Shown here one piece after another: positions 1 through 64,000 of a DNA stretch of 64,000 bases. The stretch lies in IMG/VR virus record IMGVR_UViG_3300028563_000018, positions 1-64,000 of that record, one strand, 5' to 3'. The notes beneath the pieces are model-generated. The model worked only from the letters and a program-made list of their open reading frames with translations, ran no database searches and was not told the origin of the DNA. The stretch's first letter is position 1; each line of letters begins with the position of its first letter. This stretch comes from a virus. The translations under genes and the position numbers were made by a program.

Positions 1-2
1 TG

Positions 3-470
3 TTGAAGGACCCGGAAACGGGCGAACGCCGTCTCGTGACACCACCACCGGTTGTCCGGAACGCCTACGCCTTCATGCTCATGGCGATCAATCCCGCGTG
101 GGATCCGAAGTACCACGGCGCGACCGAGCTTGATCACGCGTTAGTCGACCGGCTCACGAAGTTCAAGGTCGAGATGCCGCCCGATCACATCGAGCGTGAG
201 ATCTTGATGCGTCGGTACTCGGAGGACACGAACGGCAAACCACCGCCGAAGAAGGTGCTGGACACCGTGATGGCGATCTCGAGCGAACTTCGATCGTTGA
301 TCGAGCAGGGGAGTCTCCCGATTTCGTGGGGCGTTCGTCCCAACATCGCAGTGTTGCGCAAGACACGGTTCTACAAGCTGGAGACGGCCTACAAGCGGGC
401 CGTTGCCGACTACTTCGAGCCGCAGATTGCCACCCAGATTCTCGACGTCGTGCGGGCTCACGCGTCATGA
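3..470 (+). CDS. MoxR/CobS-like AAA+ ATPase, C-terminal part (5' end outside window)
   Basis: The reading frame is open at the window edge, so this is the C-terminal ~155 residues of a longer protein. The stretch MLMAINPAWDP near residue 26 matches the sensor-1 region of MoxR/CobS/NorQ-type AAA+ ATPases, and ALVDRL about 20 residues on fits the arginine-finger position. The Walker motifs lie upstream of the window. MoxR ATPases remodel partner proteins and typically work with VWA-domain proteins; a metallopeptidase-VWA protein is encoded 450 bp downstream. The stop overlaps the next ATG (ATGA). Family call is good; the substrate is unknown. Confidence 0.7.
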   Translation: MKDPETGERRLVTPPPVVRNAYAFMLMAINPAWDPKYHGATELDHALVDRLTKFKVEMPPDHIEREILMRRYSEDTNGKPPPKKVLDTVMAISSELRSLIEQGSLPISWGVRPNIAVLRKTRFYKLETAYKRAVADYFEPQIATQILDVVRAHAS

Positions 471-811
471 CTACCTACGAGGTCTTCAACAACACCTCGC
501 CGCTGTTTCGGTACGACGTCGGCGTGGTGAAGTCTCTTGGGCTCGTCGTGGATCACTCGGCCGTTATCGACTGGGTGTGGCGCGCGAAGCCAACGCCCGA
601 AGACGCTTCGATTCCCGAACTTCGCGTGTCTGTCGGCTGCGAGGGTCGAAACCTTGGCGCGTTGTTTCAGGACAAGTTTGTCATGGAGTCGATTCAAGCC
701 ATCGCTGGCATCGAGTGGTATGGCGTCGAGCCAGAAGAACAACATCGGCAAGCGCTGGAGCTTCTCTTGGTACTCGGATGGGTGCCTTGGAAGTCTCGCT
801 ACAAGCCGTAA
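467..811 (+). CDS. hypothetical protein between AAA+ ATPase and VWA metallopeptidase
   Basis: 114 residues, starting at ATG 467 in an ATGA overlap with the ATPase stop, which implies translational coupling. The protein is mixed polar and aromatic (several Trp and Tyr), with no membrane segment or cysteine motif, and I recognise no family. Its place inside the ATPase-VWA operon suggests an accessory role in that system. A strong hairpin follows the stop codon, so the ATPase-114 aa pair may form its own transcript. Confidence 0.6.
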   Translation: MTTYEVFNNTSPLFRYDVGVVKSLGLVVDHSAVIDWVWRAKPTPEDASIPELRVSVGCEGRNLGALFQDKFVMESIQAIAGIEWYGVEPEEQHRQALELLLVLGWVPWKSRYKP

Positions 812-818
812 CGAGATC

Positions 819-868
819 CCCTGCTAGGTGGGCGCGTGCATCCCTGTCGCGTGTCCCACCTAGCAGGG
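819..868 (+). terminator. 14-bp perfect hairpin with short T-run, terminator-like
   Basis: Positions 819-832 and 855-868 are perfectly complementary over 14 bp. The 22-nt loop has a second CGCG/CGCG pairing (833-836 with 848-851). The stem is followed by TTTA. It lies 7 nt after a stop codon, so an intrinsic terminator or attenuator is plausible, although the T-run is short and the loop is long for a canonical terminator. A tRNA-like fold follows directly. Confidence 0.5.
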
Positions 869-876
869 TTTATGAA

Positions 877-919
877 GAGCGGAATGGTCCCGATGCTGGT
901 TCGACTCCAGCGCCGCTCA
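877..919 (+). other. tRNA-like acceptor/T-arm structure without D or anticodon arm
   Basis: A 5-bp stem (895-899 with 907-911) closes a 7-nt loop TTCGACT that fits the tRNA T-loop consensus. The flanking GAGCGG (877-882) pairs with CCGCTC (913-918) like an acceptor stem, followed by an A in the discriminator position. Only 12 nt separate the 5' acceptor strand from the T-arm, so there is no room for D and anticodon arms. It ends 2 nt before ATG 922. Alternatives are a tRNA remnant, a phage-borne tRNA 3' end from an attachment site, or a coincidental fold. Confidence 0.4.
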
Positions 920-921
920 CT

Positions 922-3618
922 ATGAACATGACACTTACTCCAGACAGTCCCCAAGAACGCGCCATGCGGGCAGTTCGCGAGATGCGCAAGCTCTTGCCTG
1001 GTCTCCAGGGGTTCGGAAGAGCCCTGACTGGCGACCAGACTTTGCGCGTCGTGATGACAGCCGGCACTCCGTGCACAGACGGCAACACGGTCTTCATGCA
1101 CCCTCCCGCAGAGTTGGGCGATGTGCTGACTCATGACCGTTCGGTATGCGGTGAGCGCGACGAAGACAGTGTGCAGAAGTGTGCAGCCTGCCGGGCTCAC
1201 GAGAACGTGATGATCGTGCTCTACCACGAGTTGTCGCACATACGTGCCGACTCGTTCCAGACTGTCACACCAGAAGATCGTGCAGAGCTTGTGACGCGGG
1301 CGCTGACTGAAGTGGGTGTGAGCGAAGAAGCAACGTGCCCGCGTTGTAGCGCACATCGTGACGAGAACGAACCTCACGCTGACGATTGTGACTACGTTCC
1401 GCCGACTCGCGCTGGCAAGCTCAAGGCACGCCTCGATGCCCAACCCGTCAAGCACTATCTCGAAGCTGCACAGATCGTCAGTCCGTACCTTCCGATGCTG
1501 CTCAACGCGCTGGAAGACGCGCGGGTCAACGCCGAGATGTATCGGGCTCGGCCTGGAACGAAGAGCATGTTCCGCGCTCTCAACATCGAGACGTTCAAGA
1601 AGGGCATCGAACGCCCGGACGGTACACGCGGTCTCTGGTCCGAGATGAAGCCGAACGCCCAAGTGGTCGTTGGCTGTTACGCGGTCGCAAGTGGGCTGGA
1701 CGTGACGGGCTACTTCAATCCCGAGGTTGAGCAGGCACTCCAGGATCCCGAGCTTGTGTCGATGTTGAGCAGGATCGAGAGTGCTCGAGACGTTGGCACG
1801 ATCTACCGCAGCGCGTTCCCGGTTCTGGAGAACCTGCGGAAGCACGGTTTCTGCAAGGCGAAGGAAGATCCGAAAGATGATGCGCGTCCTCCGGAGCCTA
1901 CGCCGAGCGAAGAGCCGAGCGATGACGAGAGTGCCGGCGAGAGCGAATCCGGTCCCACGCCATCTGAAGATCAATCAGGCGCGGGTTCCAGCGAAGGTAC
2001 GCCTGACGCGTCGTCCATTCCCGAAGACGACGACGAAGATTCGACCCCTACATCGGCTCCTGAGCCGACCGATGACGCGACAGGCTCAGATGACGCGGCC
2101 GACGGTAACGACGACCCTACGGCCGATCCTGAGCCTACGGCCGACGGTACTGACGCGGGTTCAGATGAGCATGATGACGCGGCCGACGGTATCGACGAAC
2201 AGGACCCCGATGACTCGGACGATTCCGACTTCGACATAGACACAATGTCGGAAGAAGAACTCGATGGGGGGATCAACGAGTCACACGAAGACCAGGATGA
2301 CGAAGTCGGCGACGGTACTGCCGACATCGGCGATGCTGATTTCGAGAACGACCAGCCGGCTGAAGAATCACATGATCTCGAAGACGGTGAGGATAGCGAG
2401 TACGACGATCCCAACCTCGACTACGAAGACTTGTACGACGACGATGACGACGAAGAGTCTGACGATCTGACCGAAGACAGTATGGGTCAAGGTCACGGCG
2501 CCAAGATGACCAGCGCGCCCGGCGTTCCCGAGGAAGACGATCCCGAGCCGGAAGACGACTACGACTACGACTCGATGGGCTCGCCGGATGATCTACAGGA
2601 GATGCTCGACAAGTTTACTGGTCACGACGACATGCCCCAGAGTCCTGAGGAATATCAGGAAGGCTCTAGGGAGGACGCCGATCCGGAAGTCAAGCGTGCG
2701 ATCAATCAGAACGAGTACTTCGATGCGCCCAGCATGGAAGTGTCCGCGCTGTACGTGACGCGCACGTACGACGATCTTCCTGACAATGCGTATGGGCCGG
2801 GCAAGATGCAGTTCGGGTACGCCAGCGAAGAGATGAAGCGCGACTATCGCTACATCGATCACTACAACCTAGAGGTGTCGATCCCGCCGGAGAACATTCT
2901 GGCGCCGGCACTCCAGACGCTTCGGTCTGTGTTCACCGAGAACAAGCGCGCAAAGCACGAGACGAACCTGAAGTCGGGACACGTGAACACACGTGTTCTT
3001 GGCAGGCGTGTGCCTGTTCAGGATCCGCGGCTCTTTCAGAAGCGAGTCCGTCCGGGCAAGCGTGACCACTTCGTGGTGATCGGGCTCGACATCTCGAGTT
3101 CGACGGCGAGCAACGGTGCGATCAAGGTGCTCAAGGCGTCAGCTATGGCGATGGCCGAACTCATGAACCGGCTCGGCGTGAAGTGTGCCGTGTACGCGCA
3201 CACTGGAACGTATCGGCCGCAGGATCGCGCTTCGGGCCTTGGTGGGATGAGTGTCGAGATCATCGAAGTGAAGAGCGAACGGGATCCGTGGGACGCGAAC
3301 GCAAAGCAACGCCTCGCCGATCTGATCCCCGGCGGAGGCAACATTGATTCGCACTCGCTCGAGTTCTACCGGAAGCAGGCACAGAAGTCCGGCGCGACTG
3401 ATCGCACGATCATGTACTTCACAGACGGCGAGCTTCACGACGCTGAGGACGTCTTGCTGCGGGAGATCAACCTCTGCAAGCGAGAAGATATCGGCGTGGT
3501 CGGCATCGGCGTGGGTACGAACTCGCCGGAACAGTTCGGCCTGGAGACGATCGTCATTGACGACGTGAGCGATGTGCCGAGAGTTGTGAAGGATCTGCAA
3601 CGGAGGTTGTCGAGATGA
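922..3618 (+). CDS. DUF2201-like metallopeptidase with acidic linker and C-terminal VWA domain
   Basis: About 898 residues. HELSH at 102-106 is an HExxH zinc-peptidase motif, preceded by a C-x2-C pair at 87 and 90. Residues ~320-590 are an extremely acidic, low-complexity Asp/Glu/Ser/Thr linker. The C-terminal ~190 residues form a VWA domain with the MIDAS motif D723-x-S725-x-S727 and a later FTDGE strand. This order matches the predicted metallopeptidase/VWA family (DUF2201) and, more distantly, CobT, both of which pair with MoxR/CobS AAA+ ATPases like the one at the window start. I chose ATG 922 because upstream in-frame sequence overlaps another gene; ATG 928 is also possible and no clear ribosome binding site is seen. 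Whether it cleaves a target is inference. Confidence 0.75.
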   Translation: MNMTLTPDSPQERAMRAVREMRKLLPGLQGFGRALTGDQTLRVVMTAGTPCTDGNTVFMHPPAELGDVLTHDRSVCGERDEDSVQKCAACRAHENVMIVLYHELSHIRADSFQTVTPEDRAELVTRALTEVGVSEEATCPRCSAHRDENEPHADDCDYVPPTRAGKLKARLDAQPVKHYLEAAQIVSPYLPMLLNALEDARVNAEMYRARPGTKSMFRALNIETFKKGIERPDGTRGLWSEMKPNAQVVVGCYAVASGLDVTGYFNPEVEQALQDPELVSMLSRIESARDVGTIYRSAFPVLENLRKHGFCKAKEDPKDDARPPEPTPSEEPSDDESAGESESGPTPSEDQSGAGSSEGTPDASSIPEDDDEDSTPTSAPEPTDDATGSDDAADGNDDPTADPEPTADGTDAGSDEHDDAADGIDEQDPDDSDDSDFDIDTMSEEELDGGINESHEDQDDEVGDGTADIGDADFENDQPAEESHDLEDGEDSEYDDPNLDYEDLYDDDDDEESDDLTEDSMGQGHGAKMTSAPGVPEEDDPEPEDDYDYDSMGSPDDLQEMLDKFTGHDDMPQSPEEYQEGSREDADPEVKRAINQNEYFDAPSMEVSALYVTRTYDDLPDNAYGPGKMQFGYASEEMKRDYRYIDHYNLEVSIPPENILAPALQTLRSVFTENKRAKHETNLKSGHVNTRVLGRRVPVQDPRLFQKRVRPGKRDHFVVIGLDISSSTASNGAIKVLKASAMAMAELMNRLGVKCAVYAHTGTYRPQDRASGLGGMSVEIIEVKSERDPWDANAKQRLADLIPGGGNIDSHSLEFYRKQAQKSGATDRTIMYFTDGELHDAEDVLLREINLCKREDIGVVGIGVGTNSPEQFGLETIVIDDVSDVPRVVKDLQRRLSR

Positions 3619-3743
3619 GCATTCAGGATGTCAATGGCGTCGAGACGTGGCGCTGTAGCAACTGTGATCGAGTCAACGATGACTACGCGGATCACTGTGA
3701 AGGTTGCGGCATCAGGTTCGATGCCGACGAAGCACTTCCGTAA
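3615..3743 (+). CDS. small RanBP2-type zinc-finger protein
   Basis: 42 residues, start ATG 3615 overlapping the VWA gene stop (ATGA). It contains WRCSNC then HCEGC, with an Asn between, which fits the W-x-C-x2-C-x3-N-x6-C-x2-C pattern of RanBP2-type zinc fingers known to bind protein or RNA. The tail is acidic. Coupling to the metallopeptidase-VWA gene suggests an adaptor for that system, which is inference. Confidence 0.6.
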   Translation: MSIQDVNGVETWRCSNCDRVNDDYADHCEGCGIRFDADEALP

Positions 3744-3752
3744 GAAAGATTC
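3742..3752 (+). promoter_or_regulatory. A-rich AAAGAT-type box upstream of 3779
   Basis: AAGAAAGATTC begins at the previous gene's stop codon and lies ~27 nt before the start of the next gene. It resembles the AATAAAGAT boxes at 5973, 12661, 13929, 52752 and 58072. Function unknown; a promoter or processing element is possible. Confidence 0.3.
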
Positions 3753-3778
3753 AATTTTCCTAGGGGGAGGTGAAAATC

Positions 3779-3934
3779 ATGTTCAAGTGGATTGCGTTGT
3801 TCTTGGCGTTCGTCTTGGCACTACTCGTGATCGTCGGGATCTATGCGATCTCGGCCGTCAACTCGTTCGACAGCCAGTGTGCGAGTCGCCACGGCGTGCT
3901 CACGAGTTCGGGTACGTGCGTTTATCCGAAGTGA
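3779..3934 (+). CDS. small single-span membrane protein
   Basis: 51 residues with a very strong ribosome binding site (GGGGGAGG, 3763-3770). Residues ~3-27 form one hydrophobic helix (FKWIALFLAFVLALLVIVG), followed by a short tail with two cysteines (SQCASR and GTCVYP) that could form a disulfide outside the membrane. Such small membrane proteins are common in phage early regions. A membrane regulator or superinfection-exclusion role cannot be told from the sequence. Confidence 0.65.
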   Translation: MFKWIALFLAFVLALLVIVGIYAISAVNSFDSQCASRHGVLTSSGTCVYPK

Positions 3935-3953
3935 AGTAAAGACCAACCCGACA
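3935..3953 (+). promoter_or_regulatory. leader with TAAAGA box and CCAACCCGACA box
   Basis: AGTAAAGACC (3935-3944) runs into CCAACCCGACA (3943-3953), followed by a GGGAG ribosome binding site and ATG 3970. The same CCAACCCGACA string precedes genes at 6036, 8350, 11086 and 15621 in the same orientation. Confidence 0.45.
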
Positions 3954-3969
3954 CAGAAACAGGGAGTAC

Positions 3970-4131
3970 ATGATGAAACGGTTTGAAGTCCAGGTCGCGT
4001 TCTATGTGGACGCCGACGACGAAGAAGATGCGTTCCAACAGATCGACGAGGCGCTTATCTACACGCCGATCTCGGGATACGAGAGTGTGATCAATCCCGA
4101 CGTGGAAGCGTGCGACGCGGGGAGAATCTGA
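3970..4131 (+). CDS. small acidic hypothetical protein
   Basis: 53 residues, starting at ATG 3970 after a GGGAG site and the conserved CCAACCCGACA box. The first half (KRFEVQVAFYVDADDEEDAFQQI) suggests a beta strand then an acidic helix, as in small ferredoxin-like regulatory folds, but I recognise no family. Its stop overlaps the next start (ATGA). First gene of a tightly coupled run up to 5977. Confidence 0.6.
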   Translation: MMKRFEVQVAFYVDADDEEDAFQQIDEALIYTPISGYESVINPDVEACDAGRI

Positions 4132-4517
4132 TGAGCTACAACACGCCAGTTCTCATCATCAACGACGCGCTCGGTGACATCGAGAGAAACCCCGAGCAGT
4201 TCGTGACGGGTCTTGTGAGCACCTGCCTCGGGAGTCACATCGCGCACCCGAATAAAGGCCATGTCGATGTGCGAGCGGGCGCGCACATGAACGCCGCGAG
4301 TGTCATCCCGGCTGCCCACGCCGATGTGACACGTGTGCTCGTGACTCACGGCAACTGGATGTGGGAGATCCCCGACAAGTACACGGCGCCGAGAGATGTC
4401 TACATGCTTCGCGCAGTGGACGAGAAGTTTCTTCGGGACGAGATGATCCGGCGCGTCGATGTCGCATTGTTCGAGAGCATTGCTGTGCTCAAGATGCTCA
4501 AGGGGATGGAGTCATGA
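4131..4517 (+). CDS. hypothetical protein
   Basis: 128 residues from ATG 4131 (ATGA overlap with the previous gene). Globular composition with several His residues and no cysteine motif beyond one internal Cys, and no membrane segment. The central part is rich in Ala, Val and His. No family recognised. Its stop overlaps the next ATG at 4514, so it is part of the coupled 3970-5977 operon. Confidence 0.6.
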   Translation: MSYNTPVLIINDALGDIERNPEQFVTGLVSTCLGSHIAHPNKGHVDVRAGAHMNAASVIPAAHADVTRVLVTHGNWMWEIPDKYTAPRDVYMLRAVDEKFLRDEMIRRVDVALFESIAVLKMLKGMES

Positions 4518-4897
4518 CCCCTATCACACTCGACCAACTGGAAGTCGTCATCGGCAAGACCTGGCGGCAGACGACAATCGGTGATGTGACTCTGAACGTG
4601 TGGGTCAACCGCAACGGCAAGACCATGAAGGATCCCGCCTTCATTGCGACGGCATCACGTCCGGGGTTCGTCCAGAACTTGGTGCTGCCCTACGAGATCA
4701 CACATCTGGACCGTGCGTTCGAGCACGCCGTGCAGGAGGTTCTCGAAGATATAGCCAGACGGGAAGCAGCTCGAGCACTCGTGCAAGCTCACGTCGAAGA
4801 CGACGAGCCCCTGATGTGTGTGTTCTGTCTTCGTAAAGACTGCGTGTGCAGCGACGACCAGTACGAGAACTGGAAAGCAGGAGGTTCGTTCTCATGA
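4514..4897 (+). CDS. hypothetical protein with C-terminal cysteine cluster
   Basis: 127 residues from ATG 4514 (ATGA coupling). The C-terminal ~30 residues carry CVFCLRKDCVC, a compact four-Cys knuckle that could bind zinc; a similar CLVCLQKPCEC motif appears in the small protein at 9721-9921, so the two may share a short metal-binding tail module. The N-terminal part looks like an alpha/beta domain. Function unknown. Confidence 0.6.
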   Translation: MTPITLDQLEVVIGKTWRQTTIGDVTLNVWVNRNGKTMKDPAFIATASRPGFVQNLVLPYEITHLDRAFEHAVQEVLEDIARREAARALVQAHVEDDEPLMCVFCLRKDCVCSDDQYENWKAGGSFS

Positions 4898-5025
4898 GCA
4901 AGTGGAAGCACTACCAGTTCGAGAAGATCATCACCGACGAACACCCGCAGGACTGCGAGTGCGCGTCGTGTTGCCGTTCGTTCGGCGAGAGCGATCCCGA
5001 CGAGGAGGAATCATGCGAGTCGTAG
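4894..5025 (+). CDS. short acidic protein with CxCxxCC motif
   Basis: 43 residues from ATG 4894, preceded by GGAGG and overlapping the previous stop. It contains DCECASCCR and an acidic C-terminus. The next gene starts inside it at 5013 in another frame with its own GAGGAGG site, so the 3' end doubles as a leader. Too short for family assignment. Confidence 0.5.
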   Translation: MSKWKHYQFEKIITDEHPQDCECASCCRSFGESDPDEEESCES

Positions 5026-5240
5026 TTCTGAACGACGGCGAGACGTACACAAGCGCCGAAGGTTGCATGATTCTGGACATCGAAGATGATTGCGTCGAGC
5101 TTGACGATCTCGACGAGGTCGTCAAGCTCGCACACGAGTTCTTCACGGACAACCTCGATCAAACCGAAGAACGCATCATCGTCGACACGAACGACGGCGT
5201 CGAAGGTCCGATCGTTCAGGTGATCGCGAGGTTGTCATGA
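5013..5240 (+). CDS. small acidic hypothetical protein
   Basis: 75 residues, ATG 5013 with an excellent GAGGAGG ribosome binding site located inside the preceding gene. Strongly acidic, with no cysteine or membrane pattern. It might be a DNA-mimic or inhibitor-type protein, but that is speculation from charge alone. The stop overlaps ATG 5237. Confidence 0.6.
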   Translation: MRVVVLNDGETYTSAEGCMILDIEDDCVELDDLDEVVKLAHEFFTDNLDQTEERIIVDTNDGVEGPIVQVIARLS

Positions 5241-5446
5241 ACCGCATACCTCCGCCGGATACCGGCCCGAAGCAATGCGAGAAGACGGACCACCTCTTTG
5301 AAGGCGTCTACAGAAGATGTAAGCGCGCCGTCGAGTACCAGATCAAACTAAGTGACGACATCTGGATCGAGTTGTGCCCGTGGCACACGCTGTGCGTACT
5401 CGAGCCCGACCTGTTTGATCCTGAAAAGGCAGGTCATGATGTGTAG
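5237..5446 (+). CDS. small protein with spaced Cys/His residues
   Basis: 69 residues, ATGA coupling with the previous gene. Three Cys and a His (QCEKTDH, RRCKRAV, LCPWHTLC) are spaced like a zinc-binding domain of the kind seen in many actinophage small proteins. No family assigned. The following start at 5436 overlaps its 3' end. Confidence 0.55.
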   Translation: MNRIPPPDTGPKQCEKTDHLFEGVYRRCKRAVEYQIKLSDDIWIELCPWHTLCVLEPDLFDPEKAGHDV

Positions 5447-5603
5447 CGACTGCGCGCAGTTTGTCGCAGCTCTTCGTGCTTCTGACGCCGAGTGCTTCGC
5501 GTTGAAGGCACAACTGGCAGCGGTCTCGAAAGTCCTGTACGGCCTCGCCGACGTGATCGACCCGTGGGTTGGGGACGTTCTTGAACTGGAGGAAGCGGTA
5601 TGA
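5436..5603 (+). CDS. small hypothetical protein with leucine-rich helix
   Basis: 55 residues starting at ATG 5436 (ATG 5439 is equally possible); an AAGGCAGG site lies just upstream. CSDC at the N-terminus is followed by an amphipathic helix (VAALRASDAECFALKAQLAAV) that could form a coiled coil. Function unknown. Confidence 0.5.
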   Translation: MMCSDCAQFVAALRASDAECFALKAQLAAVSKVLYGLADVIDPWVGDVLELEEAV

Positions 5604-5977
5604 AGGTCGCAGTAGCACTGTTGCTTGAAGTGCCCGATGGTGTTCACATCAGCAGCAACAAGTTCCAGTGGCAGAAGGTTCTCAATGGCGGGAATGATCT
5701 GATGATCCATCCGATCTTCGGCGACCTCTCGATGCACGTGAATGAGGTTCAGGTGCATTCCGATCCCGACGTGATCTTCGGAGATGATTCGGAAGTCTGG
5801 CTCATCCAGGAGCGGAACCCGTCAGGACTTCTTTCCGACCGTGGCTACTGGCACAACGACGTCGAGGGTTTTACGGGATGGGGAGACGTTCGCACGGCTA
5901 CCAGGTTCTCAGACCACGACCGCGCAACACTCTCGTTGCCATTCGACGGCGTATGGGTCGTTGACGCTCCGAAATAA
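5600..5977 (+). CDS. hypothetical protein
   Basis: 125 residues, ATG 5600 with GGAGGAAG upstream and ATGA coupling. Mixed alpha/beta composition with many Asp and Trp residues; no recognisable motif. It ends the coupled run that began at 3970. Its TAA stop merges into an AATAAAAGAT box, so a new transcription or regulatory unit probably begins here. Confidence 0.6.
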   Translation: MKVAVALLLEVPDGVHISSNKFQWQKVLNGGNDLMIHPIFGDLSMHVNEVQVHSDPDVIFGDDSEVWLIQERNPSGLLSDRGYWHNDVEGFTGWGDVRTATRFSDHDRATLSLPFDGVWVVDAPK

Positions 5978-6015
5978 AAGATCAAGCTAGGCGTTTCCAG
6001 AAATCCAACCCGACA
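5973..6015 (+). promoter_or_regulatory. AATAAAAGAT box plus CCAACCCGACA box
   Basis: AATAAAAGAT (5973-5982) overlaps the stop of the upstream gene. CCAACCCGACA lies at 6005-6015, followed by AAGGGAG and ATG 6036. This pairs the two recurring leader elements within 60 nt ahead of the rIIA/rIIB unit. Confidence 0.45.
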
Positions 6016-6035
6016 CGGTACACAAGGGAGAACTG

Positions 6036-6323
6036 ATGGCGCTCTACGAAGCTGAGTTCGTGGTGAACCAGGGAACCTCTTTTGAACGCTGCATGACGCA
6101 GATCTTTGAGGCACCGATGCACCCGACGACGAAACGGCCCGCGACCAAATCGGCGTATGAGTACTTGCGCACATTGGCTCGCGACTTTGGGCACCCGACC
6201 ACCACGTCGGACGTGCACGTGCGCGTGTGTCTGTACTGGCCCCCGAAGTTCCACTACACGGCGGCGATGTCGCGGATCGGCCAGACCAGCGAGGTCGACG
6301 CGTTCGGGGTGCGCGTGCCATGA
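6036..6323 (+). CDS. hypothetical protein upstream of rIIA
   Basis: 95 residues from ATG 6036, with AAGGGAG and the CCAACCCGACA box upstream. The alternation VHVRVCLYW suggests a beta strand. No family recognised. It ends in an ATGA overlap with the rIIA-like gene, so all three genes to 9462 are probably co-translated. Confidence 0.6.
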   Translation: MALYEAEFVVNQGTSFERCMTQIFEAPMHPTTKRPATKSAYEYLRTLARDFGHPTTTSDVHVRVCLYWPPKFHYTAAMSRIGQTSEVDAFGVRVP

Positions 6324-8353
6324 AGACCCACCTAGACATCAAACACGAAGGCACGCTCGGTACTGCCGATCTGAAAACGATCAAGTTCGACGAGGACGCC
6401 ACCGAGGTTCTGGAGGGCATCCTCATCGACCTGTACGGCGACTCCGAGCTTGCGACGATCCGCGAGATCGCCACCAACGCTGCGGACAGTCACGTCGCCG
6501 CCGGCAACTTGCGACCCATCGAAGTCGAGCTCCCGTCCGCGCTGCGCATGACCTACGTCGTGCGAGACCACGGCGTCGGTCTCGATCCCGACGACATCGA
6601 ACGGGTTTTCAAGTACGGCGCTTCCGACAAACGCGACACCGACGAGGCAGTCGGCATGCTCGGACTCGGCCTGAAGGCGCCACTGGCGTACACGAGTCAG
6701 TTCACGATGGTCGCCGTCAAGCACGGCACGAAGTCCACTGTGCTCGTCACCAGGAAAGAGTCCGGCGGCGGCGCATACCAGATCATCGACACCTGCGCGA
6801 CCGATGAACCGAACGGTGTTGAGATCACCATCCCGACGACCGGCTACACGAACTTCTGCGCGAAGGCCAACTTCTTCTTCCGGTTCTGGGAGCGCGGGTC
6901 TGTACTCGTCAACGGTGTGCTGCCGACGAACATCTTTCCTGGCCCGCGTGACCTTGTGCTCGACCCGGACGTGTTCATCACGACCCACCTCGAGCACGAC
7001 TACGTCGTCATGGGCAACGTGCCCTACGAGGTGCCGTGGGAAGAAGACGCTCTGGTGCGAGGCGATTCGCACGCGGTGGTGCGCGTTCCGATTGGGAGCG
7101 TCAACTTCACCCCGTCGCGCGAAGCGCTCAACATGACCAAGCGCACCAAGGAGGTGCTCCACGAAGCGCGTACCTTCATCAACGGCGGTCTGGAACGCCG
7201 GGTGCAAAACGAGATCGACGCGGCGCCGACCCACACCGCGGCGCTGCGCGTTGCCGCGTCATGGAACAAGGCGCTCAAGCTCTTCCCAAATCTGAACTAC
7301 CGCGGCGAGAGCATCCCGAGCGGGTTCATGATCCCGAAGGACGGCTCGAGCAAGCAGCATCTCTCGTGGGAAGTCTCGTCTAACTGGAACAAGGTCTACG
7401 GCAAGTTCATGTTCGAGGCCGAGTTCCTGTCGCGCCCCACCACACTGCACGTCGTCGGATCCAAGATCTACGGCCTGCGTGCCACCGTAAAGGACAAGAT
7501 CAAGCTCTACATCCAGGAGAACAACCTCGATGTCAAGCATGCGGTGCTGTACCCCGAGGCGCTCACTGACGGCAAGTGGCTCGACGACTGCCTCACGGTC
7601 GACTACTCGGTCATCCGAGAGATCAAGCTGCCCGACGACGGGATGGCGCGCAAGGCGCGTACCAAGACGTCGAAGGGTTCGTACCGCGTCGTCATGCAGT
7701 ACGGCGATGAGAAGGTTTACCCGGCCGACGAGATCATTCAGAATCATCTCGATCGCGTCGTCTACATGGGTGCCGGCATCCAGTTCGTCAAGCGCGAAGA
7801 GGTACGCAAGCGCGTCACGTCGGGCCATGCGTTGGTGATCGTGGAGAAGCCACAGCTCAACGGTTTCTTGAAGGACATCCCGAATGCTGTCAGTATCGAA
7901 CAGCACGTGCTCACGCGGTTGATCCCGTTCGTGAACCTGACACCCGTCGAGCAGTTCTTGTGTCACGCGAGCACGTGGGATCACACGCCGTTCGCGAAGT
8001 TGCCCGGCGGCAGCGCGAATGTGCTCGACCCTGAAGTGCGTGACCTGATCCAGTCCGTGAGCCAGGTGATCGGAAAGGGTCTGCACGTTGAGTTTGCTCA
8101 ACTGCGTTGGCTCGTCGCGAACTTCTGCGGCGTGGCGCCCCGAGTCAAGTTGCCCGAAACGCAGGCCGGTTTCAACGAGATCAACCAGCGAGTCCAAAAA
8201 CTGTCGCGTCGGTACCCGCTCGCGAGTTCCCGACCTTACGGAACGACGCCGAAGCACGTTCTCGATTACATCAACGCGATGCACCTCGCGCACGCGTGCC
8301 GATCGATCTTTACCAACCCGACACGCTCACCCAAGCAGGGAGAAACGAAATGA
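6320..8353 (+). CDS. rIIA: rIIA-like protein with GHKL ATPase domain
   Basis: 677 residues. The N-terminus is a GHKL (Hsp90/gyrase/MutL-type) ATP-binding domain: N-box E49-x3-N53-x2-D56, G1 box DHGVGLD at 83-89 and G2 box GMLGLGLKAP from 112. The length (T4 rIIA is ~725 aa) and an overlapping rIIB-like gene support an rIIA-family call. T4 rIIA is membrane-associated and affects lysis inhibition and exclusion by other phages; the role here is inferred. ATG 6320 is chosen for the ATGA coupling. Confidence 0.8.
   Translation: MKTHLDIKHEGTLGTADLKTIKFDEDATEVLEGILIDLYGDSELATIREIATNAADSHVAAGNLRPIEVELPSALRMTYVVRDHGVGLDPDDIERVFKYGASDKRDTDEAVGMLGLGLKAPLAYTSQFTMVAVKHGTKSTVLVTRKESGGGAYQIIDTCATDEPNGVEITIPTTGYTNFCAKANFFFRFWERGSVLVNGVLPTNIFPGPRDLVLDPDVFITTHLEHDYVVMGNVPYEVPWEEDALVRGDSHAVVRVPIGSVNFTPSREALNMTKRTKEVLHEARTFINGGLERRVQNEIDAAPTHTAALRVAASWNKALKLFPNLNYRGESIPSGFMIPKDGSSKQHLSWEVSSNWNKVYGKFMFEAEFLSRPTTLHVVGSKIYGLRATVKDKIKLYIQENNLDVKHAVLYPEALTDGKWLDDCLTVDYSVIREIKLPDDGMARKARTKTSKGSYRVVMQYGDEKVYPADEIIQNHLDRVVYMGAGIQFVKREEVRKRVTSGHALVIVEKPQLNGFLKDIPNAVSIEQHVLTRLIPFVNLTPVEQFLCHASTWDHTPFAKLPGGSANVLDPEVRDLIQSVSQVIGKGLHVEFAQLRWLVANFCGVAPRVKLPETQAGFNEINQRVQKLSRRYPLASSRPYGTTPKHVLDYINAMHLAHACRSIFTNPTRSPKQGETK
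8313..8323 (+). promoter_or_regulatory. CCAACCCGACA box inside the rIIA 3' end
   Basis: Exact copy of the recurring box, 27 nt before ATG 8350. It lies within rIIA codons and encodes part of its C-terminal tail, followed by CAGGGAG. Conservation of the box inside coding sequence suggests selection at nucleotide level. Confidence 0.45.
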
Positions 8354-9462
8354 CACTCAAATACAACATCGTCCAAAACGACGGAGAGCAGTCCAGCGTG
8401 ACTGTCTTCATTCCTGGGAAGGACCCACTGGTTGCGACGCGCGAGCACCCGAAGTTCGATCAGATCGTGCGCGAGGTCTCGCAGCAACGTCCGGATCTCA
8501 CTGACACGTTCGTGAGTGGATTGGAAGGCTTGTTCGACGAGTCCCGCAAGCTCGCTGAGCACTTCAACCGGCTGTCCGATCGCATCAGTGTTGGTGCGGG
8601 TCGGGTTTACTTCGACATGATGCCGGTCGACAACGCGATCACGGCCGAGATCCTGCGGTACGTGAGTGCCGGCCTCGACGACTACAAGCCGCTCGTCAAC
8701 TTCATGGAGAAGATCGAGACGAACCCGCTTGAGCACAGCCGCCAGAACTTGTTCCGGTGGTTGGAGAAGCACGACTTCGCCATCGCTCCGGACGGCGACT
8801 TCTACGCCTACAAGGGGCTCGGTACCGGCTGGCTCTCGAGCAACTCGGGCCGGGCGATCGTCAACGGAGAAGTCCACCAGGGTCGCATCCCGAACCGACC
8901 TGGTTCGGTCATCGAGATGCCGCGCAACGAAGTCCAGCACGATCCGCGTCATGGGTGCTCGACGGGTCTGCACGTCGCCAACTGGATGTTCGCCAAGGAC
9001 TTCGCTCGTGGTGGTGGCGTCGTAAAGGTGAAGGTGAACCCACGCGACGTCGTGAGTGTGCCGACCGAAAGCAACGACGACAAGATGCGTGTCTGTCGCT
9101 ACGTCGTGATCGAGGTCGCCACCAGCGAGGACAAGAGCCTGTTGTTGCGGTCCGCAGAACGCACGGCGCGTGTCGTCGGCCAGGTCGACCCGAACGGCAA
9201 GAAGCTCAGCGAGCACGGACAAGCTCCTGCGAAAGCTCGCGTGCCCGGCAAGAAGAAGGCGCCCGCCAAGAAGGCAAAGCCGGTCGCGAAACTGCCCGAG
9301 TACTACGAGCAGTTCAATCGCACCCACTTCAACGCGCTTCCGTTGGCCGAGGTGAAATGGCTCGCTGGCGAGTGGGGGATCGTCGGTCGCTCAAAGATGT
9401 TCCCGTATGACCTCATCTCGGCGCTCATCAAAGAGGCACACGCTCGATTGAAGACCTGGTGA
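8350..9462 (+). CDS. rIIB: rIIB-like protein
   Basis: 370 residues, ATGA overlap with rIIA. The central region carries the hallmarks of phage rIIB-like proteins: NFMEKIETNP, then DGDFYAYKGL, then CSTGLHVANW and NPRDVVSVP (residues ~110-250). A Lys/Ala-rich linker (~295-320) leads to a ~45-residue tail (LAGEWGIVGRSKM) resembling SAP/Rho-N-type nucleic-acid-binding folds, a domain not typical of T4 rIIB. The pair is expected to act with rIIA at the membrane or in phage exclusion; that is family knowledge, not seen here. Confidence 0.75.
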   Translation: MTLKYNIVQNDGEQSSVTVFIPGKDPLVATREHPKFDQIVREVSQQRPDLTDTFVSGLEGLFDESRKLAEHFNRLSDRISVGAGRVYFDMMPVDNAITAEILRYVSAGLDDYKPLVNFMEKIETNPLEHSRQNLFRWLEKHDFAIAPDGDFYAYKGLGTGWLSSNSGRAIVNGEVHQGRIPNRPGSVIEMPRNEVQHDPRHGCSTGLHVANWMFAKDFARGGGVVKVKVNPRDVVSVPTESNDDKMRVCRYVVIEVATSEDKSLLLRSAERTARVVGQVDPNGKKLSEHGQAPAKARVPGKKKAPAKKAKPVAKLPEYYEQFNRTHFNALPLAEVKWLAGEWGIVGRSKMFPYDLISALIKEAHARLKTW

Positions 9463-9728
9463 TGAGCCAGCAAGAGATCACTCGATGGACCTGCGATCGG
9501 TGCGGTCACACTGTGGATCAACCCGATCGGCCCGAGGTCTGGCAGACAGTCGGAGGTCGTGACGTTTGCTTCACGTGCATGCAAATCGTCAATCGGTTCG
9601 TGAACTCCGGGCCACCCGATGTCGCGAAGCTAGAGAAGTACCTCCAGACCATTCAGACCGTGACGCCCGCGGTCGTTCGACGAGTGTTGAAGCTCACGAC
9701 CGGCAGCGAGGAGGTCGGTCGTGGCTAA
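9462..9728 (+). CDS. small zinc-ribbon protein
   Basis: 88 residues, ATG 9462 overlapping the rIIB stop (TGATG; GTG 9459 is possible). CDRCG and CFTCM form a likely two-knuckle zinc ribbon in the first 45 residues, followed by a helical tail. No specific function. The next gene starts inside its 3' end with a GAGGAGG site. Confidence 0.6.
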   Translation: MSQQEITRWTCDRCGHTVDQPDRPEVWQTVGGRDVCFTCMQIVNRFVNSGPPDVAKLEKYLQTIQTVTPAVVRRVLKLTTGSEEVGRG

Positions 9729-9921
9729 GAAGAAAGTGCCCCAGGAACGCTGCCTGGTGTGTCTCCAGAAGCCGTGCGAGTGCAAGCGTGTGCCCGCGTC
9801 ATCGTGGAAATCTGACGAGGAATATCTACCGCTCGACTACTTCGGACCGACCGCATCGTCAGTCGACGCCGTTCTCCAGATTCTAAACGCCGAGGAGGTG
9901 AGCGATGCCCCCGAAGGGTAG
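9721..9921 (+). CDS. small protein with CxxCxxxxCxC motif
   Basis: 66 residues, GTG 9721 preceded by GAGGAGG. CLVCLQKPCEC in the first 22 residues is a compact metal-binding knuckle like the C-terminus of the 4514-4897 product. The rest is acidic. Function unknown. Confidence 0.55.
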   Translation: MAKKKVPQERCLVCLQKPCECKRVPASSWKSDEEYLPLDYFGPTASSVDAVLQILNAEEVSDAPEG

Positions 9922-10171
9922 AACCCTGTACGACCCCGACAACAAGTTGGTGCGTGCGTTCGTCGAAGCGAGCGAAAAGACGAAGACGCCTGCCGAGCTG
10001 CGGGAGCTCGCACGCCGGCGCCCGCTGCTCGAGCTGACTTCGCCCGGTCTACTTCGGGTGCTCGATATGGTTGCCGGTCGGAGTTCCTACTCGGCACGTC
10101 GTGTCGGGAGATTGCGACGTGACCTGAAGTACGTGTACGACGAGGCGAAGCGCGCGGGGATCCTGCCGTGA
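9905..10171 (+). CDS. small basic hypothetical protein
   Basis: 88 residues from ATG 9905, overlapping the previous gene by 17 nt, with GAGGAGGTG upstream. Arg/Lys-rich and helical, without cysteines; its composition would suit nucleic-acid binding but no fold is recognised. Its stop overlaps GTG 10168. Confidence 0.55.
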   Translation: MPPKGRTLYDPDNKLVRAFVEASEKTKTPAELRELARRRPLLELTSPGLLRVLDMVAGRSSYSARRVGRLRRDLKYVYDEAKRAGILP

Positions 10172-10782
10172 ACAGCGCTCCCAAGGTGTCACTCGTCAAC
10201 ATGAACGACGACGCTCTCTACTGCATTGAGTGTTCAGACAGATTCGCCTGCGACCACGTCCTCAACTACATGCGTGAGAACAAGGATATTCATCTCCCGA
10301 TCGGCTCTGTTTGGGTACCGATGTTCAAGACAGTAACGGTCGCCGCGTACGAACTTAAACCCTGGTCGATCCCCGTAATCGTCGGTCCCGAAGACTCCAA
10401 CCACATCGGGACCGTCCACTACGCCGCACCTAGCGATCATCTCGCGATGGGTGATGTGCTCTGTCTCGTCGGTCAGTACGACGGCCGCTACGCGATCCGC
10501 ACAGCGATCCTGAACGACCTGCACGCAATCGAGAAGGAGGGCCAGGGGCACTGTGGGGGCGAGTATCACGATGGTCGGTTCGATGTGCAATACGCGGGAT
10601 CCTCGATGGCACGCGCAAGACTGGTCGACACGTACTACCGCCGATACATCGGAGAGTGTTATCCGTGTCACCTCAGAAGCCAGTCCGGAAACGCGATCCC
10701 AGGAGGACTGAACGAGATTCAGCAGAACCTGCCGCCGAGGGCAGTCAAGTCAGTAAACCGGAAGACGGCGCGACGAGTATGA
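10168..10782 (+). CDS. hypothetical protein with possible SWIM-like N-terminal zinc motif
   Basis: 204 residues, GTG 10168 in a GTGA overlap. CIECSDRFACDHVL near residues 19-32 resembles a SWIM-type C-x2-C-xn-C-x-H zinc motif, which usually binds DNA or protein; the match is short. The middle part looks like a compact beta-rich domain, and the C-terminal ~35 residues look disordered. The next gene begins in the last codon. Function not assigned. Confidence 0.5.
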   Translation: MNSAPKVSLVNMNDDALYCIECSDRFACDHVLNYMRENKDIHLPIGSVWVPMFKTVTVAAYELKPWSIPVIVGPEDSNHIGTVHYAAPSDHLAMGDVLCLVGQYDGRYAIRTAILNDLHAIEKEGQGHCGGEYHDGRFDVQYAGSSMARARLVDTYYRRYIGECYPCHLRSQSGNAIPGGLNEIQQNLPPRAVKSVNRKTARRV

Positions 10783-11093
10783 GCGCGTCCGACCTGATCA
10801 GCACGGAGGGGCGCGTTCGGGGTCGCGAGAACATCGACTACCGCTGCGACGAGTGCGGCACGCGCAAGAAGCGTGACGAACTCTTCGTGAAGCACATCCA
10901 GTGGCGCACGATGGGGAAAGGTCCACAGACGGTCCGAGCCCGCGTCGTCGCGTGGGTGTGCGGCGCGTGCATGAAGAAGGACCCCGACTACAACCGCACC
11001 CGGTTCGCCGACGCGCATGGGCACGCCCACACGAGTATCGGCAGACGGGCGATCATGGAGAAACAACCCGACAAGGAGAAATTCGATGGCTGA
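10779..11093 (+). CDS. zinc-ribbon hypothetical protein
   Basis: 104 residues from ATG 10779 (ATGA overlap; an upstream in-frame start at 10656 would overlap the previous gene heavily). CDECG and CGACM, 45 residues apart, form a plausible zinc ribbon. The C-terminus runs through a CCAACCCGACA-type box, so its last residues (EKQPDKEKFDG) are partly dictated by that element, as in the product of 15268-15624. Confidence 0.6.
   Translation: MSASDLISTEGRVRGRENIDYRCDECGTRKKRDELFVKHIQWRTMGKGPQTVRARVVAWVCGACMKKDPDYNRTRFADAHGHAHTSIGRRAIMEKQPDKEKFDG
11063..11073 (+). promoter_or_regulatory. ACAACCCGACA box ahead of 11086
   Basis: The recurring box lies inside the 3' end of the upstream gene, 12 nt before ATG 11086 and overlapping an AAGGAG ribosome binding site. 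Confidence 0.4.
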
Positions 11094-11286
11094 GCGGCTT
11101 CCAGAGCCTCACAAGAGTACGTTCCAGGGCGCCTTAGAGCGCAACTACGAAGAGGCTATCGAACTACTTCAACAGGTGGACCAGGCCGCACCAAAGAAGA
11201 AGAATACATACGCTCACAACGCCACCGTCCGCTGGACGATCATCGGCGAGATTCGCAAATACCTCCGCGAAGTTGGGCGTGGATGA
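11086..11286 (+). CDS. small helical hypothetical protein
   Basis: 66 residues, ATG 11086 with AAGGAG upstream, overlapping the previous gene by 8 nt. Mostly helical, with no cysteine motif. No family recognised. The stop overlaps ATG 11283. Confidence 0.55.
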   Translation: MAERLPEPHKSTFQGALERNYEEAIELLQQVDQAAPKKKNTYAHNATVRWTIIGEIRKYLREVGRG

Positions 11287-11933
11287 GAATGCCGCGCCGG
11301 ATAGCTAAATCTTCACAGCCCGGCTACTACGCCAAGAAGGAGTGGAACAAGGGCCGCGACTCTTGGGCGCAACTCAACGGAACAGAGTTCACCCTGTTCG
11401 TCGGCGACGGCGATCCCGAGAACGACGACCACATCGAGACGCCCGGCATCCCGTCCGTGCGAGTGCTCATCCGCAACGGGAACCGCGCTCCCACTCCGAT
11501 CACCCTGTCGAACATGACGGCCAACGAACTAGAGGTAATGCGCCTCTTTTGGGAACGCGCCATCAGCACAGCCCGACCGATCTGCGCGGCACTCGATGAA
11601 CGCGCTCAGGACAATCTTCAAGGAGGAACCGATGACGACGACTCTCTGCTCAGGCTCTATCGGCCAGTACCTCGACTCATTGTGCGCAATGGGCATGAGC
11701 CCACACACCGTGCGGGCTTACTCGTCGGACCTGAGAGCGATGGCGAGTTGGTTGGACCTGCACCCGGACGCCCAAGCGACTACCGAGACTCGGATAGCGA
11801 CCTATTTGACGACCCACCGTTCGAGTTGGAGCGCGAACACGACCAACCGGAAGTTGACAGCGGTGCGGTCCTGGGCGCGCTTCCAGGGGGAGCCGACGTT
11901 CCTGGAGAACTACCGGGCGCCGAAGGCGGCTGA
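11283..11933 (+). CDS. hypothetical protein overlapping the integrase gene
   Basis: 216 residues, ATGA coupled. The first ~110 residues look like a normal small globular protein. The last ~100 (Asp-, Gly- and Pro-rich, disordered-looking) are read in a different frame from the N-terminal domain of the recombinase that starts at 11632, giving a ~300-nt gene overlap. Either the two genes truly overprint, or an ancestral stop near 11630 was lost when the recombinase was inserted. No function recognised. Confidence 0.5.
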   Translation: MRMPRRIAKSSQPGYYAKKEWNKGRDSWAQLNGTEFTLFVGDGDPENDDHIETPGIPSVRVLIRNGNRAPTPITLSNMTANELEVMRLFWERAISTARPICAALDERAQDNLQGGTDDDDSLLRLYRPVPRLIVRNGHEPTHRAGLLVGPESDGELVGPAPGRPSDYRDSDSDLFDDPPFELEREHDQPEVDSGAVLGALPGGADVPGELPGAEGG

Positions 11934-12462
11934 CCAAGAGCCCCACCCCATCAGGGAGGGAATACCAGGGATCGACCGGATGCTCGAGATTCCGGTTACG
12001 CCATCCAAGAAAGCTCTTGTCGCCTTGTGTGGCCTGTGCGGATTGCGCGTTTCGGAAGCGTGCGCAGTACGTCCAGAAGATATCGACATCGACCGTTTAC
12101 TCCTTCGTGTTCGTGGGAAGGGTGACAAGACGCGCTACGTTCCGATCTCACGCAAAGCATGGATGCACATCATGCCTGCCGTCTTGGATGCGAGCATCGC
12201 GGGCGCTGTAGGGCGCTCTACGCTCGTCGGAACAGGTGAACGGTCCGCACGGGCGTCCATCACGTCGATTGCCCGGAGAGCGAAGCTCAGGCGGCGTGTG
12301 GCGTCGCATGATCTGCGCGCCACCTTCGCCACCGCGGCGCTCGACGCGACGAAGGATCTGCTCGCGGTCCAGCAGTTGTTGGGACACGCGGATCCGGCGA
12401 CGACGCAGATTTACACGAGTGTCTCGGAAGCACGTCGGCGTGACGCGGTGGAGGCGTTGTGA
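11632..12462 (+). CDS. compact XerC/D-like tyrosine recombinase
   Basis: 276 residues from ATG 11632, with AAGGAGG just upstream. The N-terminal ~100 residues form a SAM-like core-binding domain; the catalytic set is complete: R139 (GLRVSEA), K166 (GKGDKTRY), H226-x2-R229 (SHDLR), H252 (LLGHAD) and Y261 (QIYTSV). There is no AP2-like arm-binding domain, so it is closer to Xer-type recombinases than to classic phage integrases. It could resolve genome multimers or use a dif-like site; a second, longer integrase lies at 61085-62191. Confidence 0.85.
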   Translation: MTTTLCSGSIGQYLDSLCAMGMSPHTVRAYSSDLRAMASWLDLHPDAQATTETRIATYLTTHRSSWSANTTNRKLTAVRSWARFQGEPTFLENYRAPKAADQEPHPIREGIPGIDRMLEIPVTPSKKALVALCGLCGLRVSEACAVRPEDIDIDRLLLRVRGKGDKTRYVPISRKAWMHIMPAVLDASIAGAVGRSTLVGTGERSARASITSIARRAKLRRRVASHDLRATFATAALDATKDLLAVQQLLGHADPATTQIYTSVSEARRRDAVEAL

Positions 12463-12659
12463 TGGAATACGAGTGCGGCACATGCGGCTCGCGCATTCTT
12501 GTGTTCTACGCGCAACCAGATCACCCCGCTGGACGCGTGTTCTGTGCTGATGGGTCACCAGAAAAATCGCACTGGGAGGTGATGTGCGGCGAGGGTCACC
12601 CGTTTGTGCCATACCCCGGTATGCGAATCGAGATCGATAGTCGAACGCAGCCGTTGTAA
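12462..12659 (+). CDS. small zinc-ribbon protein
   Basis: 65 residues, ATG 12462 overlapping the recombinase stop (GTG 12459 possible). CGTCG near the N-terminus and CADG/CGEG later could coordinate zinc. No function assigned. Last gene before a new regulatory leader. Confidence 0.55.
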   Translation: MEYECGTCGSRILVFYAQPDHPAGRVFCADGSPEKSHWEVMCGEGHPFVPYPGMRIEIDSRTQPL

Positions 12660-12660
12660 T

Positions 12661-12787
12661 AGATAAAGATCCATCCAGCAGCTTGTAGAAGAGCATTCCC
12701 CTTCTTGTAGGGTCGGGCGGAACAGAAGTACCAGCCTCATCGGGACCTGCCGGCAAAGCGTCTCCCGAGCCGAACCCCACAGGAGTT
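12661..12787 (+). promoter_or_regulatory. structured leader: AGATAAAGAT box, conserved-loop hairpin, AACCCCACAGGAG
   Basis: AGATAAAGAT (12661-12670) immediately follows the upstream stop. About 70 nt later TCGGGA (12740-12745) pairs with TCCCGA (12763-12768) around the loop CCTGCCGGCAAAGCGTC. GAACCCCACAGGAG (12772-12785) then supplies the ribosome binding site for ATG 12796. The loop is shared with leaders at 14011, 42061, 51002 and 58168, where the stem sequences differ but still pair. Confidence 0.6.
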
Positions 12788-12795
12788 GCAGATCA

Positions 12796-13416
12796 ATGAG
12801 TATTTTCAATCGCGACCGCGATCAAGAGGAAGAGCAAGTCGAAGCTGGTGACGGGAGTGAGGGCATCGCAGCCCCGGTAGTCGCCGACCCGCCGGTCGAG
12901 GCCGTCGAAGCTGTCGAAGAGCAGCAGGACGAAATCGACGGTTGGGAAGACCCCGAGCCTGCGCACGCGAGCACGGAGTCGCCCGAGGAACCGCCGACCG
13001 AGGAAGAGCAGCTCGACGACGACGAGCGTCGCCCTCGCGGGTGGCTCGAGTCCGACATCGAGAAGCTGATCAAGGCGATCCAGTCGGGTGAGGTGACGAT
13101 CGATCCGGTCGGCGCTCCGCTCACGCCGCACCTTCTGTCCAAGACCCTCACTAACGTCGAGGGGCTCGCGAAGGCGCCGTCCACTGGTGCCGTCTCGGCG
13201 GTGCTCGACCGGTGGGTCAACGTCGGTGCGGCCGAGACGAGTTCCAGGCCGTACGCGTTTGTCGACTTCACCCCCCAGGCGAAGGAGCACGGTATCGCCG
13301 GTCTCAAGCAGGCAATCAAGGACCAGCGCAAGGCCGAGAAGCAGGCCCAGAAGGACGCCGACACCGAGGCAGCGAAGCAGGCCGCGATCGAGGCTGCGGC
13401 TGACGCGGCGGAGTAG
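12796..13416 (+). CDS. acidic hypothetical protein with Ala/Lys-rich helical tail
   Basis: 206 residues, ATG 12796 about 10 nt after CAGGAG. The first ~80 residues are highly acidic and disordered-looking, residues ~90-165 form a compact domain, and the C-terminal ~40 residues are a charged Ala/Lys/Glu helix likely to be coiled coil. It sits directly upstream of the ssDNA-binding protein region and shares its leader type, suggesting high expression during replication. No family recognised. Confidence 0.6.
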   Translation: MSIFNRDRDQEEEQVEAGDGSEGIAAPVVADPPVEAVEAVEEQQDEIDGWEDPEPAHASTESPEEPPTEEEQLDDDERRPRGWLESDIEKLIKAIQSGEVTIDPVGAPLTPHLLSKTLTNVEGLAKAPSTGAVSAVLDRWVNVGAAETSSRPYAFVDFTPQAKEHGIAGLKQAIKDQRKAEKQAQKDADTEAAKQAAIEAAADAAE

Positions 13417-13467
13417 TTACCAGGTGGAGCGGCCGGTGTACTACGCTTGGTGCCGTCTCCCTTACCT

Positions 13468-13513
13468 TGTCGGGTTGGTAGACACGTGGAGGGCCTGGAG
13501 CGATCCAGGTCCT
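13468..13513. other. antisense CCAACCCGACA box and GCGA-tetraloop hairpin
   Basis: In the 120-nt gap between 13416 and 13537, the minus strand carries an exact CCAACCCGACA box (13468-13478). Next to it AGGGCCTGGA (13490-13499) pairs with TCCAGGTCCT (13504-13513) around a GCGA tetraloop, 10 bp with one G-U. No minus-strand gene starts nearby, so this box copy is reversed relative to transcription. Function unknown. Confidence 0.35.
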
Positions 13514-13536
13514 TCACCGCGTCAGGTTGCGATCTC

Positions 13537-13866
13537 GTGACGGACCTGATCGTCCAGGAAGACCCCGAGCCCGACCCCCTTCGCGGCGGCAAGCATTACG
13601 AGCACACGCCGGAGCTACCCCCGAGGCCGTTCCTCTACTCGATCGATCAGGTCGCCGCCCTTCTGTACGTCGACCTGGGCTACCTGAAGAGCAGGTACCT
13701 CCACTACGAGGGACGCACGCTCGGGCCGCACTACCCCGACTACATCTTGGTTCGCAACATCGCACCGAAGGGCAACGCTCCCGACTGGCGATGCGCTGAG
13801 CAGGAGTTCGCGCGCTGGTTGAAGCACAAGGGGTTTCGACTGCACCAGCGCGGGTGGGTGTCCTAA
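13537..13866 (+). CDS. HTH-like DNA-binding protein
   Basis: 109 residues if started at GTG 13537 (an upstream start at 13447 would add 30 atypical residues). FLYSIDQVAALLYVDLGYLK around residue 30 resembles the winged HTH of MerR/excisionase-type proteins, and the Arg/Lys/Trp-rich C-terminus would suit DNA contact. It lies between two structured leaders and could regulate them. Family call is moderate. Confidence 0.55.
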   Translation: MTDLIVQEDPEPDPLRGGKHYEHTPELPPRPFLYSIDQVAALLYVDLGYLKSRYLHYEGRTLGPHYPDYILVRNIAPKGNAPDWRCAEQEFARWLKHKGFRLHQRGWVS

Positions 13867-13928
13867 AACAACACGAGAACAACGGATACTGAGCACAAGA
13901 CACTCGAATTTGCTCACGCCACAAGCAG

Positions 13929-14066
13929 AAATAAAGATTTTCTAGGAATGACGGTTACCAGCTTGAAGCGTGATCTATCACGCAATAGCTTGCTTTCTTA
14001 CCAGGGGGCGGCGCGTCCTGCCGGCAAAGCGAACGCGCGCCACCTGCCTTTGCCGAACCCACAGGA
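13929..14066 (+). promoter_or_regulatory. structured leader of the ssDNA-binding protein gene
   Basis: AAATAAAGAT (13929-13938) opens a ~140-nt leader. GCGCGT (14011-14016) pairs with ACGCGC (14033-14038) around the loop CCTGCCGGCAAAGCGA. CCGAACCCACAGGAG follows (14053-14067), ahead of ATG 14077. The order A-rich box, hairpin, AACCC box, ribosome binding site is the same as at 12661. Confidence 0.6.
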
Positions 14067-14076
14067 GTACCTTCAG

Positions 14077-14898
14077 ATGGCCCTTGTTCCCAGCGCGCCC
14101 GGACTCGAGAACTACACCGGGATGGACGACCTCAGTCCTGAAGACCTGACGATGCCTCGGTTGGCAATCGGGTCGAACGAGAACGCAGGTGTGTTCATCG
14201 ACAGCCAGACCTCGCAGAAGTTCAGCGAGGTCGACATCATCATCCTCGGGATCATCAAGCAGCGGATCTTGTGGCCCGCCACGATGGGCGACCAGAAGTC
14301 GAACCCGCTGTGCCGGTCGTACGACTTCGACCGCGGTCATCCCGACGAGGACAAGTTCCCCTGGAAGCAGAGCGGCTACGACAAGGCCGTCATCCTCGGA
14401 ACCGAAGACAAGACGATCCCCTGCGACGCGTGTCCGTTGAAGGACTGGGGTTCGCACCCGGCGCGCGAGAAGGTGCCGTGGTGCAACGAGCAGATCGTGC
14501 TCGCGATCCTGTTGGCGCCGAGTTACTCCCCGGCGATCCTGACAGTGCAGGGATCGGGGCTCAAGCCGACCAGGGCGTACCTGACGAGCTTCACGCGTGA
14601 TCGGCTCCCGCCCTTCAACTGCGTCACGCACGTCGAATTGGACGTGAACACGCGCGGCACCGTCACCTACAGCGTGCCGAGGTTCAGCAAGCCCGGCGAG
14701 CAGACCGACGTCGACAAGTACGGCGAGTACGTCACGACGTACGAGGGCATGCGCAGGTTCGTGCAGACGCCCAGGTCTCGTGATGACGAGAATACCGACG
14801 CGACTCCCGCTACGTCTACGGCGAAGAGCACGCCCGCACCAGCTCCCGTAGCTGCGAGTGATGTCGATGCCGACGACGACGGGCCGCTTCCCTTTTAG
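14077..14898 (+). CDS. putative ssDNA-binding protein
   Basis: 273 residues, ATG 14077 preceded by CAGGAG; upstream in-frame codons belong to the leader. The C-terminal tip DADDDDGPLPF is the acidic, Phe-ended tail typical of bacterial and phage ssDNA-binding proteins, which recruits replication partners. A CDAC plus later CNEQ may bind zinc. A flexible Thr/Pro/Ala linker (~245-262) separates the core from the tip. The body does not obviously match E. coli SSB, so the call rests on tail, size and context (helicase, clamp and nuclease downstream). Confidence 0.6.
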   Translation: MALVPSAPGLENYTGMDDLSPEDLTMPRLAIGSNENAGVFIDSQTSQKFSEVDIIILGIIKQRILWPATMGDQKSNPLCRSYDFDRGHPDEDKFPWKQSGYDKAVILGTEDKTIPCDACPLKDWGSHPAREKVPWCNEQIVLAILLAPSYSPAILTVQGSGLKPTRAYLTSFTRDRLPPFNCVTHVELDVNTRGTVTYSVPRFSKPGEQTDVDKYGEYVTTYEGMRRFVQTPRSRDDENTDATPATSTAKSTPAPAPVAASDVDADDDGPLPF

Positions 14899-14905
14899 TT
14901 CTTCG

Positions 14906-15002
14906 CGCGCGTCCGGCTCCCCCAATACGGACGTGCGTTGGGTCGGCCCCATCGCTCGCGAGGACCCCCAACCTCGTTGAGCATCCCCGCTGGGGCCGAC
15001 CC
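14906..15002 (+). other. three stacked hairpins downstream of the ssDNA-binding protein gene
   Basis: In the 151-nt gap, 14906-14915 pairs with 14928-14937 (10 bp, one G-U). GGGTCGGCCCC (14940-14950) pairs perfectly with 14992-15002, and its loop contains a nested CGAGG/CCTCG hairpin (14959-14976). There is no T-run, so a simple intrinsic terminator is unlikely; a processing site or regulatory RNA fits better. Confidence 0.45.
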
Positions 15003-15026
15003 GCCGTTCTATCTCCGCGTGGAAAC

Positions 15027-15037
15027 CCAACCCGATA
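15027..15037 (+). promoter_or_regulatory. CCAACCCGATA box before 15050
   Basis: Variant of the recurring box, followed by CGAGGT and ATG 15050. Confidence 0.35.
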
Positions 15038-15049
15038 TCGAGGTACGGC

Positions 15050-15268
15050 ATGTGGTTCCTGAAGGCAGTTGCTAGAGGTAATGCCGGCAAGACCCTGGAC
15101 GGCAACGGCTGTCTCGCCGTGATCATCGTCATCGCTTTGGTTTGGGTCATCTCTGCCTTCTGGTGGGGATGGCTCTTCATGGTCATCACTGGTGCGTGCG
15201 GATGGCACATCCCGTACTTCCCGACAGGCGTTGCGTTCGGGTTCCTTCTCTCAATGGTGCTCGGCTGA
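15050..15268 (+). CDS. small two-span membrane protein
   Basis: 72 residues from ATG 15050. Two hydrophobic segments (about 22-41 and 43-71), rich in Trp, Val and Ile, predict an integral membrane protein. The N-terminal ~18 residues are positively charged and probably cytoplasmic. It sits in the replication region, not the lysis region; a membrane anchor or exclusion factor is possible. The stop overlaps ATG 15268. Confidence 0.6.
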   Translation: MWFLKAVARGNAGKTLDGNGCLAVIIVIALVWVISAFWWGWLFMVITGACGWHIPYFPTGVAFGFLLSMVLG

Positions 15269-15624
15269 TGGTCTGGGCCATGTTCGGCTACGGCAGCGAG
15301 GACGAGTACAACGCCGCCCGCGCTGAACGCGAGAAGCAGATGGACGAGGCCCAGGCGCAGAGCGACCTGACCAACCATCAAGTCGTGCGCGTGATGAACG
15401 AGCTCGACGAAGAGCACTGCACGGTGTTCTACAAGGTGCTCGCCCAGGTCCGTGATGCTGGGAACGTGAGTTCCCTGGAAGCAGTCACCGCGGCCTTCTG
15501 GATCGGCGTGCTCCGTGGGCGCCTCAATGCCGTGTTCGGCGTGTGCATGTCGTGCGGCAAGAAGCACGACGACGAGTTCGCACGTCTCATCGAAAACCAA
15601 CCCGACAAGGACACTCCCTCATGA
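15268..15624 (+). CDS. hypothetical protein with CxxC motif
   Basis: 118 residues, ATG 15268 in a TGATG overlap. A charged helical N-terminus (~10-50) precedes a helical domain and CMSCGKKH near residue 95, a likely half zinc knuckle. The C-terminal residues (ENQPDKDTPS) coincide with the CCAACCCGACA box that precedes the next gene. No family recognised. Confidence 0.55.
   Translation: MVWAMFGYGSEDEYNAARAEREKQMDEAQAQSDLTNHQVVRVMNELDEEHCTVFYKVLAQVRDAGNVSSLEAVTAAFWIGVLRGRLNAVFGVCMSCGKKHDDEFARLIENQPDKDTPS
15597..15607 (+). promoter_or_regulatory. CCAACCCGACA box before 15621
   Basis: Exact copy inside the 3' end of the upstream gene, 13 nt before ATG 15621. Confidence 0.4.
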
Positions 15625-15812
15625 AGAAGCGCACCCTGCGCGTATGGCTCGCGAGCCATCCGTGGCACAAGGACGACGTGCGTGGCGTGGCGATCTTCAC
15701 CGTTTTGGCGGGGGCGCTCTACTGCTACGACCGTCCGTTGGACGACGACAATGCCGAGTGCGTGCACGTGTACGCGCCGGGTGCGTGGGTCAGCGCGGAG
15801 TGGTTGGGATGA
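15621..15812 (+). CDS. small hypothetical protein
   Basis: 63 residues from ATG 15621, overlapping the previous stop. Basic N-terminus, then a short hydrophobic stretch (GVAIFTVLAGALYCY), probably a core strand-helix and not a membrane span. Three genes to 15985 are chained by ATGA overlaps. Confidence 0.5.
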   Translation: MKKRTLRVWLASHPWHKDDVRGVAIFTVLAGALYCYDRPLDDDNAECVHVYAPGAWVSAEWLG

Positions 15813-15988
15813 AAATCAAGAGCCGAGTCGAGGCACGCAATCAGATCCTCGACGCCGCAAACCGAGCGCGTCGAGAACCGAGCCATCCGTGGCTGACGAT
15901 GAAGCATCTTCAGCGCGCGGTATTTCGGTGTCGCCAGCGCGGGCTCGTCAGCGCTCAGACACTCGTCGACGCGGGATTCAGATCATGA
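15809..15988 (+). CDS. small basic helical protein
   Basis: 59 residues, ATG 15809 (ATGA). Arg-rich and helical (IKSRVEARNQILDAANRARR), with one Cys and several Gln residues; it might bind nucleic acid. It immediately precedes the helicase gene and overlaps its start, so it may be a helicase cofactor. Confidence 0.5.
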   Translation: MKIKSRVEARNQILDAANRARREPSHPWLTMKHLQRAVFRCRQRGLVSAQTLVDAGFRS

Positions 15989-17439
15989 CCCTCACGACGG
16001 CGACCCGCGGGTCGCTCAAGAAGATCCGTGATGATCTCGCGCTGTACCCCCACCAGATCGACGGGATCCGAACCCTCGCGCGCCGCAGCAGCTTCCTTCT
16101 CGCCGACGAGATGGGGCTCGGCAAGAGCATCCAGGCGCTCACGGTCGCAGCGATCGACTTCGAGAAGAACCCGAACGCTCGCGTGCTCATTGTGGCGCCC
16201 GCCTCCCTGAAGTGGAACTGGCAAGCCGAGATCTTGGCCTTCACCTACTTCAACTGCCTGATCCTGGACGGCACGCGCAAGCAACGCGACATGCAGTTGC
16301 TCCAGTTCTCCAGTAACGAGTTCGACATCCTGATCGTCAACTACGAACAAGTCGTCGCCCATCTCGACGACATCAACGCTCTGCACTTCAACATCGTGAT
16401 CGCCGATGAAGCGCACCTGATCAAGTCACCGAAAGCGAAGCGCACGAAGGCTCTCCAGGGCATCGAGGCTGACCGGTTCTTCCTGCTGACCGGGTCGCCG
16501 TTGCTCAACCAGGCCAACGATCTCTGGTCGCTGATCTACCGGATCGACCCGAATCTGTTCCCCAAGTATTACTCGTTCATCCAGAGATTTTGCGTCATGG
16601 GTGGCTACCAGGGCAAGCAGATCGTCGGTGTGAAGCACCACCGAGAGCTGTCCGAGAAGCTCAACTCCGTCATGCTGCGGCGCGAGAAGAAGGACGTGCT
16701 CGATCTGCCCGACAAGATCCGCATCCCGATCGTAGTGGACCTTCATCCCGAGCAGGCGAAGCTCTACAAGCAGGCCGTCGAGGAACTCCAGATCACGTTG
16801 CCGGATCGCCCGGATGCGATGGAACTTGAGAACGCGCTCACGAAGATGCTGCGCCTCAAGATGATTTGCGGGACGACGGCCTGCATTCCCGGCTACCCCG
16901 ACCATTCTTCCAAACTCGATATTGCTGTCGAGAGAGCGTGCGAAGTGATTGCGGGGGGCGAGCCAGTCGTAATCTTCACGCAGTTCCGCGAGGTACAGCG
17001 GTGCATGGTCGAGCGGCTCAAGAAGTTGGGTCACGAATCGTTCGTACTCAACGGCGATACGCCGATGAAGGATCGCGTGCCGACCGTGCAGCGATGGGAG
17101 GCGACAGCGACGCGCCAGGGCCTCACCCCGAAGAACCCAAGCGCACTTGTCGCCATGCTGCAAGTCGCCGGCGTCGGGCTCAACATGACCGCTGCCTCGA
17201 CTGCGATCTTCATCGACAAGCTCTGGGTGCCCGCGCTGAACATCCAGGCCGAAGATCGTCTGCACCGCATCGGGCAGAAGAGCACGGTGACCATCATCGA
17301 GGTCATCGCTCGTAAGACCGTCGAGCAGCGCGTGCTCCAGATCTTGCAACGCAAATCGAAGTTGTTCGGCACGTTGATCGGAGACAACGACAAGTTCAAG
17401 CGCGCTCTCGTGGAGAGCCTGATGGATGAGGACTTCTGA
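15985..17439 (+). CDS. SNF2-family SF2 DNA helicase/translocase
   Basis: 484 residues from ATG 15985. Motifs in order: Q-motif-like YPHQIDGI (21-28), Walker A DEMGLGKS (41-48), APASL (71-75), DEAH (141-144), LTGSP (168-172), and in the second RecA-like lobe FTQFRE and DRLHRIGQ (424-431). This is the minimal SNF2 core without accessory domains. Phage SNF2 proteins probably remodel DNA-protein complexes or recombination intermediates; no partner is certain, but the ssDNA-binding protein, clamp and nuclease genes are close by. Confidence 0.9.
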   Translation: MTLTTATRGSLKKIRDDLALYPHQIDGIRTLARRSSFLLADEMGLGKSIQALTVAAIDFEKNPNARVLIVAPASLKWNWQAEILAFTYFNCLILDGTRKQRDMQLLQFSSNEFDILIVNYEQVVAHLDDINALHFNIVIADEAHLIKSPKAKRTKALQGIEADRFFLLTGSPLLNQANDLWSLIYRIDPNLFPKYYSFIQRFCVMGGYQGKQIVGVKHHRELSEKLNSVMLRREKKDVLDLPDKIRIPIVVDLHPEQAKLYKQAVEELQITLPDRPDAMELENALTKMLRLKMICGTTACIPGYPDHSSKLDIAVERACEVIAGGEPVVIFTQFREVQRCMVERLKKLGHESFVLNGDTPMKDRVPTVQRWEATATRQGLTPKNPSALVAMLQVAGVGLNMTAASTAIFIDKLWVPALNIQAEDRLHRIGQKSTVTIIEVIARKTVEQRVLQILQRKSKLFGTLIGDNDKFKRALVESLMDEDF

Positions 17440-17648
17440 TGCCCCGCACGGCTGGCGAACTCACGCAGAAGGCAGAGACGCCCGAGCAGGTGTTCTACAC
17501 GATCCAGCAGGTCGCCGTGATGTTCCAGGTGAGCGCCGAGACGATTCGGAAGTGGATCAAGGAAGACAAGCTCAACGCGAAGAAGTACGGCAAGAACTGG
17601 CGCATCACGCGGCAGAACATCACGGATTTTGTGGAGGCAAGCAAGTGA
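17439..17648 (+). CDS. excisionase/MerR-like HTH protein
   Basis: 69 residues, ATG 17439 overlapping the helicase stop. FYTIQQVAVMFQVSAETIRKWIKEDKL followed by KKYGKNWRITRQNI is the standard winged HTH of the excisionase (Xis/BldC-like) family, which binds and bends DNA. It resembles the HTH protein at 60904-61125. It could serve as directionality factor for one of the two recombinases or as a transcription regulator. Confidence 0.75.
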   Translation: MPRTAGELTQKAETPEQVFYTIQQVAVMFQVSAETIRKWIKEDKLNAKKYGKNWRITRQNITDFVEASK

Positions 17649-17755
17649 ATGAGATCGATGACCCACTGAGCCCCGCCAAGGGAATCATCCTCGGCGTGGT
17701 ACTCGGGAGCGTGTTCTGGCTGGTCGTCGCGCTCGTCGCCTGGAGGGCACTGTGA
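17645..17755 (+). CDS. tiny single-span membrane protein
   Basis: 36 residues, GTG 17645 in a GTGA overlap with the previous gene. Residues 13-35 form one hydrophobic helix (GIILGVVLGSVFWLVVALVAW). The following exonuclease start overlaps its stop. Such micro-proteins are easily missed; the chained overlaps favour reality. Confidence 0.5.
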   Translation: MNEIDDPLSPAKGIILGVVLGSVFWLVVALVAWRAL

Positions 17756-18381
17756 TCATCTTGGATTGCGAGACAACAGGCCTTGACCCCAATGAAGATC
17801 TCATGCTCGAGATCGCGCTGCTGCACGTCACTGACGACCTGACGCGAGTGCTCAGTCGGTTCGACAGCCTCATCAGGTTCGATTTCGCCTGGTGGGGTGG
17901 GCAGATCAACTCCCGCAAGACCGGCGAGCCGCATCCGGCACATGTCGTGATGGAGATGCACCAGAAGTCCGGCTTATGGGACGAGCTGGAGTTCACGAAG
18001 CACTCGGCGCCGCATCTGCGCACCGTCGAGGAGAGCATCTTCACCTGGTTAGACGACCAGGAGTCGCGCTTCGGCATCGAGGTCGCACAGGAACCACTCG
18101 TGGGTTCGACAATCTCGTTCGACCGGTCGTTCCTGAAGGTCCACATGCCTGATGTCGAGAAGCGGTTCCACTACCGCAACATCGACGTGTCGAGCGTGAA
18201 GGAACTGACGCGCCGCTGGCGCGCGCCGGTGTACGCACACCTGCCGGAATCTCGCAAGATCCACCGAGCCGTGCCCGACTGTTACGACACGCTGAACGAA
18301 CTTCTCTTCTACAAGCAGCGCGTGCTCGACCTACTGAGCACGCCGTACACGCCCTTCAAGCACGAATGGCCCGAGACGTGA
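17752..18381 (+). CDS. oligoribonuclease-like DEDDh 3'-5' exonuclease
   Basis: 209 residues, GTG 17752. ExoI motif D5-x-E7 (ILDCETTG), ExoII D in TISFDRSFL and ExoIII H-x4-D (HRAVPDCYD) are all present; spacing and length match oligoribonuclease (Orn) better than DnaQ proofreading subunits. Orn degrades 2-5-nt RNAs such as pGpG. In a phage it may recycle nucleotides or alter cyclic-di-GMP turnover; that role is inference. Confidence 0.75.
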   Translation: MIILDCETTGLDPNEDLMLEIALLHVTDDLTRVLSRFDSLIRFDFAWWGGQINSRKTGEPHPAHVVMEMHQKSGLWDELEFTKHSAPHLRTVEESIFTWLDDQESRFGIEVAQEPLVGSTISFDRSFLKVHMPDVEKRFHYRNIDVSSVKELTRRWRAPVYAHLPESRKIHRAVPDCYDTLNELLFYKQRVLDLLSTPYTPFKHEWPET

Positions 18382-18557
18382 GCGCGCCCTACGTCAATCG
18401 CATCGAGCACGTCGAGTGTGGTGTTGACGAGATCGACGCGAAGATTGCCGACTACCTGCGTGGCTGGCGACTGACGCACGTTGTGCCGCCGCTTGAAGGG
18501 CAGTCGACCGTCAGCAGGTGGCATCTTTTCTTTCAACGCGAGACGGAGGACGCGTGA
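18378..18557 (+). CDS. small hypothetical protein
   Basis: 59 residues from GTG 18378 (GTGA overlap; ATG 18366 would add four residues). One Cys and no clear motif; alpha/beta composition. Part of the coupled series leading into the sliding clamp. Confidence 0.5.
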   Translation: MSAPYVNRIEHVECGVDEIDAKIADYLRGWRLTHVVPPLEGQSTVSRWHLFFQRETEDA

Positions 18558-18724
18558 CGACCGTCGCGGAACTCATCCCCGGCCAAATCGTGTCGCACCT
18601 GTGGCCCGAGGTGCCGAATGGCATCAAGCGCGCAGTGTTCGTAGCGCGCACCGAACATCCGGTCTACCCGTCACTGCAACTGCGACCTACAACGAATGGG
18701 CTCGCAGGAGACGCGTTCGCGTGA
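18554..18724 (+). CDS. small hypothetical protein
   Basis: 56 residues from GTG 18554, GTGA coupled at both ends. Proline- and Val-rich with no motif recognised. Kept because it exactly fills the gap between two coupled genes. Confidence 0.45.
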   Translation: MTTVAELIPGQIVSHLWPEVPNGIKRAVFVARTEHPVYPSLQLRPTTNGLAGDAFA

Positions 18725-19839
18725 AAACCGTCACCCTCGAAACGGCGACTCTCGCCGACGCGGTCATGCGGGCCGCGCGCGTTGCACCCACCAAGGGCGC
18801 GGCGTGGGACAAGGCCGCGGGCGTGCTCATTGAGGTCTACCCACAGAACGGTGGCACCTTGCGCGTCTCGGCCACCGACTTGGACGTCACCTACTACCAG
18901 CGCGTGCCCGTCGTCGAGGTGGGCGACGAGCCGGTGAAGTGGCGTGTGCCCTCTGCCCTTGCGTCTGGTTGGCTGTCGAACCTCCCGATGAGCGCGGGCA
19001 AGCAGATCGTGCTCACACAGACCGACGACGACAATCGATTGCAGATGAAGGCGGGAAGGTCCCGCACGAAGCTGCGCCTGCTCCCCGCAGAGTTCTTTCC
19101 CAAGATCACCCCCTTCGATCCGGCGCTTCTGGCCGACGTGCCGCATTTCGCACGACGGGTCGAGCAGGTCGAGTGGTGCACTCGCAAGGAACCCGGCGCT
19201 CTCGCTGGTGTGTATTTCGACGGCGACGAACTGATCGCCTGTGACGGTGTGCGGTTCGTGACGATGCCGCTGGTCTGTCCGGTGCCGAGCGACGACCAAG
19301 GCCGTCCTAGCCCGTTCAGCGTGCCCCTCGGCTCACTGGTGAACGTGATGCGGAACGCCGACGACGTGAAGCTGCGCGTCACCGACCGGCGACTGGAAAT
19401 CATGCCGGATCCCGACATTCAACTCACGGCAAGTCTCTACGCCGAACCGTATCCAGATGTGCGACGGCTGACCGCCGGCATTGTGCTCGAGCACGAGCTC
19501 ACGTTCTCGCGGGAGCAACTTCTCGATGCGCTCCAGCGCATGCTGGTTCTCGTGAAGACCGAGCGTTACCCGAAGGTCACGTGCTCGTTCCACAAGGACA
19601 CTCTCGAAATGAAGATGGTGCTTCCCGAAGTGGGGGAGACCGAAGACGAGATCGACGTGACCGACGGTCCCGAGACGCCGTTCCAGATCTTCTTCAACCC
19701 GACGAACCTTCTGGGCGTCGTGCAGAACGCCGCGCGCGAGAGCTTGCACCTGCATTTTGAACCCAACGCAGCGAAGCCAGTGAAGTTCACGGACGAGAGC
19801 GGGTTCACCGCCTGGCTGATGCCAATGGAGGTTGCGTGA
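18721..19839 (+). CDS. dnaN: DNA polymerase sliding clamp (DnaN-like beta subunit)
   Basis: 372 residues, GTG 18721. Length and three-fold beta-alpha repeat pattern fit DnaN: a first-domain segment around LRVSATDLDVTYYQ, a middle region GVYFDGDELIACDGVRF and a C-terminus FTAWLMPM matching the family's closing strand. The ring tethers polymerase and repair enzymes to DNA. No polymerase is visible in the window, so it may capture the host replicase or a phage polymerase encoded elsewhere. It is the largest gene of the 17.4-20.8 kb coupled operon. Confidence 0.85.
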   Translation: MKTVTLETATLADAVMRAARVAPTKGAAWDKAAGVLIEVYPQNGGTLRVSATDLDVTYYQRVPVVEVGDEPVKWRVPSALASGWLSNLPMSAGKQIVLTQTDDDNRLQMKAGRSRTKLRLLPAEFFPKITPFDPALLADVPHFARRVEQVEWCTRKEPGALAGVYFDGDELIACDGVRFVTMPLVCPVPSDDQGRPSPFSVPLGSLVNVMRNADDVKLRVTDRRLEIMPDPDIQLTASLYAEPYPDVRRLTAGIVLEHELTFSREQLLDALQRMLVLVKTERYPKVTCSFHKDTLEMKMVLPEVGETEDEIDVTDGPETPFQIFFNPTNLLGVVQNAARESLHLHFEPNAAKPVKFTDESGFTAWLMPMEVA

Positions 19840-20063
19840 TGGCCGCAATCAACCTCAATGCCGAAGACGAACGTGTCATCGTTGCGGCCCTTGAAGGCTA
19901 TGCGCGACACCTCGGGGCGCGCCGGGCGAAGCTGGAGCAAGACGCCACCGACGTGGCGCCGCTCACCGGCGTCCTGAACAACCTCGCGCGCGACCAGGAA
20001 CGGTCAGCGCGGATCGCACGCGTGATTCGGGAGTGGCGTGCAAGCGCTGATCGCACGTCATGA
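19839..20063 (+). CDS. small helical hypothetical protein
   Basis: 74 residues, ATG 19839 overlapping the clamp stop (GTG 19836 possible). Two predicted helices, Arg/Ala/Glu-rich, with no cysteines. It could be a coiled-coil partner. No family recognised. Confidence 0.5.
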   Translation: MAAINLNAEDERVIVAALEGYARHLGARRAKLEQDATDVAPLTGVLNNLARDQERSARIARVIREWRASADRTS

Positions 20064-20248
20064 ACGAACCGTCTCTCGCCGCAGCGAAAGCACGCGCCAT
20101 CCGACGCGTGCAAGCCAACCACTGGGACGAGTTCCTACGCGAGATGCGTGTGCTCGGGTGGGAGTACACGCCCGACTTCACTGGGCCACCCGGAACAACC
20201 ATGAAGCAGTGGCACAAGGTCGAGGAGCAGGAGCGAGTGAATGCCTGA
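20060..20248 (+). CDS. small hypothetical protein
   Basis: 62 residues, ATG 20060 (ATGA overlap). Basic N-terminal helix then aromatic-rich tail (WEYTPDFTGPPG). No motif recognised. Its last codons overlap the next start at 20241. Confidence 0.5.
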   Translation: MNEPSLAAAKARAIRRVQANHWDEFLREMRVLGWEYTPDFTGPPGTTMKQWHKVEEQERVNA

Positions 20249-20369
20249 CGAAATCCCGATGGTTGAGCAGACCTGGGAACTCCCTTGCGGGTGTGTCGGC
20301 AGCTTCGGCCCCGACGCCCAGACATGCGATCACGAGTGCCACTGGATCCATCGGATGGTGTTCGCATGA
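20241..20369 (+). CDS. tiny Cys/His-rich protein
   Basis: 42 residues from ATG 20241. CGC and CDHECHWIH form a dense Cys/His cluster likely to bind zinc. It fills the space between two coupled genes with ATG-stop overlaps on both sides. Confidence 0.45.
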   Translation: MPDEIPMVEQTWELPCGCVGSFGPDAQTCDHECHWIHRMVFA

Positions 20370-20560
20370 GGCACTTGCAGTACGTCGAGCCGACGATCGC
20401 CCGCGCGCTCCTGACGCTCATGGAGAACGACGGGACCGTGATCAAGACCTACGACTCACCTCGTTCGTTCCTGCGCATCGAGCACGACGGTCGCATGTTC
20501 CGACTGAACGGTCAGGACCGCGAGACGTTGGAGCACGTGTATCTACCGGAGGTCGTGTGA
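20366..20560 (+). CDS. small hypothetical protein
   Basis: 64 residues from ATG 20366 (ATGA overlap). Alternating charged and hydrophobic residues in SFLRIEHDGRMFRLNG suggest a small beta-rich domain. Function unknown. Confidence 0.5.
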   Translation: MRHLQYVEPTIARALLTLMENDGTVIKTYDSPRSFLRIEHDGRMFRLNGQDRETLEHVYLPEVV

Positions 20561-20811
20561 TGCAGCCAGCGAAGTTCGGTCCGGTCGGTGACCGCAATGC
20601 TCCTGTCGACCTTCACTTCCACGTGACGCTCACGACGACAGCGACGCCCGAGAACCGACACAAGGTCATCGAGCGGTTCAACCGCGAGCTGGAACTCCAG
20701 TTCGGTTCAGCCATCACAGTCAAAGAGATGAAAGCAGCCCAAATCCAAGTGCCTATCGGGGGGAGCAGCCCAGACCATGCTGCAACAACTTCACGAAGAG
20801 ATACTCACTGA
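20560..20811 (+). CDS. hypothetical protein
   Basis: 83 residues, ATG 20560 in a TGATG overlap. It begins with a beta segment (PVDLHFHVTLTTTA), then a helix. The last ~12 residues are read through the start of the WhiB gene at 20777 in a different frame. No family recognised. Confidence 0.5.
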   Translation: MQPAKFGPVGDRNAPVDLHFHVTLTTTATPENRHKVIERFNRELELQFGSAITVKEMKAAQIQVPIGGSSPDHAATTSRRDTH

Positions 20812-21160
20812 CCCTGACACAAACTCCTGGCAGCAGTACGGAGCCTGCCGCACGGTGACAACCCTTACCCTCGCTGATTTTTTCTTCGAGGGCCGGTTCA
20901 AGCCTGGATCTGAAAACGAGAAGGCTCACATCAGTCGACTGCGTGCTGTGTGCGCGTCGTGTCCGGTGAACGAAGAGTGCGACAACTGGGCGACCCGCAA
21001 CCACGAGGCCGGGTACTGGGCGGGACTCACGGAAGACGATCGACGTAAGCGCAAGAGCCGACTCAAGCGTGAGCGGTGGCGAGCGTCCGACAAACAAAGG
21101 GAGAGAAGACGTGCTCAACGAGAAATGCTCGAGTTGTCGTTTCTTTCATCCGACGACTGA
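20777..21160 (+). CDS. WhiB-family iron-sulfur transcription factor (copy 1)
   Basis: 127 residues from ATG 20777. The WhiB signature is complete: C24, then C59-x2-C62-x5-C68 and the G-x-W-x-G-like turn GYWAGLTEDDRR, followed by a basic Arg/Lys tail for DNA contact. WhiB proteins bind a 4Fe-4S cluster and the primary sigma factor and occur only in actinobacteria and their phages. One of three copies in 3.6 kb. The gene overlaps its neighbours on both sides. Confidence 0.9.
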   Translation: MLQQLHEEILTDPDTNSWQQYGACRTVTTLTLADFFFEGRFKPGSENEKAHISRLRAVCASCPVNEECDNWATRNHEAGYWAGLTEDDRRKRKSRLKRERWRASDKQRERRRAQREMLELSFLSSDD

Positions 21161-21344
21161 ACGACAGGGGGAGTGCCGGCTCGAGCCGCCGAGCGTGCAC
21201 GTGATCATCCCGCCGGTTCCGGTCGGCGCGGCGGCGCTGATTCAGAACAGCCCTTCGCCGATCAACGTGTCGCAGTGGCCGATCGTGCAGCCCGACCAGT
21301 GGTGCGGGAAGTACGTCGTTCATCCCGACACGCCAGAGTTCTGA
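21111..21344 (+). CDS. small Cys-rich protein
   Basis: 77 residues, GTG 21111 with GGGAG upstream, overlapping the WhiB 3' end. CSSCRFF, one mid-protein Cys (GECRL) and a late Cys (QWCGKY) give four cysteines spaced like small zinc or Fe-S proteins common in phage genomes. No specific role. Confidence 0.55.
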   Translation: MLNEKCSSCRFFHPTTERQGECRLEPPSVHVIIPPVPVGAAALIQNSPSPINVSQWPIVQPDQWCGKYVVHPDTPEF

Positions 21345-21742
21345 TGACCGTCGAAATCAAGGAGGAGGAACGACGCACACTCGCCGAGCGTCTGCGCGAG
21401 CGCTACGGCGACGACATCGCGGATCGGATCCTGGCGCCAGGATGGATGGATGACGCGGTGCGGGAAGTACGGGATTCAAGCTCGACGGCGCGCGCTCGTT
21501 TCGACGACGCCGCGATGACGCGCACAGAAGCACTCCCTCGTCAGGAGATCGTGAAGCAGGTTGCGGCTGCACGGTGGAAGTCACGGCGCGAGAACGAAGC
21601 GACGAGAGAGAAGACGCCTCTCCCGTCATGCCCGACGTGCGAGCCCGAGAAGTCTCAGGTTGTGCCGTGGACTGGTGACGGCGTCGGCAACGTGACGACG
21701 TGGCACTGCATCTCGTGTCAGAGCTACTGGGAGGTGTCGTGA
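21344..21742 (+). CDS. hypothetical protein with C-terminal zinc ribbon
   Basis: 132 residues, ATG 21344 (TGATG). Charged helical N-terminus (EEERRTLAERLRERYG) and CPTC...CISC at the C-terminus, a classic two-knuckle zinc ribbon. Probably a nucleic-acid-binding accessory protein; the exact family is unclear. Confidence 0.55.
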   Translation: MTVEIKEEERRTLAERLRERYGDDIADRILAPGWMDDAVREVRDSSSTARARFDDAAMTRTEALPRQEIVKQVAAARWKSRRENEATREKTPLPSCPTCEPEKSQVVPWTGDGVGNVTTWHCISCQSYWEVS

Positions 21743-21807
21743 GGACAATCATGGCAACCGCAGAATCATTGGTCGCCACATCGTTACAGATGGTGCCGTC
21801 GCGATGA
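21739..21807 (+). CDS. possible 22-residue micro-ORF
   Basis: GTG 21739 in a GTGA overlap with the previous stop, ending at 21807, where it overlaps the next ATG by ATGA. Only the chained stop-start pattern supports it; otherwise the 138-nt gap to 21881 is empty. Confidence 0.25.
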   Translation: MRTIMATAESLVATSLQMVPSR

Positions 21808-21884
21808 TGATGCTCTCAATAGACGGCGACCGTCGCAAGTACATGATCGCACCGAGCGCCTACTTGAAGATGAAGATCGCATGA
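21804..21884 (+). CDS. possible 26-residue micro-ORF
   Basis: ATG 21804 to TGA 21884, bridging to the gene at 21881 with ATGA overlaps at both ends. Amphipathic and methionine-rich. Supported by coupling alone. Confidence 0.25.
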   Translation: MMMLSIDGDRRKYMIAPSAYLKMKIA

Positions 21885-22114
21885 CGACGCGTCCCGAGAA
21901 CGGTCACGACGATGGTCCCGACGGCGACAAGGTGCGGAACATCGTCTCTGGGTCCAACTGGACCGCGGTCTGTAGTCGCTGCCCATTCACGATCTCTCCG
22001 ACCGATGAGCGCGGCCCTGCAATCGACGCCGCACAAACCCACGTCCGCGAAACCGGCCATGAGACGACATTCGTTGCCGAGATCACCTGGTCGTTGTCGA
22101 AGGTGGACCCGTGA
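21881..22114 (+). CDS. small protein with CxxC and two His
   Basis: 77 residues from ATG 21881. CSRC in mid-protein and two later His residues (THVRETGHE) resemble a C2H2-like zinc finger with the spacing seen in many actinophage small proteins. The stop overlaps GTG 22111. Confidence 0.55.
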   Translation: MTTRPENGHDDGPDGDKVRNIVSGSNWTAVCSRCPFTISPTDERGPAIDAAQTHVRETGHETTFVAEITWSLSKVDP

Positions 22115-22341
22115 CAACGACGTTCTTTGAGCGCGCCGCCTGCAAGGGTCTACCGACAGAAGTGTTCTTTCCTGAGCACGGACGCCGCGGCACAGAAGCC
22201 ATCGCTGTGTGCAAGGTCTGCCCAGTGATCACCGACTGTCTTCGCTACCACGTCGCCGTCTCGGACGAAAGCAACGACGGCGGCGGCGTGTGGGGCGGCA
22301 CGACCGAACGCGAGCGCAAGCGAATGAGGAGAAGCGCATGA
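22111..22341 (+). CDS. WhiB-family protein (copy 2, short)
   Basis: 76 residues, GTG 22111. C11, CKVCPVITDC and GVWGGTTERERKRMRR complete the WhiB signature in a minimal protein that ends right after the basic segment. Because it lacks a longer DNA-binding tail, it may act mainly through sigma-factor binding. GTGA and ATGA overlaps tie it to its neighbours. Confidence 0.9.
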   Translation: MTTTFFERAACKGLPTEVFFPEHGRRGTEAIAVCKVCPVITDCLRYHVAVSDESNDGGGVWGGTTERERKRMRRSA

Positions 22342-22565
22342 CATTACGCGAGCCAGCCGAGGTCACAGTGCAGCACATCGCCTTTGGTTACACGTTGCGC
22401 TGGCGCAGGCTCAACAAAACTTATGATACTCCGTATTGGACTCCGTATTGGAAGTGGCTCCCCTCCAAGCGTTGGGCAAATTGGAGTGCACGACGTATCG
22501 CAGCGCGCCTCGATCGTCAGATCGATCGTCACTACAACGCGTTCTGGAAGGTTCGTGCATCATGA
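22338..22565 (+). CDS. small basic Trp/Tyr-rich protein
   Basis: 75 residues, ATG 22338 (ATGA). Basic and aromatic, with a tandem TPYWTPYW encoded by two identical 12-nt units. Arg-rich C-terminal helix. Unknown function; nucleic-acid binding is possible. Confidence 0.5.
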   Translation: MTLREPAEVTVQHIAFGYTLRWRRLNKTYDTPYWTPYWKWLPSKRWANWSARRIAARLDRQIDRHYNAFWKVRAS

Positions 22566-23065
22566 TCACCCCGACGTTTTATCTCGTGAAGGGCGTTCAG
22601 CCTCAGCCGTGGACGGCGCCGACGTTTACGCGCGGTCGCAGTAAGACCGTCACGTTCAAGAATGGTCCGCTCGACATCTACCAACGTGCGCTCGCCGAGG
22701 CGATCCTCGACATCCGACCCGACGTCGTTCCCACCACCGAGGACATCGCGCTCGACCTGTGGATCTGGCGAGAGCTTGAGCAGTACGAAACCGAGAGCGG
22801 TCGCAAACAGACGACGCACCGCGCCGACCGGTCGAACATCCTGAAGGCCACCGAGGACGCGCTACAGAAGTCGAAAGAGGCGCTTCGTGGAATTCTCTTC
22901 TTGAATGACGTTCAAGTCGTGAGTGGAAACACCGTCATCGTTGAGCAGGAGATCGGCACAGAGCCGTGCGTGCTCGTCAAAATCGGACCACCCTCCTTCG
23001 GGATCGGACCCTTGGCGCGCGCGAACCTTGAAATTAACGGTAGATCGTGGGTAGAGATCTCATGA
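22562..23065 (+). CDS. RusA-like Holliday junction resolvase
   Basis: 167 residues, ATG 22562 (ATGA overlap). The segment HRADRSNILKATEDAL followed by LFLNDVQVV fits the RusA pattern in which Asp residues before a conserved N-x2-K-x3-D-x-L helix and in the NDxQV strand bind metal. RusA-type enzymes cut four-way junctions and phage replication branches before packaging. The N-terminal ~25 residues are unusual. Moderate family confidence. Confidence 0.65.
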   Translation: MITPTFYLVKGVQPQPWTAPTFTRGRSKTVTFKNGPLDIYQRALAEAILDIRPDVVPTTEDIALDLWIWRELEQYETESGRKQTTHRADRSNILKATEDALQKSKEALRGILFLNDVQVVSGNTVIVEQEIGTEPCVLVKIGPPSFGIGPLARANLEINGRSWVEIS

Positions 23066-23760
23066 TCCAACACGAGATTCGCCACGGCGACTGCCGTGAA
23101 CTGATCAAGCGGATCGACGAGCCCGTTCAGTGCGTGATCACCGATCCGCCTTACGGCAAGAACTTCCTTTCGCACCGTGCCATCACTCCGCACGGCAAGA
23201 CCTTCGCTCAGGAAATCGCCGGCGACGAAACGCTTGAGGGTGCCATCTCGCTGTTCAGCGAGACGATGGACCTGTTGCTCCCGAAGTGCAGTGACCCTTC
23301 CGAGCTCTACGTGTTCACGAACTACGACATCATCGACACGTGGCTGCCAGCAATCCGCGACCTCAAGCGGCATGGATTCTCTTATAAAATGCTGCTTGTG
23401 TGGCAGAAGGGCGTCCCTGGTCAGGGAGATATCGATGCCTGCTGGGGATGCGGCCATGAGTTGATCATGTACTGTAAGCGCGGGCGGCGCGACGTGCCGT
23501 TCCGACGCTCAGGCATCATCGCCGTGGACAAGGTTGCGAACATGCACCACATCCACAGTTCGGAAAAGCCCGTAGCTCTCATCGAGAAGCTCATCGAGAT
23601 GAGCACCGATCCCGGCGACCTGGTGGTCGACCCGTTCAGCGGCTCGGGCAGCACGGTGCTTGCCGCTCGGAACCTGGGCCGACGCGGACTCGGCATCGAA
23701 CTCGACGAGAAGTATGTGCAGGGTTCGCGCAGGCGTCTAGAACAGAAGGTGTTTGGGTGA
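23062..23760 (+). CDS. DNA N4/N6 methyltransferase (beta class)
   Basis: 232 residues from ATG 23062. Catalytic motif IV DPPY at 28-31 precedes the SAM-binding motif I DPFSGSGST (from residue 190), the beta-class order of circularly permuted MTases such as those with MT-A70-like or CcrM-like cores. No restriction partner is adjacent, so it likely protects phage DNA from host restriction or marks replication. The recognition site cannot be read from sequence. Confidence 0.85.
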   Translation: MIQHEIRHGDCRELIKRIDEPVQCVITDPPYGKNFLSHRAITPHGKTFAQEIAGDETLEGAISLFSETMDLLLPKCSDPSELYVFTNYDIIDTWLPAIRDLKRHGFSYKMLLVWQKGVPGQGDIDACWGCGHELIMYCKRGRRDVPFRRSGIIAVDKVANMHHIHSSEKPVALIEKLIEMSTDPGDLVVDPFSGSGSTVLAARNLGRRGLGIELDEKYVQGSRRRLEQKVFG

Positions 23761-23912
23761 ATGAGGAACGCAAGCTCCTGATCGCCATCCTCAAAGAGAT
23801 GGAAGCGACCAGGGGTTGGTACTTCCGATGCCTTCAGCCGCACAGCAAGTCCATCGCGGCTGCGCGGAAGTTCTTGAAGCGTCGCGCTGACCGGGAATAC
23901 AGATACGAATAA
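23757..23912 (+). CDS. small basic hypothetical protein
   Basis: 51 residues, GTG 23757 in a GTGA overlap with the methyltransferase. Basic and helical, with one Cys. Its TAA stop begins an AATAAAAGAC box. No function recognised. Confidence 0.5.
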   Translation: MNEERKLLIAILKEMEATRGWYFRCLQPHSKSIAAARKFLKRRADREYRYE

Positions 23913-23917
23913 AAGAC
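23908..23917 (+). promoter_or_regulatory. AATAAAAGAC box before WhiB copy 3
   Basis: A-rich box overlapping the upstream stop, 50 nt before GTG 23967, followed by CACCAGCTTCAAAG. It is similar to the boxes at 5973 and 13929. Confidence 0.35.
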
Positions 23918-23966
23918 CCCCCCACCAGCTTCAAAGTCTAAACACGATTCTGACACGCTTTCTGCG

Positions 23967-24356
23967 GTGCCCCCGCAGGACCCGCAAAGACAGCAAATTG
24001 CGCGGTTCTTCACGTTCGACGACAAGGATCGCGAATGGCGAGAACGTGCGCTCTGTCGAACTCTCGACATGCCCGTTGCCGAAAGGGTGAGGCTCTTCTT
24101 TCCTGTACGCGGCTCAGCGCAGAAAGAAGCCAAGGCGATCTGCGCCGCGTGCCCGGTCAAACGCGAGTGCCGGGCGTACGCCGAAAAGTCGAAGTCCTAC
24201 TACGGGATCTGGGGCGGCGAAGCTCGACCGCACTTCGTGCAGCGGGAAAAAGTTGCTTCCCCGTCGGAGACGCTGACACTGGTGTTCGGCGATGAGCCAG
24301 ACAAGTCTGGACAATGGCGCCTGCCAGCACTTGAACGCTTCTACCGCGGCGAATGA
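23967..24356 (+). CDS. WhiB-family protein (copy 3)
   Basis: 129 residues if started at GTG 23967; no ribosome binding site is visible and the transcript may be nearly leaderless. EWRERALC, CAACPVKREC and GIWGGEARP give the full WhiB signature. The tail after the GIWGG turn is less basic than in copy 1. Unlike its neighbours it starts after a real intergenic gap with its own A-rich box, so it may be expressed independently. Confidence 0.85.
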   Translation: MPPQDPQRQQIARFFTFDDKDREWRERALCRTLDMPVAERVRLFFPVRGSAQKEAKAICAACPVKRECRAYAEKSKSYYGIWGGEARPHFVQREKVASPSETLTLVFGDEPDKSGQWRLPALERFYRGE

Positions 24357-24359
24357 GCA

Positions 24360-25514
24360 ATGAAGCTGCGAACGCTTTCGGCTAGCGCGGCGGATTGCTA
24401 TGAGTCGTGCCCGGCGCGCTACAAGGCGCAGTACCAGGGCGAACGCGTTCAGGAAGTCGCATCCGGCGCGGCGGATATCGGGACGGCCTGTCATGAAGCG
24501 CTCGAGCTGTTCGTCCAGGAGATGATCCACGCAGGCCAACCTGCCGGAGAACCGCGTCTGAAGGAACTTCTCGAGTACTTCAACACCGCCTACTGGAAGC
24601 TCTTCACAGATCGCGAACGCTACGACGAAGGCGTCGCCATGCTGAAGACCTGGCACGCCCGCATGGACTGGACTGGGCGCACCGTCTTGTCGACCGAGAC
24701 GAAAGAGTTCTTCCCACTCCCGACGTCGATAGGCGACGTGCGGGTGAACTACATCTACGACCGACTCGATCAACACGCCGACGGCACGGTCGAAGTCATC
24801 GACTACAAGACGGTGTCGCAGCCGATTCAGCCGGGCGAGCTCAAGCACCGGATCCAACCGCGGCTCTATGCCCTGGCCGCAGCGATCAAGTTCCCCGACG
24901 CACCGAAGATCAAGGTCACGCTCGACCTCCTGCGCTACGACCAGGTCGGCACCGTGTTCACGCGCGACGACAACGTCACGACGTGGAAGTACCTCAAACA
25001 CCTGGCCGAGCGCATCATCGCCGACAACACCGCGAAGGAGCGCGTCAATGCTGACTGTCGTTGGTGCATCCGACGTGATATCTGTGCGTCTCTTCGTAGG
25101 CACGTTGCCATCGGAGGACCCCTTTCCTTGGACGACCCCGTCGCAGCAGTCGATCTTCGCCGCGAGCTTGTCGATCAAAAGTCTGCCATCGGCAAAGTCC
25201 TCGACGACATCGACGACTACCTGATCGACTGGGCGCGCGAGCACGACACGCTCGTCCTGGAAACTGACCAGACGGTCATGGAGATCGGGGCGCGCCAGAC
25301 CCGCGGAATTGACGCCGAGCGCGCCGCCCAGGTCATCGGTGCCGAGATTGTTGCTCGCCACGGATCTTTGACAATGACCGAAGTCGACCGTTTGCTCAAA
25401 GGGTCGGAACTGAGCGACGAGCAGAAGATGTCGTTGCGCGCACTGATCACGCGCAACTACGGCTCGCCAAGCGTCAAGACGAAGTCTAAGCCTGCTCACG
25501 AGAGGAATCCATGA
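24360..25514 (+). CDS. PD-(D/E)XK nuclease, RecB/Cas4/AddB-like with Fe-S cysteines
   Basis: 384 residues. GTACHEALE (~residue 42), YDRLD and the core VIDYK (D148-x-K150) form the PD-(D/E)XK site. C17 (SCPARY) with C233, C236 and C242 (CRWCIRRDIC) reproduces the four-Cys iron-sulfur arrangement of Cas4 and AddB nucleases. A C-terminal ~110-residue helical extension is present. Probably a ssDNA end-processing exonuclease acting in recombination with the ssDNA-binding protein and resolvase. No CRISPR array is present, so Cas4 function is not implied. Confidence 0.8.
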   Translation: MKLRTLSASAADCYESCPARYKAQYQGERVQEVASGAADIGTACHEALELFVQEMIHAGQPAGEPRLKELLEYFNTAYWKLFTDRERYDEGVAMLKTWHARMDWTGRTVLSTETKEFFPLPTSIGDVRVNYIYDRLDQHADGTVEVIDYKTVSQPIQPGELKHRIQPRLYALAAAIKFPDAPKIKVTLDLLRYDQVGTVFTRDDNVTTWKYLKHLAERIIADNTAKERVNADCRWCIRRDICASLRRHVAIGGPLSLDDPVAAVDLRRELVDQKSAIGKVLDDIDDYLIDWAREHDTLVLETDQTVMEIGARQTRGIDAERAAQVIGAEIVARHGSLTMTEVDRLLKGSELSDEQKMSLRALITRNYGSPSVKTKSKPAHERNP

Positions 25515-26377
25515 GAGTCGCAGTCTCCGGTGGCGCAGGCTTCTTGGGCCGTGCCACCGTCAATCGCCTCCACGGGCTGGGTCACGACACGCTCTCGATC
25601 GACCGATCTACTGACGGCCACAACGCCGAGGACCGGTGGGCCTTCGACGTACGCAACGCCGAGGCGATGATGAAGGCAATCGACGGCTGCGACGCCGTGA
25701 TTCACCTGGCGGGCGTGCTCGGAACGTCGGAACTGTTCGACACGCCCGAACTCGCGATCGACGTGAACGTGCACGGCACGCTGAACGTCCTACGTGCGTG
25801 CGTGGCTGCCGGAGCGACCTACACCGGCATCGCAATGCCGCCGGTCTTCCCGTCGATCTACACAGCCACCAAGGTCTGTGCGACACGACTGGCGTCGGCG
25901 TTCCACAACAAGTATGAGCTGCCGGTGTCGCACGTGAAGGCCTTCAACGCCTTCGGCCCCGGCCAGGCGCACGGACACGGACACCCGCGCAAGATCGTTC
26001 CGGCGTTCTCGGTGGAAGCGTGGCAACGCAAGCCGTTGACGATCTGGGGTGATGGCGAGCAGACGGTCGACCTCATCCACACCGATGATCTTGCTCACCT
26101 GCTTGTCGACGCGATCGGCTTTGGCAACGACGAGACCTTCGACGGCGGTACCGGTACCTCGATGACGGTCAACGAGGTGGCCCGCTGGGTGAACATGGTA
26201 GCGATGAACCAGCACAGCGGCGTGCAACACATGCCGATGCGCCCTGGCGAGATTCCGACGAAGATCCAAGCGCAGGGTGAGGGTTGGGATCTCCTCGACT
26301 GGCGACCGCGTCTTCAGATGCAGTCGTTCGCTGACGCGGTGTTGTCGTACAAAGAGCTTGCCGAGCGCAGCGCGTGA
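25511..26377 (+). CDS. NAD-dependent epimerase/dehydratase (extended SDR)
   Basis: 288 residues, ATG 25511 (ATGA). The Rossmann motif GGAGFLG near the N-terminus, HLAGV after strand 4 and the catalytic YTATK are all present, followed by a sugar-nucleotide-binding C-terminal lobe. Such enzymes epimerise or dehydrate nucleotide sugars (UDP-glucose type). First gene of a six-enzyme carbohydrate cassette running to 30311; it presumably supplies the donor sugar. Confidence 0.85.
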   Translation: MRVAVSGGAGFLGRATVNRLHGLGHDTLSIDRSTDGHNAEDRWAFDVRNAEAMMKAIDGCDAVIHLAGVLGTSELFDTPELAIDVNVHGTLNVLRACVAAGATYTGIAMPPVFPSIYTATKVCATRLASAFHNKYELPVSHVKAFNAFGPGQAHGHGHPRKIVPAFSVEAWQRKPLTIWGDGEQTVDLIHTDDLAHLLVDAIGFGNDETFDGGTGTSMTVNEVARWVNMVAMNQHSGVQHMPMRPGEIPTKIQAQGEGWDLLDWRPRLQMQSFADAVLSYKELAERSA

Positions 26378-27042
26378 AGCTCGCCATCTACACCGCAAAC
26401 TTCGGCGGCATCGACACGTTCCACACACTGGCTGACCTCCCGAAGAGTGACCTGTACGACCGGGTGCTCTTCACTGATGACCAGACCTGTCGCTGGCGAG
26501 CAAACGAACTGGCCGACCACGTCTTCGTCGTCCCGCCACAAGCCAACCCGCGCCTCCAGGCCAAAGCCTTCAAATGTCAACTCCACTCGTTGCAGCATCA
26601 CGTCTCGATCTGGGTCGACAGTTCGGCGGTCATTCCGGACGGGGAAGCGCTCGTCCGGATGGCGCTCGAGCACCTGCCGTTCGGACTCTGGGCGCACCCG
26701 GATCGCACGAATATCTACGACGAACTCAAGCTCTCGGAGACCCTCCCGAAATACCAAGATCAAGTGCAGGAAATGAAAGACATGGTCGCCGACTACGAAC
26801 GCTACGGCTTTCCGGTGCACCGCGGCCCGCTCTATGCCTCGGGTGTGATCGTTCGCGATCACCGCGATCCCGTCGTGAACGCTGCGATAGCGCGTTGGTG
26901 GCGCGAGATCACCCACTGGGGCGTGACGCAAGATCAGCTTTCCCTTCCCGTCGCACTGGAAGATGTTTCCGTTTCGACCTTCCCGCAGAACCTCTGGACC
27001 AACGACTGGGTCCAGTGGGCCGGCCATAACCATCAGAGGTGA
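26374..27042 (+). CDS. glycosyltransferase-like protein (DUF616/TOD1-like)
   Basis: 222 residues, GTG 26374. YTANFGGID at the start, FTDDQ at ~34 and KCQLHSLQHHVSIWVDSS (~68-85) match the DUF616/TOD1-type family related to GT-A glycosyltransferases, where the WVDSS strand stands for the metal/donor site. Coupled to the epimerase by GTGA. Probably transfers the sugar made upstream; the acceptor is unknown. Confidence 0.65.
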   Translation: MKLAIYTANFGGIDTFHTLADLPKSDLYDRVLFTDDQTCRWRANELADHVFVVPPQANPRLQAKAFKCQLHSLQHHVSIWVDSSAVIPDGEALVRMALEHLPFGLWAHPDRTNIYDELKLSETLPKYQDQVQEMKDMVADYERYGFPVHRGPLYASGVIVRDHRDPVVNAAIARWWREITHWGVTQDQLSLPVALEDVSVSTFPQNLWTNDWVQWAGHNHQR

Positions 27043-27046
27043 GCAC

Positions 27047-27262
27047 TTGCGAAGATTCCAGCTAGAGCGAGATGAGGATGAAACCGGTGTATCCGGCGAA
27101 GGCATCGTCGCTTGGGGTATCGAGTTCCCTGACGGCGTGTGCGTGACGCGCTGGTGCGTGACCGACATTCGTCAGACGTGCGTGTGGGCCTCGATGACCG
27201 ACATCGAATACGTGCACGGTCACGGCGGCAAGACGCGCATCGTCTACTTGGATGTAGCATGA
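27047..27262 (+). CDS. small hypothetical protein in glycan cassette
   Basis: 71 residues from TTG 27047, chosen because AGAGGTGAG lies just upstream and the preceding gene ends at 27042. Beta-rich (VAWGIEFPDGVCVTRWCV) with three Cys, no catalytic motif. Unknown function. Confidence 0.5.
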   Translation: MRRFQLERDEDETGVSGEGIVAWGIEFPDGVCVTRWCVTDIRQTCVWASMTDIEYVHGHGGKTRIVYLDVA

Positions 27263-27693
27263 AACTCGAACTTGGCGGTGGGCATCTCTGCCCTCCTGAC
27301 GCAGTGAATCTGGACCCCGTGCACGGGCAGAACGAGTGGCGTCGACTCGCCCAAAGCGCGCCCTGGCCTTGTGAGCCCGAGACTTTCGACTCCATCATGG
27401 CGAGTCACGTGATGGAGCACATCCCCGCCGGCCAGGACCGCATCAACGTGATGAACGAAGCCTGGCGCGTAATCAAGCCTGGTGGGGTCTTCACGATCAT
27501 CGTTCCCCTCATGCCTTCGTGGCAAGCCCTAGCGGATCCGACGCACGTCTCGTTCTGGTGCCCGCAAAGCCTGGAGTATTTCACCGGGCGGTTGAGCGCG
27601 CAGGCTGATTACGGAATCAAGTACTGGGACGCCGAAGCCATGATCGTCGAGGACGAGTGGCTTGGCACGTGGAAGGGAACGAAGCGCTCATGA
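27259..27693 (+). CDS. class I SAM-dependent methyltransferase
   Basis: 144 residues, ATG 27259. LELGGG at residues 3-8, an acidic loop-II Asp after VNLD and FDSIMASHVMEHI match the methyltransferase-11 family. Small for the family but complete through motif III. In this cassette it probably methylates a sugar or glycolipid and not DNA, because DPPY-type motifs are absent. Confidence 0.75.
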   Translation: MKLELGGGHLCPPDAVNLDPVHGQNEWRRLAQSAPWPCEPETFDSIMASHVMEHIPAGQDRINVMNEAWRVIKPGGVFTIIVPLMPSWQALADPTHVSFWCPQSLEYFTGRLSAQADYGIKYWDAEAMIVEDEWLGTWKGTKRS

Positions 27694-27851
27694 TCTCTAC
27701 TTCTGATGACGAATTCGTCACACCACCAGAGAAACGAGCGGCCGTTCGTCGATGGAATGTCGAGAACCGTGATCGCAAACGCGAGAACGATCGACGATAC
27801 CGCGAGACCCATAAGGAAAAGAAGCGCGAAAACCTGGAGGCGCATTCATGA
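27690..27851 (+). CDS. short charged protein, possible HNH endonuclease remnant
   Basis: 53 residues, ATG 27690 (ATGA). The repetitive charged helix ENRDRKRENDRRYRETHKEK is typical of the N-terminal basic arm of phage HNH homing endonucleases (helix rich in NRE-x-RYR), but the catalytic HNH half is missing. It could be a decayed endonuclease or an independent small DNA-binding protein. Confidence 0.45.
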   Translation: MISTSDDEFVTPPEKRAAVRRWNVENRDRKRENDRRYRETHKEKKRENLEAHS

Positions 27852-28561
27852 TCGTTGTAGCAACGACGATGGCGCCTTGGAAGGCCAGACTCGGTCAGGT
27901 CAACACCTGGCTAGAGAACGCCGAGGAGATGGTCGATTCAGTCGATCCCACAGAGGTGCGATTCTTTGCCGCCATCGAGGTCGACGGCGAAGGACTGGAC
28001 CCCTACGCGCACTTCCTCGATGATTACGAGGGCGTCTGTCGAGTGACTGAGACATCATGTGACTACTGGCGCTTCGCAATGGATGATGGTCATTCCGCCG
28101 TAACCGGAAATGACAGACTCTTGAGAATTTGCTGCGGACGCAACATGGCCCACGAGTACGCCCAACGTAACGGCGCGTCGCACATCTTGTTCGTGGACAG
28201 CGACGTGCGCGTGCCCGGCGACACGATCCCGAAGCTGCTGGAACTCGATCATCCGATCGTCGGCGGCTTCATCGGCGCGTACGCAGGCGTGCACTGGTAT
28301 GACGGGCCGAGCGTGCCGACGGCGCCGGGCGACACTCGCATCCACTGGGACAGCGCTGGCTGCCTGATGGTCGCGTCCGAAGTGTTCTCGCGCGTCGCGT
28401 GGAACTACGACCTGAGTGCTGGCAACACCGACGATCCGGCCTTCCAGCGCAACGTCGAAGAACTACTCGGCTACCAGACCTGGGTGCGGCATGACTTGTT
28501 GTGCGAGCACGTCGGCCCCTGTGGCGTCGAAGGCCGCGGAGCGGAGCGCGTCCCGTGGTGA
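27848..28561 (+). CDS. GT-A type glycosyltransferase
   Basis: 237 residues, ATG 27848. The N-terminal strand VVATTM and RNMAHEYAQ lead to HILFVDSDV, a D-x-D metal-binding motif typical of GT-A enzymes, with IVGGFIGAYAG behind it. The likely reaction is transfer of a sugar from a nucleotide donor. Second of four glycosyltransferases; it overlaps the next start by GTGA. Confidence 0.75.
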   Translation: MIVVATTMAPWKARLGQVNTWLENAEEMVDSVDPTEVRFFAAIEVDGEGLDPYAHFLDDYEGVCRVTETSCDYWRFAMDDGHSAVTGNDRLLRICCGRNMAHEYAQRNGASHILFVDSDVRVPGDTIPKLLELDHPIVGGFIGAYAGVHWYDGPSVPTAPGDTRIHWDSAGCLMVASEVFSRVAWNYDLSAGNTDDPAFQRNVEELLGYQTWVRHDLLCEHVGPCGVEGRGAERVPW

Positions 28562-29214
28562 GAACAGTCGTCGGCATCCCGACGCTCGGCGAGTCGGAGT
28601 TGCTCGGCCCGCTCGTCGATGAGCTCGTCCGGCAGGGCGGCTTCGACGACCTGTTGATCATGGACGACCGCAACCGTGCCGGGTTGGGATCTTTCTACTC
28701 GACGTGGAATCGCTCATGGCGATATGCCGCGCACAAGATCTCTGAATTCGACAGCACGCCAATCGTTTGTGACCCCGCGAACCTCGTTCTCCTCAACGAC
28801 GACATCGTGATTCCGAAGCGCTTCGTAGAGCGGCTGTGTGACGCTCTGCGCTCACGCGAAGACGCGTGGCTCACGTACCCCGATTACACGCTGGCGATCG
28901 AGCAGGACGGCAACGTGCCGTTCAGGCTGACACCTACGCTCGGGACGTACCGCCAAGGTGGGATGTGGGGGGCAGCCTTCGCTCTGCGCGCCGAACTGTT
29001 GAACGATCCGTTGCCGTCTATTGACGAGACCTACAAGATTTGGGCTGGCGATGACATGCTCGTGGAGGAAATCAGACTACACGGCGGCAAGACGTACCGC
29101 GTCGAGGGACTCGCGCTCGAGCACGCTGCGAGCACGACATTCTCTAAGCACCCTGAACTTCAAGCGCCGGGTTGGGAAGACCTGGAACGGTTCCAGAAGA
29201 AGTACCACTCGTGA
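28558..29214 (+). CDS. GT2-like glycosyltransferase
   Basis: 218 residues, GTG 28558. VVGIPTLG at the N-terminus, LLIMDDRN at ~35 and VLLNDDI (~80) are GT2-family landmarks, with a later GGMWGAAFALR and WAGDDML (acceptor/ED-like motif). Third glycosyltransferase of the cassette. Confidence 0.75.
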   Translation: MRTVVGIPTLGESELLGPLVDELVRQGGFDDLLIMDDRNRAGLGSFYSTWNRSWRYAAHKISEFDSTPIVCDPANLVLLNDDIVIPKRFVERLCDALRSREDAWLTYPDYTLAIEQDGNVPFRLTPTLGTYRQGGMWGAAFALRAELLNDPLPSIDETYKIWAGDDMLVEEIRLHGGKTYRVEGLALEHAASTTFSKHPELQAPGWEDLERFQKKYHS

Positions 29215-30311
29215 GAGTCGCCTACATCTCTCTCGATTGGTCGGGCATGCGTGATGAGAACGATCACCCGACGCCAGGGGGTTCTGGTTGGTACCGGCTC
29301 GCGATGCCGGTGCAGTACCTCCAGGAGCACGCCGCCGAGCACGGACATACGTTCATCCTCGGCAACCGAGTCTGGTTCGACGTGAAGAAGGAAGTCTTCA
29401 CGACGACAGACTGGGACGAGAACTCCTACGAGGATCTCGACTTCGTCGTCCTCTCTCGCTGGATGGACCACATAGCTCCTGACGCAATTCGTGCAGCGCG
29501 CGCGTCGGGGCAGGTCGTGATCAACGACGTCGATGACTACTTCGACGGGCTGCATCCATCTAACGCCGCCTGGAAGGTGACACACCCGGCTTACAGCCCT
29601 CAGTCGAACCGCAACATCTACCGGCAGGTGCTCGGCGCCAGTTCGGGCATCACCGTCAGTACGCCGTTTCTGAAGACGAAGATGTCGGAGTTGAACGAGC
29701 GTGTTGTGTTATTACGCAATGCCATTGACCTGGAGAGATGGCAAGCGCGCGATGTCTCGGGTGATCCGATCGTCGGCTGGGTTGGCGCGACGCCGTATCG
29801 GTCTGAAGATCTACAGACCGTCGTGCATCCGGTGCAGGAATTCCTACGCTCGCATCCCGAGAGCGCGTTCTTCCACGGTGGAGCGATGCCAAATCAAGGA
29901 GTCGAGATCCCCGAGCTGATGGGTGCGTCGGGCCGGCGAGCTCGAGCCAGCTCCATGCGCTCGATCCTGACTTACCCGGAATTCTTTGCGAACTTCAACA
30001 TCGGAGTCGTGCCGCTGAACAATATTCCCTTTAACGCAGCGAAGTCGGCTTGTAAGGGGCTCGAGTACGCAGCGTCAGGGATCCCGTTCATTTCGACTTG
30101 CACACCCGAGTATGAATGGCTCGCTCGAGCGCACCTGATCGGGCACGTTGTTCGGAAGCCTAAGTACTGGAAGCCAGCACTCAACTGCTTCGCCGACGCC
30201 GACTACCGCATCCAGGTCGGGCGTGACAATCGGGCTCGCGTCGAAGCCCTCGACATGGAACTGCACTGGCGGGACTGGCTCGACGCGATCCTAGAGATCG
30301 CCCGTGGTTAG
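29211..30311 (+). CDS. GT-B (GT4-like) glycosyltransferase
   Basis: 366 residues, GTG 29211. The N-terminus PTPGGSGWYRL fits the glycine-rich acceptor loop of GT4 enzymes, NAIDLERW and VGWVGATPYRSED the second Rossmann lobe, and KGLEYAASGIPFI the donor-binding E-x7-E-like region. Last gene of the plus-strand block; its stop overlaps the stop of the convergent minus-strand gene, and no terminator hairpin is evident. Confidence 0.8.
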   Translation: MRVAYISLDWSGMRDENDHPTPGGSGWYRLAMPVQYLQEHAAEHGHTFILGNRVWFDVKKEVFTTTDWDENSYEDLDFVVLSRWMDHIAPDAIRAARASGQVVINDVDDYFDGLHPSNAAWKVTHPAYSPQSNRNIYRQVLGASSGITVSTPFLKTKMSELNERVVLLRNAIDLERWQARDVSGDPIVGWVGATPYRSEDLQTVVHPVQEFLRSHPESAFFHGGAMPNQGVEIPELMGASGRRARASSMRSILTYPEFFANFNIGVVPLNNIPFNAAKSACKGLEYAASGIPFISTCTPEYEWLARAHLIGHVVRKPKYWKPALNCFADADYRIQVGRDNRARVEALDMELHWRDWLDAILEIARG

Positions 30312-30670
30312 GTCGATCCGCACTTCGCCTTGATGGTGTCGAACACGTTCGGCGCCGACTGAAGGTGTTTGGCCGAGGCCAGGGCTGACGCGTCGTCGCG
30401 GTTGAACGAAGCCAGGATGATCTTGCCGATGTCGATGCGGAACTGTTGCTCGGCATCGTCGGCGACCTTCGACTTGCAGTCACCGTGCGACGACAGTGAC
30501 GCAACCGCGTGCAGGCTGTTGTCGCTGCTGAACGAGACGAACATGGTCGTCATCGTCACGATCAGGATGATGAAGGCGAGTAAGAGCGCCGACCAGAGCG
30601 TGCGAGGTGACAGAAGGTGCACGGTGTCGGTACTCCGTTGCAGTGCGTCGTCGCGGTCGGGCTCAATCAT
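30308..30670 (-). CDS. small membrane protein at the end of the late operon (holin candidate)
   Basis: 120 residues from ATG 30670, with AGGAG upstream. One strong hydrophobic helix (residues ~27-50, LWSALLLAFIILIVTMTTMF) with a charged cytoplasmic-looking N-terminus and a polar, two-Cys C-terminal domain. Its position after the tail genes is where many actinophages keep holins; a single-span holin or membrane accessory is possible, but no family motif confirms it. It overlaps the preceding membrane gene by 8 nt. Confidence 0.55.
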   Translation of the reverse strand: MIEPDRDDALQRSTDTVHLLSPRTLWSALLLAFIILIVTMTTMFVSFSSDNSLHAVASLSSHGDCKSKVADDAEQQFRIDIGKIILASFNRDDASALASAKHLQSAPNVFDTIKAKCGST

Positions 30671-31004
30671 TGAAGAACTCCTGTGGGATCTGAATCCGAC
30701 CGTCGCGGCGAATCGCCTCGACGAGCATTTCAAGTCGTCGATCGCACCGCGCGTTCTCGGCTTCCAAGGCTTCACATCTTTTTCTGAGCGGATCGATCAA
30801 CTGCGTGCGGCTCATTCGGTTCGCACCGATGAGTTGGATAACGAGATACACAACGACGGCAAACAAGCCGAGTACGCCGCCGCCTGCAACCCACTGCGAA
30901 AGTTCCTGCGGCACGGCAACCCCAACGCGACTTACGTGATACCCGCGACCGCCGAGGTCGAATCCGTTCTTCCCCGACGGCCCGCGAGCGCCGAACCGCC
31001 ACAA
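30663..31004 (-). CDS. membrane protein with C-terminal coiled coil
   Basis: 113 residues from TTG 31004 (a shorter version from an internal GTG, beginning at the PQELSQW residues, is possible). One membrane helix (VLGLFAVVVYLVIQLIG) followed by a charged coiled coil (KRCEALEAENARCDRRLEML). This one-helix-plus-coil design is typical of small proteins next to phage holins. It probably works with the 30308-30670 product. Confidence 0.55.
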   Translation of the reverse strand: MWRFGARGPSGKNGFDLGGRGYHVSRVGVAVPQELSQWVAGGGVLGLFAVVVYLVIQLIGANRMSRTQLIDPLRKRCEALEAENARCDRRLEMLVEAIRRDGRIQIPQEFFND

Positions 31005-31063
31005 GTGCGGTCCTGTGATTCTGTCAAGGACGCCACGCTCGGTGCGAGTGATCGCGCGCGTCT

Positions 31064-32050
31064 TTAGTGGGGTGCACCAAGTCTTCCGATGTCATGCACC
31101 GAGAACGAGAGGAACGTCGTCGCGTTCTGGATCCCCATCACTCCAGTCGCGCACGTGGCACGCAACTTGCGTGTGACCGCAGGGTTGCCGATGCCCGCCT
31201 CGATGTAGGTCCAGTTGAGCGTTTCGAAGTCACCAGCGTTGGGAACGCGCAGCACCGCGTGATCGAGCTCGACGTTGGTGTCCGTGCAGAGTCGGATCAC
31301 GCAGTCGCCATCGTTCGTGTTGTTCGACACGAGCGCCCTGATCCGGAACTCGTACACGCGATTCAGATACGAGGTGTAAGTCAATGCGGCCGGGACGGCT
31401 CCGTTCGCCAGGACATCGACCTCGGTGGTGATCGACCCCTGGTTGATGCCGTTGAAGAGCGAGTTGATGTAACCCCAGGAGGTATTCCATGGCGGTGTCC
31501 AACCAATGATGGGGTCCTGGAAATAGAGGGTATTCCCGGTGTCAGTCTCGTAGATGCAGTCGCCCTCCACCGGGAACGCAGGGCGTGTGGTCGACGTGCA
31601 AATCGTGTAGTGCGTAATGGCGGGACTGCTCACTGCCAGTCGAGCGATGTCCTCGGTAGTCGTGCTGAAGATTCCGCCCGCTTGGAGAATTTCAAGCTGT
31701 TCACCGCCGGTGAGGGGCGTCGCGGCGACGGTCAGACCAGAGATGTCAGTAGGCACAGTGATTGTCGTAGACGAGTCTGCGCCGAGCCCGGCGATGTAGC
31801 GCGACCCAGAGCGCCCGACCACGCGCACCGTGTCGCCCGCGACGGGAGCGATCCCGAATCCGTAGGCGATTGAGACGGGGAGTGTCGCTCCGGTCATGAG
31901 GACGCTTGCGTGGCGCGACACGTCGTCGACCACCTGGACGACTCCAAACTCGTCGGGAGGTACGAGCTTGTTGACGGTGTCCGTCGCGATCTTTCGCATG
32001 TAGTCGCGCATGCGCGCTGCGACGTGAACATCCTTGAAGGTCGCGCTCAT
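31064..32050 (-). CDS. minor tail / baseplate-hub-like protein
   Basis: 328 residues, ATG 32050 overlapping the upstream stop. An N-terminal helix (~5-30) precedes an OB-fold-like region (VVQVVDDVSRH...GDTVRVVGRSGSRYIAGL, ~36-90). A glycine/Thr-rich middle leads to a C-terminal beta-sandwich-like domain (~200-328) of the receptor- or carbohydrate-binding kind. Last of three minor tail proteins; probably a tail-tip component. Confidence 0.6.
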   Translation of the reverse strand: MSATFKDVHVAARMRDYMRKIATDTVNKLVPPDEFGVVQVVDDVSRHASVLMTGATLPVSIAYGFGIAPVAGDTVRVVGRSGSRYIAGLGADSSTTITVPTDISGLTVAATPLTGGEQLEILQAGGIFSTTTEDIARLAVSSPAITHYTICTSTTRPAFPVEGDCIYETDTGNTLYFQDPIIGWTPPWNTSWGYINSLFNGINQGSITTEVDVLANGAVPAALTYTSYLNRVYEFRIRALVSNNTNDGDCVIRLCTDTNVELDHAVLRVPNAGDFETLNWTYIEAGIGNPAVTRKLRATCATGVMGIQNATTFLSFSVHDIGRLGAPH

Positions 32051-33825
32051 ACGACGGACACCACCCTCTTCATCACGCCCGTCATTGGGTCGATCCCCAT
32101 CGGGATCTCAAAACTCGACAACAGGTAGTTGGTCGGCTGACCGAGTTCGGGATCAGGATCGACGTACGAGACGACATCGCCGCCGTCGAGCCAGGGGACA
32201 ACGATGCTCGTGAAGTCAATTTCGTAGCTCTCGAGCGCCATGACTTTGAGGTAGGCCGCGGCGAGCGTGGCGGCTTCCTGGTCACTGGCGACCAGGCTCG
32301 ACAGGAACGACCATGTCCGGTCGCCGATGCCGGGGTTACTTCCGTCACCCAGGCCAGATGTCGCGTCGCCGACGTACACGGGCGAGCTCGGGTCGGTGAC
32401 CAACGCCTCGGCGAAAACGAGGGAGTTACTCTGGCCCGATCCGCGCACGACGATGTGGTTGTAGAGGCTGGAGTCGTTCGTGCTGCGCACCGGTGGCGAA
32501 TCGCCCGCGACCAAACTGCCATCGGGATCGCCACCCTTGAAGGTCCACACCGGAGCGAAGGTCGTGGGATCTTGGAACGGTCGCACAAGCAAGGTGCTCT
32601 GCGCCGTGAAGAAGATTTCGTAGCCCAGAGCGTTGAGAATGGTTTGCAAGGATGCCAGTCTCGTGCTGTCGGCTTGGAAGGTCTGGTCGAACGCCAGACG
32701 CGGCGCCGTACCCGCCGCCCACGGCACTGACACGTTCGTGATGCCGGCATCGGCAGCGACGGCTTGGACGATCACTCCGACGTCTGTACCGGCCGTGAAA
32801 GTCACTGTGTTGGCGTACTGGGAAGTGATCAAGCGCTTCGTGAGATCTCGTCCAGTTACGTGGATGGTCGACGGCACATGCGAGTCTTCGACGCGGTCGA
32901 TCATGAAGTCGCCGATCGGCACCTCAAAGAGTTGCGAGTTCCCGTAGTAGAAGCCGTAGTAGGCGCGAATGATCTTGTCGTACCAGAGTTGTCCGACACC
33001 GATCCGAAGACGGCTATCGGTGGGGACGAAGTTGATGTCGAGCGTGCGGCGCTCATCGCGTGTGATGTCGACCGAAACGCTGCCACCAGCGTTCATCTCG
33101 ATCGGGCACGCACTCGATGGCATCCAAAGCGTCGACTGATCAGCCTCGTAAATCTCCAACCGACGCGAAATCTGCACACGGCCGGCGAGCAGTCGCTTCG
33201 TTTGCGAGACGGTGGGCGGTCCACCGGTGCCGATGCCGCCGCCACCGACCGTGCCGGTTGGAGGTCCACCAGTGGAGGGTGGTCCACCGCCGCTCCCACC
33301 GCCGCCGGGAATGGTGCCGTACTCGAGGAGAAGATCCTGTCCGTTTTCGAGAAGTAGTTCGGCGCCGGATTCCAACAGAAGAGAAACGCCAGGGCCACCG
33401 GCGGTGCCACCGCCAGGGCCACTGCCACTGCCCCCGCCGCCCGACCCTCCACCTCCAGAGCCCCCGCCGCCGGTTGGGACCACAACCTCAAGTGCAAGCG
33501 GTTGACCCGATTCAAGAAGAAGTGAACCTCCCGACTCGGCCAAAAGTGCGACGGTGTCGCCGCCGCCCCCTGGAGCCGGAGTAGGTGGGTCGGTGATGGC
33601 AGCACCGAACGCATGCGCAGCAGGGGACGTTCCGTTGACGCCCCGGATTACATTCCAAAAGGTGAGATCGGAAGGATACGACAGCCCCGTCACCGTCATC
33701 TGTTCCGAGTCGATCAGAATGTTGAAAGGGAACGATGTCAGTGGAAAGGTACTGCTGAGCGCCTGGATGTTGAGTTGGATGCCGGGCGGTCCCGCAACGG
33801 TCTCGCCAAGGGTTGCGTGACTCAT
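32047..33825 (-). CDS. minor tail protein with Gly/Ser linkers and LLLESG repeats
   Basis: 592 residues, ATG 33825. Residues ~85-205 hold repeated LLLESG / LALE / LLLEYG units separated by GGGGS-type linkers and a Gly/Pro-rich stretch. The downstream ~390 residues (SRRLEIYEADQSTLW to the end) resemble hub proteins of siphophage tail tips, with ITRDERRTLDINFVP and a later TGRDLTKRL region. The repeat block probably forms exposed loops or a stalk. Structural assignment is by position. Confidence 0.6.
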   Translation of the reverse strand: MSHATLGETVAGPPGIQLNIQALSSTFPLTSFPFNILIDSEQMTVTGLSYPSDLTFWNVIRGVNGTSPAAHAFGAAITDPPTPAPGGGGDTVALLAESGGSLLLESGQPLALEVVVPTGGGGSGGGGSGGGGSGSGPGGGTAGGPGVSLLLESGAELLLENGQDLLLEYGTIPGGGGSGGGPPSTGGPPTGTVGGGGIGTGGPPTVSQTKRLLAGRVQISRRLEIYEADQSTLWMPSSACPIEMNAGGSVSVDITRDERRTLDINFVPTDSRLRIGVGQLWYDKIIRAYYGFYYGNSQLFEVPIGDFMIDRVEDSHVPSTIHVTGRDLTKRLITSQYANTVTFTAGTDVGVIVQAVAADAGITNVSVPWAAGTAPRLAFDQTFQADSTRLASLQTILNALGYEIFFTAQSTLLVRPFQDPTTFAPVWTFKGGDPDGSLVAGDSPPVRSTNDSSLYNHIVVRGSGQSNSLVFAEALVTDPSSPVYVGDATSGLGDGSNPGIGDRTWSFLSSLVASDQEAATLAAAYLKVMALESYEIDFTSIVVPWLDGGDVVSYVDPDPELGQPTNYLLSSFEIPMGIDPMTGVMKRVVSVV

Positions 33826-35573
33826 AGTGTGCTCGTGTTCGGCAGGACGCCCATGTAGGGGATCGTCAGCACGCCGTATTCACGGACACTCAACCCGGCC
33901 TCTCGCGCAAAGTTCATCTTGTCTACGTCGACCGTGTAGACATCGCCGAAGGGCGTGCGGATCATCAGGTCAAAGCTCTCGTTGATCGCGAGATCCTTGA
34001 GACCGGCGATGATTTGACGCTTCTCGCGCGCGGTTGCGTAGGCGGTGTCGGTCAGGTGCACGGTCAGCGAGCCGTTCACTCCTAGCTTCGTGCTGTACTC
34101 GACGCGTCGCCCACGCCCGAGCAGATGCAACTCGTTCGTGTCGTACTCGTCGTCGAAGGCGTCGCTTGTCACGCCCTCTAGAAGAAAGAAGGAACCAACT
34201 GAACGAAGCACGTACGAGCTCGCCGGCGTGCTGTCCAGGTTCGACGCGAGGAACAGGCTGTAGTTGGAGTTGATCGCAGCGATGTTCGTCTGGACGTTGG
34301 TAGGATCCGAGAGCACGTTCGCGCCGAACCGCGTCGCGACCTGCACAACCTTGTAGTCGTTCAGATCTCCTGCGGCGTAGTCGTGGAAGGTGTAATTCGA
34401 CGAGTTGACCGTCTCGACGTCGATAAGTTCCCACTGATTCGGATCGACGATGCCGCCGAAGCCGGTGACCGTGGTATCCCAGCGACGACGACGGAACACC
34501 CACCAGGCGACCCATGTGCTGTCCTTGGAGGCGTTGGTCCACGCGACCGTCACGTAACCAAGAGTGGCGAAGGGGGAGGGGTCGACCGTGAACGACGGCG
34601 CCGCTGGCGACGACCAGGCAGTCGTGAACGCGTGCGTCCCGTCGCTGGTGAGACCAACTCCGTCAGTGACGTTGACCTGGACGGTGTAGCTGTTGCTGTT
34701 CTTGAGGATCCCGCTCGGCAACGCGAACGAGAGCGGGTTGCCCGCGAGCACGCCTGACAGGTAAACGACGGTGCCACCGGCGGTGACGTCGTAGATGATC
34801 ACCTCATAGAACGCACCAGCCGTCGAATCCGAATACGTCCAGGTGACCGTCGGCGTCGGGTTGGTGATCGCTCCGGTGGGAGCGGTGACGGTGATGACCG
34901 GCGCGTCGGCCAACACGAACGGTACGAGGTCGGAGACTGGTCCTTGCTGGCCGTCCCGATCCCACAAGGTGACAGACCAGTAGAGCTGCTCACCTTTGTG
35001 GCCGACAGCAATCGAGATGCCGCTGATCACGTTGTTGGGCGACGTGACCTTCGTGGTGTCAACGATCGGCGTCAACGTGTGGTCGTAGATGATGATCTGG
35101 TAGGCGGTCTGCGTGTCGCCGGGATCTGTGTCGTTGAACCCCCAAGCGAACACCTGCGAGCCATACAAGGTCGCCGTGCTCGCCAGACTCGACGGCGACA
35201 TATTGATCGCCTTCGGTGGATGCGAGATCGGGAAGACAACATACGGCGACCAGTCACTCGCGACCCAAATGCCTCCGTTGGCGGCGGGTACTGCTCGAGC
35301 GCGCACGTACCAGGTGCCGACACTCAGGCGCTGCGCGTCGGGAATCGTCGCGTTGTGGATCGTGCCGACCTGAGCGAGTGCGCTGTCGGGCTCGACGTAG
35401 TTTCCGGTGTTGGTGGTGAAACCAGCGTCCGACGCCCACTGCCATTCGACCTTGATGAACGGGAACGGCGAGAAGGTCGAGTTGATGATGTTCGCGCTGA
35501 GCACCGGCGTGTCGGTACCCTGCTGCGTCGTGGGACCGATCGCGTGCGGTGGGACAGGCCAGGGATTGCTCAC
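33822..35573 (-). CDS. minor tail protein with fibronectin-like domains
   Basis: 583 residues, GTG 35573 overlapping the tape-measure stop. Several Ser/Thr/Val-rich beta-sandwich units (~30-115, 120-225, 225-320, 325-420) with VEWQW, YIIIYD and TVAWT patterns look like Fn3/Ig domains. The C-terminal ~120 residues form a distinct domain containing EYSTKLGVNGSLTVHL, often seen in distal-tail-type proteins. Probably tail-tip or baseplate with sugar-binding modules. Confidence 0.65.
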   Translation of the reverse strand: MSNPWPVPPHAIGPTTQQGTDTPVLSANIINSTFSPFPFIKVEWQWASDAGFTTNTGNYVEPDSALAQVGTIHNATIPDAQRLSVGTWYVRARAVPAANGGIWVASDWSPYVVFPISHPPKAINMSPSSLASTATLYGSQVFAWGFNDTDPGDTQTAYQIIIYDHTLTPIVDTTKVTSPNNVISGISIAVGHKGEQLYWSVTLWDRDGQQGPVSDLVPFVLADAPVITVTAPTGAITNPTPTVTWTYSDSTAGAFYEVIIYDVTAGGTVVYLSGVLAGNPLSFALPSGILKNSNSYTVQVNVTDGVGLTSDGTHAFTTAWSSPAAPSFTVDPSPFATLGYVTVAWTNASKDSTWVAWWVFRRRRWDTTVTGFGGIVDPNQWELIDVETVNSSNYTFHDYAAGDLNDYKVVQVATRFGANVLSDPTNVQTNIAAINSNYSLFLASNLDSTPASSYVLRSVGSFFLLEGVTSDAFDDEYDTNELHLLGRGRRVEYSTKLGVNGSLTVHLTDTAYATAREKRQIIAGLKDLAINESFDLMIRTPFGDVYTVDVDKMNFAREAGLSVREYGVLTIPYMGVLPNTSTL

Positions 35574-38500
35574 GACATCGACTCCAGGTTCCGAATAAAG
35601 GCTTCCGCGTCGTCGCCGTTCTTGACATTCGGGAAGACGAGGTCGCCATGGAAATGATTCTCCGTCTTCGAGGAACCACTCGTCACGAGCGTGTTACCGC
35701 CCTTGTCGATGAACTTCTCCATGCGGTCCATCGTTCCGACGAGTCGAGACATTGAGAACCCAGACGGCAACGGTGCCACGAGCTCGGGACGGCCGGCTTC
35801 GGCGATTCGTGCGTGGATGCCGCCGGGTACCGGCTGCGCGATGCCACCTTCGGCCAGGTGGAACCCGAGCACCGACTTCACGATCGGGCCGACGATTGGC
35901 AGACCTTCGATGACACCCACGCCGGGGATGTTCTTCGCTGCATTCTGCATGCCCGTGAGCAATCCACCGAACAGGCTCTTGCCAGTGTCCAGCAGCCACG
36001 TAGACGTGTCGCCAAGCGCACCAAGGATCGTGTTCTTCAAGCCCGAGAAGAAGGGCGAGACGAAGTTGTTCCACACGCTCTGGATGCCGTTCCACGCGTC
36101 GTTCATGAGGTTCGATCCCCACGTCAGGAACCGACCACCGGTGCCTGCGACGGCGCCTGAGATCCGATCCCAGGTCCGAGCGAAGAACGGTTGGATGTAC
36201 TGATTCCAGACCTGGCCGATGCCGCCGAACATCTGCACCATGAGGCCTTCGCCCCAGTTGAAAAGGTCACGTCCGATGTTGCCGAGCGCGTGCACGATCT
36301 TCGACGGCAGCTTCTTGAACCAGGTCTCGATCCCGTTGACGATGTCGGGGATGATCGAGTGACCGAGGAGCTTGTCGTACGCCCACACAAATGGATGGAT
36401 GATCGCTTCGCCGACGCCGATGAGACCTTCCCAAAGATTCCTCCCCAAGCTCTTGAACCCGTCCACCATCGCACCAGGGAGACTCTTGATCCAAGGGAAT
36501 GCGGTCTTGTCCCACCAGTCCTGGAATGAGTGCCAGTTCTGCTTGAACTCGTCGAAGCTTGGGCTCGGCATGTGGATGTTCAGGATGTCGAGCTTCGTCT
36601 GGACGTGCTGCTGCCACCAGCCGCCGGGGCCAGCGAACTCGTTCCAGGAGTCCTTGAAAGGCTTCGTAAAGATGTCGCCGAACTTCACCCTGCCGAATGC
36701 CTTCTTGACTCCGTTCTGGTATGAGTCGACGAGCTTCTGAAGATCCTCGGGGTCGGACGGCACGGATGTCGGCAAACCCGGTACCTTGATGTTCCCGGCG
36801 CCAGCAGCGTCGGCGAGCGCGCTGTTGAAGTCTCCTGCGCTCGATGCTGCGTTCTTGAACGTCTGGTCGATCGCCTGGATCATCGACTGGATCGTGTCGT
36901 AGGTATCGCCGAGCGCAGAGAGCTTGTCGTTCTGCGTCTCGTACGTCGCGTTCAGCTTGTCGTGCGCGACCTGGGCGTTCTTGACGACGACCTCCTGATC
37001 CTTCACGCGGTCGTTCGCGAAGCGGTAGCTCGTCGTGAGGGCGTCGACCTTGCGCTTCTCGAATTCGACGCCTGCGATGATGCGGTCGAACGGCATCGCC
37101 TTCATGGCGGTCGCGGCCTGGTTGATCTGGCGAGTCAGCGGATCGAACTCGATCGACTGCTGGAGGTTGAGTTCGTCGCCCTTCTTCTGGAGGTTCGTGA
37201 TTTCCTGCTCGAGCTTCGTCATCTGGTCGACGGCGTCCGACAGACCCGAACCCGAACCAGTGATCGCGTTGATCTGGTCGTTGAACGGCGCGAGCACATC
37301 GGACCCTGCGCCCTGGAGTCGGAGCGCGTTGCGTTGACCTGTGAGCAGCTCGAGTTGGCCGTGGATGTCGTCGAGGTTGCCCTTGGCGTCTTGGAGCTTG
37401 TCGAGCTTAAGTTGGAGTTTGTCAATCGCGATCCCGTTGTTGAAGATCGCGTTGGACATCTTCGTTTGGCCGGGCAACGGGGTGTTCGACCATTTGTCGA
37501 GGGCGGTCTGCGCGTCGTTCAGCTTGGAACTGAACCCGTCAGCGACGGCCTGCAAATTCGTGAGCTTCGTCTGCTCGACGTCGAGGATCTTCTGCGAGGC
37601 AGTGAGCTTCGCGTTCAGCTTGTCGACGACAATCTCCTGGCGACCGTAGGCCGCGGTAACGCGATCGAGGTCTGTGTAGAGCGTGCCCTCGATGCCAAGA
37701 CCGCGAGCCGCGGCGTTCCCCGCAGCGGACCCTCCTTGTGAGCCGATCGCCTTGATGGCCTGAGCGTTCTCAAGCGCGCGCTGGCCCGCGATGACGTCCG
37801 TCATGGCGCCGTTGAAGGCCTTGATGTCGGAGACGGCAGCCCGGAATGCCGTCCCGAGGTTCCCAAGCGACTTGTACTTCGCAGAGATGACGTCCACGCC
37901 AGCGACAACCAGGTCGACCAGAGAGGGACTGTGTCGCTGGAAGGGGTTCAAGTAATCCTGGAGCGCCTGCCAGATCGCCTGGCCGAACTGGACGACGACT
38001 CGCAGAACGCCGAGGAGTGCGTTGCCGACGTAGCCCGGAAGTTTTCCGAGAGCCGATACGACCGATTGAATCCCGTCGTTGATCTGGCTGCTGAAAACTG
38101 CGAGCAGTGCGATGACGCCTGCCGCGAGCGCGCCGATCGCGATCTCGGGGCCAGCGGCGAGCGCTGCGGCAAAAGCCTCCGCGGCGAATGCTCCGATCGC
38201 AGGAAGCGTGATGCCGATCCCAGCGAACGCCGCCTCGAAAACGGCCGCTGCTGCGGCTCCGATCGGCGCCATGGCGGGGACGATGACGCCATCCCAGATG
38301 ATCAACATCGCTACGGCCAGCGCAGCCAAGGTCTCCTTCGTGGCTTCAAACGCTGTGATGAACGCGACTCCGGCCGCGGTCCCGATCGTTGCCATCGCAG
38401 GAACGATCGTGTCTTCCCAGAGGACCAACAGGGGAAGTGCGATTGCTGAAAACACCTTTTGGGCGACCGTGAACGCGGTCTCGAATGCGAGTGCGGCAGC

Positions 38501-40159
38501 GGCGCCGATGTCACCCATGATCGGAAGAATCACGTCTTCCCAGGCGACAAGCGCAGCGGTAGCCGCAGTCTCGAATGCACCCATCACGGCGGTGCCCGCC
38601 GCAGCGAAGACCGGCTCGAGCGCGAGCAACGCCTCCTGGAAACCGCCTACGAGAATTCCCACAGTGGCGGCGATGAGTTGAATCACACCCCCGAGCACAG
38701 CATCGAGGCCCATGAAAAGTGCCTGAACGCTCCCGCTCAGGATCGACATGATCCCTTCGGAACCAAGGACCTTCGCGAACGTGTCAGCGAGTAGACCAAG
38801 AGCCTTGATGGGCAGCAAAAGCGCCTTGCCGACGCCACCCAACACGACGATGAGACCGCCGACGATGCGAACGACTGGCCCAAGTACCGCAAGCAGTCCC
38901 AGCCAGTAGAGAATTTGCTTCTGCGTCTGGGGGCTCAGGTTGGTGAATGACTTCACGAGTTGAGTCACCATCTGGGCGAGCTCGAACAGCGCCGGCAACG
39001 CCGGGATGATGGCGTCAGCCAGGGCGTTCTCAAGCGACGTCTTGATGATCTGGAAGCGCTGCGGGTTCGACGACAGGATCGTGTTCAAGTCCTGCGTCAT
39101 GCGCTTGAGTGCGTCGGTCTGGTTGCCCGTCTCGTGGAGCACCTTGTTGTAGTTGGAGAGCGGGTCGACGATGGCGCGTAGGAGGGTGTCCAGACCGTTG
39201 ACCTGAATCTTGCTGGCAGCCGTTGTGCCAATCAAAGCCTGCTGGGCCGGATTCAGCTTGTTGAACTTCTGGGCGAGAAGTTCCAGCCGTTGGGCACCGT
39301 TCAAACTTTGGTAGCTGGCGTCCAGCACGTTGATGCCGAACTCCTTCATCAAGTCGGAAGTCGCCTTCGTTGGAGTGAAGAGCTTCTCCAGGATTCTCGA
39401 AAGAACGGTTCCGGCGTTCTGTGCGGATCCTGACGCCGGCACGAGCGCAGCCACCATGGCGCCGTAGTGCTGGAGGTCGACTCCGACCGTGCGCGCCGTT
39501 CCTGCGCCCTTGGTCATCGAGTCGAACAGATCGGCGAGCGAGACCTGCGTCGTATCCGAGATCAAGTTGAGTTCGGCGATGGCCTTGTGCAGTCCGTCGG
39601 CGGTGAGCCCCCACTGCTGACGGAGCGCGATCACGGCCGACGCGGCATCGGATGCGCTCTGCCCTGACAGCAACATTGCCTGCGCAGTGAGGTCGGTCAG
39701 CTTGAGTAGTGCTGAGCCCTGAGCGCCCGCCTTGGCCCACGCTGTGCCGATGTTGATGATGTCGGACTGCTGGATACCGTAGAGCGAGGACAGGGCTTCA
39801 AAACCCTGTCGAAGAAGCGTGATGTCTTTGATCGGCCCTTGGTACACGCGCTGCAACTGCGCGCCCGCCGTCTCGTTCTGGAGAGCGAAATGGGTCGCGG
39901 CTGCACCCGCGATAACTATCGGGAGGGTGAACGTGTTGGTCAGTTGTCGACCGGCCGTCTGGAGTCGCTGACCGAACTTTTCGACGGTGCTGATCGCAGA
40001 CGAGACCTTGGCGATTGCCTGGTCGATCGCAGAGGTGTTCGTGATCGATCCGCTGCCGAGCCCACGACCAATAGAACTGAGGCGCTTGTTGATTGCTGCA
40101 ACTTGCGCGTCGAGGTTCTGGGCTCGTACCACCACCTGGATGTTGAGAACCGAGTCCAT
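35570..40159 (-). CDS. tape measure protein
   Basis: 1529 residues, ATG 40159 adjacent to the tail-chaperone frameshift product. The N-terminus (VVVRAQNLDAQVAAINKR) and the TP901-like core (~75-330, LTDLTAQAMLLSGQSASDAASA) identify a tape measure. A hydrophobic region (~395-660) contains three ~40-residue Ala-rich repeats with the WEDVILPI/WEDTIVPA/WDGVIVPA signature, followed by long coiled coils (~790-1100) and membrane-active helices. Using the usual ~1.5 angstrom per residue gives a tail near 230 nm, an estimate only. Confidence 0.9.
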   Translation of the reverse strand: MDSVLNIQVVVRAQNLDAQVAAINKRLSSIGRGLGSGSITNTSAIDQAIAKVSSAISTVEKFGQRLQTAGRQLTNTFTLPIVIAGAAATHFALQNETAGAQLQRVYQGPIKDITLLRQGFEALSSLYGIQQSDIINIGTAWAKAGAQGSALLKLTDLTAQAMLLSGQSASDAASAVIALRQQWGLTADGLHKAIAELNLISDTTQVSLADLFDSMTKGAGTARTVGVDLQHYGAMVAALVPASGSAQNAGTVLSRILEKLFTPTKATSDLMKEFGINVLDASYQSLNGAQRLELLAQKFNKLNPAQQALIGTTAASKIQVNGLDTLLRAIVDPLSNYNKVLHETGNQTDALKRMTQDLNTILSSNPQRFQIIKTSLENALADAIIPALPALFELAQMVTQLVKSFTNLSPQTQKQILYWLGLLAVLGPVVRIVGGLIVVLGGVGKALLLPIKALGLLADTFAKVLGSEGIMSILSGSVQALFMGLDAVLGGVIQLIAATVGILVGGFQEALLALEPVFAAAGTAVMGAFETAATAALVAWEDVILPIMGDIGAAAALAFETAFTVAQKVFSAIALPLLVLWEDTIVPAMATIGTAAGVAFITAFEATKETLAALAVAMLIIWDGVIVPAMAPIGAAAAAVFEAAFAGIGITLPAIGAFAAEAFAAALAAGPEIAIGALAAGVIALLAVFSSQINDGIQSVVSALGKLPGYVGNALLGVLRVVVQFGQAIWQALQDYLNPFQRHSPSLVDLVVAGVDVISAKYKSLGNLGTAFRAAVSDIKAFNGAMTDVIAGQRALENAQAIKAIGSQGGSAAGNAAARGLGIEGTLYTDLDRVTAAYGRQEIVVDKLNAKLTASQKILDVEQTKLTNLQAVADGFSSKLNDAQTALDKWSNTPLPGQTKMSNAIFNNGIAIDKLQLKLDKLQDAKGNLDDIHGQLELLTGQRNALRLQGAGSDVLAPFNDQINAITGSGSGLSDAVDQMTKLEQEITNLQKKGDELNLQQSIEFDPLTRQINQAATAMKAMPFDRIIAGVEFEKRKVDALTTSYRFANDRVKDQEVVVKNAQVAHDKLNATYETQNDKLSALGDTYDTIQSMIQAIDQTFKNAASSAGDFNSALADAAGAGNIKVPGLPTSVPSDPEDLQKLVDSYQNGVKKAFGRVKFGDIFTKPFKDSWNEFAGPGGWWQQHVQTKLDILNIHMPSPSFDEFKQNWHSFQDWWDKTAFPWIKSLPGAMVDGFKSLGRNLWEGLIGVGEAIIHPFVWAYDKLLGHSIIPDIVNGIETWFKKLPSKIVHALGNIGRDLFNWGEGLMVQMFGGIGQVWNQYIQPFFARTWDRISGAVAGTGGRFLTWGSNLMNDAWNGIQSVWNNFVSPFFSGLKNTILGALGDTSTWLLDTGKSLFGGLLTGMQNAAKNIPGVGVIEGLPIVGPIVKSVLGFHLAEGGIAQPVPGGIHARIAEAGRPELVAPLPSGFSMSRLVGTMDRMEKFIDKGGNTLVTSGSSKTENHFHGDLVFPNVKNGDDAEAFIRNLESMS

Positions 40160-40971
40160 CTACCGACCGCCGCGCTGTTTGTACGCCTGCTTCTCTGCTT
40201 CGATTGCTTGCTTGTTGCGCTCGTAAATGGCTCGGCGGCTGAATATGAGGGTGATGTCCTCGAGAAATTGAGGGTGCTGGTCGTACAGCCCTCCGGTATT
40301 CGGCAGGTGCGCCCAGCTCATCGCTTCACACAGGGCGAACAGCCGAATGGACTCCGGAAGCCAGGGAAGTGGTTGCGGATCCGCCTTGGAGTCGCCCGCT
40401 TCGATCCAGCTATCGACTAGCTCGAGGAACGCGCTTTTCCCTCCTCCTCCTCGACCTTCTTGGCTCGGAGTTCGTTCAGGTTCTCGATCTCTTGGTCGAT
40501 CCCCTCGACGGTGACCTCGGAGAGCAACCAGGGGTTGTGCTTGCGGATGTCCTTCTCGACGATGTCGAGTTCCTTCGGTGGGAACTTCTCCAGAATGAGG
40601 TTCAAGTTCTGCGGCGTGAAGGGGAATGCCGCGCCATCCTTGAGAAGGTTCCAACCGACGATCGCGAGCTTGAGCAACTCGGTACGGTCGTCGCCGGGCG
40701 CCAGCTTCATGCGAGCGTCTTCGGTCTTGCGGTTGATGACGAGGTCGCGGTTGACCGCGTTCATGTACTTGCGCTTCTCACCCTCCATGAGGGTGCGGTG
40801 CGTGATCGTCGAAACCCCATCCGAAAGCGTGACGGTGTTCTCGTCGGCAGCACCGAAGAAGTCGACCTGGATGTGATCCTCTGCGCGACCGTGGCCTGGC
40901 GTCGGCATCGCATCCAGCACGGCCTGACGCTTCGCCTTGAGCTCGTCGTCCAGTTCCTTTACGTCGGTCAT
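40160..40971 (-). CDS. tail assembly chaperone fusion (gpGT-like, -1 frameshift product)
   Basis: About 270 residues, made by the 40971-start frame up to the slippery site at 40441-40435 and then the -1 frame to 40160. The -1 part (LPESIRLFALCEAMSW, then EDITLIFSRRAIYERNK) has no good start of its own and continues in register after the slip. In siphophages the frameshift ratio of G and GT sets tail-tube assembly on the tape measure, which is the next gene. Confidence 0.8.
40417..40971 (-). CDS. tail assembly chaperone (gpG-like, unshifted)
   Basis: 184 residues, ATG 40971 with GGAGG upstream; position between tail tube and tape measure fixes the role. Acidic and helical, ending in KKVEEEEGKARSSS, where the GGGAAAA slip site lies in the last codons. 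Chaperones coat the tape measure before tube polymerisation. Confidence 0.8.
   Translation of the reverse strand: MTDVKELDDELKAKRQAVLDAMPTPGHGRAEDHIQVDFFGAADENTVTLSDGVSTITHRTLMEGEKRKYMNAVNRDLVINRKTEDARMKLAPGDDRTELLKLAIVGWNLLKDGAAFPFTPQNLNLILEKFPPKELDIVEKDIRKHNPWLLSEVTVEGIDQEIENLNELRAKKVEEEEGKARSSS
40435..40441 (-). promoter_or_regulatory. -1 programmed frameshift slippery heptamer GGGAAAA
   Basis: In the sense (minus) strand the zero-frame reads GAG GGA AAA GCG, giving the canonical slip G GGA AAA. It lies ~18 nt before the zero-frame stop TAG and exactly where the -1 frame stays open to 40160. This is the same class of site as in lambda G/T. Confidence 0.85.
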
Positions 40972-41015
40972 GATGAGCCTCCTGTGCTCTGTTGGGACCT
41001 TGTTGACTTGCGGGA

Positions 41016-42035
41016 TTACGCGACAGCGGCGAGGTCGTTGTAGAGGGTCGCGGTGAGGATCGGCGTCGCTGCGACCGGGCGCACGGCCTGGATCTCGATG
41101 TCGAACTCGATGACGTCGTCACCGCTGGGCTGCAAACCGAACGGCTTGATGACGGCCGACCCAATGTCGAACGAGCACGAATACAACGTCGCCGCGGTAC
41201 CCGTGATGAACTCGTAGGTCTGGACCGTGATGACGACGTGCTCGTGTGTGACGAGCCCGCCAGCGGCAGTGGCGGAAGACGTGCCGAACACGGCCTCCCG
41301 GTAGAACGCCGCCGACGCGGGACGCACCTTGGCGCCACAGGTGACCAGGCGCCGCTTCTCGGTAGTGTCCCCGAGGAACAGTGAGCCGATTCGGAAGTCG
41401 TTATCCTCGAGCTGGTTGTTGATGTCGAAGCTGAACGTCTTCGCCGGAAGCGCAACACCGCCGAGGGTGATCGTGCAGTTCGACGCCACCACTGCGGGCG
41501 TGTTGTCGAAGCTCGGGCTCGCCGTCGCCGACGCGGTGGGAACTGCGATCTGCGAGAGAGCGACGAGGTCGCAGGTGCCCATGAGCAAGCCAGTGGCGTC
41601 GGCCTCCAGGTGAAGCGCGTTCACCTTGGCGTCGGTGTACCGGAAGTGGTCGAAGTTATTGCCGATGTTCTCTTCGACGGAGAGCCAAGGAAGGTTGCTC
41701 ACGTCGACCGGAGTCATGACGTGCTTCATGGCGCCGGACTCGGGGTTGTTGTTGGTGTCAGTGTTCGTCCCGAGTGCTCCGTAGAGCAGCGTCGCGAACG
41801 AATCCATGCGGGGGTAGAAGGCGTACTGCCCCTTGAATGCGATCGGGCCGAGGTACGCGTCCACCACGTCGCGACCGCCACCGATTTCGGCGTCGGGGAT
41901 GATCAGGTCGCGCGTGCCTGCAAGCGCACCACTGCGCGTCTTCATGAACACGCCACCGCTGCCGGGGCTGCGGTAGGTGCCCTTGGACACCTGGGTGCGG
42001 AAACCAACGCTGCCCGACTGAGCGGTGAACCCCAT
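41016..42035 (-). CDS. major tail tube protein
   Basis: 339 residues from ATG 42035 (upstream in-frame codons belong to the leader hairpin). Position directly before the G/GT chaperones and tape measure identifies the tube protein. Beta-rich, with Thr/Ala-rich segments and a C-terminal ~100 residues (SGDDVIEFDIEIQAVRPV) typical of tube sandwiches. It is preceded by the conserved-loop hairpin and AACCCACAG box, like the capsid gene. Confidence 0.75.
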   Translation of the reverse strand: MGFTAQSGSVGFRTQVSKGTYRSPGSGGVFMKTRSGALAGTRDLIIPDAEIGGGRDVVDAYLGPIAFKGQYAFYPRMDSFATLLYGALGTNTDTNNNPESGAMKHVMTPVDVSNLPWLSVEENIGNNFDHFRYTDAKVNALHLEADATGLLMGTCDLVALSQIAVPTASATASPSFDNTPAVVASNCTITLGGVALPAKTFSFDINNQLEDNDFRIGSLFLGDTTEKRRLVTCGAKVRPASAAFYREAVFGTSSATAAGGLVTHEHVVITVQTYEFITGTAATLYSCSFDIGSAVIKPFGLQPSGDDVIEFDIEIQAVRPVAATPILTATLYNDLAAVA

Positions 42036-42046
42036 GATCTGCCTCG

Positions 42047-42089
42047 CTGTGGGTTTGTGCGGCCCGTTCGCTTTGCCGGCAGTGGGCCT
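42047..42089 (-). promoter_or_regulatory. conserved-loop hairpin leader of the tail tube gene
   Basis: On the minus strand GGCCC (42088-42084) pairs with GGGCC (42065-42061) around the loop ACTGCCGGCAAAGCGAAC, followed by CAAACCCACAG (42057-42047) and GCGAGG before ATG 42035. The stem sequence is unrelated to the other four copies but pairs, and the loop core is the same. Confidence 0.6.
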
Positions 42090-42102
42090 GCGGTTTAACT
42101 TC

Positions 42103-42591
42103 TTATGATGAGATTTCTGTCTCGAACCAACACTGCGTGACACTTGCAAAGACGAACGCACCATTGATGCGATTGTCTTGGTATCGCTGGCCTTGAACTC
42201 CCCAGCGAAGGACTCGCTCAGTCACTCCGAGAATCGTCTCATTCAGACCGCCCAAAGCTAGTTTCAATGCGGAGTCCCTGTATAGGGTCGCCCGCAATGA
42301 CTTTACGAATTTGCTCGAAATAGCAGCACCTTCGTCGCGCTTTGCGTGCTTCATCAAAGTCTGGATATAGACGTAGTACCTGCCGCGCGGCTCACCCGCG
42401 CCGATCTCCCAGTCGAGAGGCACCCAGTTGTCGGTGAACACGCCAATGGCGCCGTTCGCGGAAGTATCTGCGAGCGCGTTCTTCTCGATCGTTTTCACAT
42501 CAGCGAGAGTCCAGAGCCCTGTGGGCGTCGGAGTCTTCACACCGACGAGGGTGTCGACGATGTTGGCCGGAAAGGCAGCGTCAGAGGGCAT
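42103..42591 (-). CDS. tail terminator/completion protein candidate
   Basis: 162 residues, ATG 42591 overlapping the upstream gene by 11 nt. The gene lies between the virion-morphogenesis (gpG-like) protein and the tail tube, where siphophages encode the tail terminator. Composition and length fit, but no definite motif is visible. Confidence 0.5.
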   Translation of the reverse strand: MPSDAAFPANIVDTLVGVKTPTPTGLWTLADVKTIEKNALADTSANGAIGVFTDNWVPLDWEIGAGEPRGRYYVYIQTLMKHAKRDEGAAISSKFVKSLRATLYRDSALKLALGGLNETILGVTERVLRWGVQGQRYQDNRINGAFVFASVTQCWFETEISS

Positions 42592-43114
42592 GAGCGTTAC
42601 CTCGCGCCATCTCTGTCGTGAACCACTGCATCAGGTCTTCCAGGATGAGGGCTGCGTCGGTCTCGTCGACTGCGACAACGGGGCGCGGAACGGTCGCTCC
42701 GAAGTTGGCCTGCTTCGGCTTGCCGCGCTGTGCCGTGTTGAGTTTCTCGAATAGTTCTCCGCCGGGACTGGACGGCCACACGAGGATGGCGCCATCGCCA
42801 TCAGACATCGTGACGCCAGTGCTGGATGTCATGAACGACTCCAACTCGCCCGTACGCTTGTTGATCGGGTTCGCGCCGGGAAAGCCCGCGCGATCGCGGA
42901 TGGCGACAGTGCTGAATCGCAGAGGCGCCCACTTGCCTGACGCCTGGTCCCCCTCGGCGTCGAAGCGTGCTTGTGCTCGAGCTTGCAGCGTCTTCGTTGG
43001 GCCGACGCGCAGGAACTCTTGTAGTGTCACGGGTTGGAAGATCGACCGCATACGGTCAAGGACCGCGACGACATCCTCCTTCTCGACCTCGATATTGATC
43101 AGTGCTTCGGCCAT
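42581..43114 (-). CDS. phage virion morphogenesis (Mu gpG / tail completion-like) protein
   Basis: 177 residues, ATG 43114. FDAEGDQASGKWAPL, RTGELESFM and a C-terminal WFTTEM fit the virion morphogenesis family of Mu-like and related phages, which acts at the head-tail joint. Position between tailspike and terminator agrees. Confidence 0.6.
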   Translation of the reverse strand: MAEALINIEVEKEDVVAVLDRMRSIFQPVTLQEFLRVGPTKTLQARAQARFDAEGDQASGKWAPLRFSTVAIRDRAGFPGANPINKRTGELESFMTSSTGVTMSDGDGAILVWPSSPGGELFEKLNTAQRGKPKQANFGATVPRPVVAVDETDAALILEDLMQWFTTEMARGNAHAL

Positions 43115-43115
43115 A

Positions 43116-44504
43116 TCACGCAGCCGTGGTGACGTTCGTCCAGCCGGTCGTGCCGTTGGTGTTTACATAGAGGCGCGTCGAGGACGACGATCCGTCCAGC
43201 CGGATGTAGACCGAACCCTTCGCCGCAGAGAACGAAGGCACGCCGGTCCCCTGAGAAATGCTTGGCCCAGCGGCACCCCCGAGAGAGATCTTGGCGGTCG
43301 CATCGGGCGTTCCGTAACCCTCACCAATGATGAGGTTGTGCATGACGAAAACGTCGTTGTAGATCCCGAGAGCGCCGGTGGCGTACTCTTGGATCACGGC
43401 GGTGTTCATGTGTAACTCGGCACCCTTGTCCCAGACGGTGTTCGTGCCAGCATTGCTGACCGGAGTCGAGACGGCGACAAAGTTGTTGTTCCGGATAAGT
43501 GTTCCGTCGGCGGTCGAAAGAACCGAGACTCCCGTCGCAGTGCCACCCATCGCAGAGGCATTGAAGGTGTTATTCGAGATGATGTCGTAGTCGCCAGCAG
43601 TCTTTACGCCGACGAAGCAACCTTCGAACCGGCAGCCGATCACCGTTGACTGTGAGTTGCCAGCGTTCTGGTTGTCGACCCCGATGGCCGCGCCCTGGAT
43701 GATCGTCCCAAGCACCTTCAGGGTGTCGCCGATCGTGTTGCGGATCCCTGTCGTGCTCGCCGCGTATGCAGTCGTGTCGTTGAAGTGGGCGTCGATGTAT
43801 CCGCCGATGACCTTCAACCCATTGGTGTCGTTGTTGTCGATGCCGATGAGGCAGTTGGCAGCGAGGAAGTTGCGCACTTCGGGGTACTGCGACAGCGGAT
43901 TGCCAGTGCCAGTACCGTCCGAGCGGAGGCCGTAGCCGGCATTGAAGTCGACCGCTGCGCAGTCCTCGACAATCCAGCCATTCGCACGCTTGATGAGGAT
44001 GGCGCCGGTGGCAGTCCCAGCCGTGTCGTGGAAACAGAGACCTCGAAGGACGGGTCCCTGGAAGATCGTTGACGCAGCGGCCGAGTTGAAGGTGAAACCG
44101 ACAACACTCGCTGGCACCTGAATCACGACAGCACCGAGCCCGACCGCAGCCCAGCCGCCGTTACCGGCGTCTTCGCCGATCAGGGCGATGTTCGGCGTCG
44201 AACTGGTGAGCCCCGACGTGATCTTGTAACCACCGACAGGGAAGACAACCGTGCCGCCCACACTGGGACATGCGTTGAGGGCGTTCTGGATCGCGGTGGT
44301 GTCGTTGGTGTTGCCATCACCCTTAGCACCAAACGCCATCACATTGAGGCGAATCCCGAGCTGACGAGGGTTCGCCTTGAGGTCGGTTCCAGTTGTCGCC
44401 ATCGAAGTGTTCGACACATCGACCATAGGAATGAGGTCGTTCGTCGGGTCGATGCCCTGAGCAACGGCGCTGAGTCCACTCGTTCGGATCGGTATTGCCG
44501 TCAT
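43116..44504 (-). CDS. tailspike / appendage with right-handed beta-helix (pectate-lyase-like)
   Basis: 462 residues from ATG 44504. NVMAFGAKGDGNTNDTTAIQNALNAC (shown in parts: AFGAKGDG then TTAIQNAL, ~70-95) is the N-terminal signature of the pectate-lyase-3 superfamily used by phage depolymerases. Asn/Gly/Thr-rich coils follow to ~430, and the C-terminus GSVYIRLDG...LYVNTNGTTGW is a common phage attachment-end motif. Its place between neck genes instead of after the tape measure is unusual. Probably degrades host surface polysaccharide. Confidence 0.7.
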   Translation of the reverse strand: MTAIPIRTSGLSAVAQGIDPTNDLIPMVDVSNTSMATTGTDLKANPRQLGIRLNVMAFGAKGDGNTNDTTAIQNALNACPSVGGTVVFPVGGYKITSGLTSSTPNIALIGEDAGNGGWAAVGLGAVVIQVPASVVGFTFNSAAASTIFQGPVLRGLCFHDTAGTATGAILIKRANGWIVEDCAAVDFNAGYGLRSDGTGTGNPLSQYPEVRNFLAANCLIGIDNNDTNGLKVIGGYIDAHFNDTTAYAASTTGIRNTIGDTLKVLGTIIQGAAIGVDNQNAGNSQSTVIGCRFEGCFVGVKTAGDYDIISNNTFNASAMGGTATGVSVLSTADGTLIRNNNFVAVSTPVSNAGTNTVWDKGAELHMNTAVIQEYATGALGIYNDVFVMHNLIIGEGYGTPDATAKISLGGAAGPSISQGTGVPSFSAAKGSVYIRLDGSSSSTRLYVNTNGTTGWTNVTTAA

Positions 44505-45349
44505 AATGTGCTCTCTGTCTCGAGTGGCGGCACAGAAACGGGAGCACCAGGACGCCACACCGTTTTGCTGATCCGCGGCGGGAACTGCGGGCGCATGAAT
44601 GCCTGCTCAAAAGCGTCCACTGCGCTGTAGGTGTCGTGGTTGGTGATGCTCGGCGCGTTCGCTTGGAAGCTCGTCGGCTCGATCGTCAGGCCGGGGAGCG
44701 CGGTGCCACCGTTCAGGATGGAGTTGAGGTCGGTGATGGCTCCGTCGATGAGCTTCTGGCCGTAGTCGTGCACCGAGTTGTCCTCGTGCGCGATGGCGAG
44801 GCTCTGAATCAGACGACCGGTGGCGAGCTTGCTATTGATCGTCTTGAGCTTGAGCGTCACCCAAGCGGGAGCCGAGTCGAGGGCGAGTGGCAACACGTAC
44901 CGCTGACCCAGCATTCCGTTCATCTCGTCAGCAGTGCCGTTGATGTAGTCGTAGTGGTTGATGTCGGGCGAGAGCGTCATGTCTCCAAGGAGAAGGTCAC
45001 TGATTTCGCAGTAGCCGAAGTTCGGCGCGTTGACCCGGAAGATCAACTCGCCGTATTGCTCGTTGTTGTGGTCGTCCGTGAACTTCAGGACGTACGAGCC
45101 AGGCTCTAAGCCGTCGAGCTCGTCGCCCGGAGTCGTCGACCAACTCACCACGAGATTCGGCGACTGCACAACGCTGTCGACGAGCGGCGGGATCGTAAAG
45201 CCCGTCGTCTTTGTGAACAGGACCGGACCGCCAAAGGCGAAGCAGTCGAGTTGAATCACGTGCCCGGTCAGGTCAAGCAGGTACCCAGAGTTGTCCCATT
45301 GGACCTCAAGATCAAAGTACTTGCCTTTACTGTAAACGGCGCGATTCAT
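44501..45349 (-). CDS. head-tail connector fused to a beta-sandwich domain
   Basis: 282 residues, ATG 45349. Residues ~1-105 form an Ig/BppU-like beta domain (QWDNSGYLLDLTGHVIQLD). From ~113, YCEISDLLLGDMT and the region to ~200 resemble gp6/DUF1320-type head-tail connectors that line the neck. A fusion of these two modules is uncommon. Overlaps the tailspike start by 4 nt. Confidence 0.55.
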   Translation of the reverse strand: MNRAVYSKGKYFDLEVQWDNSGYLLDLTGHVIQLDCFAFGGPVLFTKTTGFTIPPLVDSVVQSPNLVVSWSTTPGDELDGLEPGSYVLKFTDDHNNEQYGELIFRVNAPNFGYCEISDLLLGDMTLSPDINHYDYINGTADEMNGMLGQRYVLPLALDSAPAWVTLKLKTINSKLATGRLIQSLAIAHEDNSVHDYGQKLIDGAITDLNSILNGGTALPGLTIEPTSFQANAPSITNHDTYSAVDAFEQAFMRPQFPPRISKTVWRPGAPVSVPPLETESTL

Positions 45350-45357
45350 GGTCGTCT

Positions 45358-47103
45358 TTAGATCGGCGTGGACGGCACGAAGGTCGGACCACGTAAGCGT
45401 ATATGCGTCTTTTCCTGAACGACCATCGATACGGGTAGCTCTTTACGAACGTATTCAATCTTTGTTGCCCCGACACGAACAAGGCACGCCACTCCAAACG
45501 CATTGAGATAGGCAGTGGACTTCAAAGTCACATCACCTACGGTCAGCGAAGCTGACGCGCCTGTTGCGCTGATGACGCGCTTTCCCACGAAGGGCACTCC
45601 TACGTGTGCCGAGAATGGATTACCCGGAACATGAAGTGTGTAGTGAAGCGTGAACCCAGGAGACCCAACACCAACCGTGCATGAGACCCCCGTCGTATCG
45701 ATGATGCGCGTTCCCATACGAAGGAAAGACGCCCCCACCAACACGCCACAGGCGATTCCTGTGACCGAACGAGATACCGGACCGGGGTGAAGCGCGAGAA
45801 AACCAGCGGCAGCGACACACGTCACGCCAGTTGGCAACAGATGATTCGTCGAAGTCGCCGAGACGGTGCCGAAAATCGCAGACCCCGCGACGCCACCGGT
45901 CGTGATGTGCGCTGTCGACTTGACGCCAGGAGCGCCAATAGAACACGTCACAGCCTTGCCGGTGGGAAGAATGCGAGTGATCTTCTTGGCAACGGAGGAT
46001 CCAACCGTAACCGTGCAACTCACGCCAGACAACGAAAGTGTCTGCGTCGGCGGGATGAGGAAGGTCGCAAGCGCAGAGGCGATCGTGGCGTGACCCGTCG
46101 AATTGGCATGAACGGTGTCGCTCATCGAGATCGTCCCGATGGTCCGTAGATCAAGGAACGCGACGTTGCTCGGATCCGCAGCGGCGATTGCGGCCAGAGC
46201 GGTGTTGTAGGGACCGATGTCGGGATGACCCGAGGCTGACGAGATGTCGTAGGGACCAAGCAACAGGAACGATGGATTTTGAGAACACATCGACTTCACA
46301 TTTGCGATGATCTGCGTGATGTTCGCCTGATACGTCGCCGTCGACACGCCGAGTACGCAGTCGTTGATCCCGAGAAAAATGATGCAGAGCGCCGGGTTCA
46401 CGCAGAGGGTCGCCGAGAGCGGATCTGTCAGTCCAGCGACGCTGAACATATCGGCCACACCACCCGACACCTGACCAACGCGGCCATGATTGAAGACCCG
46501 AATACCTTTGCCCTCATCGCTGTCGAAAATTTGGGCACCACAGATGAAAGGAGTCTTACCGGAGGACGGGGTGACAACGGAGGTGTGGGTCCCATGCGAG
46601 TAGAGAGCGGAGGTATAGCTACCTTGATAGTCGAGACCTCCTGTCGAGGCGGGAGTGATCGTGTCAGCGGATCCCCCGTCAGTGACTACCGACAATGTGC
46701 CGAGTCCACTGATCCCGCGTTGGTGTTGGAATTTGATCGAAGTGCCAGTCCAGTGCAGTGTGACCGTTTCGTTCGCAGCGATAGTCTCAATCTCGCCATT
46801 AAAGTTTCGTGAGTCGGTAGTGCCGCTATCGCCGCTCGACCAGGTCCAATACGCCGATCCAGCAGGACTGTTGTTGCTTAACTCGGAGCCGTTGACATAC
46901 CCGAGGCCACCCACACCGGCCTGATAGTGGGCCTGAAGGTTGCGCGCCAGCTTGGCCGAGTATCGAGAGTCGACGATCGGAAACGCCGCTCCAGGATTGT
47001 TCGATCCAAACCCCTGCGAGACGCTGTCCCCGAAGACAATGATGTTGCAAGGCGAAGTGCCAGCGGCACTAAGCGCCGATCGAACTCGGTCCAGTGCGGC
47101 CAT
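45358..47103 (-). CDS. SGNH/GDSL esterase virion protein with ~22-residue repeats
   Basis: 581 residues, ATG 47103. The N-terminal ~345 residues are an SGNH hydrolase: IIVFGDSVSQG (Ser27), GINDC and DTVHANSTGH complete the Ser, Asn and Asp-x2-His blocks. The C-terminal ~215 residues are about nine imperfect ~22-residue beta repeats (TGVSCTVTVGS pattern), ending in EKTHIRLRG. The same repeat and end motif recur in the neighbouring 47105-48955 product. Likely an esterase displayed on the virion that deacetylates surface glycan. Confidence 0.7.
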   Translation of the reverse strand: MAALDRVRSALSAAGTSPCNIIVFGDSVSQGFGSNNPGAAFPIVDSRYSAKLARNLQAHYQAGVGGLGYVNGSELSNNSPAGSAYWTWSSGDSGTTDSRNFNGEIETIAANETVTLHWTGTSIKFQHQRGISGLGTLSVVTDGGSADTITPASTGGLDYQGSYTSALYSHGTHTSVVTPSSGKTPFICGAQIFDSDEGKGIRVFNHGRVGQVSGGVADMFSVAGLTDPLSATLCVNPALCIIFLGINDCVLGVSTATYQANITQIIANVKSMCSQNPSFLLLGPYDISSASGHPDIGPYNTALAAIAAADPSNVAFLDLRTIGTISMSDTVHANSTGHATIASALATFLIPPTQTLSLSGVSCTVTVGSSVAKKITRILPTGKAVTCSIGAPGVKSTAHITTGGVAGSAIFGTVSATSTNHLLPTGVTCVAAAGFLALHPGPVSRSVTGIACGVLVGASFLRMGTRIIDTTGVSCTVGVGSPGFTLHYTLHVPGNPFSAHVGVPFVGKRVISATGASASLTVGDVTLKSTAYLNAFGVACLVRVGATKIEYVRKELPVSMVVQEKTHIRLRGPTFVPSTPI

Positions 47104-47104
47104 C

Positions 47105-48955
47105 TCAGGCGTCCCGCAACGACCAGGAGTTCTGCTTCGTCACATAGAAGGTGCTCAAGCGAACGTGCCCTTTCTCGTGCAGGGCAATTCGCACGCCTGG
47201 AGGCGTGACTGTGTGCATCGCCACGGCGTGACCCGGTGTCATCGAAACGCCGACACCAGTCAGGAACAGCGTCCTTGAGGCGTAGTCGGCGAAGGACACC
47301 CCAAAATGGACGGAACACACCGCGCCAGATGGCAACACCGTCACGTGTGTATGAAGATTCGGAACTCCGACGTGGATCACACAAGACGCACCGGTTGCCA
47401 TGATTCCGTTCGAGCTCACCAGCGGCGAACCAGCGGCAGCGGCACTCGCCAATCCAGAGGGCAAGATCACGTAACGACTATGAAGAGTGCACGAGCCAGC
47501 ACTCGCGGACGACGCAACACCCGAAGGATGAATCTTTATCGTGCTAAGGAGCGTCACGGAGCCAGGGGTGGCAGCAACCGCCAGACTAGGGACCGCGATC
47601 GAGCCAGCTCGCGAAATAACGGTGTTGCCGGCCGTCACAGAAACGGCCTTCCCTGCGGGATGCATCGCGTAGCTCGGCGTCACGCTCGTTGATCCGGCGG
47701 TACAGGAAATCGACTTCCCTGTGGTGCTGATGTGCGCAATCGACTTCACACCCGGCGCGCCTGGCGTAACAGAGCAAACGAACCCCGTCGAAGAAATCGA
47801 TACGGCGCCGGGATGCAGCACGACAGATCCACATGTCACCGAGCACGCGAGTCCAGACGGAAGGACGTGTGCGATCGACTTGACGGCAGGGGTCCCGGTG
47901 GCAACCGAACACGAGAACCCAGTCGTCGAGACAGTAACGGCGCCTGCGTGCATTGAGATGGATCCCGCGGTGACGCTGCATGAAGCGCCCGTCACGGCAA
48001 CAGTGTTACGTCCCTTGACGGTCGGCGAACCCACATTGACCGAGCACGAGAACCCAGTCAGCGACCTCGAAACGGACCCCGGATGCAAGATCGGCGCACC
48101 ACACGCGACCGAACAGGAGAAACCAGTAGCCGAGATATATGAAATACCTTTCACAGTTGCGGATCCCGCCGTGACCGTGATGGCTTTTCCGGTTGTCGAA
48201 AGAGTGTTCTTGCTCTTTACGCTGACTGATCCTGGAGTCACCGTGCAAGCGACGCCAGTCGGGCTGATCGTTTGGAGCGGAGGTGCCGCCTTCCAGAGGG
48301 CGACACAAGCCGCCCACGTACCCGAGACGCTGAGCGTGGCCTGGTAAGTCTGTGCAGTCGCCGAAGAGAGAATGGCAGACCCAGTGATGGCGTTGTTCGA
48401 TGACGCCGTCAGCGCTCCATGCGTGACTTCGGTCCCAGCGCCGAACGGTGAAAACTGTCGCGACGACACGGTGGTCGCACTACCACTGCCAGACAGAAAC
48501 GCTATGCAGCCGATCGCCAGGTCCGCAGATCCGGCAGGAGTACCCGACGACCCAGAGGACGGAGACGTACTCGAAGCAGGCGTTCCTGCGTGAGAAACGT
48601 CAAGCGCCCCGGCGCCAGCGACCTCATAGAACTGCGATTGAACACCAGTCGAGTCGGCGAGCGCGATCGTAAAACTCGTGATGGATGCGGCGTTGGTGGT
48701 TGCCCAAATCGACGCTTCGCGATTGAACGCCGCGGTCGAAGAGACAATGCGCGTCCAAGTGTTGCCGGCGCTGTCGGTGACGCCCGTGACTTCCGGGTTG
48801 CCCGAGAAGTCAAACTTACTCAGCGTTGCGATCGCAAGGATCAGAAGCGCTCCTGCGGCAGTTGCCGTCAGTCCAGTCTTCTGATGTGAGGTTGCATTGG
48901 TCGCATCGTCGTAGGTGACGCCTGCGCCGCTACCATTCGTGATCGTGATTGCCAC
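47105..48955 (-). CDS. large repeat virion protein (about 16 beta repeats)
   Basis: 616 residues, GTG 48955 with GGGAGG upstream. Residues ~1-225 form a beta-rich domain (VTGVTDSAGNTWTRI and later LWKAAPP). From there about 16 imperfect repeats of ~22 residues follow, with the core TGFSCSVATGSP and a turn VKSIAHV. The C-terminus ALHEKGHVRLSTFYV is nearly the same as in the neighbouring esterase. The regular period suggests a beta-solenoid fibre or capsid decoration. Position between capsid and neck genes supports a virion role; no enzyme motif is seen. Confidence 0.65.
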   Translation of the reverse strand: MAITITNGSGAGVTYDDATNATSHQKTGLTATAAGALLILAIATLSKFDFSGNPEVTGVTDSAGNTWTRIVSSTAAFNREASIWATTNAASITSFTIALADSTGVQSQFYEVAGAGALDVSHAGTPASSTSPSSGSSGTPAGSADLAIGCIAFLSGSGSATTVSSRQFSPFGAGTEVTHGALTASSNNAITGSAILSSATAQTYQATLSVSGTWAACVALWKAAPPLQTISPTGVACTVTPGSVSVKSKNTLSTTGKAITVTAGSATVKGISYISATGFSCSVACGAPILHPGSVSRSLTGFSCSVNVGSPTVKGRNTVAVTGASCSVTAGSISMHAGAVTVSTTGFSCSVATGTPAVKSIAHVLPSGLACSVTCGSVVLHPGAVSISSTGFVCSVTPGAPGVKSIAHISTTGKSISCTAGSTSVTPSYAMHPAGKAVSVTAGNTVISRAGSIAVPSLAVAATPGSVTLLSTIKIHPSGVASSASAGSCTLHSRYVILPSGLASAAAAGSPLVSSNGIMATGASCVIHVGVPNLHTHVTVLPSGAVCSVHFGVSFADYASRTLFLTGVGVSMTPGHAVAMHTVTPPGVRIALHEKGHVRLSTFYVTKQNSWSLRDA

Positions 48956-48983
48956 CGTGTTACCTCCCGGCGGATAACCCCGA

Positions 48984-49412
48984 TCAGTTCAGGCTGAAGA
49001 TGCGGTTGTTCCCGTTGTCGAAGGACACTGCGATGTCGCCGCCGTTGGGCGTGACGGCCGTGAAACCATCGATGTAGAGAATCGGCGTCGACCCGGCGTC
49101 GTTCGTCACGAACTTGTAGACGACGAGCGCAGCAACGGTCTTCGATCCGGATACCGAAACGGCCGTGAAGGTCGCGTCAGCCGCGTCGAATGCGATGACG
49201 TGCGAGTTGGTCACGATCGACAATGAACCGAGGGTCTGGTCTGTCGTCGATGCGTACCGAGTGATCGGCGTCATCGACGTCTGAGTGAGGTCAACCGTGT
49301 AGTCGGTGGCGACGTTGATCAGACCGATCTTGATCGTGTCCGAGTCGAGGTCGATGCGCGTTCCGGTCCCAAGGAACGCCTGCTTCGCAACGTCGTACAG
49401 GGCGGATGCCAT
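48984..49412 (-). CDS. small structural protein
   Basis: 142 residues, ATG 49412. MASALYDVAKQAFLGTGTRIDLDSDTIK (LYDVAKQAFL then DTIKIGLI) is typical of small beta-rich virion proteins encoded next to capsid genes in many phages. Thr/Ser/Val-rich throughout. Probably a capsid decoration or fibre-base protein; a precise role is not supported. Confidence 0.6.
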   Translation of the reverse strand: MASALYDVAKQAFLGTGTRIDLDSDTIKIGLINVATDYTVDLTQTSMTPITRYASTTDQTLGSLSIVTNSHVIAFDAADATFTAVSVSGSKTVAALVVYKFVTNDAGSTPILYIDGFTAVTPNGGDIAVSFDNGNNRIFSLN

Positions 49413-49413
49413 G

Positions 49414-49716
49414 TCAACTCACTTCCCCGGCGGTGACTTCGGCCACTACGCCATCGGCTTCGATCGCCTGTGCTGCTGGTTGCACAGCGCCGCAGTTCTT
49501 GCAGAAGTTCTCTCCGCCTGACTGCGAACCACAGCTCGCGCAGATCGCGGGTCCACCAAGTGCCGACTGCAACGCCGCGTCGGCCTTGCGATACGCGTCG
49601 TTTACTGCGACACGCTTGGCCTTCCACTCGGTTTCGACGACTGCGTACTCGGCCTCGAACGCGCCGATCGCTTCGGCCGCTGCGTCGTGCTGGGCTTGCA
49701 GTTCTGCGAGTTCCAC
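49414..49716 (-). CDS. coiled-coil zinc-ribbon protein in capsid region
   Basis: 100 residues from GTG 49716, chosen for the AAGGAG site 8 nt upstream. An N-terminal helix (~1-55, Glu/Ala/Gln-rich, coiled coil) is followed by CASCGSQSGGENFCKNCG, a zinc ribbon. Unusual among head genes; might assist capsid assembly or packaging. Confidence 0.6.
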   Translation of the reverse strand: MELAELQAQHDAAAEAIGAFEAEYAVVETEWKAKRVAVNDAYRKADAALQSALGGPAICASCGSQSGGENFCKNCGAVQPAAQAIEADGVVAEVTAGEVS

Positions 49717-49799
49717 GAGAATTTCTCCTTGGTTGGGATGACCCGCCTCCGACCGTGACCGCAAAACCACGGTCGGAGGCGTCTCTCAGCCCCCCGAGA

Positions 49800-50972
49800 T
49801 CAGGTAGCAAGCACCTCGAGCACATAGGACAGGTCGAGGTGAGGGAACACCGGGAACGCCTTGATGCCGGTGCCTGCGTCGATGCCCCACGGGTCTTGCG
49901 AGGGCGGCGTCTCCCACTCGTAGTACCCGGAGGTCCAGTTGCCCTCGGGGTGTGGCGAGGTGAGCGTCTTGCCCCAACCCATCGCGTCGTCGAGCGCGTC
50001 GACCGACTGCTGCGAAGGCAGGAACAGGATCTTGTTGTCCGGCGAGAAGCGGTGCATGGTCCGCGTCGTCGCACCGTGCGCCCGAGTGAAGAACACCGAG
50101 TCGTACGGCTGAATCGAGATGCCTGTCGCTCGCTGGAACACGGCGAGTGCGGCTTGGATGCCGTCGCCCCAGTCGGGCAGCACGTACCGAGGGTCGATGA
50201 CCCCCGACGACGGACCACCAGCGACCGCCATGCCGGTGAGCGCAGCGAACTTGGAGCTCGTGACGATGTTGCGGATGACCTTCTCGGAAGCGAGAGCACG
50301 AGTGATCTCGACGCCGTAGTTGTCACGCATGAACTGCTTGACGGTGAGAGCGTTGCCGATTGGGTCGGCAGAGGTGCTGTCCCACGGCGTCACCGACGCG
50401 CCAGCCGAAGTCGTGGACAACGGAGCGCCACCGGTCTGCTGACCCGCCGGACGCTTGTAGTCGACGCTCAGGATGACCTTGCCGTCGTTGTAGGCGATCA
50501 CGCCTTCCCACATGGCCTGCATGATCAGCCACTCGAGACGGTTGTCGAGCTTCTTGCGCCGAAGGACCGCGTCACGCGCGTACCGACGATTGAAGTCGTC
50601 GAGGATGCCCGTCGTGATGGTGAGCGGAAGCGCGGACGGAAGCAGACCGTTGAGGTAGATCGCCTCCTGATACTTCGACACGTCGCTCGCCTGGTAGTGG
50701 TCCTTGATCGCCCAGTCGATGAGCGACGCCTGCCCCGTACCGAAGGTGTCTTCCTTCGCTGCGAGTTCGGACTCAGCGTCCTCTGCGCGAGCAGAGGCCA
50801 GACCGTCGGCCGTGTTCTGCACGTACTGGAAGATCACGTCATCGCTGTTGACGCTCTCAAACGGTGCGTACAGGTTGAGCCCGATGTGATCCTCAGGGAA
50901 GGAGCGCTCGCGGATGAGCCCGAGCATCTCTTCCTTGCGAACCAAACGATCCTGTGACGGGAACGTCGCCAT
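49800..50972 (-). CDS. major capsid protein (lambda gpE-like, HK97 fold)
   Basis: 390 residues, ATG 50972 with AGGAG upstream. FPEDHIGLNLYAPFESVNSDDVIFQY near the N-terminus (parts: LNLYAPFE, DDVIFQY), then RRKKLDNRLEWLIMQAMWEG (~145-165) and a C-terminal YYEWETPPSQDPWGIDAGTGIKAFPVF region match the phage major capsid protein E family. It follows the decoration protein as in lambda (D then E). It carries the conserved-loop hairpin leader. Confidence 0.85.
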   Translation of the reverse strand: MATFPSQDRLVRKEEMLGLIRERSFPEDHIGLNLYAPFESVNSDDVIFQYVQNTADGLASARAEDAESELAAKEDTFGTGQASLIDWAIKDHYQASDVSKYQEAIYLNGLLPSALPLTITTGILDDFNRRYARDAVLRRKKLDNRLEWLIMQAMWEGVIAYNDGKVILSVDYKRPAGQQTGGAPLSTTSAGASVTPWDSTSADPIGNALTVKQFMRDNYGVEITRALASEKVIRNIVTSSKFAALTGMAVAGGPSSGVIDPRYVLPDWGDGIQAALAVFQRATGISIQPYDSVFFTRAHGATTRTMHRFSPDNKILFLPSQQSVDALDDAMGWGKTLTSPHPEGNWTSGYYEWETPPSQDPWGIDAGTGIKAFPVFPHLDLSYVLEVLAT

Positions 50973-50991
50973 CTTCCGAATCTCCTCGTAC

Positions 50992-51032
50992 CGTGGGTTT
51001 GTGACGGAGTCGCTTTGCCGGCAGGCCCGTCA
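50992..51032 (-). promoter_or_regulatory. conserved-loop hairpin leader of the capsid gene
   Basis: On the minus strand TGACGG (51032-51027) pairs with CCGTCA (51007-51002) around the loop GCCTGCCGGCAAAGCGACT. CAAACCCACG (51001-50992) follows, and AGGAG and ATG 50972 complete the leader. It is in the 77-nt gap between decoration and capsid genes. Confidence 0.6.
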
Positions 51033-51049
51033 GGGATTGATCTTGCGTG

Positions 51050-51589
51050 TTACGACGGCAGCGGGAACTGGCCGTAGTCGGGCCCGAGGACCGCGGTTGC
51101 GGCCTGGCGGAAGATGATCTGCATCTTGGCGCCCTGAAAATCGGTGAGCGCCAAAATCGAGTCGGTCACGAGCTGGTCGAGCGTCTTCTGCACGCCGGAC
51201 TCGTATCCGTGGACATTGGCGGAGTTGCCAACCCCTTCGTAGACGATCGCGATGTCCACATCGCGCTCGTTCAACTGCCAGGGCAGGAACGTGTTGTTGA
51301 TGCCGATGATGTTCGCCTTCGTCTGGCGGCCATCCGAGGCACCACTGTCGAAGGGACCGACCTTGCCGACGTCGGCTGCGACGGTCCCACCAGCGGCGCT
51401 GGTGATCTTCGCCATGATCTGGCCGGTGTCGAGAATCACCATCGCGTTGCCGTCGATCGTGACACTCGGGCAAACCGCACACGCGACAGTCCACGACTCG
51501 AAGCGCAGACCCTTCGTGCTGCCGAGCCACTCGTTCTTGCCGAACGGCGTGCGGTAGTTCGGTCCCTTTTGGAAGCGGCCGGTGGTCAT
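51050..51589 (-). CDS. head decoration protein (lambda gpD-like)
   Basis: 179 residues, ATG 51589 with GAGGAG upstream. Position between protease/scaffold and capsid gene and the compact beta-rich composition with FLPWQLNERDVDIAIVYEG fit the D-like head decoration family. It would cap capsid three-fold axes and stabilise expanded heads. Confidence 0.65.
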   Translation of the reverse strand: MTTGRFQKGPNYRTPFGKNEWLGSTKGLRFESWTVACAVCPSVTIDGNAMVILDTGQIMAKITSAAGGTVAADVGKVGPFDSGASDGRQTKANIIGINNTFLPWQLNERDVDIAIVYEGVGNSANVHGYESGVQKTLDQLVTDSILALTDFQGAKMQIIFRQAATAVLGPDYGQFPLPS

Positions 51590-51635
51590 GCTGACTCCTC
51601 GTGATCTCTTTCAGGAAACTGGTGGAAACGCGAAC

Positions 51636-52700
51636 TCAGACGATCGCGTCGGCCGGACTGAGGACGATCAACCGCTGATAGCCAGCGGTCTTCTTGATCG
51701 CTTCGTCGCTCATGTTGGTGGAGCGGTGCATCGAGATCGTCTTGCGAAGACTCGCGATCTCCTGCTCCTGAGCATTGGCGCCCCCGTTGTTGTCGGTGTT
51801 GCCGTCGCCGGAGCTGGTCTGCTTCTTGAAGAGCGTCGGCGCGTTGTCGTAGGTCTTGCACCACGCCGCATACGCCGCGTCGTCGAGGGACTTGGCGAAG
51901 GTCTTGAGGTCATCCGCTTGCGGAGCGCCAACCTTGTTGTCGGTGACGAGCTTGTCGACGAAGGCTTCGCGACCGGCCGTCAGTTGCTCCGAGCGGAAGG
52001 TCTGGAGAGCCATGTTCTCGGTCTCCAGTGAAGCGATGTGCTCCTGCACCTTCGCGTAGTCGGCGACGTCGGCACCGGCGATGCGGAACGTCTGCCCAGC
52101 TTCGGGGCGCTTTTCGAGCTCGGCGATGTACGCCTGCACGTCCTCGACGTTAGAAGTCTCGACGCCGCGGATGCGAAAGGTCGTGGTCACTGGATCCTCC
52201 GTTGATTCACGGCGAAAGCCCAAGCCTTCGACCGCCGAAATGTCGACAAACGCCATCCCGAGTAGTGCCGGGTACAGCGTTTCGGGGGTTGCTCCGTTGG
52301 TCTCGTACGGGCCAACTTCGATGGAGCGGTTGCGGTACGTCTTGCGGGCGTACTTCTCGGCGCCGTCGGGTTCGGTGAACTCGATGTCACCAGTGAGGAA
52401 CTCGCCGTCGACGCGAACGCCGGTGAAGTAACCCTTGACCTTCTCGACCGAGAACCCGTGGTCAGCGCGCACGGGCGGGCTCGGGAACACGGGCTGCAAC
52501 TTCTGGAAGTTGGCAACGATGTTCTGAAGGTCGTCAGTCGTCCAGGTGCGCTGGACACCGCGCGAGTCCTTGAAGGTCCCGGCGCGGAAGATCTTCAAGC
52601 CACGAACGATCTTCGTCCCTCGATCCGTATCTTCCAGAGGCGGCATACCCTCGGAGATTGCGAAGAGGTGGCTCGTGTGCTCGAGCTCGGTAACGGTCAC
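51636..52700 (-). CDS. capsid maturation protease with scaffold-like C-terminus
   Basis: 354 residues, GTG 52700. Residues ~30-170 resemble Mu gpI-type prohead proteases: RADHGFSVEKVKGYF, EFTEPDGAEKYARKTYRNRSIEV and LLGMAFVDISAVEGLG. The rest (~190-354) is helical with TETENMAL-type coiled coil, a Ser/Gly/Asn linker and a basic end, as expected for a scaffold that is cleaved after assembly. The catalytic Ser/His are not certain by eye. Confidence 0.7.
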   Translation of the reverse strand: MTVTELEHTSHLFAISEGMPPLEDTDRGTKIVRGLKIFRAGTFKDSRGVQRTWTTDDLQNIVANFQKLQPVFPSPPVRADHGFSVEKVKGYFTGVRVDGEFLTGDIEFTEPDGAEKYARKTYRNRSIEVGPYETNGATPETLYPALLGMAFVDISAVEGLGFRRESTEDPVTTTFRIRGVETSNVEDVQAYIAELEKRPEAGQTFRIAGADVADYAKVQEHIASLETENMALQTFRSEQLTAGREAFVDKLVTDNKVGAPQADDLKTFAKSLDDAAYAAWCKTYDNAPTLFKKQTSSGDGNTDNNGGANAQEQEIASLRKTISMHRSTNMSDEAIKKTAGYQRLIVLSPADAIV

Positions 52701-52751
52701 GAGTGAGCACGATAAATGGACGTCTTACGAGTGCGCCACGGTTGCACGCAA

Positions 52752-52761
52752 ATCTTTATCT
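52752..52761 (-). promoter_or_regulatory. AGATAAAGAT box upstream of the protease gene
   Basis: Minus-strand 10-mer identical to that at 12661-12670, about 50 nt before GTG 52700, inside the 59-nt gap after the Com-like gene. Confidence 0.4.
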
Positions 52762-53029
52762 AAATAACGCGCGCCAGCACTCTCGGGATAGGTTCATCAG
52801 GTTGAACCTCGACGCGGTCTTTGCCAACAATGACCTGCGTCCACCTGAGACATTCCCGGCATGCGACGTCCACAGTGCCGGCCGTCACGACGACTTCACC
52901 GAACACGCGACCCTGCTTGAACACCTTCAGGTGGACATACGCCTCACCGCGTTCGGTGATACCGTAGACCGCGAGTTTGGGATGGCGCGAACAGAAGCAG
53001 CGCAAGTCGTGCTCTGTGCGCGCGGGCAT
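52760..53029 (-). CDS. small Com-like zinc-ribbon protein
   Basis: 89 residues, ATG 53029 overlapping the portal stop. RCFC near residue 10 and VACRECLRW at ~56 form a two-knuckle zinc ribbon like the Mu translational activator Com and related small proteins next to portal genes. It could bind RNA, an attractive link to the hairpin leaders, but this is inference. Confidence 0.55.
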   Translation of the reverse strand: MPARTEHDLRCFCSRHPKLAVYGITERGEAYVHLKVFKQGRVFGEVVVTAGTVDVACRECLRWTQVIVGKDRVEVQPDEPIPRVLARVI

Positions 53030-54795
53030 CAGACCAGCTCGCCCTCAAGCACCGTCTCGAACATGCTTCGGAACTCCGACGTGAGGTCCACGACCGGGAA
53101 CACATCCGTCGCCCACACCTCAAGCCGGTACAAGATCTCATCGGCCTCGTCGGCGTCGCCCACCACGTCGGCGAACTGACGACGGAATCCCAGGTCGGGA
53201 TCGAACTGCTCGACGCCGTCGTACTTCGCCTTTTGGAACTGCGCTGTGATGCGCTCGGCGAGCTTGTGTCGAATGACGCCAGCGTCGCCAGACTTCGGGA
53301 CCTTGCGGTCCTGGTGCGACCCACGCGAGATCCGCTTGTCGCGTTGACGCGTAGTGGCTGGCGTGCTCGACGGGGGCGTGCTCGACGTGGGAATCGTTGG
53401 CGCTTCGGGGATCGGGCCACTCGGATTCGCTGTCGGATGGTCCGGATCCTCGCCCAGCACATTCGTCGGACGCACGAGCATCGAGATGTCTTCCAGGGTG
53501 ATCCCGATGGCTTCACCGAGCTCGAATGCCGACGGCTTCACGTCGCCGACACGAACCGACTCCATCACAAGAGCGCGCAGCGTCTCCTGGTTGTCCTTCC
53601 CGAACTTCTTCGGAACCCACTGGGCCGGCGGAGCATTCACGCCGAAGTTCAGGTCCTTGATGCGCTTGATGAGATAGCGATCGATGTACTCTTTCCAGTC
53701 TCCAGAGAAGGCGTTGAGACTCCACATGTAGACCATCATGTGGACCTGCACCTGGTTGAGACTGCCGTTCTCGCCAAGTCGCATGCTGGACAGCGGCGTG
53801 AACATCCCAAGCGAGATCTCCTCGTCGAGACGCATCAAGTACCGCTCCCAGTCGGCACCGCGCATCTGGGACTCAAGAAACTCGATATCGAAGTCGTATT
53901 CGCTCGCCCCACCGTTGCCGACCGGCGTGCGCGAACTCGGCAGCACGACGACGCCACGGTTCCTCAAGTTCATGAGGATGTCTTCCATTGCAGTCTTGCC
54001 GTTGACGGTGTTGCCGTTAGCGTCGACCACTTCGCTCTCGAAATCGGCACGTCCTACCGGCACGGGCTCGCCGAACCGTTCGTAGTACCGATTTGAGAAC
54101 AAGTGGATCAACTGCGAGAAGAACCAAGGGATGAAGGCGGGCTTGAGGAGCTTGCGACCGTAGTAGTCGCCGTTCCGCATGAGGCACGGGTACCAGAGCG
54201 TGTAGTCAGCCGGAATCACATTGGCGCCACCGGCACGCCCGAACGCCGTCTGCCAGATGCCGTCGTACTCGTAGAGTTTCACTGGAGCAAAGCCGCCGGG
54301 GAGCGACGGCGACCCCTGAACCTCTTTCCAGTTGACGCGACACTCTTCGGGAAGAAGATCTTTGATCTTGGAGACGATGATGCTCTTACTGGGACCGTCG
54401 TTGTCGTACTCGACTACGTTGGGCGAGAAGCCGAGCGTGAACGCCTGCGAGAGCCCGCGCACGAGTCGCGTCCAAACTGGACGTAGGATGTCGTCGATCT
54501 TCTTGGCGATGCGCGCGTCGTCGCACTGAATTTGCCAATCATTCTGGTGCATCATGAACATCAGGATCGACGTGGACGCGTTCACCTGGTAATGCGGCTC
54601 CATCGCTCGGTAATCGGCGAGCGTCAGCTTCGACAGGTCGAATGCGAGGGTCGCACCCCCCGGGAAGTTCAAGTAGGTGAGATCGCGCCCCGCCCATGCG
54701 CCGTACTGTGGACCGAGCTTCGGCGCTGGAGCCTTCGTGTAAGTCGCGTCAGCTCGCGCACTCTGTGGGATCCAGAGCGAGGACGCAGCACTCAT
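53029..54795 (-). CDS. portal protein (Mu gp29-like, DUF935-like)
   Basis: 588 residues, ATG 54795 overlapping the terminase stop by one base. YQVNASTSILMFMMHQNDWQIQ, then LVRGLSQAFTLGFSPNVVEY, and ISLGMFTPLSSMRLGENGSLNQVQVH (shown in parts: LSQAFTLGF, EISLGMFTP) are portal-like. A Pro/Thr/Ser linker (~455-500) separates the portal core from a C-terminal helical domain (~520-588). It forms the dodecameric DNA channel in the capsid vertex. Confidence 0.75.
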   Translation of the reverse strand: MSAASSLWIPQSARADATYTKAPAPKLGPQYGAWAGRDLTYLNFPGGATLAFDLSKLTLADYRAMEPHYQVNASTSILMFMMHQNDWQIQCDDARIAKKIDDILRPVWTRLVRGLSQAFTLGFSPNVVEYDNDGPSKSIIVSKIKDLLPEECRVNWKEVQGSPSLPGGFAPVKLYEYDGIWQTAFGRAGGANVIPADYTLWYPCLMRNGDYYGRKLLKPAFIPWFFSQLIHLFSNRYYERFGEPVPVGRADFESEVVDANGNTVNGKTAMEDILMNLRNRGVVVLPSSRTPVGNGGASEYDFDIEFLESQMRGADWERYLMRLDEEISLGMFTPLSSMRLGENGSLNQVQVHMMVYMWSLNAFSGDWKEYIDRYLIKRIKDLNFGVNAPPAQWVPKKFGKDNQETLRALVMESVRVGDVKPSAFELGEAIGITLEDISMLVRPTNVLGEDPDHPTANPSGPIPEAPTIPTSSTPPSSTPATTRQRDKRISRGSHQDRKVPKSGDAGVIRHKLAERITAQFQKAKYDGVEQFDPDLGFRRQFADVVGDADEADEILYRLEVWATDVFPVVDLTSEFRSMFETVLEGELV

Positions 54796-56666
54796 CAAGG
54801 TCTCCAGGTCGTAGGAGGCAACGGAGCACGGACACCCGAAGCCCCCATAAATGCGGGGTGCGAGAGGCCGGATCCGCCAACTGCAACTTGTTGTTCCTGT
54901 CGCTCTTGCCGACGGTTCTCAAACGAGACGACTTTGCGTCGAAAGGCTCGATCGCCCATCAGCTTGTAAGTGACAGCCGCTACAGCATCGGCTACGTCCT
55001 TGGAGCCGCGCAAGGCTGGGTGGTCGATCTTCTTGCCCTGATCGACGAGTTCAGACATCTCTTTCAAGATGATCGGCACCAACTCCGTCGAGCCATGATC
55101 GATGTGAACCATGTAAGGAGGCAATTCGATGCGGTCTTCGTACAGAGCGTCGCGCAGGTCGTAGTAAGGCACGAGATCCTTGTCGACCGAAACAACCTCA
55201 CTGAAGATTCGACGCGCCTGCAACTGCTGGCGCGTGTCGACGCCCTGGAAGCCGTCGAGGCTCACGAACTTCAACTTGAACTTTCGATAGTCCTTCAACG
55301 AATAGATGAACTGGCGAACAGCTTGCAGGTATACCTCGCCACCTGCGGGAGCCTTCACGCGGTAGCAGAGGTCGATGACGATGTAGGGCTTGAGTTCGCC
55401 GCCGACTTCCTCGACGCCCTGAACGTGACCCATCGCGAACCCAAGGCTGTCGCCCTTGGCGCTGTAGGCGATGTCGATGTGACCGACACGCGGGATCGAA
55501 TCCGTCGCCATGAAATCGCGATCGAGAATTCCCTCCGGCGACACCGGCGACACCGGGCCGTATCGTTGCTGCCAGCGATCGATCGCTTCCTCGATCTTGT
55601 GCGGCATGCTGATGAATGGATCGCCGACCGCCGGCGGGATGCCAGCGAGGTCTTTCAGTGCCTTCTCGGGCGCCGAGTCGAACTCGCGCTTGTAGAGCGT
55701 CGGGATTCTGATGATCGTGTCGCTCGAGCCGAGCACCGTCGCGAGCTGTTCGGTGATGACCTGCTTGCGCTTCGTGTCGTACGGAAAGGTGTGGTACTCG
55801 CCACACGTAGCGCCGACAGCAAGCGCCTCATTCTCGGGGTGCGGGCCAACCTTCTTGCACTGATACTGCTCATGCTTGAGCCCGTACGACTCCCAAATCG
55901 TCATACGCTTCGCGTAGGCGTCGTCCCGATCGCTGAACTCTTCAAACATCCGGTGAGCGAACCCGTCCCCGCTCTTCATCTGCCCGATGACGAGCACGAA
56001 ACCCTTGTCGCCGAACCGGGAATCGACACGGTTGGCGATGGTCTCGTAACCGATCTGCGCGTAGTCCTTGGTCGCCGTGACGATGTGCGAGTCGGCCTCG
56101 TCGAGGATGCCGCCCAGGATGTTGTAGCCCTCAAAGGTCGTCTCGTGACTGTCGCCAGGAAGGATCCAGATCTCTTTCGGAAATCGAAGTTGGTTCTTGA
56201 AGATCGGATCGTACGGGAAGTTCTGAAACCACCGCGAGTGCTTGATCCGTGCCTTAATATCGCCGAAGACGACTTCCTTGGCTTGCGTCTCACTCGTCGA
56301 CATCTGCATGAAGGCGATGCGCGAACCGGGCAGCAGGTTGTAGTACTCCTGCGGATCTTCCATGCAGAGCACGTAGTGGGAGAGATAACTCAGAATCACC
56401 GATGCAATTGTCGTCTTGCCGATCCCAATCGCGCCGGTCAAGATCCCGCGCGCGACCTCCGTGATGTGGTCGCCTGAGGTCTCCTCGCCAAACAGATCAA
56501 CGAGACACTCCTTGATGGAGGTGCGGATCCGAGCGGCGACATCGAGGTAGCCGACATCGAGAAACTCTAGGATCGTTGCCGGCCGTTGCTCAAACTGGGA
56601 ATTCTTCTTCAGCCAGTTGAGTTCGTAGACCTGGTCAAAACTCGGAGTCGTCAGGCTCTTCGCCAT
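54795..56666 (-). CDS. terL: terminase large subunit
   Basis: 623 residues from ATG 56666 (GAGG upstream; ATG 56690 is an alternative). ATPase: Walker A GAIGIGKTT at ~75-85 and Walker B GGILDEAD. Nuclease: HIDIAYSAKGD, FVSLDGFQG and a late SKDVADAVA supply the RNase H-like acidic residues. The motor packages DNA through the portal encoded next. It overlaps the upstream unknown gene by 32 nt. Confidence 0.85.
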   Translation of the reverse strand: MAKSLTTPSFDQVYELNWLKKNSQFEQRPATILEFLDVGYLDVAARIRTSIKECLVDLFGEETSGDHITEVARGILTGAIGIGKTTIASVILSYLSHYVLCMEDPQEYYNLLPGSRIAFMQMSTSETQAKEVVFGDIKARIKHSRWFQNFPYDPIFKNQLRFPKEIWILPGDSHETTFEGYNILGGILDEADSHIVTATKDYAQIGYETIANRVDSRFGDKGFVLVIGQMKSGDGFAHRMFEEFSDRDDAYAKRMTIWESYGLKHEQYQCKKVGPHPENEALAVGATCGEYHTFPYDTKRKQVITEQLATVLGSSDTIIRIPTLYKREFDSAPEKALKDLAGIPPAVGDPFISMPHKIEEAIDRWQQRYGPVSPVSPEGILDRDFMATDSIPRVGHIDIAYSAKGDSLGFAMGHVQGVEEVGGELKPYIVIDLCYRVKAPAGGEVYLQAVRQFIYSLKDYRKFKLKFVSLDGFQGVDTRQQLQARRIFSEVVSVDKDLVPYYDLRDALYEDRIELPPYMVHIDHGSTELVPIILKEMSELVDQGKKIDHPALRGSKDVADAVAAVTYKLMGDRAFRRKVVSFENRRQERQEQQVAVGGSGLSHPAFMGASGVRAPLPPTTWRP

Positions 56667-58017
56667 CGTCCTCAACCTCGATGACGACATCTGGGGGTGC
56701 CGGAAGTGCAACCTGCGGGTTGAACGACGCGATCAACTCAGGTGTGATCTGGTCGATCGTGTAACCCTGGCCTTTGAGTTCCTGAATCGTCCGGGCCATC
56801 TGAACCTGGGGTGTCTCGACAGCCTGTGCACTGCCACCGACACTGATTGCCACCTTTGGCCCAGTGAATCGACCTGGAGCGAGGAGCTTCGCCATCGTCA
56901 CGCCCCGGTCGAACAGGCTGTTGGCGAGCCTCGTCACTTCCGGGTCGAGAGGAGTGCCGTCTTTGCCGCCGAACTCCACCTCAACATCAAGGGCGTGCTC
57001 GAGCCGTTCGGTGTGCACAGACAAGACCGCGCCCAGGCCGTCGATGACCTGGTCAGCGTCACGAGACCGAAACAGCTTGGCGAGCGAGGCCGTCTCAGAT
57101 TGAGGCAAGGAACACACCTGTCCGTCACGGAAGTACTTGCAACTTGGCGCCAAAGAGCACGTGTCGCAGTGGACTTTGTCGCCGACGGTAGCATTGACTT
57201 GTTTGCTCATGGGACTCAATGTCGTCGGAATCACATGATCTTTTGCGTCAGGATCCACGACAATCTTGCCGCGCGAGCGGAATGGAATGTCCTCCTTGAA
57301 ATGTTCAGCCGCCCATTCGGCACTCCGCATGTTGTAGAGCGTCCGGTTGCGTGGAACCTTCAGGTCCGCGTTCTTGAATCCGAGCAGCGCGATCCACTTG
57401 GCCCAGCGACCTACGTCCTTCTCGTGAATGCGTTTGCCGTTCGGCAGCATCACCATGTCGCCGCGACCGAGCTCGAAAGGATCCAGATCAATCGACTTGA
57501 AATCGAGCCCAAACATCACACGGAAACTCGCGAGACCCGTCATGTGCAATGTCGCCGTCGGGTATTCAGCTTGAAGATCGCGGATGGTCGAAGCAAACCG
57601 ACGACCGATGCCAAGTTGCATACCGGGAGCGCTGGTGATGACGACCCGGTGTTCCTGTCCGTAAACCGGACGTTCGTGCAGCCCACAACGAGTGTCGTTG
57701 CACGCAGCCCAATCGGCGCCCACGGGGGTTGCGATCAATTCCTCCAACGTGGCGATGTCGTCGAGCTTGTAATCCCACGTGGGATACACGGCTTTCGGCC
57801 TCGCTCGCGTCCAACCACGGCGTAGCTCGGCGGTCCCGTCAGGAGCGATGACGAGCATTCGATAGTCAAGGGGGGGCGCTAGAAAGAGATCGGCGAAGCG
57901 ATCGATGTCAACGCTGCGTCGCTCAAGAAAGCTCGCGTTGAACGCGAAGAGCGTTGCCCCGTGTTCCAGTGCCTCACGCACGTACGGTTCCGCGTTGCGG
58001 TACCAGACTTCCACCAT
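56635..58017 (-). CDS. unknown protein in the small-terminase position
   Basis: 460 residues from ATG 58017; no ribosome binding site is visible. CDTCSLAPSCKYFRDGQVC (~285-303) is a four-Cys cluster likely to bind a metal. The N-terminal ~250 residues look alpha/beta with R-rich stretches and a WAKWIALLGFKNAD helix. The acidic C-terminus (EVEDDGEEPDDSEF) follows a short helical region. It is the first gene of the late operon, where a small terminase is expected, but is far too long for one; a large replication/packaging protein or novel small-subunit analogue is possible. Confidence 0.5.
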   Translation of the reverse strand: MVEVWYRNAEPYVREALEHGATLFAFNASFLERRSVDIDRFADLFLAPPLDYRMLVIAPDGTAELRRGWTRARPKAVYPTWDYKLDDIATLEELIATPVGADWAACNDTRCGLHERPVYGQEHRVVITSAPGMQLGIGRRFASTIRDLQAEYPTATLHMTGLASFRVMFGLDFKSIDLDPFELGRGDMVMLPNGKRIHEKDVGRWAKWIALLGFKNADLKVPRNRTLYNMRSAEWAAEHFKEDIPFRSRGKIVVDPDAKDHVIPTTLSPMSKQVNATVGDKVHCDTCSLAPSCKYFRDGQVCSLPQSETASLAKLFRSRDADQVIDGLGAVLSVHTERLEHALDVEVEFGGKDGTPLDPEVTRLANSLFDRGVTMAKLLAPGRFTGPKVAISVGGSAQAVETPQVQMARTIQELKGQGYTIDQITPELIASFNPQVALPAPPDVVIEVEDDGEEPDDSEF

Positions 58018-58071
58018 TGCGACATTGTCGCGGGCTTGCGCTCTGTCTCGGAAACGTGCAGGGCGATCCAG

Positions 58072-58217
58072 AATAAAGATGTACCCCAGGCAGTTCCAGA
58101 TACAACGGTGCAGTGGTTACGTTGTGAACCCGGCATGCACGCTGGGTGAGGTTCGGAAAAAGAAAAGGGGCCAGGGGTGCCTGCCGGCAAGCGAACCACC
58201 CCTGGCCCAACCCACAG
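58072..58217 (+). promoter_or_regulatory. structured leader in the 315-nt divergent gap
   Basis: AATAAAGAT (58072-58080) is followed by a perfect 12-bp stem (58168-58179 with 58197-58208) around the loop CCTGCCGGCAAGCGAAC, then CCAACCCACAG (58207-58217). The gap 58018-58332 separates the divergent late and primase operons and must hold promoters for both; apart from this element and a 26-codon ORF nothing else is recognised in it. Confidence 0.6.
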
Positions 58218-58243
58218 CGAGCAGATCCGTAGATCCTCCTGCC

Positions 58244-58324
58244 GTGTCCACGCAATCATATTCTCAAGATGATGCCGTGACTAGCCAAGGATCTGTTACC
58301 AAACCACTCAACGTGGTCAACTAG
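58244..58324 (+). CDS. possible 26-residue leader ORF
   Basis: GTG 58244 to TAG 58324, between the hairpin leader and the primase start. Ser/Thr/Val-rich, no motif; no convincing ribosome binding site. It could act as a leader peptide controlling the primase start 9 nt later. Confidence 0.25.
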   Translation: MSTQSYSQDDAVTSQGSVTKPLNVVN

Positions 58325-58332
58325 GAACAGCC

Positions 58333-59061
58333 TTGAGTAATGATCTGGTCAACGCTCTGGCCCGCAGGTTCATTCATCGAACCGACGTGAAGGCTTGGCA
58401 ACACACCGATGGTGCGTACTACCCAGATCGCACCCCAATCACACGTGCCGATCTGAACGCGCACGTTGCAGGCACAAAGACTCTCGGCCACTACCTGCTC
58501 GGTACAGACAACAAGTGTAAATTCGCCTGCTTTGACATCGACCTGAACGTCGATGGTCTCTGGGACGGCGAACCCTACAAACCACGCGAAGAGTTCGCGA
58601 ACCCGGACAGTCCCTACCGAGAGGGCTTAATCGGTCAGCTCGCTTCGACGGCCGAAGTCTTGGCGCGCCATGCACACAAGATACTTGGTGTCGATGTAGC
58701 CATCTCGTTTTCCGGGGCGAAGGGCTGTCATGTTTACCTTTTGACCGGCCTGGACATCGCCGCCGACGTACGTGCTGCCGCGGTAACCGTGCTCGAAGCT
58801 GTCGGGCTTTGGCATCCCACGCGCGGCCAGAACTTCTACGGGAGTGACAACCCCGAGTCGGCATACACGATCGAGGTCTTTCCCAAGCAAGACACACTCG
58901 ATTCCAAGGATCTCGGAAACCTGCTCAGGTTGGCTCTCGGGATAAACCGTAAGTCTGGCAAGCCAGGACTCTTCCTGCGCGTCGGCGGCGGAAAGCGCGC
59001 CTCGTTCCACGCGATGGATCCCATTGCGGCGCTGAGCGGGGAACTGCCGTGGAAGAACTAA
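58333..59061 (+). CDS. archaeo-eukaryotic-type primase catalytic subunit (AEP)
   Basis: 242 residues from TTG 58333. D68-x-D70 (CFDIDLN), SGAKGCHVYL (127-136) and IEVFPKQDTL...NLLRLALG are the catalytic Asp pair, the His block and the basic nucleotide-binding part of AEP primases of the TOTE-like/replicative phage type. It makes primers for replication. It is encoded separately from its helicase partner, which starts 12 nt before this stop. It is complete without an N-terminal zinc domain, which the partner supplies. Confidence 0.8.
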   Translation: MSNDLVNALARRFIHRTDVKAWQHTDGAYYPDRTPITRADLNAHVAGTKTLGHYLLGTDNKCKFACFDIDLNVDGLWDGEPYKPREEFANPDSPYREGLIGQLASTAEVLARHAHKILGVDVAISFSGAKGCHVYLLTGLDIAADVRAAAVTVLEAVGLWHPTRGQNFYGSDNPESAYTIEVFPKQDTLDSKDLGNLLRLALGINRKSGKPGLFLRVGGGKRASFHAMDPIAALSGELPWKN

Positions 59062-60911
59062 CCGTCGCGCAGCGTCTAGCGCGAGCTCGCGAGCGAGGGC
59101 TCATCAAGGCTGTCCCTGAACCGACACCAGAGGTTCCCGACACTCTCGCTGACCTCGCCAAGACGGATCACGCCCGAGATGACGTCGATGTCGAGATCGA
59201 CGGCATCCTGAACATCGGCATCGACGAGGCCTACCGCAAATGGTGCGGCAAGTCTGAGCCGAACCTGACGGGCAAGCGCGAGTCGATCATGGTCTCGTGC
59301 CCGAAGCCCGACCATCTCGACAAGAACCCGTCGGCGTGGCTGAACCTCGACAAGGGCACGTGGTTCTGTGGGGGTTGCCAGGAGGGTGGGGACGGCTACG
59401 ACATCGCGGCCTACCACTTCGGCTACGCCGTGCCGGGCTACAAGCAGGGCGAGTCGTTCCGGAAACTGCGCGTCGACATGGCCAAGTCGCTCGGTTACAG
59501 AGTCAAGACGACCATCAGCGGCACAAGCTATGTCGACAACGAGCCAGAAGCGCGCCGTGACGACACGCCAGCCGCGCCGGCGCAGCTCGAGCAGGACTCC
59601 GACCAACAGCCTTCGGCGCAGATCATCGAGTTTCCACTACCACAGGAACTTCAGCCGCTTTCAATCGACTGGAAGAGCATCCTTCCGGCCGAGACGTTCC
59701 TCGCTCAATGGATGCAAGCCACCTCAGAGGACGACTTGCCCGAGGAGTATTACTTCTGGCTCGGCTTGATGGCGGTAGGGCTCGCTGCTGGCGACCAGGC
59801 GGTGCTCACCGACGACCCCTGGATCAAAGGCAACCTCTTCGTCTGTCTGTACGGCCCATCAGGAATCGGCAAGACCCGAGCAGCCTCGCGCCTCGTGCGC
59901 CTTTTGTCGAAGGCGCTACCTCACGACGATCAGGATCCCGCTAGCACAGGCACAATGCTTGTACCGATGCCCGGTTCTGCCGAAGCCCTCATTGACGCCT
60001 TCTCGAAACCCATCTTCGACCCGGCTGACCCTAAGAAGATCATCGGGTACGCAGGAGTTAGGGGTCTCGTTCGTTTCGACGAACTGTCATCTCTGATCGC
60101 TCGTTCCAATCGCGTCGGCAGTGCCATCAAGCCGACGCTCATGGAGTTCTTCGACAGCTACACCGCCGTTGACATCGTGAGCCGAGGAGCGGGCCGCGTC
60201 CGCGCCGAGCACCACTTCGCAGCCTCGGTCGCTTCTACCCAGCCAGGAGCGATTCGTGATCTCCTCGTTCAAACCGATGCTGACTCTGGATTCATCAACC
60301 GATGGGTCTTTGCTTCGGGACCGCTCAAGCCGCTCCGCTCATACCGAACCACGTCTATCGACATCGACCACTTGAAACAACCCCTCAATGAACTGCGTCA
60401 ATGGAGTTCATTGAGACATCACGAAATCAAGCTCGAGGGACCTGCGCTGAGCGTGTGGACTTCGTTCTTTCAATCAACGATCGAGCCGATCAGAGTCTCC
60501 AGCGATAAGCCACTCCTCACGAGGATTGACCTCCTGCTCAAGAAGATCATCCTTCTGTTCTGTATCAACGAGAAGAGCGATGCCCCCGACGCCGCGCTCG
60601 TCGAACGCGCGATCAGCCTGTTTCCGTACCTGGAGCGCAGCTACAACCTCCTTGTCGGCGAAATCGGAGTCGGCCCTCAACAGGACTGTCGCACGAAGAT
60701 TCTCGCCGCCGTCGAAACGATCCAAGCCAAGACAGGGAAGGGTGCAACCGTGCGACAGATACATCAACGCCTCGGGAAAAGATTCGCTCCCGACATGATC
60801 GTGCGAACGATCCGAGCGATGGAAGATCTCCGAGATATTCAAGAGGTCATTCAACAAGGAGCACGCGGCCCCAAGACGGTCGCCTACATGCTGGTCGGTA
60901 ACGATGCCTGA
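59049..60911 (+). CDS. zinc-finger replication ATPase (DUF3987/primase-helicase partner)
   Basis: 620 residues, GTG 59049. The N-terminus holds a CHC2-like zinc finger (C84, H89, C107, C110) of the DnaG type. A Walker A YGPSGIGKT (~268-276) and an ATPase core with VRFDELSS (~340) follow; the C-terminal ~100 residues look like a winged helix (VRQIHQRLGKRF). Length and order resemble DUF3987-type phage replication helicases fused to a primase zinc domain. With the adjacent AEP it forms a split primase-helicase. Confidence 0.75.
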   Translation: MEELTVAQRLARARERGLIKAVPEPTPEVPDTLADLAKTDHARDDVDVEIDGILNIGIDEAYRKWCGKSEPNLTGKRESIMVSCPKPDHLDKNPSAWLNLDKGTWFCGGCQEGGDGYDIAAYHFGYAVPGYKQGESFRKLRVDMAKSLGYRVKTTISGTSYVDNEPEARRDDTPAAPAQLEQDSDQQPSAQIIEFPLPQELQPLSIDWKSILPAETFLAQWMQATSEDDLPEEYYFWLGLMAVGLAAGDQAVLTDDPWIKGNLFVCLYGPSGIGKTRAASRLVRLLSKALPHDDQDPASTGTMLVPMPGSAEALIDAFSKPIFDPADPKKIIGYAGVRGLVRFDELSSLIARSNRVGSAIKPTLMEFFDSYTAVDIVSRGAGRVRAEHHFAASVASTQPGAIRDLLVQTDADSGFINRWVFASGPLKPLRSYRTTSIDIDHLKQPLNELRQWSSLRHHEIKLEGPALSVWTSFFQSTIEPIRVSSDKPLLTRIDLLLKKIILLFCINEKSDAPDAALVERAISLFPYLERSYNLLVGEIGVGPQQDCRTKILAAVETIQAKTGKGATVRQIHQRLGKRFAPDMIVRTIRAMEDLRDIQEVIQQGARGPKTVAYMLVGNDA

Positions 60912-61125
60912 GTACCTAGACATCCCCCAAGTAGCCGAGATGTTCGGCGTCAACCCACGCACCGTCTACAAGTGGACAGTCGAACGCAAGATTCCATTCT
61001 TCAAGCTGAACAAGATGATCCGGTTCAGCCGAACCGAGATCGAGGCGTGGCTCGAGCAGCATCATCACCGCGTGATCGATGAGACTACGTTGGCGGAACG
61101 TACAGACGTCCGACTCGATCACTGA
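60904..61125 (+). CDS. xis: excisionase-like HTH protein
   Basis: 73 residues, ATG 60904 overlapping the helicase stop. EYLDIPQVAEMFGVNPRTVYKWTVERKIPF followed by KMIRFSRTEIEAWL is the excisionase/MerR-like HTH. It ends 40 nt inside the convergent integrase gene, a classic Xis-Int neighbourhood, so it probably controls excision. Mechanism inferred from family and position. Confidence 0.75.
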   Translation: MPEYLDIPQVAEMFGVNPRTVYKWTVERKIPFFKLNKMIRFSRTEIEAWLEQHHHRVIDETTLAERTDVRLDH

Positions 61126-62191
61126 ACGCTTCGTCTCCATGTGGGAACAGGTGCCCGTAGCGGTCGAGCACGAACGCCGCCGACGCATGCCCGGCACGCA
61201 GTGCGATCTCCGCTGGTGACACGTTGGCGGATATCCAGATCGACACCGCGGTGTGACGCAGAGCGTGCGGCGTGAGGGGCGCTAGGCCAGCCCTCACGGC
61301 TGCGGGGTTGAACGTCCGCGCTCGCCATGCGCTCGGCGTGATCCAGCCGCCCTGCGAGGCGTGAAAGACTAGATCGTCAGTGCCGCCGTGTTGCTCCTGG
61401 TGGGCTCGCAGGAGGTCGGTGACGGCCGAGGGGATCGGCACGCGTCGAGTCGAGCGTCTCGTCTTCGGAGGACCGAACGCTACGCGCCCTTTCACCTCTA
61501 CGAGGATCTCGCTCACCTGCACCGCGCTGGCATTGAAGTCGACCCGCGACCATTTGAGGCCGGCGAGTTCACTGATTCGCAGCCCTCCGTATGCGCCCAA
61601 CATGACGAGTGCGCTGTACTGCGGCTCGATGACACCTGCGAGCTTCGACACCTCCTCGGGCGTCAGGAATCGCATGTCCCGGTGCACGCGCTCGGGAAGC
61701 ATGATGTCTCGACAGGGATTTCGACTGAGCATCTGCGCCTGCACGGCGCCAGCAAGTGTCTTGTTGAGAATCTGGTAGCACAGTCGGACCGTATTCGCCG
61801 ACAACCCTTTCGCTACCAGGTCGTCGACTGCCGTCTGGATCGAACGCTGCGTGATCTCATCCAACCGCAGCTTGCCCAGCGCGGGCACCAGATGGTTCTT
61901 AAAGATGTGTGCGTGCTGAGCGCGCGTGTTTCCTCGCAGCGAGGGCGCCTGACTCACCTGGAACGCTGCGGCCCACGCGTCGAACTTCATGCGCGTGTTG
62001 CGCGGATCGGTCGCGGTGCCACGCTCGACGGCAAGCACGAGCTCGTGCTGCCAGTCGTCAGCGGAGCGCTTCGCCTCGCGGAGCCCGAACTTGCTCACAG
62101 AGAACCGCTTGGATCGTCTCGAGCCATCCGGCATACGAACGACACCCTTGAAGGCGCCGCGATCGTTCTCCACCCAACCGGAAGCTCGCAC
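61085..62191 (-). CDS. int: phage integrase, tyrosine recombinase with AP2-like arm domain
   Basis: 368 residues from GTG 62191; a TTG at 62224 would add 11 residues, and neither has a clear ribosome binding site. An N-terminal AP2-like arm-binding domain (~5-50, VRMPDGSRRSKRF) and SAM-like core-binding domain (~65-150) precede the catalytic domain with R (GGLRISELAG), K (GPPKTRRSTRR), HALRHT, AGHAS and the nucleophile Tyr (DRYGHLF). The overlap with the excisionase-like gene marks the integration module. Confidence 0.9.
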   Translation of the reverse strand: MRASGWVENDRGAFKGVVRMPDGSRRSKRFSVSKFGLREAKRSADDWQHELVLAVERGTATDPRNTRMKFDAWAAAFQVSQAPSLRGNTRAQHAHIFKNHLVPALGKLRLDEITQRSIQTAVDDLVAKGLSANTVRLCYQILNKTLAGAVQAQMLSRNPCRDIMLPERVHRDMRFLTPEEVSKLAGVIEPQYSALVMLGAYGGLRISELAGLKWSRVDFNASAVQVSEILVEVKGRVAFGPPKTRRSTRRVPIPSAVTDLLRAHQEQHGGTDDLVFHASQGGWITPSAWRARTFNPAAVRAGLAPLTPHALRHTAVSIWISANVSPAEIALRAGHASAAFVLDRYGHLFPHGDEAFSDRVGRLYVPPT

Positions 62192-62254
62192 GGTCGCATC
62201 GTAGTGGGGGCAGAGTGGGGGCAAATCGCGTCGCGTGTAAATGCGGCGCGTTGT

Positions 62255-62319
62255 GCTACATCGTGCTCGGGTATCAAAAAGATCCGAGAAACACGGGATT
62301 TTTGTGCGCTAGATCGTGC
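62255..62319. repeat. direct repeat near int, possible integrase arm sites
   Basis: GCTACATCGTGC (62255-62266) and GCTAGATCGTGC (62308-62319) share 11 of 12 bases, each preceded by TTGTG. An inverted repeat CATTCC/GGAATG lies at 62330-62349. They fall in the 303-nt gap upstream of the integrase, where arm-type sites and attP are expected. No tRNA-like core can be identified with confidence, and the rest of 62192-62494 holds nothing else I recognise. Confidence 0.35.
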
Positions 62320-62494
62320 AAGATCGTTTCATTCCGTGTGTCTGGAATGGGCGATATTCGATTGCATGTACTAACACTCCCCAAATCTCGGGATCGAGCC
62401 CTTGACCAGGGCTTTTACTGCCCTTTTACGGGTTCCACGGGGGATGTGGGGACAGAAATAGGGGCAGACTTGACGCGGTTCATACATTTTCCTC

Positions 62495-62869
62495 ATGGGA
62501 ATGGACACGGCGAGGGAATGCCAGCGATGCCAGTACCGGTGGTGGGGCCAGCGTACGGCGTGGTCGCCGAAGCCCAGCGCCATCCTGCACGGAGCGCGAG
62601 CGAACACCGGGCTCGACTACCAGCGGCGCCAGTACGACGCGTTCAAGACCTGCCCCAACTGCGGCGCCACGAAGGTGCGGACGGTAGACAAAGAGGGTTT
62701 CATGCCGACCGGAGCGATCACACAGACACCAACCATCACCGCGACAGTTAGTAACGATGAATCCTTCATCGATCCTGCGCTCATCGAGAAGGCGATCGTC
62801 AAGCCCCGCAAGATGGGACGCCTGGAACGTCGCCTCTACGAGGCAGGCCGTCGCTCAGCTCGCGGTTAG
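62495..62869 (+). CDS. zinc-ribbon hypothetical protein
   Basis: 124 residues from ATG 62495 (ATG 62501 also possible). CQRC (9-12) and CPNCG (53-57) form a two-knuckle zinc ribbon, with a Trp-rich loop (YRWWGQRTAW). A helical C-terminus follows (RLERRLYEAGRR). It overlaps the convergent peptidase gene by 15 nt. Function unknown. Confidence 0.55.
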   Translation: MGMDTARECQRCQYRWWGQRTAWSPKPSAILHGARANTGLDYQRRQYDAFKTCPNCGATKVRTVDKEGFMPTGAITQTPTITATVSNDESFIDPALIEKAIVKPRKMGRLERRLYEAGRRSARG

Positions 62870-63826
62870 GCGCGCCGTCACTGCCTGAACCCACTCGCGC
62901 AACGCGTACGGGATCAAGTGGTGATACGCCTCGACTAGCTGAGCGAGAACGACAAGCTCGTCGGGTTCAGGAGTAGGTTCCGGTGGCACCGGGTCGGGAA
63001 CGGGCGGTACGGGATCCGGCGCAGGCGGCTCGGGCGTCGGCTCGGGCTCGGGCGTGGGTGCCGGTGGAACGGGGCTCGGTTCGGGCGCAGGTGGCTCGAC
63101 GGGCGCCGGAGGAGCAACGGGCGGCGGCACGTCCGTCGCATGCGGCAGCGCGCTCAGGTCGGCAAGCAGCGCAGCGTAGGCCGCGTCGCCCATGTCGTCC
63201 TTCGTGACGATGGCCCACGCTTCGTCGATACATGCCTTCCCCCACTCAAGCGTGTACTCCTGATCTGCGCCCCACGTGACGACCGTCTTCGGGCCATCGA
63301 CCGACTGCGACTTCACGAGTAAGATGCCGTGACCCTCACTCGGGTCAGCGGTCTCGCCGTTCGCGACGGTCCACGGCTTGCCGTCGGTGAAGAGTTGCTC
63401 AGCGTCGTCGGTCAGGCTCACGCCGAGCAAGATGCCGCGGTTGAACTCGGCCATGATCGGATCGACGGTTGCCGGCGCCACCGGTGCGAAGCCCTCGATG
63501 AGCTTCTGGTGGAACAGCCACAGCAAGAAGTCGGCGATGACGACGCCCTCGTCTTGATTCTTGTCGTACTTCATGTAGAGCGCGACGACTTCGTCGGTCG
63601 TCGGCGCCGCGCCAGCGAGCATGCGGTCGTGTGCGATGGCCGCAGGGACGCAGTCGCCGACCTGGTCGTTGCCGAGCATCCCCCAGTCGGTGATGCCCTT
63701 CGACACGTCGATCGGGTACGCCGGCGTCGGTGTCGCCTCCAGGTACTCGTGCATCCACTTGATCGCGAAGCGATCTTCGCCTTGGCGCTGCGGCTTGCGA
63801 CCCCTGAGACCTGGTGTGCGTGACAT
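62855..63826 (-). CDS. papain-like peptidase candidate with proline-rich linker (possible endolysin)
   Basis: 323 residues, ATG 63826. GDCVPAA (C59), GHGILLV (H166) and TWGADQ (D188) fit a papain/C39-like Cys-His-Asp catalytic set; residues ~235-285 are a Pro/Glu/Pro-Val repeat linker, and a short helical domain closes the protein. Such an enzyme-linker-anchor layout suits a cell-wall endopeptidase, so endolysin is likely, but C39-like maturation or other thiol hydrolase activity cannot be excluded. It lies outside the late operon. Confidence 0.55.
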   Translation of the reverse strand: MSRTPGLRGRKPQRQGEDRFAIKWMHEYLEATPTPAYPIDVSKGITDWGMLGNDQVGDCVPAAIAHDRMLAGAAPTTDEVVALYMKYDKNQDEGVVIADFLLWLFHQKLIEGFAPVAPATVDPIMAEFNRGILLGVSLTDDAEQLFTDGKPWTVANGETADPSEGHGILLVKSQSVDGPKTVVTWGADQEYTLEWGKACIDEAWAIVTKDDMGDAAYAALLADLSALPHATDVPPPVAPPAPVEPPAPEPSPVPPAPTPEPEPTPEPPAPDPVPPVPDPVPPEPTPEPDELVVLAQLVEAYHHLIPYALREWVQAVTARLTAS

Positions 63827-63859
63827 GCGAATCAGGTTGCCCTTCCTGCGCGCGCGTCT

Positions 63860-64000
63860 TCAAGCGTCTGCGTCGACCTTTTCGTTTGCTTCACGGAAGA
63901 GCACAACAGCAATAGCCGCGAGCACTGCGATGTCGAGCACGGAATCGTCAGCGCTCTCATTCGCAAGCTCGCCCTTCAGTGAGAACTGCCTCAGACGTTG
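63860..64000 (-). CDS. small protein, N-terminus outside window
   Basis: The last 46 residues are visible: RQFSLKGELANESADDSVLDIAVLAAIA then a charged end. The DDSVLDIAVLAAIA helix recalls phage DUF1599-like small proteins associated with nucleotide modification or holin-adjacent genes, but the fragment is too short to be sure. It runs toward the peptidase gene, which may be its operon partner. Confidence 0.4.
   Translation of the reverse strand, partial: QRLRQFSLKGELANESADDSVLDIAVLAAIAVVLFREANEKVDADA

What the first reader, a model, noticed from the sequence alone, without database searches (positions are those of the whole stretch)
14011..14066. Five leaders share a hairpin with a fixed loop and a variable, covarying stem
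At 12740-12768, 14011-14038, 42061-42088 (minus), 51002-51032 (minus) and 58168-58208 a loop with CTGCCGGCAA(A)GCGA sits on stems that are unrelated in sequence but always pair: TCGGGA/TCCCGA, GCGCGT/ACGCGC, GGCCC/GGGCC, TGACGG/CCGTCA, and a 12-bp GGGCCAGGGGTG stem. This is what structure-based selection produces. Each is followed by an AACCC(A/C) box; four of the five then have a ribosome binding site and start codon close by. The targets are a 206-aa protein, the ssDNA-binding protein, tail tube, major capsid and probably primase, so one RNA element links abundant or replication proteins. A protein or RNA that reads the loop is the expected partner.
Basis: partly seen in the sequence, partly recalled or inferred. 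Interest (0 to 1): 0.88.

Follow-up and report, generated by a model that had tools for sequence, protein, structure and literature searches.

The report
Phage mRNA hairpins sharing one loop
A bacterial virus carries the same RNA loop on five different, well-matched hairpin stems in front of its capsid, tail, DNA-binding, primase and one unknown gene, which suggests that one RNA-reading factor controls several viral genes at once; nothing similar was found in its known relatives.

Summary
CTGCCGGCAA(A)GCG occurs exactly five times in the 72.9-kb virus record. All five copies are intergenic and in sense upstream of a gene, each closed by a 5-12-bp stem. The stems are unrelated in sequence; arms from different copies never pair by more than 4 bp. 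Refined shape: variable stem, asymmetric internal loop, fixed UGC/GCG mini-stem, CGGCAA(A) apical loop, then an AACCC-ACAG box.

A related box, CAACCCGA(CA), precedes about eight genes without the hairpin. The hairpin is thus an extra module on a start-associated sequence. This recalls the SAS/ESAS of Cluster K mycobacteriophages with the logic inverted: there the arms are conserved and do not covary.

There is no Rfam family, no sixth copy, and no convincing copy in 28 related records. The nearest relatives share only about 45-55% of their capsid protein.

Best explanation: a recognition hairpin in mRNA leaders, read at its apical loop by an unidentified trans-acting factor that sets translation or stability of five mRNAs. 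Rivals: 5'-end stabiliser, antitermination, loop-loop kissing, DNA site.

The parts
12740..12768 (+). Hairpin 1 (206-aa gene leader): stem UCGGGA/UCCCGA, core CC-UGC-CGGCAAA-GCG-UC
12773..12785 (+). AACCCCACAGGAG box with Shine-Dalgarno, hairpin 1
12796..13416 (+). 206-aa target gene, matches HTH DNA-binding PHROG 15020
14010..14041 (+). Hairpin 2 (ssb leader): stem GGCGCGU/GCGCGCC, core CC-UGC-CGGCAAA-GCG-AAC; the stem may extend further to CAGG/CCTG
14048..14055 (+). CTTTGCCG, exact complement of the hairpin 2 loop (possible pseudoknot; this copy only)
   Evidence: chance about 0.007 per site
14056..14067 (+). AACCCACAGGAG box with Shine-Dalgarno, hairpin 2
14077..14898 (+). SSB-like target gene (PHROG 5686, acidic C-terminus DDDGPLPF)
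42061..42088 (-). Hairpin 3 (tail gene leader): stem GGCCC/GGGCC, core AC-UGC-CGGCAAA-GCG-AAC
42043..42055 (-). AACCCACAGCGAG box, hairpin 3
41016..42035 (-). Major tail (tail tube) protein, target gene
51002..51032 (-). Hairpin 4 (capsid gene leader): stem UGACGGG/UCCGUCA, core CC-UGC-CGGCAAA-GCG-AC
50982..50999 (-). AACCCACGG box and AGGAG Shine-Dalgarno, hairpin 4
49800..50972 (-). Major capsid protein, target gene
58168..58208 (+). Hairpin 5 (primase leader): 12-bp stem GGGCCAGGGGUG/CACCCCUGGCCC, core CC-UGC-CGGCAA-GCG-AAC
58209..58221 (+). AACCCACAGCGAG box, hairpin 5; no start codon close by
58333..59061 (+). AEP-type primase, probable target gene, about 125 nt downstream of hairpin 5

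Best explanation
The five sites are copies of one cis-acting RNA recognition hairpin in mRNA leaders. Shown by sequence: the variable outer stem is kept paired by compensatory change, while an apical core (C-UGC-CGGCAA(A)-GCG with an asymmetric internal loop) is kept by sequence. The element lies 5' of a gene, in sense, and in four of five cases 25-35 nt before a start codon, next to an AACCC-ACAG box that carries or abuts the Shine-Dalgarno sequence. Inferred: a trans-acting factor, most likely a phage-encoded RNA-binding protein, reads the apical and internal loops and changes ribosome loading or survival of the five mRNAs together; the outer stem only presents the core. The targets are the SSB-like protein, the 206-aa HTH-like protein, the primase, the major capsid and the major tail proteins, so replication-protein and virion-protein supply would form one post-transcriptional group. 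Most likely step: translation initiation, because the hairpin abuts the initiation region without hiding the Shine-Dalgarno sequence.
For: Exactly five copies, reversed control none. Stems far above chance, and arms do not pair between copies. Fixed core with both-side changes in every stem pair. All five copies lie in the 8.6% of the genome that is intergenic, in sense. The covariance model finds the five and no sixth in the genome. Linked AACCC-ACAG box, with a related CAACCCGA box at 8 other gene starts. Capsid and tail genes have 3-12-bp gaps and no leader in relatives, so these leaders were gained with the element.
Against: No reader protein was found in domain scans of most unassigned genes. 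No copy in 28 related records or by covariance model. The primase copy is about 125 nt from its start codon. Only five copies, one genome, no expression data.
Confidence: 0.5

Rival explanations
1. 5'-end stabiliser or processing leader: transcripts start, or are cut, just upstream of the hairpin, and a 5'-terminal hairpin protects abundant mRNAs from decay; the loop would be fixed by a nuclease or host factor.
For: Capsid and major tail genes, usually the most abundant virion products, are the only two genes of the long late operon with the element. Promoter-like hexamers TTGAAG-17-TAGCTT (13963-13991, read by eye) would start the ssb transcript at the hairpin base. The primase copy needs no nearby start codon.
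Against: A generic stabiliser needs no invariant loop. The consensus promoter scan flagged no promoter on the gene's strand at any of the five sites.
Confidence: 0.22
2. Antitermination or elongation control: the hairpin plus the AACCC box act on nascent RNA as a nut- or dfn-like loading site for a factor that rides RNA polymerase into the downstream operon.
For: Hairpin plus linear box in leaders. LoaP reads a leader hairpin in this way (PMC12691694). The primase copy sits far from its start codon.
Against: Two copies lie inside one late operon. No NusG-like protein was seen among scanned genes. No terminator follows the elements.
Confidence: 0.1
3. RNA-RNA contact: the palindrome UGCCGGCA in the loop lets leaders kiss each other, or the ssb loop pairs with its own downstream CUUUGCCG.
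For: An invariant 8-nt palindrome; computed duplex -14.9 kcal/mol. Exact 8-nt loop complement in the ssb leader, chance about 0.007 per site.
Against: Kissing would have to break the invariant UGC/GCG mini-stem. The loop complement occurs in one leader of five. AAAGCG lies outside the palindrome but is also conserved.
Confidence: 0.07
4. DNA-level site: TGCCGGCA or the whole repeat is bound by a DNA-binding protein, as proposed for the ESAS repeats.
For: TGCCGGCA is palindromic. Cluster K ESAS repeats were judged more likely DNA-protein sites (PMC3203893). The 206-aa product matches an HTH PHROG.
Against: A linear DNA site does not need flanking arms that pair yet share no sequence. Orientation always follows the downstream gene.
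Confidence: 0.07

Closest known systems
Start-Associated Sequences (SAS) and Extended SAS of Cluster K mycobacteriophages (PMC3203893)
   Same: Repeated sequence just upstream of many gene starts, containing or abutting the Shine-Dalgarno; a subset carries an additional inverted-repeat module just upstream; restricted to one phage lineage; mechanism unknown.
   Different: In ESAS the 17-bp arms are conserved, the spacer varies, and departures do not support pairing. Here the arms share no sequence and covary while the loop is fixed. SAS is GGGATAGGAGCCC and lies in non-structural gene regions; here capsid and tail genes are included.
T4/RB69 gp43 translational operator hairpin and T4 RegA (PMC3014915)
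   Same: Leader element near the initiation region. In gp43 the loop nucleotides and upper hairpin are conserved while hairpin length differs. RegA acts on many mRNAs.
   Different: The gp43 operator is on one mRNA. RegA sites lack clear structure.
LoaP/dfn hairpin and nut-type antitermination elements (PMC12691694)
   Same: Small leader RNA hairpin read by a protein.
   Different: dfn is a UNCG-type hairpin with a NusG-family reader in bacterial gene clusters. No such reader was found here and the sequences are unrelated.

Membership tests
Rfam families (release 15) | Match at gathering score or a credible sub-threshold match | tested here: not met
   No match in the window; none at E<=5 over the two hairpins in 12640-14100 except an unrelated chance hit
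Cluster K SAS | GGGATAGGAGCCC consensus 3-7 bp before start codons | tested here: not met
   The box here is AACCC-ACAG / CAACCCGACA, at a similar place but unrelated in sequence
Cluster K ESAS | Conserved 17-bp inverted-repeat arms with variable spacer and no covariation | tested here: not met
   Arms share no sequence and covary; the loop is invariant
Start-associated leader element (general kind) | Repeated sequence enriched just upstream of gene starts, in sense | tested here: met
   CAACCCGA at 8 of 11 genome-wide copies before starts; hairpin 5 of 5 intergenic and in sense
Phage translational operator bound by a protein | Structured RNA near the initiation region with conserved loop | tested here: met
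Phage translational operator bound by a protein | Binding of a cognate protein and effect on translation | not testable with these tools
   Needs gel shift and reporter assays
LoaP/dfn or nut antitermination | Cognate NusG paralogue or N-like protein encoded | tested here: inconclusive
   None in Pfam/PHROG scans of most unassigned genes; N-like peptides are too short and variable to exclude

The most novel reading that the evidence does not exclude
A tailed dsDNA phage runs an RNA regulon: a single RNA-binding factor reads an identical apical hairpin motif in five separate mRNAs and coordinates replication proteins (SSB-like, primase, 206-aa protein) with the two main virion proteins, using a motif absent from Rfam and from all sampled relatives.
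Probability: 0.35. Interest if true: 0.78.

Novelty: new variant of a known kind. Interest (0 to 1): 0.6.

Why it matters
Repeated start-associated elements in actinobacterial phages were described in 2011 without a known mechanism, and the Cluster K version gave no sign of acting as RNA. This genome offers the opposite and more informative pattern: covarying stems with a fixed loop, which argues for action as RNA and points to the nucleotides likely to be read. It gives a small, directly testable set of leaders for finding a multi-target RNA-binding factor in a dsDNA phage.

Tried and rejected
Chance repeat: rejected. Coding repeat: rejected, no coding bases in any copy under my gene calls. 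Known RNA family: none. Terminators: none overlaps a copy. Further copies in the genome: none. Relatives found by capsid and helicase searches were searched by pattern and partly by covariance model: no convincing copy (best model hit 18 bits against 55-73 for the five). SSB, tail and terminase queries found no relatives in viral contigs. Analogous elements with other loops in relatives: the unsupervised scan found none of comparable quality; the G015 repeat is a periodic, collagen-like coding repeat. Antisense partner: no reverse-complement copy of the whole loop elsewhere, only an 8-nt complement in the ssb leader. Pairing of AACCC with the 16S 3' end: wrong polarity for a box upstream of the Shine-Dalgarno (general knowledge). 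PDB profile search with the SSB-like family: nothing. Literature searches found SAS/ESAS, T4 operators and LoaP as comparators, and no description of this element.

Full report
The window is 64 kb of a 72,872-base IMG/VR virus record. Gene content places it as a distant relative of the ~75-kb phages of Gordonia, Tsukamurella and Rhodococcus (Katyusha, TIN2, Monty, GTE7, ReqiDocB7, Perlina): major capsid 43-46% and major tail 44-45% identical in the best hits, with a matching gene set.

The loop CTGCCGGCAA(A)GCG occurs five times and only five times: 12747+, 14018+, 42082-, 51024- and 58181+. Each is closed by a stem: UCGGGA/UCCCGA, GGCGCGU/GCGCGCC, GGCCC/GGGCC, UGACGGG/UCCGUCA and GGGCCAGGGGUG/CACCCCUGGCCC. 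At random window positions stems this long have probabilities of 0.033, 0.013, 0.078, 0.013 and 0.0002. Arms exchanged between copies pair by at most 4 bp, and of 120 re-assignments only the true one reaches the observed total. Each of the five inner pairs occurs in at least two pair types, with changes on both sides. An unsupervised search for a repeated 10-mer carried on different stems puts this loop first, above all 30 Markov replicas. With five copies the permutation test cannot go below 1/120, so the per-site null carries the weight.

Refined anatomy: outer stem of 5-12 bp with no sequence in common; 5' internal loop CC (AC once) against 3' AAC (UC, AC); invariant UGC/GCG mini-stem; apical loop CGGCAAA, or CGGCAA in the primase copy. 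After 0-14 nt comes AACCC(C)ACAG or AACCCACGG, then AGGAG or GCGAG, and in four of five a start codon 25-35 nt after the stem. All copies are intergenic (8.6% of the genome) and in sense.

The box is part of something wider. CAACCCGA stands in the 60 nt before eight gene starts, out of 11 genome-wide copies (about 0.4 expected); CAACCCGACA precedes the starts at 3973, 6036, 8350, 11086 and 15621. These starts do not carry the fixed-loop hairpin. The phage therefore has a start-associated sequence and, at a subset of genes with intergenic leaders, an upstream hairpin module. CAACCCGACA is absent from 12 related records, so both layers look lineage-specific, as SAS is to Cluster K (PMC3203893).

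The targets are confirmed: major capsid, major tail, an AEP-type primase followed by a helicase, a 206-aa protein matching an HTH PHROG, and the SSB-like protein. The last has no named family, but its C-terminus is DDDGPLPF, with DDDDEPPF and DDDEEPPF in homologues, typical of bacterial SSBs (general knowledge). In relatives the capsid and tail genes follow their neighbours by 3-12 bp and have no leader, so these two leaders are particular to this lineage.

No sampled relative carries the element. Exact and relaxed patterns in viral and genomic collections gave only chance-like hits. Pattern searches of 28 related records and a covariance model on most of that sequence found nothing convincing. 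The best relatives share only 55% of capsid and 51% of helicase sequence, and records very near the window may be left out. The evidence for structure is therefore covariation among copies within one genome: sound but small.

Mechanism. Covarying arms with a fixed loop argue against a DNA site and for RNA that is presented by a stem and read at the loop. Position near the initiation region, next to a start-associated box, makes control of translation initiation the favoured step. The primase copy, about 125 nt from its start, and the placement at the two major virion genes keep a 5'-end stabiliser or processing role in play. The ssb leader has promoter-like hexamers that would start the transcript at the hairpin base (13963-13991, read by eye; the consensus scan did not flag them). 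An antitermination role is possible, but no cognate factor was seen. The 8-nt palindrome in the loop and the 8-nt loop complement in the ssb leader leave RNA-RNA contacts as a minor rival. Shown: copies, stems, covariation, position, box. Inferred: formation in vivo, reader, effect.

Compared with known kinds, it works most like phage leader operators such as the T4/RB69 gp43 hairpin, where loop nucleotides are conserved and hairpin length differs (PMC3014915), spread over several mRNAs as RegA's action is by other means. In layout it resembles SAS/ESAS, but it fails the defining features of ESAS (conserved arms that do not covary) and of the SAS consensus. It is filed as a new variant of a known kind, not as a member of either.

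Noticed in passing
window 3944, 6006, 8314, 11064, 15598 (+) and 13477 (-): CAACCCGACA, a start-associated box just before gene starts (the - copy is not); six copies here, none in 12 related records.
   Followed up: partly
window 13968-13983: Perfect 16-bp palindrome GCGTGATCTATCACGC between promoter-like hexamers TTGAAG and TAGCTT, just 5' of the ssb-leader hairpin: a likely repressor site.
   Followed up: no
L216 33073-36535 (Rhodococcus phage Perlina); L279 24576-27487 (ReqiDocB7): Arrays of repeated cassettes spaced about 0.4 kb: conserved TCAGACAGTTTG or CTGAGCGCGTTTG box, a hairpin whose stem varies in a compensated way, TTGACATTCT promoter-like sequence, and a start-associated GAGGCTAGAAATG-type sequence.
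   Followed up: partly
window 6320-8353 and 8350-9462 (+): Adjacent genes matching rIIA and rIIB lysis-inhibitor PHROGs in an actinophage-like genome.
   Followed up: no
window 11632-12462 (+) and 61085-62173 (-): Two tyrosine-recombinase (integrase) genes in one record.
   Followed up: no
window 35570-40159 (-): Tape-measure homologue of only 1529 aa, against roughly 2900-3100 aa in relatives with similar genomes.
   Followed up: no
window 26374-27042 (+); record 64551-65615 (L273:551-1615, -): TOD1/MUCI70 glycosyltransferase-like gene and a GH114 glycoside hydrolase.
   Followed up: no
window 20777-21160 and 23967-24356 (+): Two WhiB-family transcription-factor genes.
   Followed up: no
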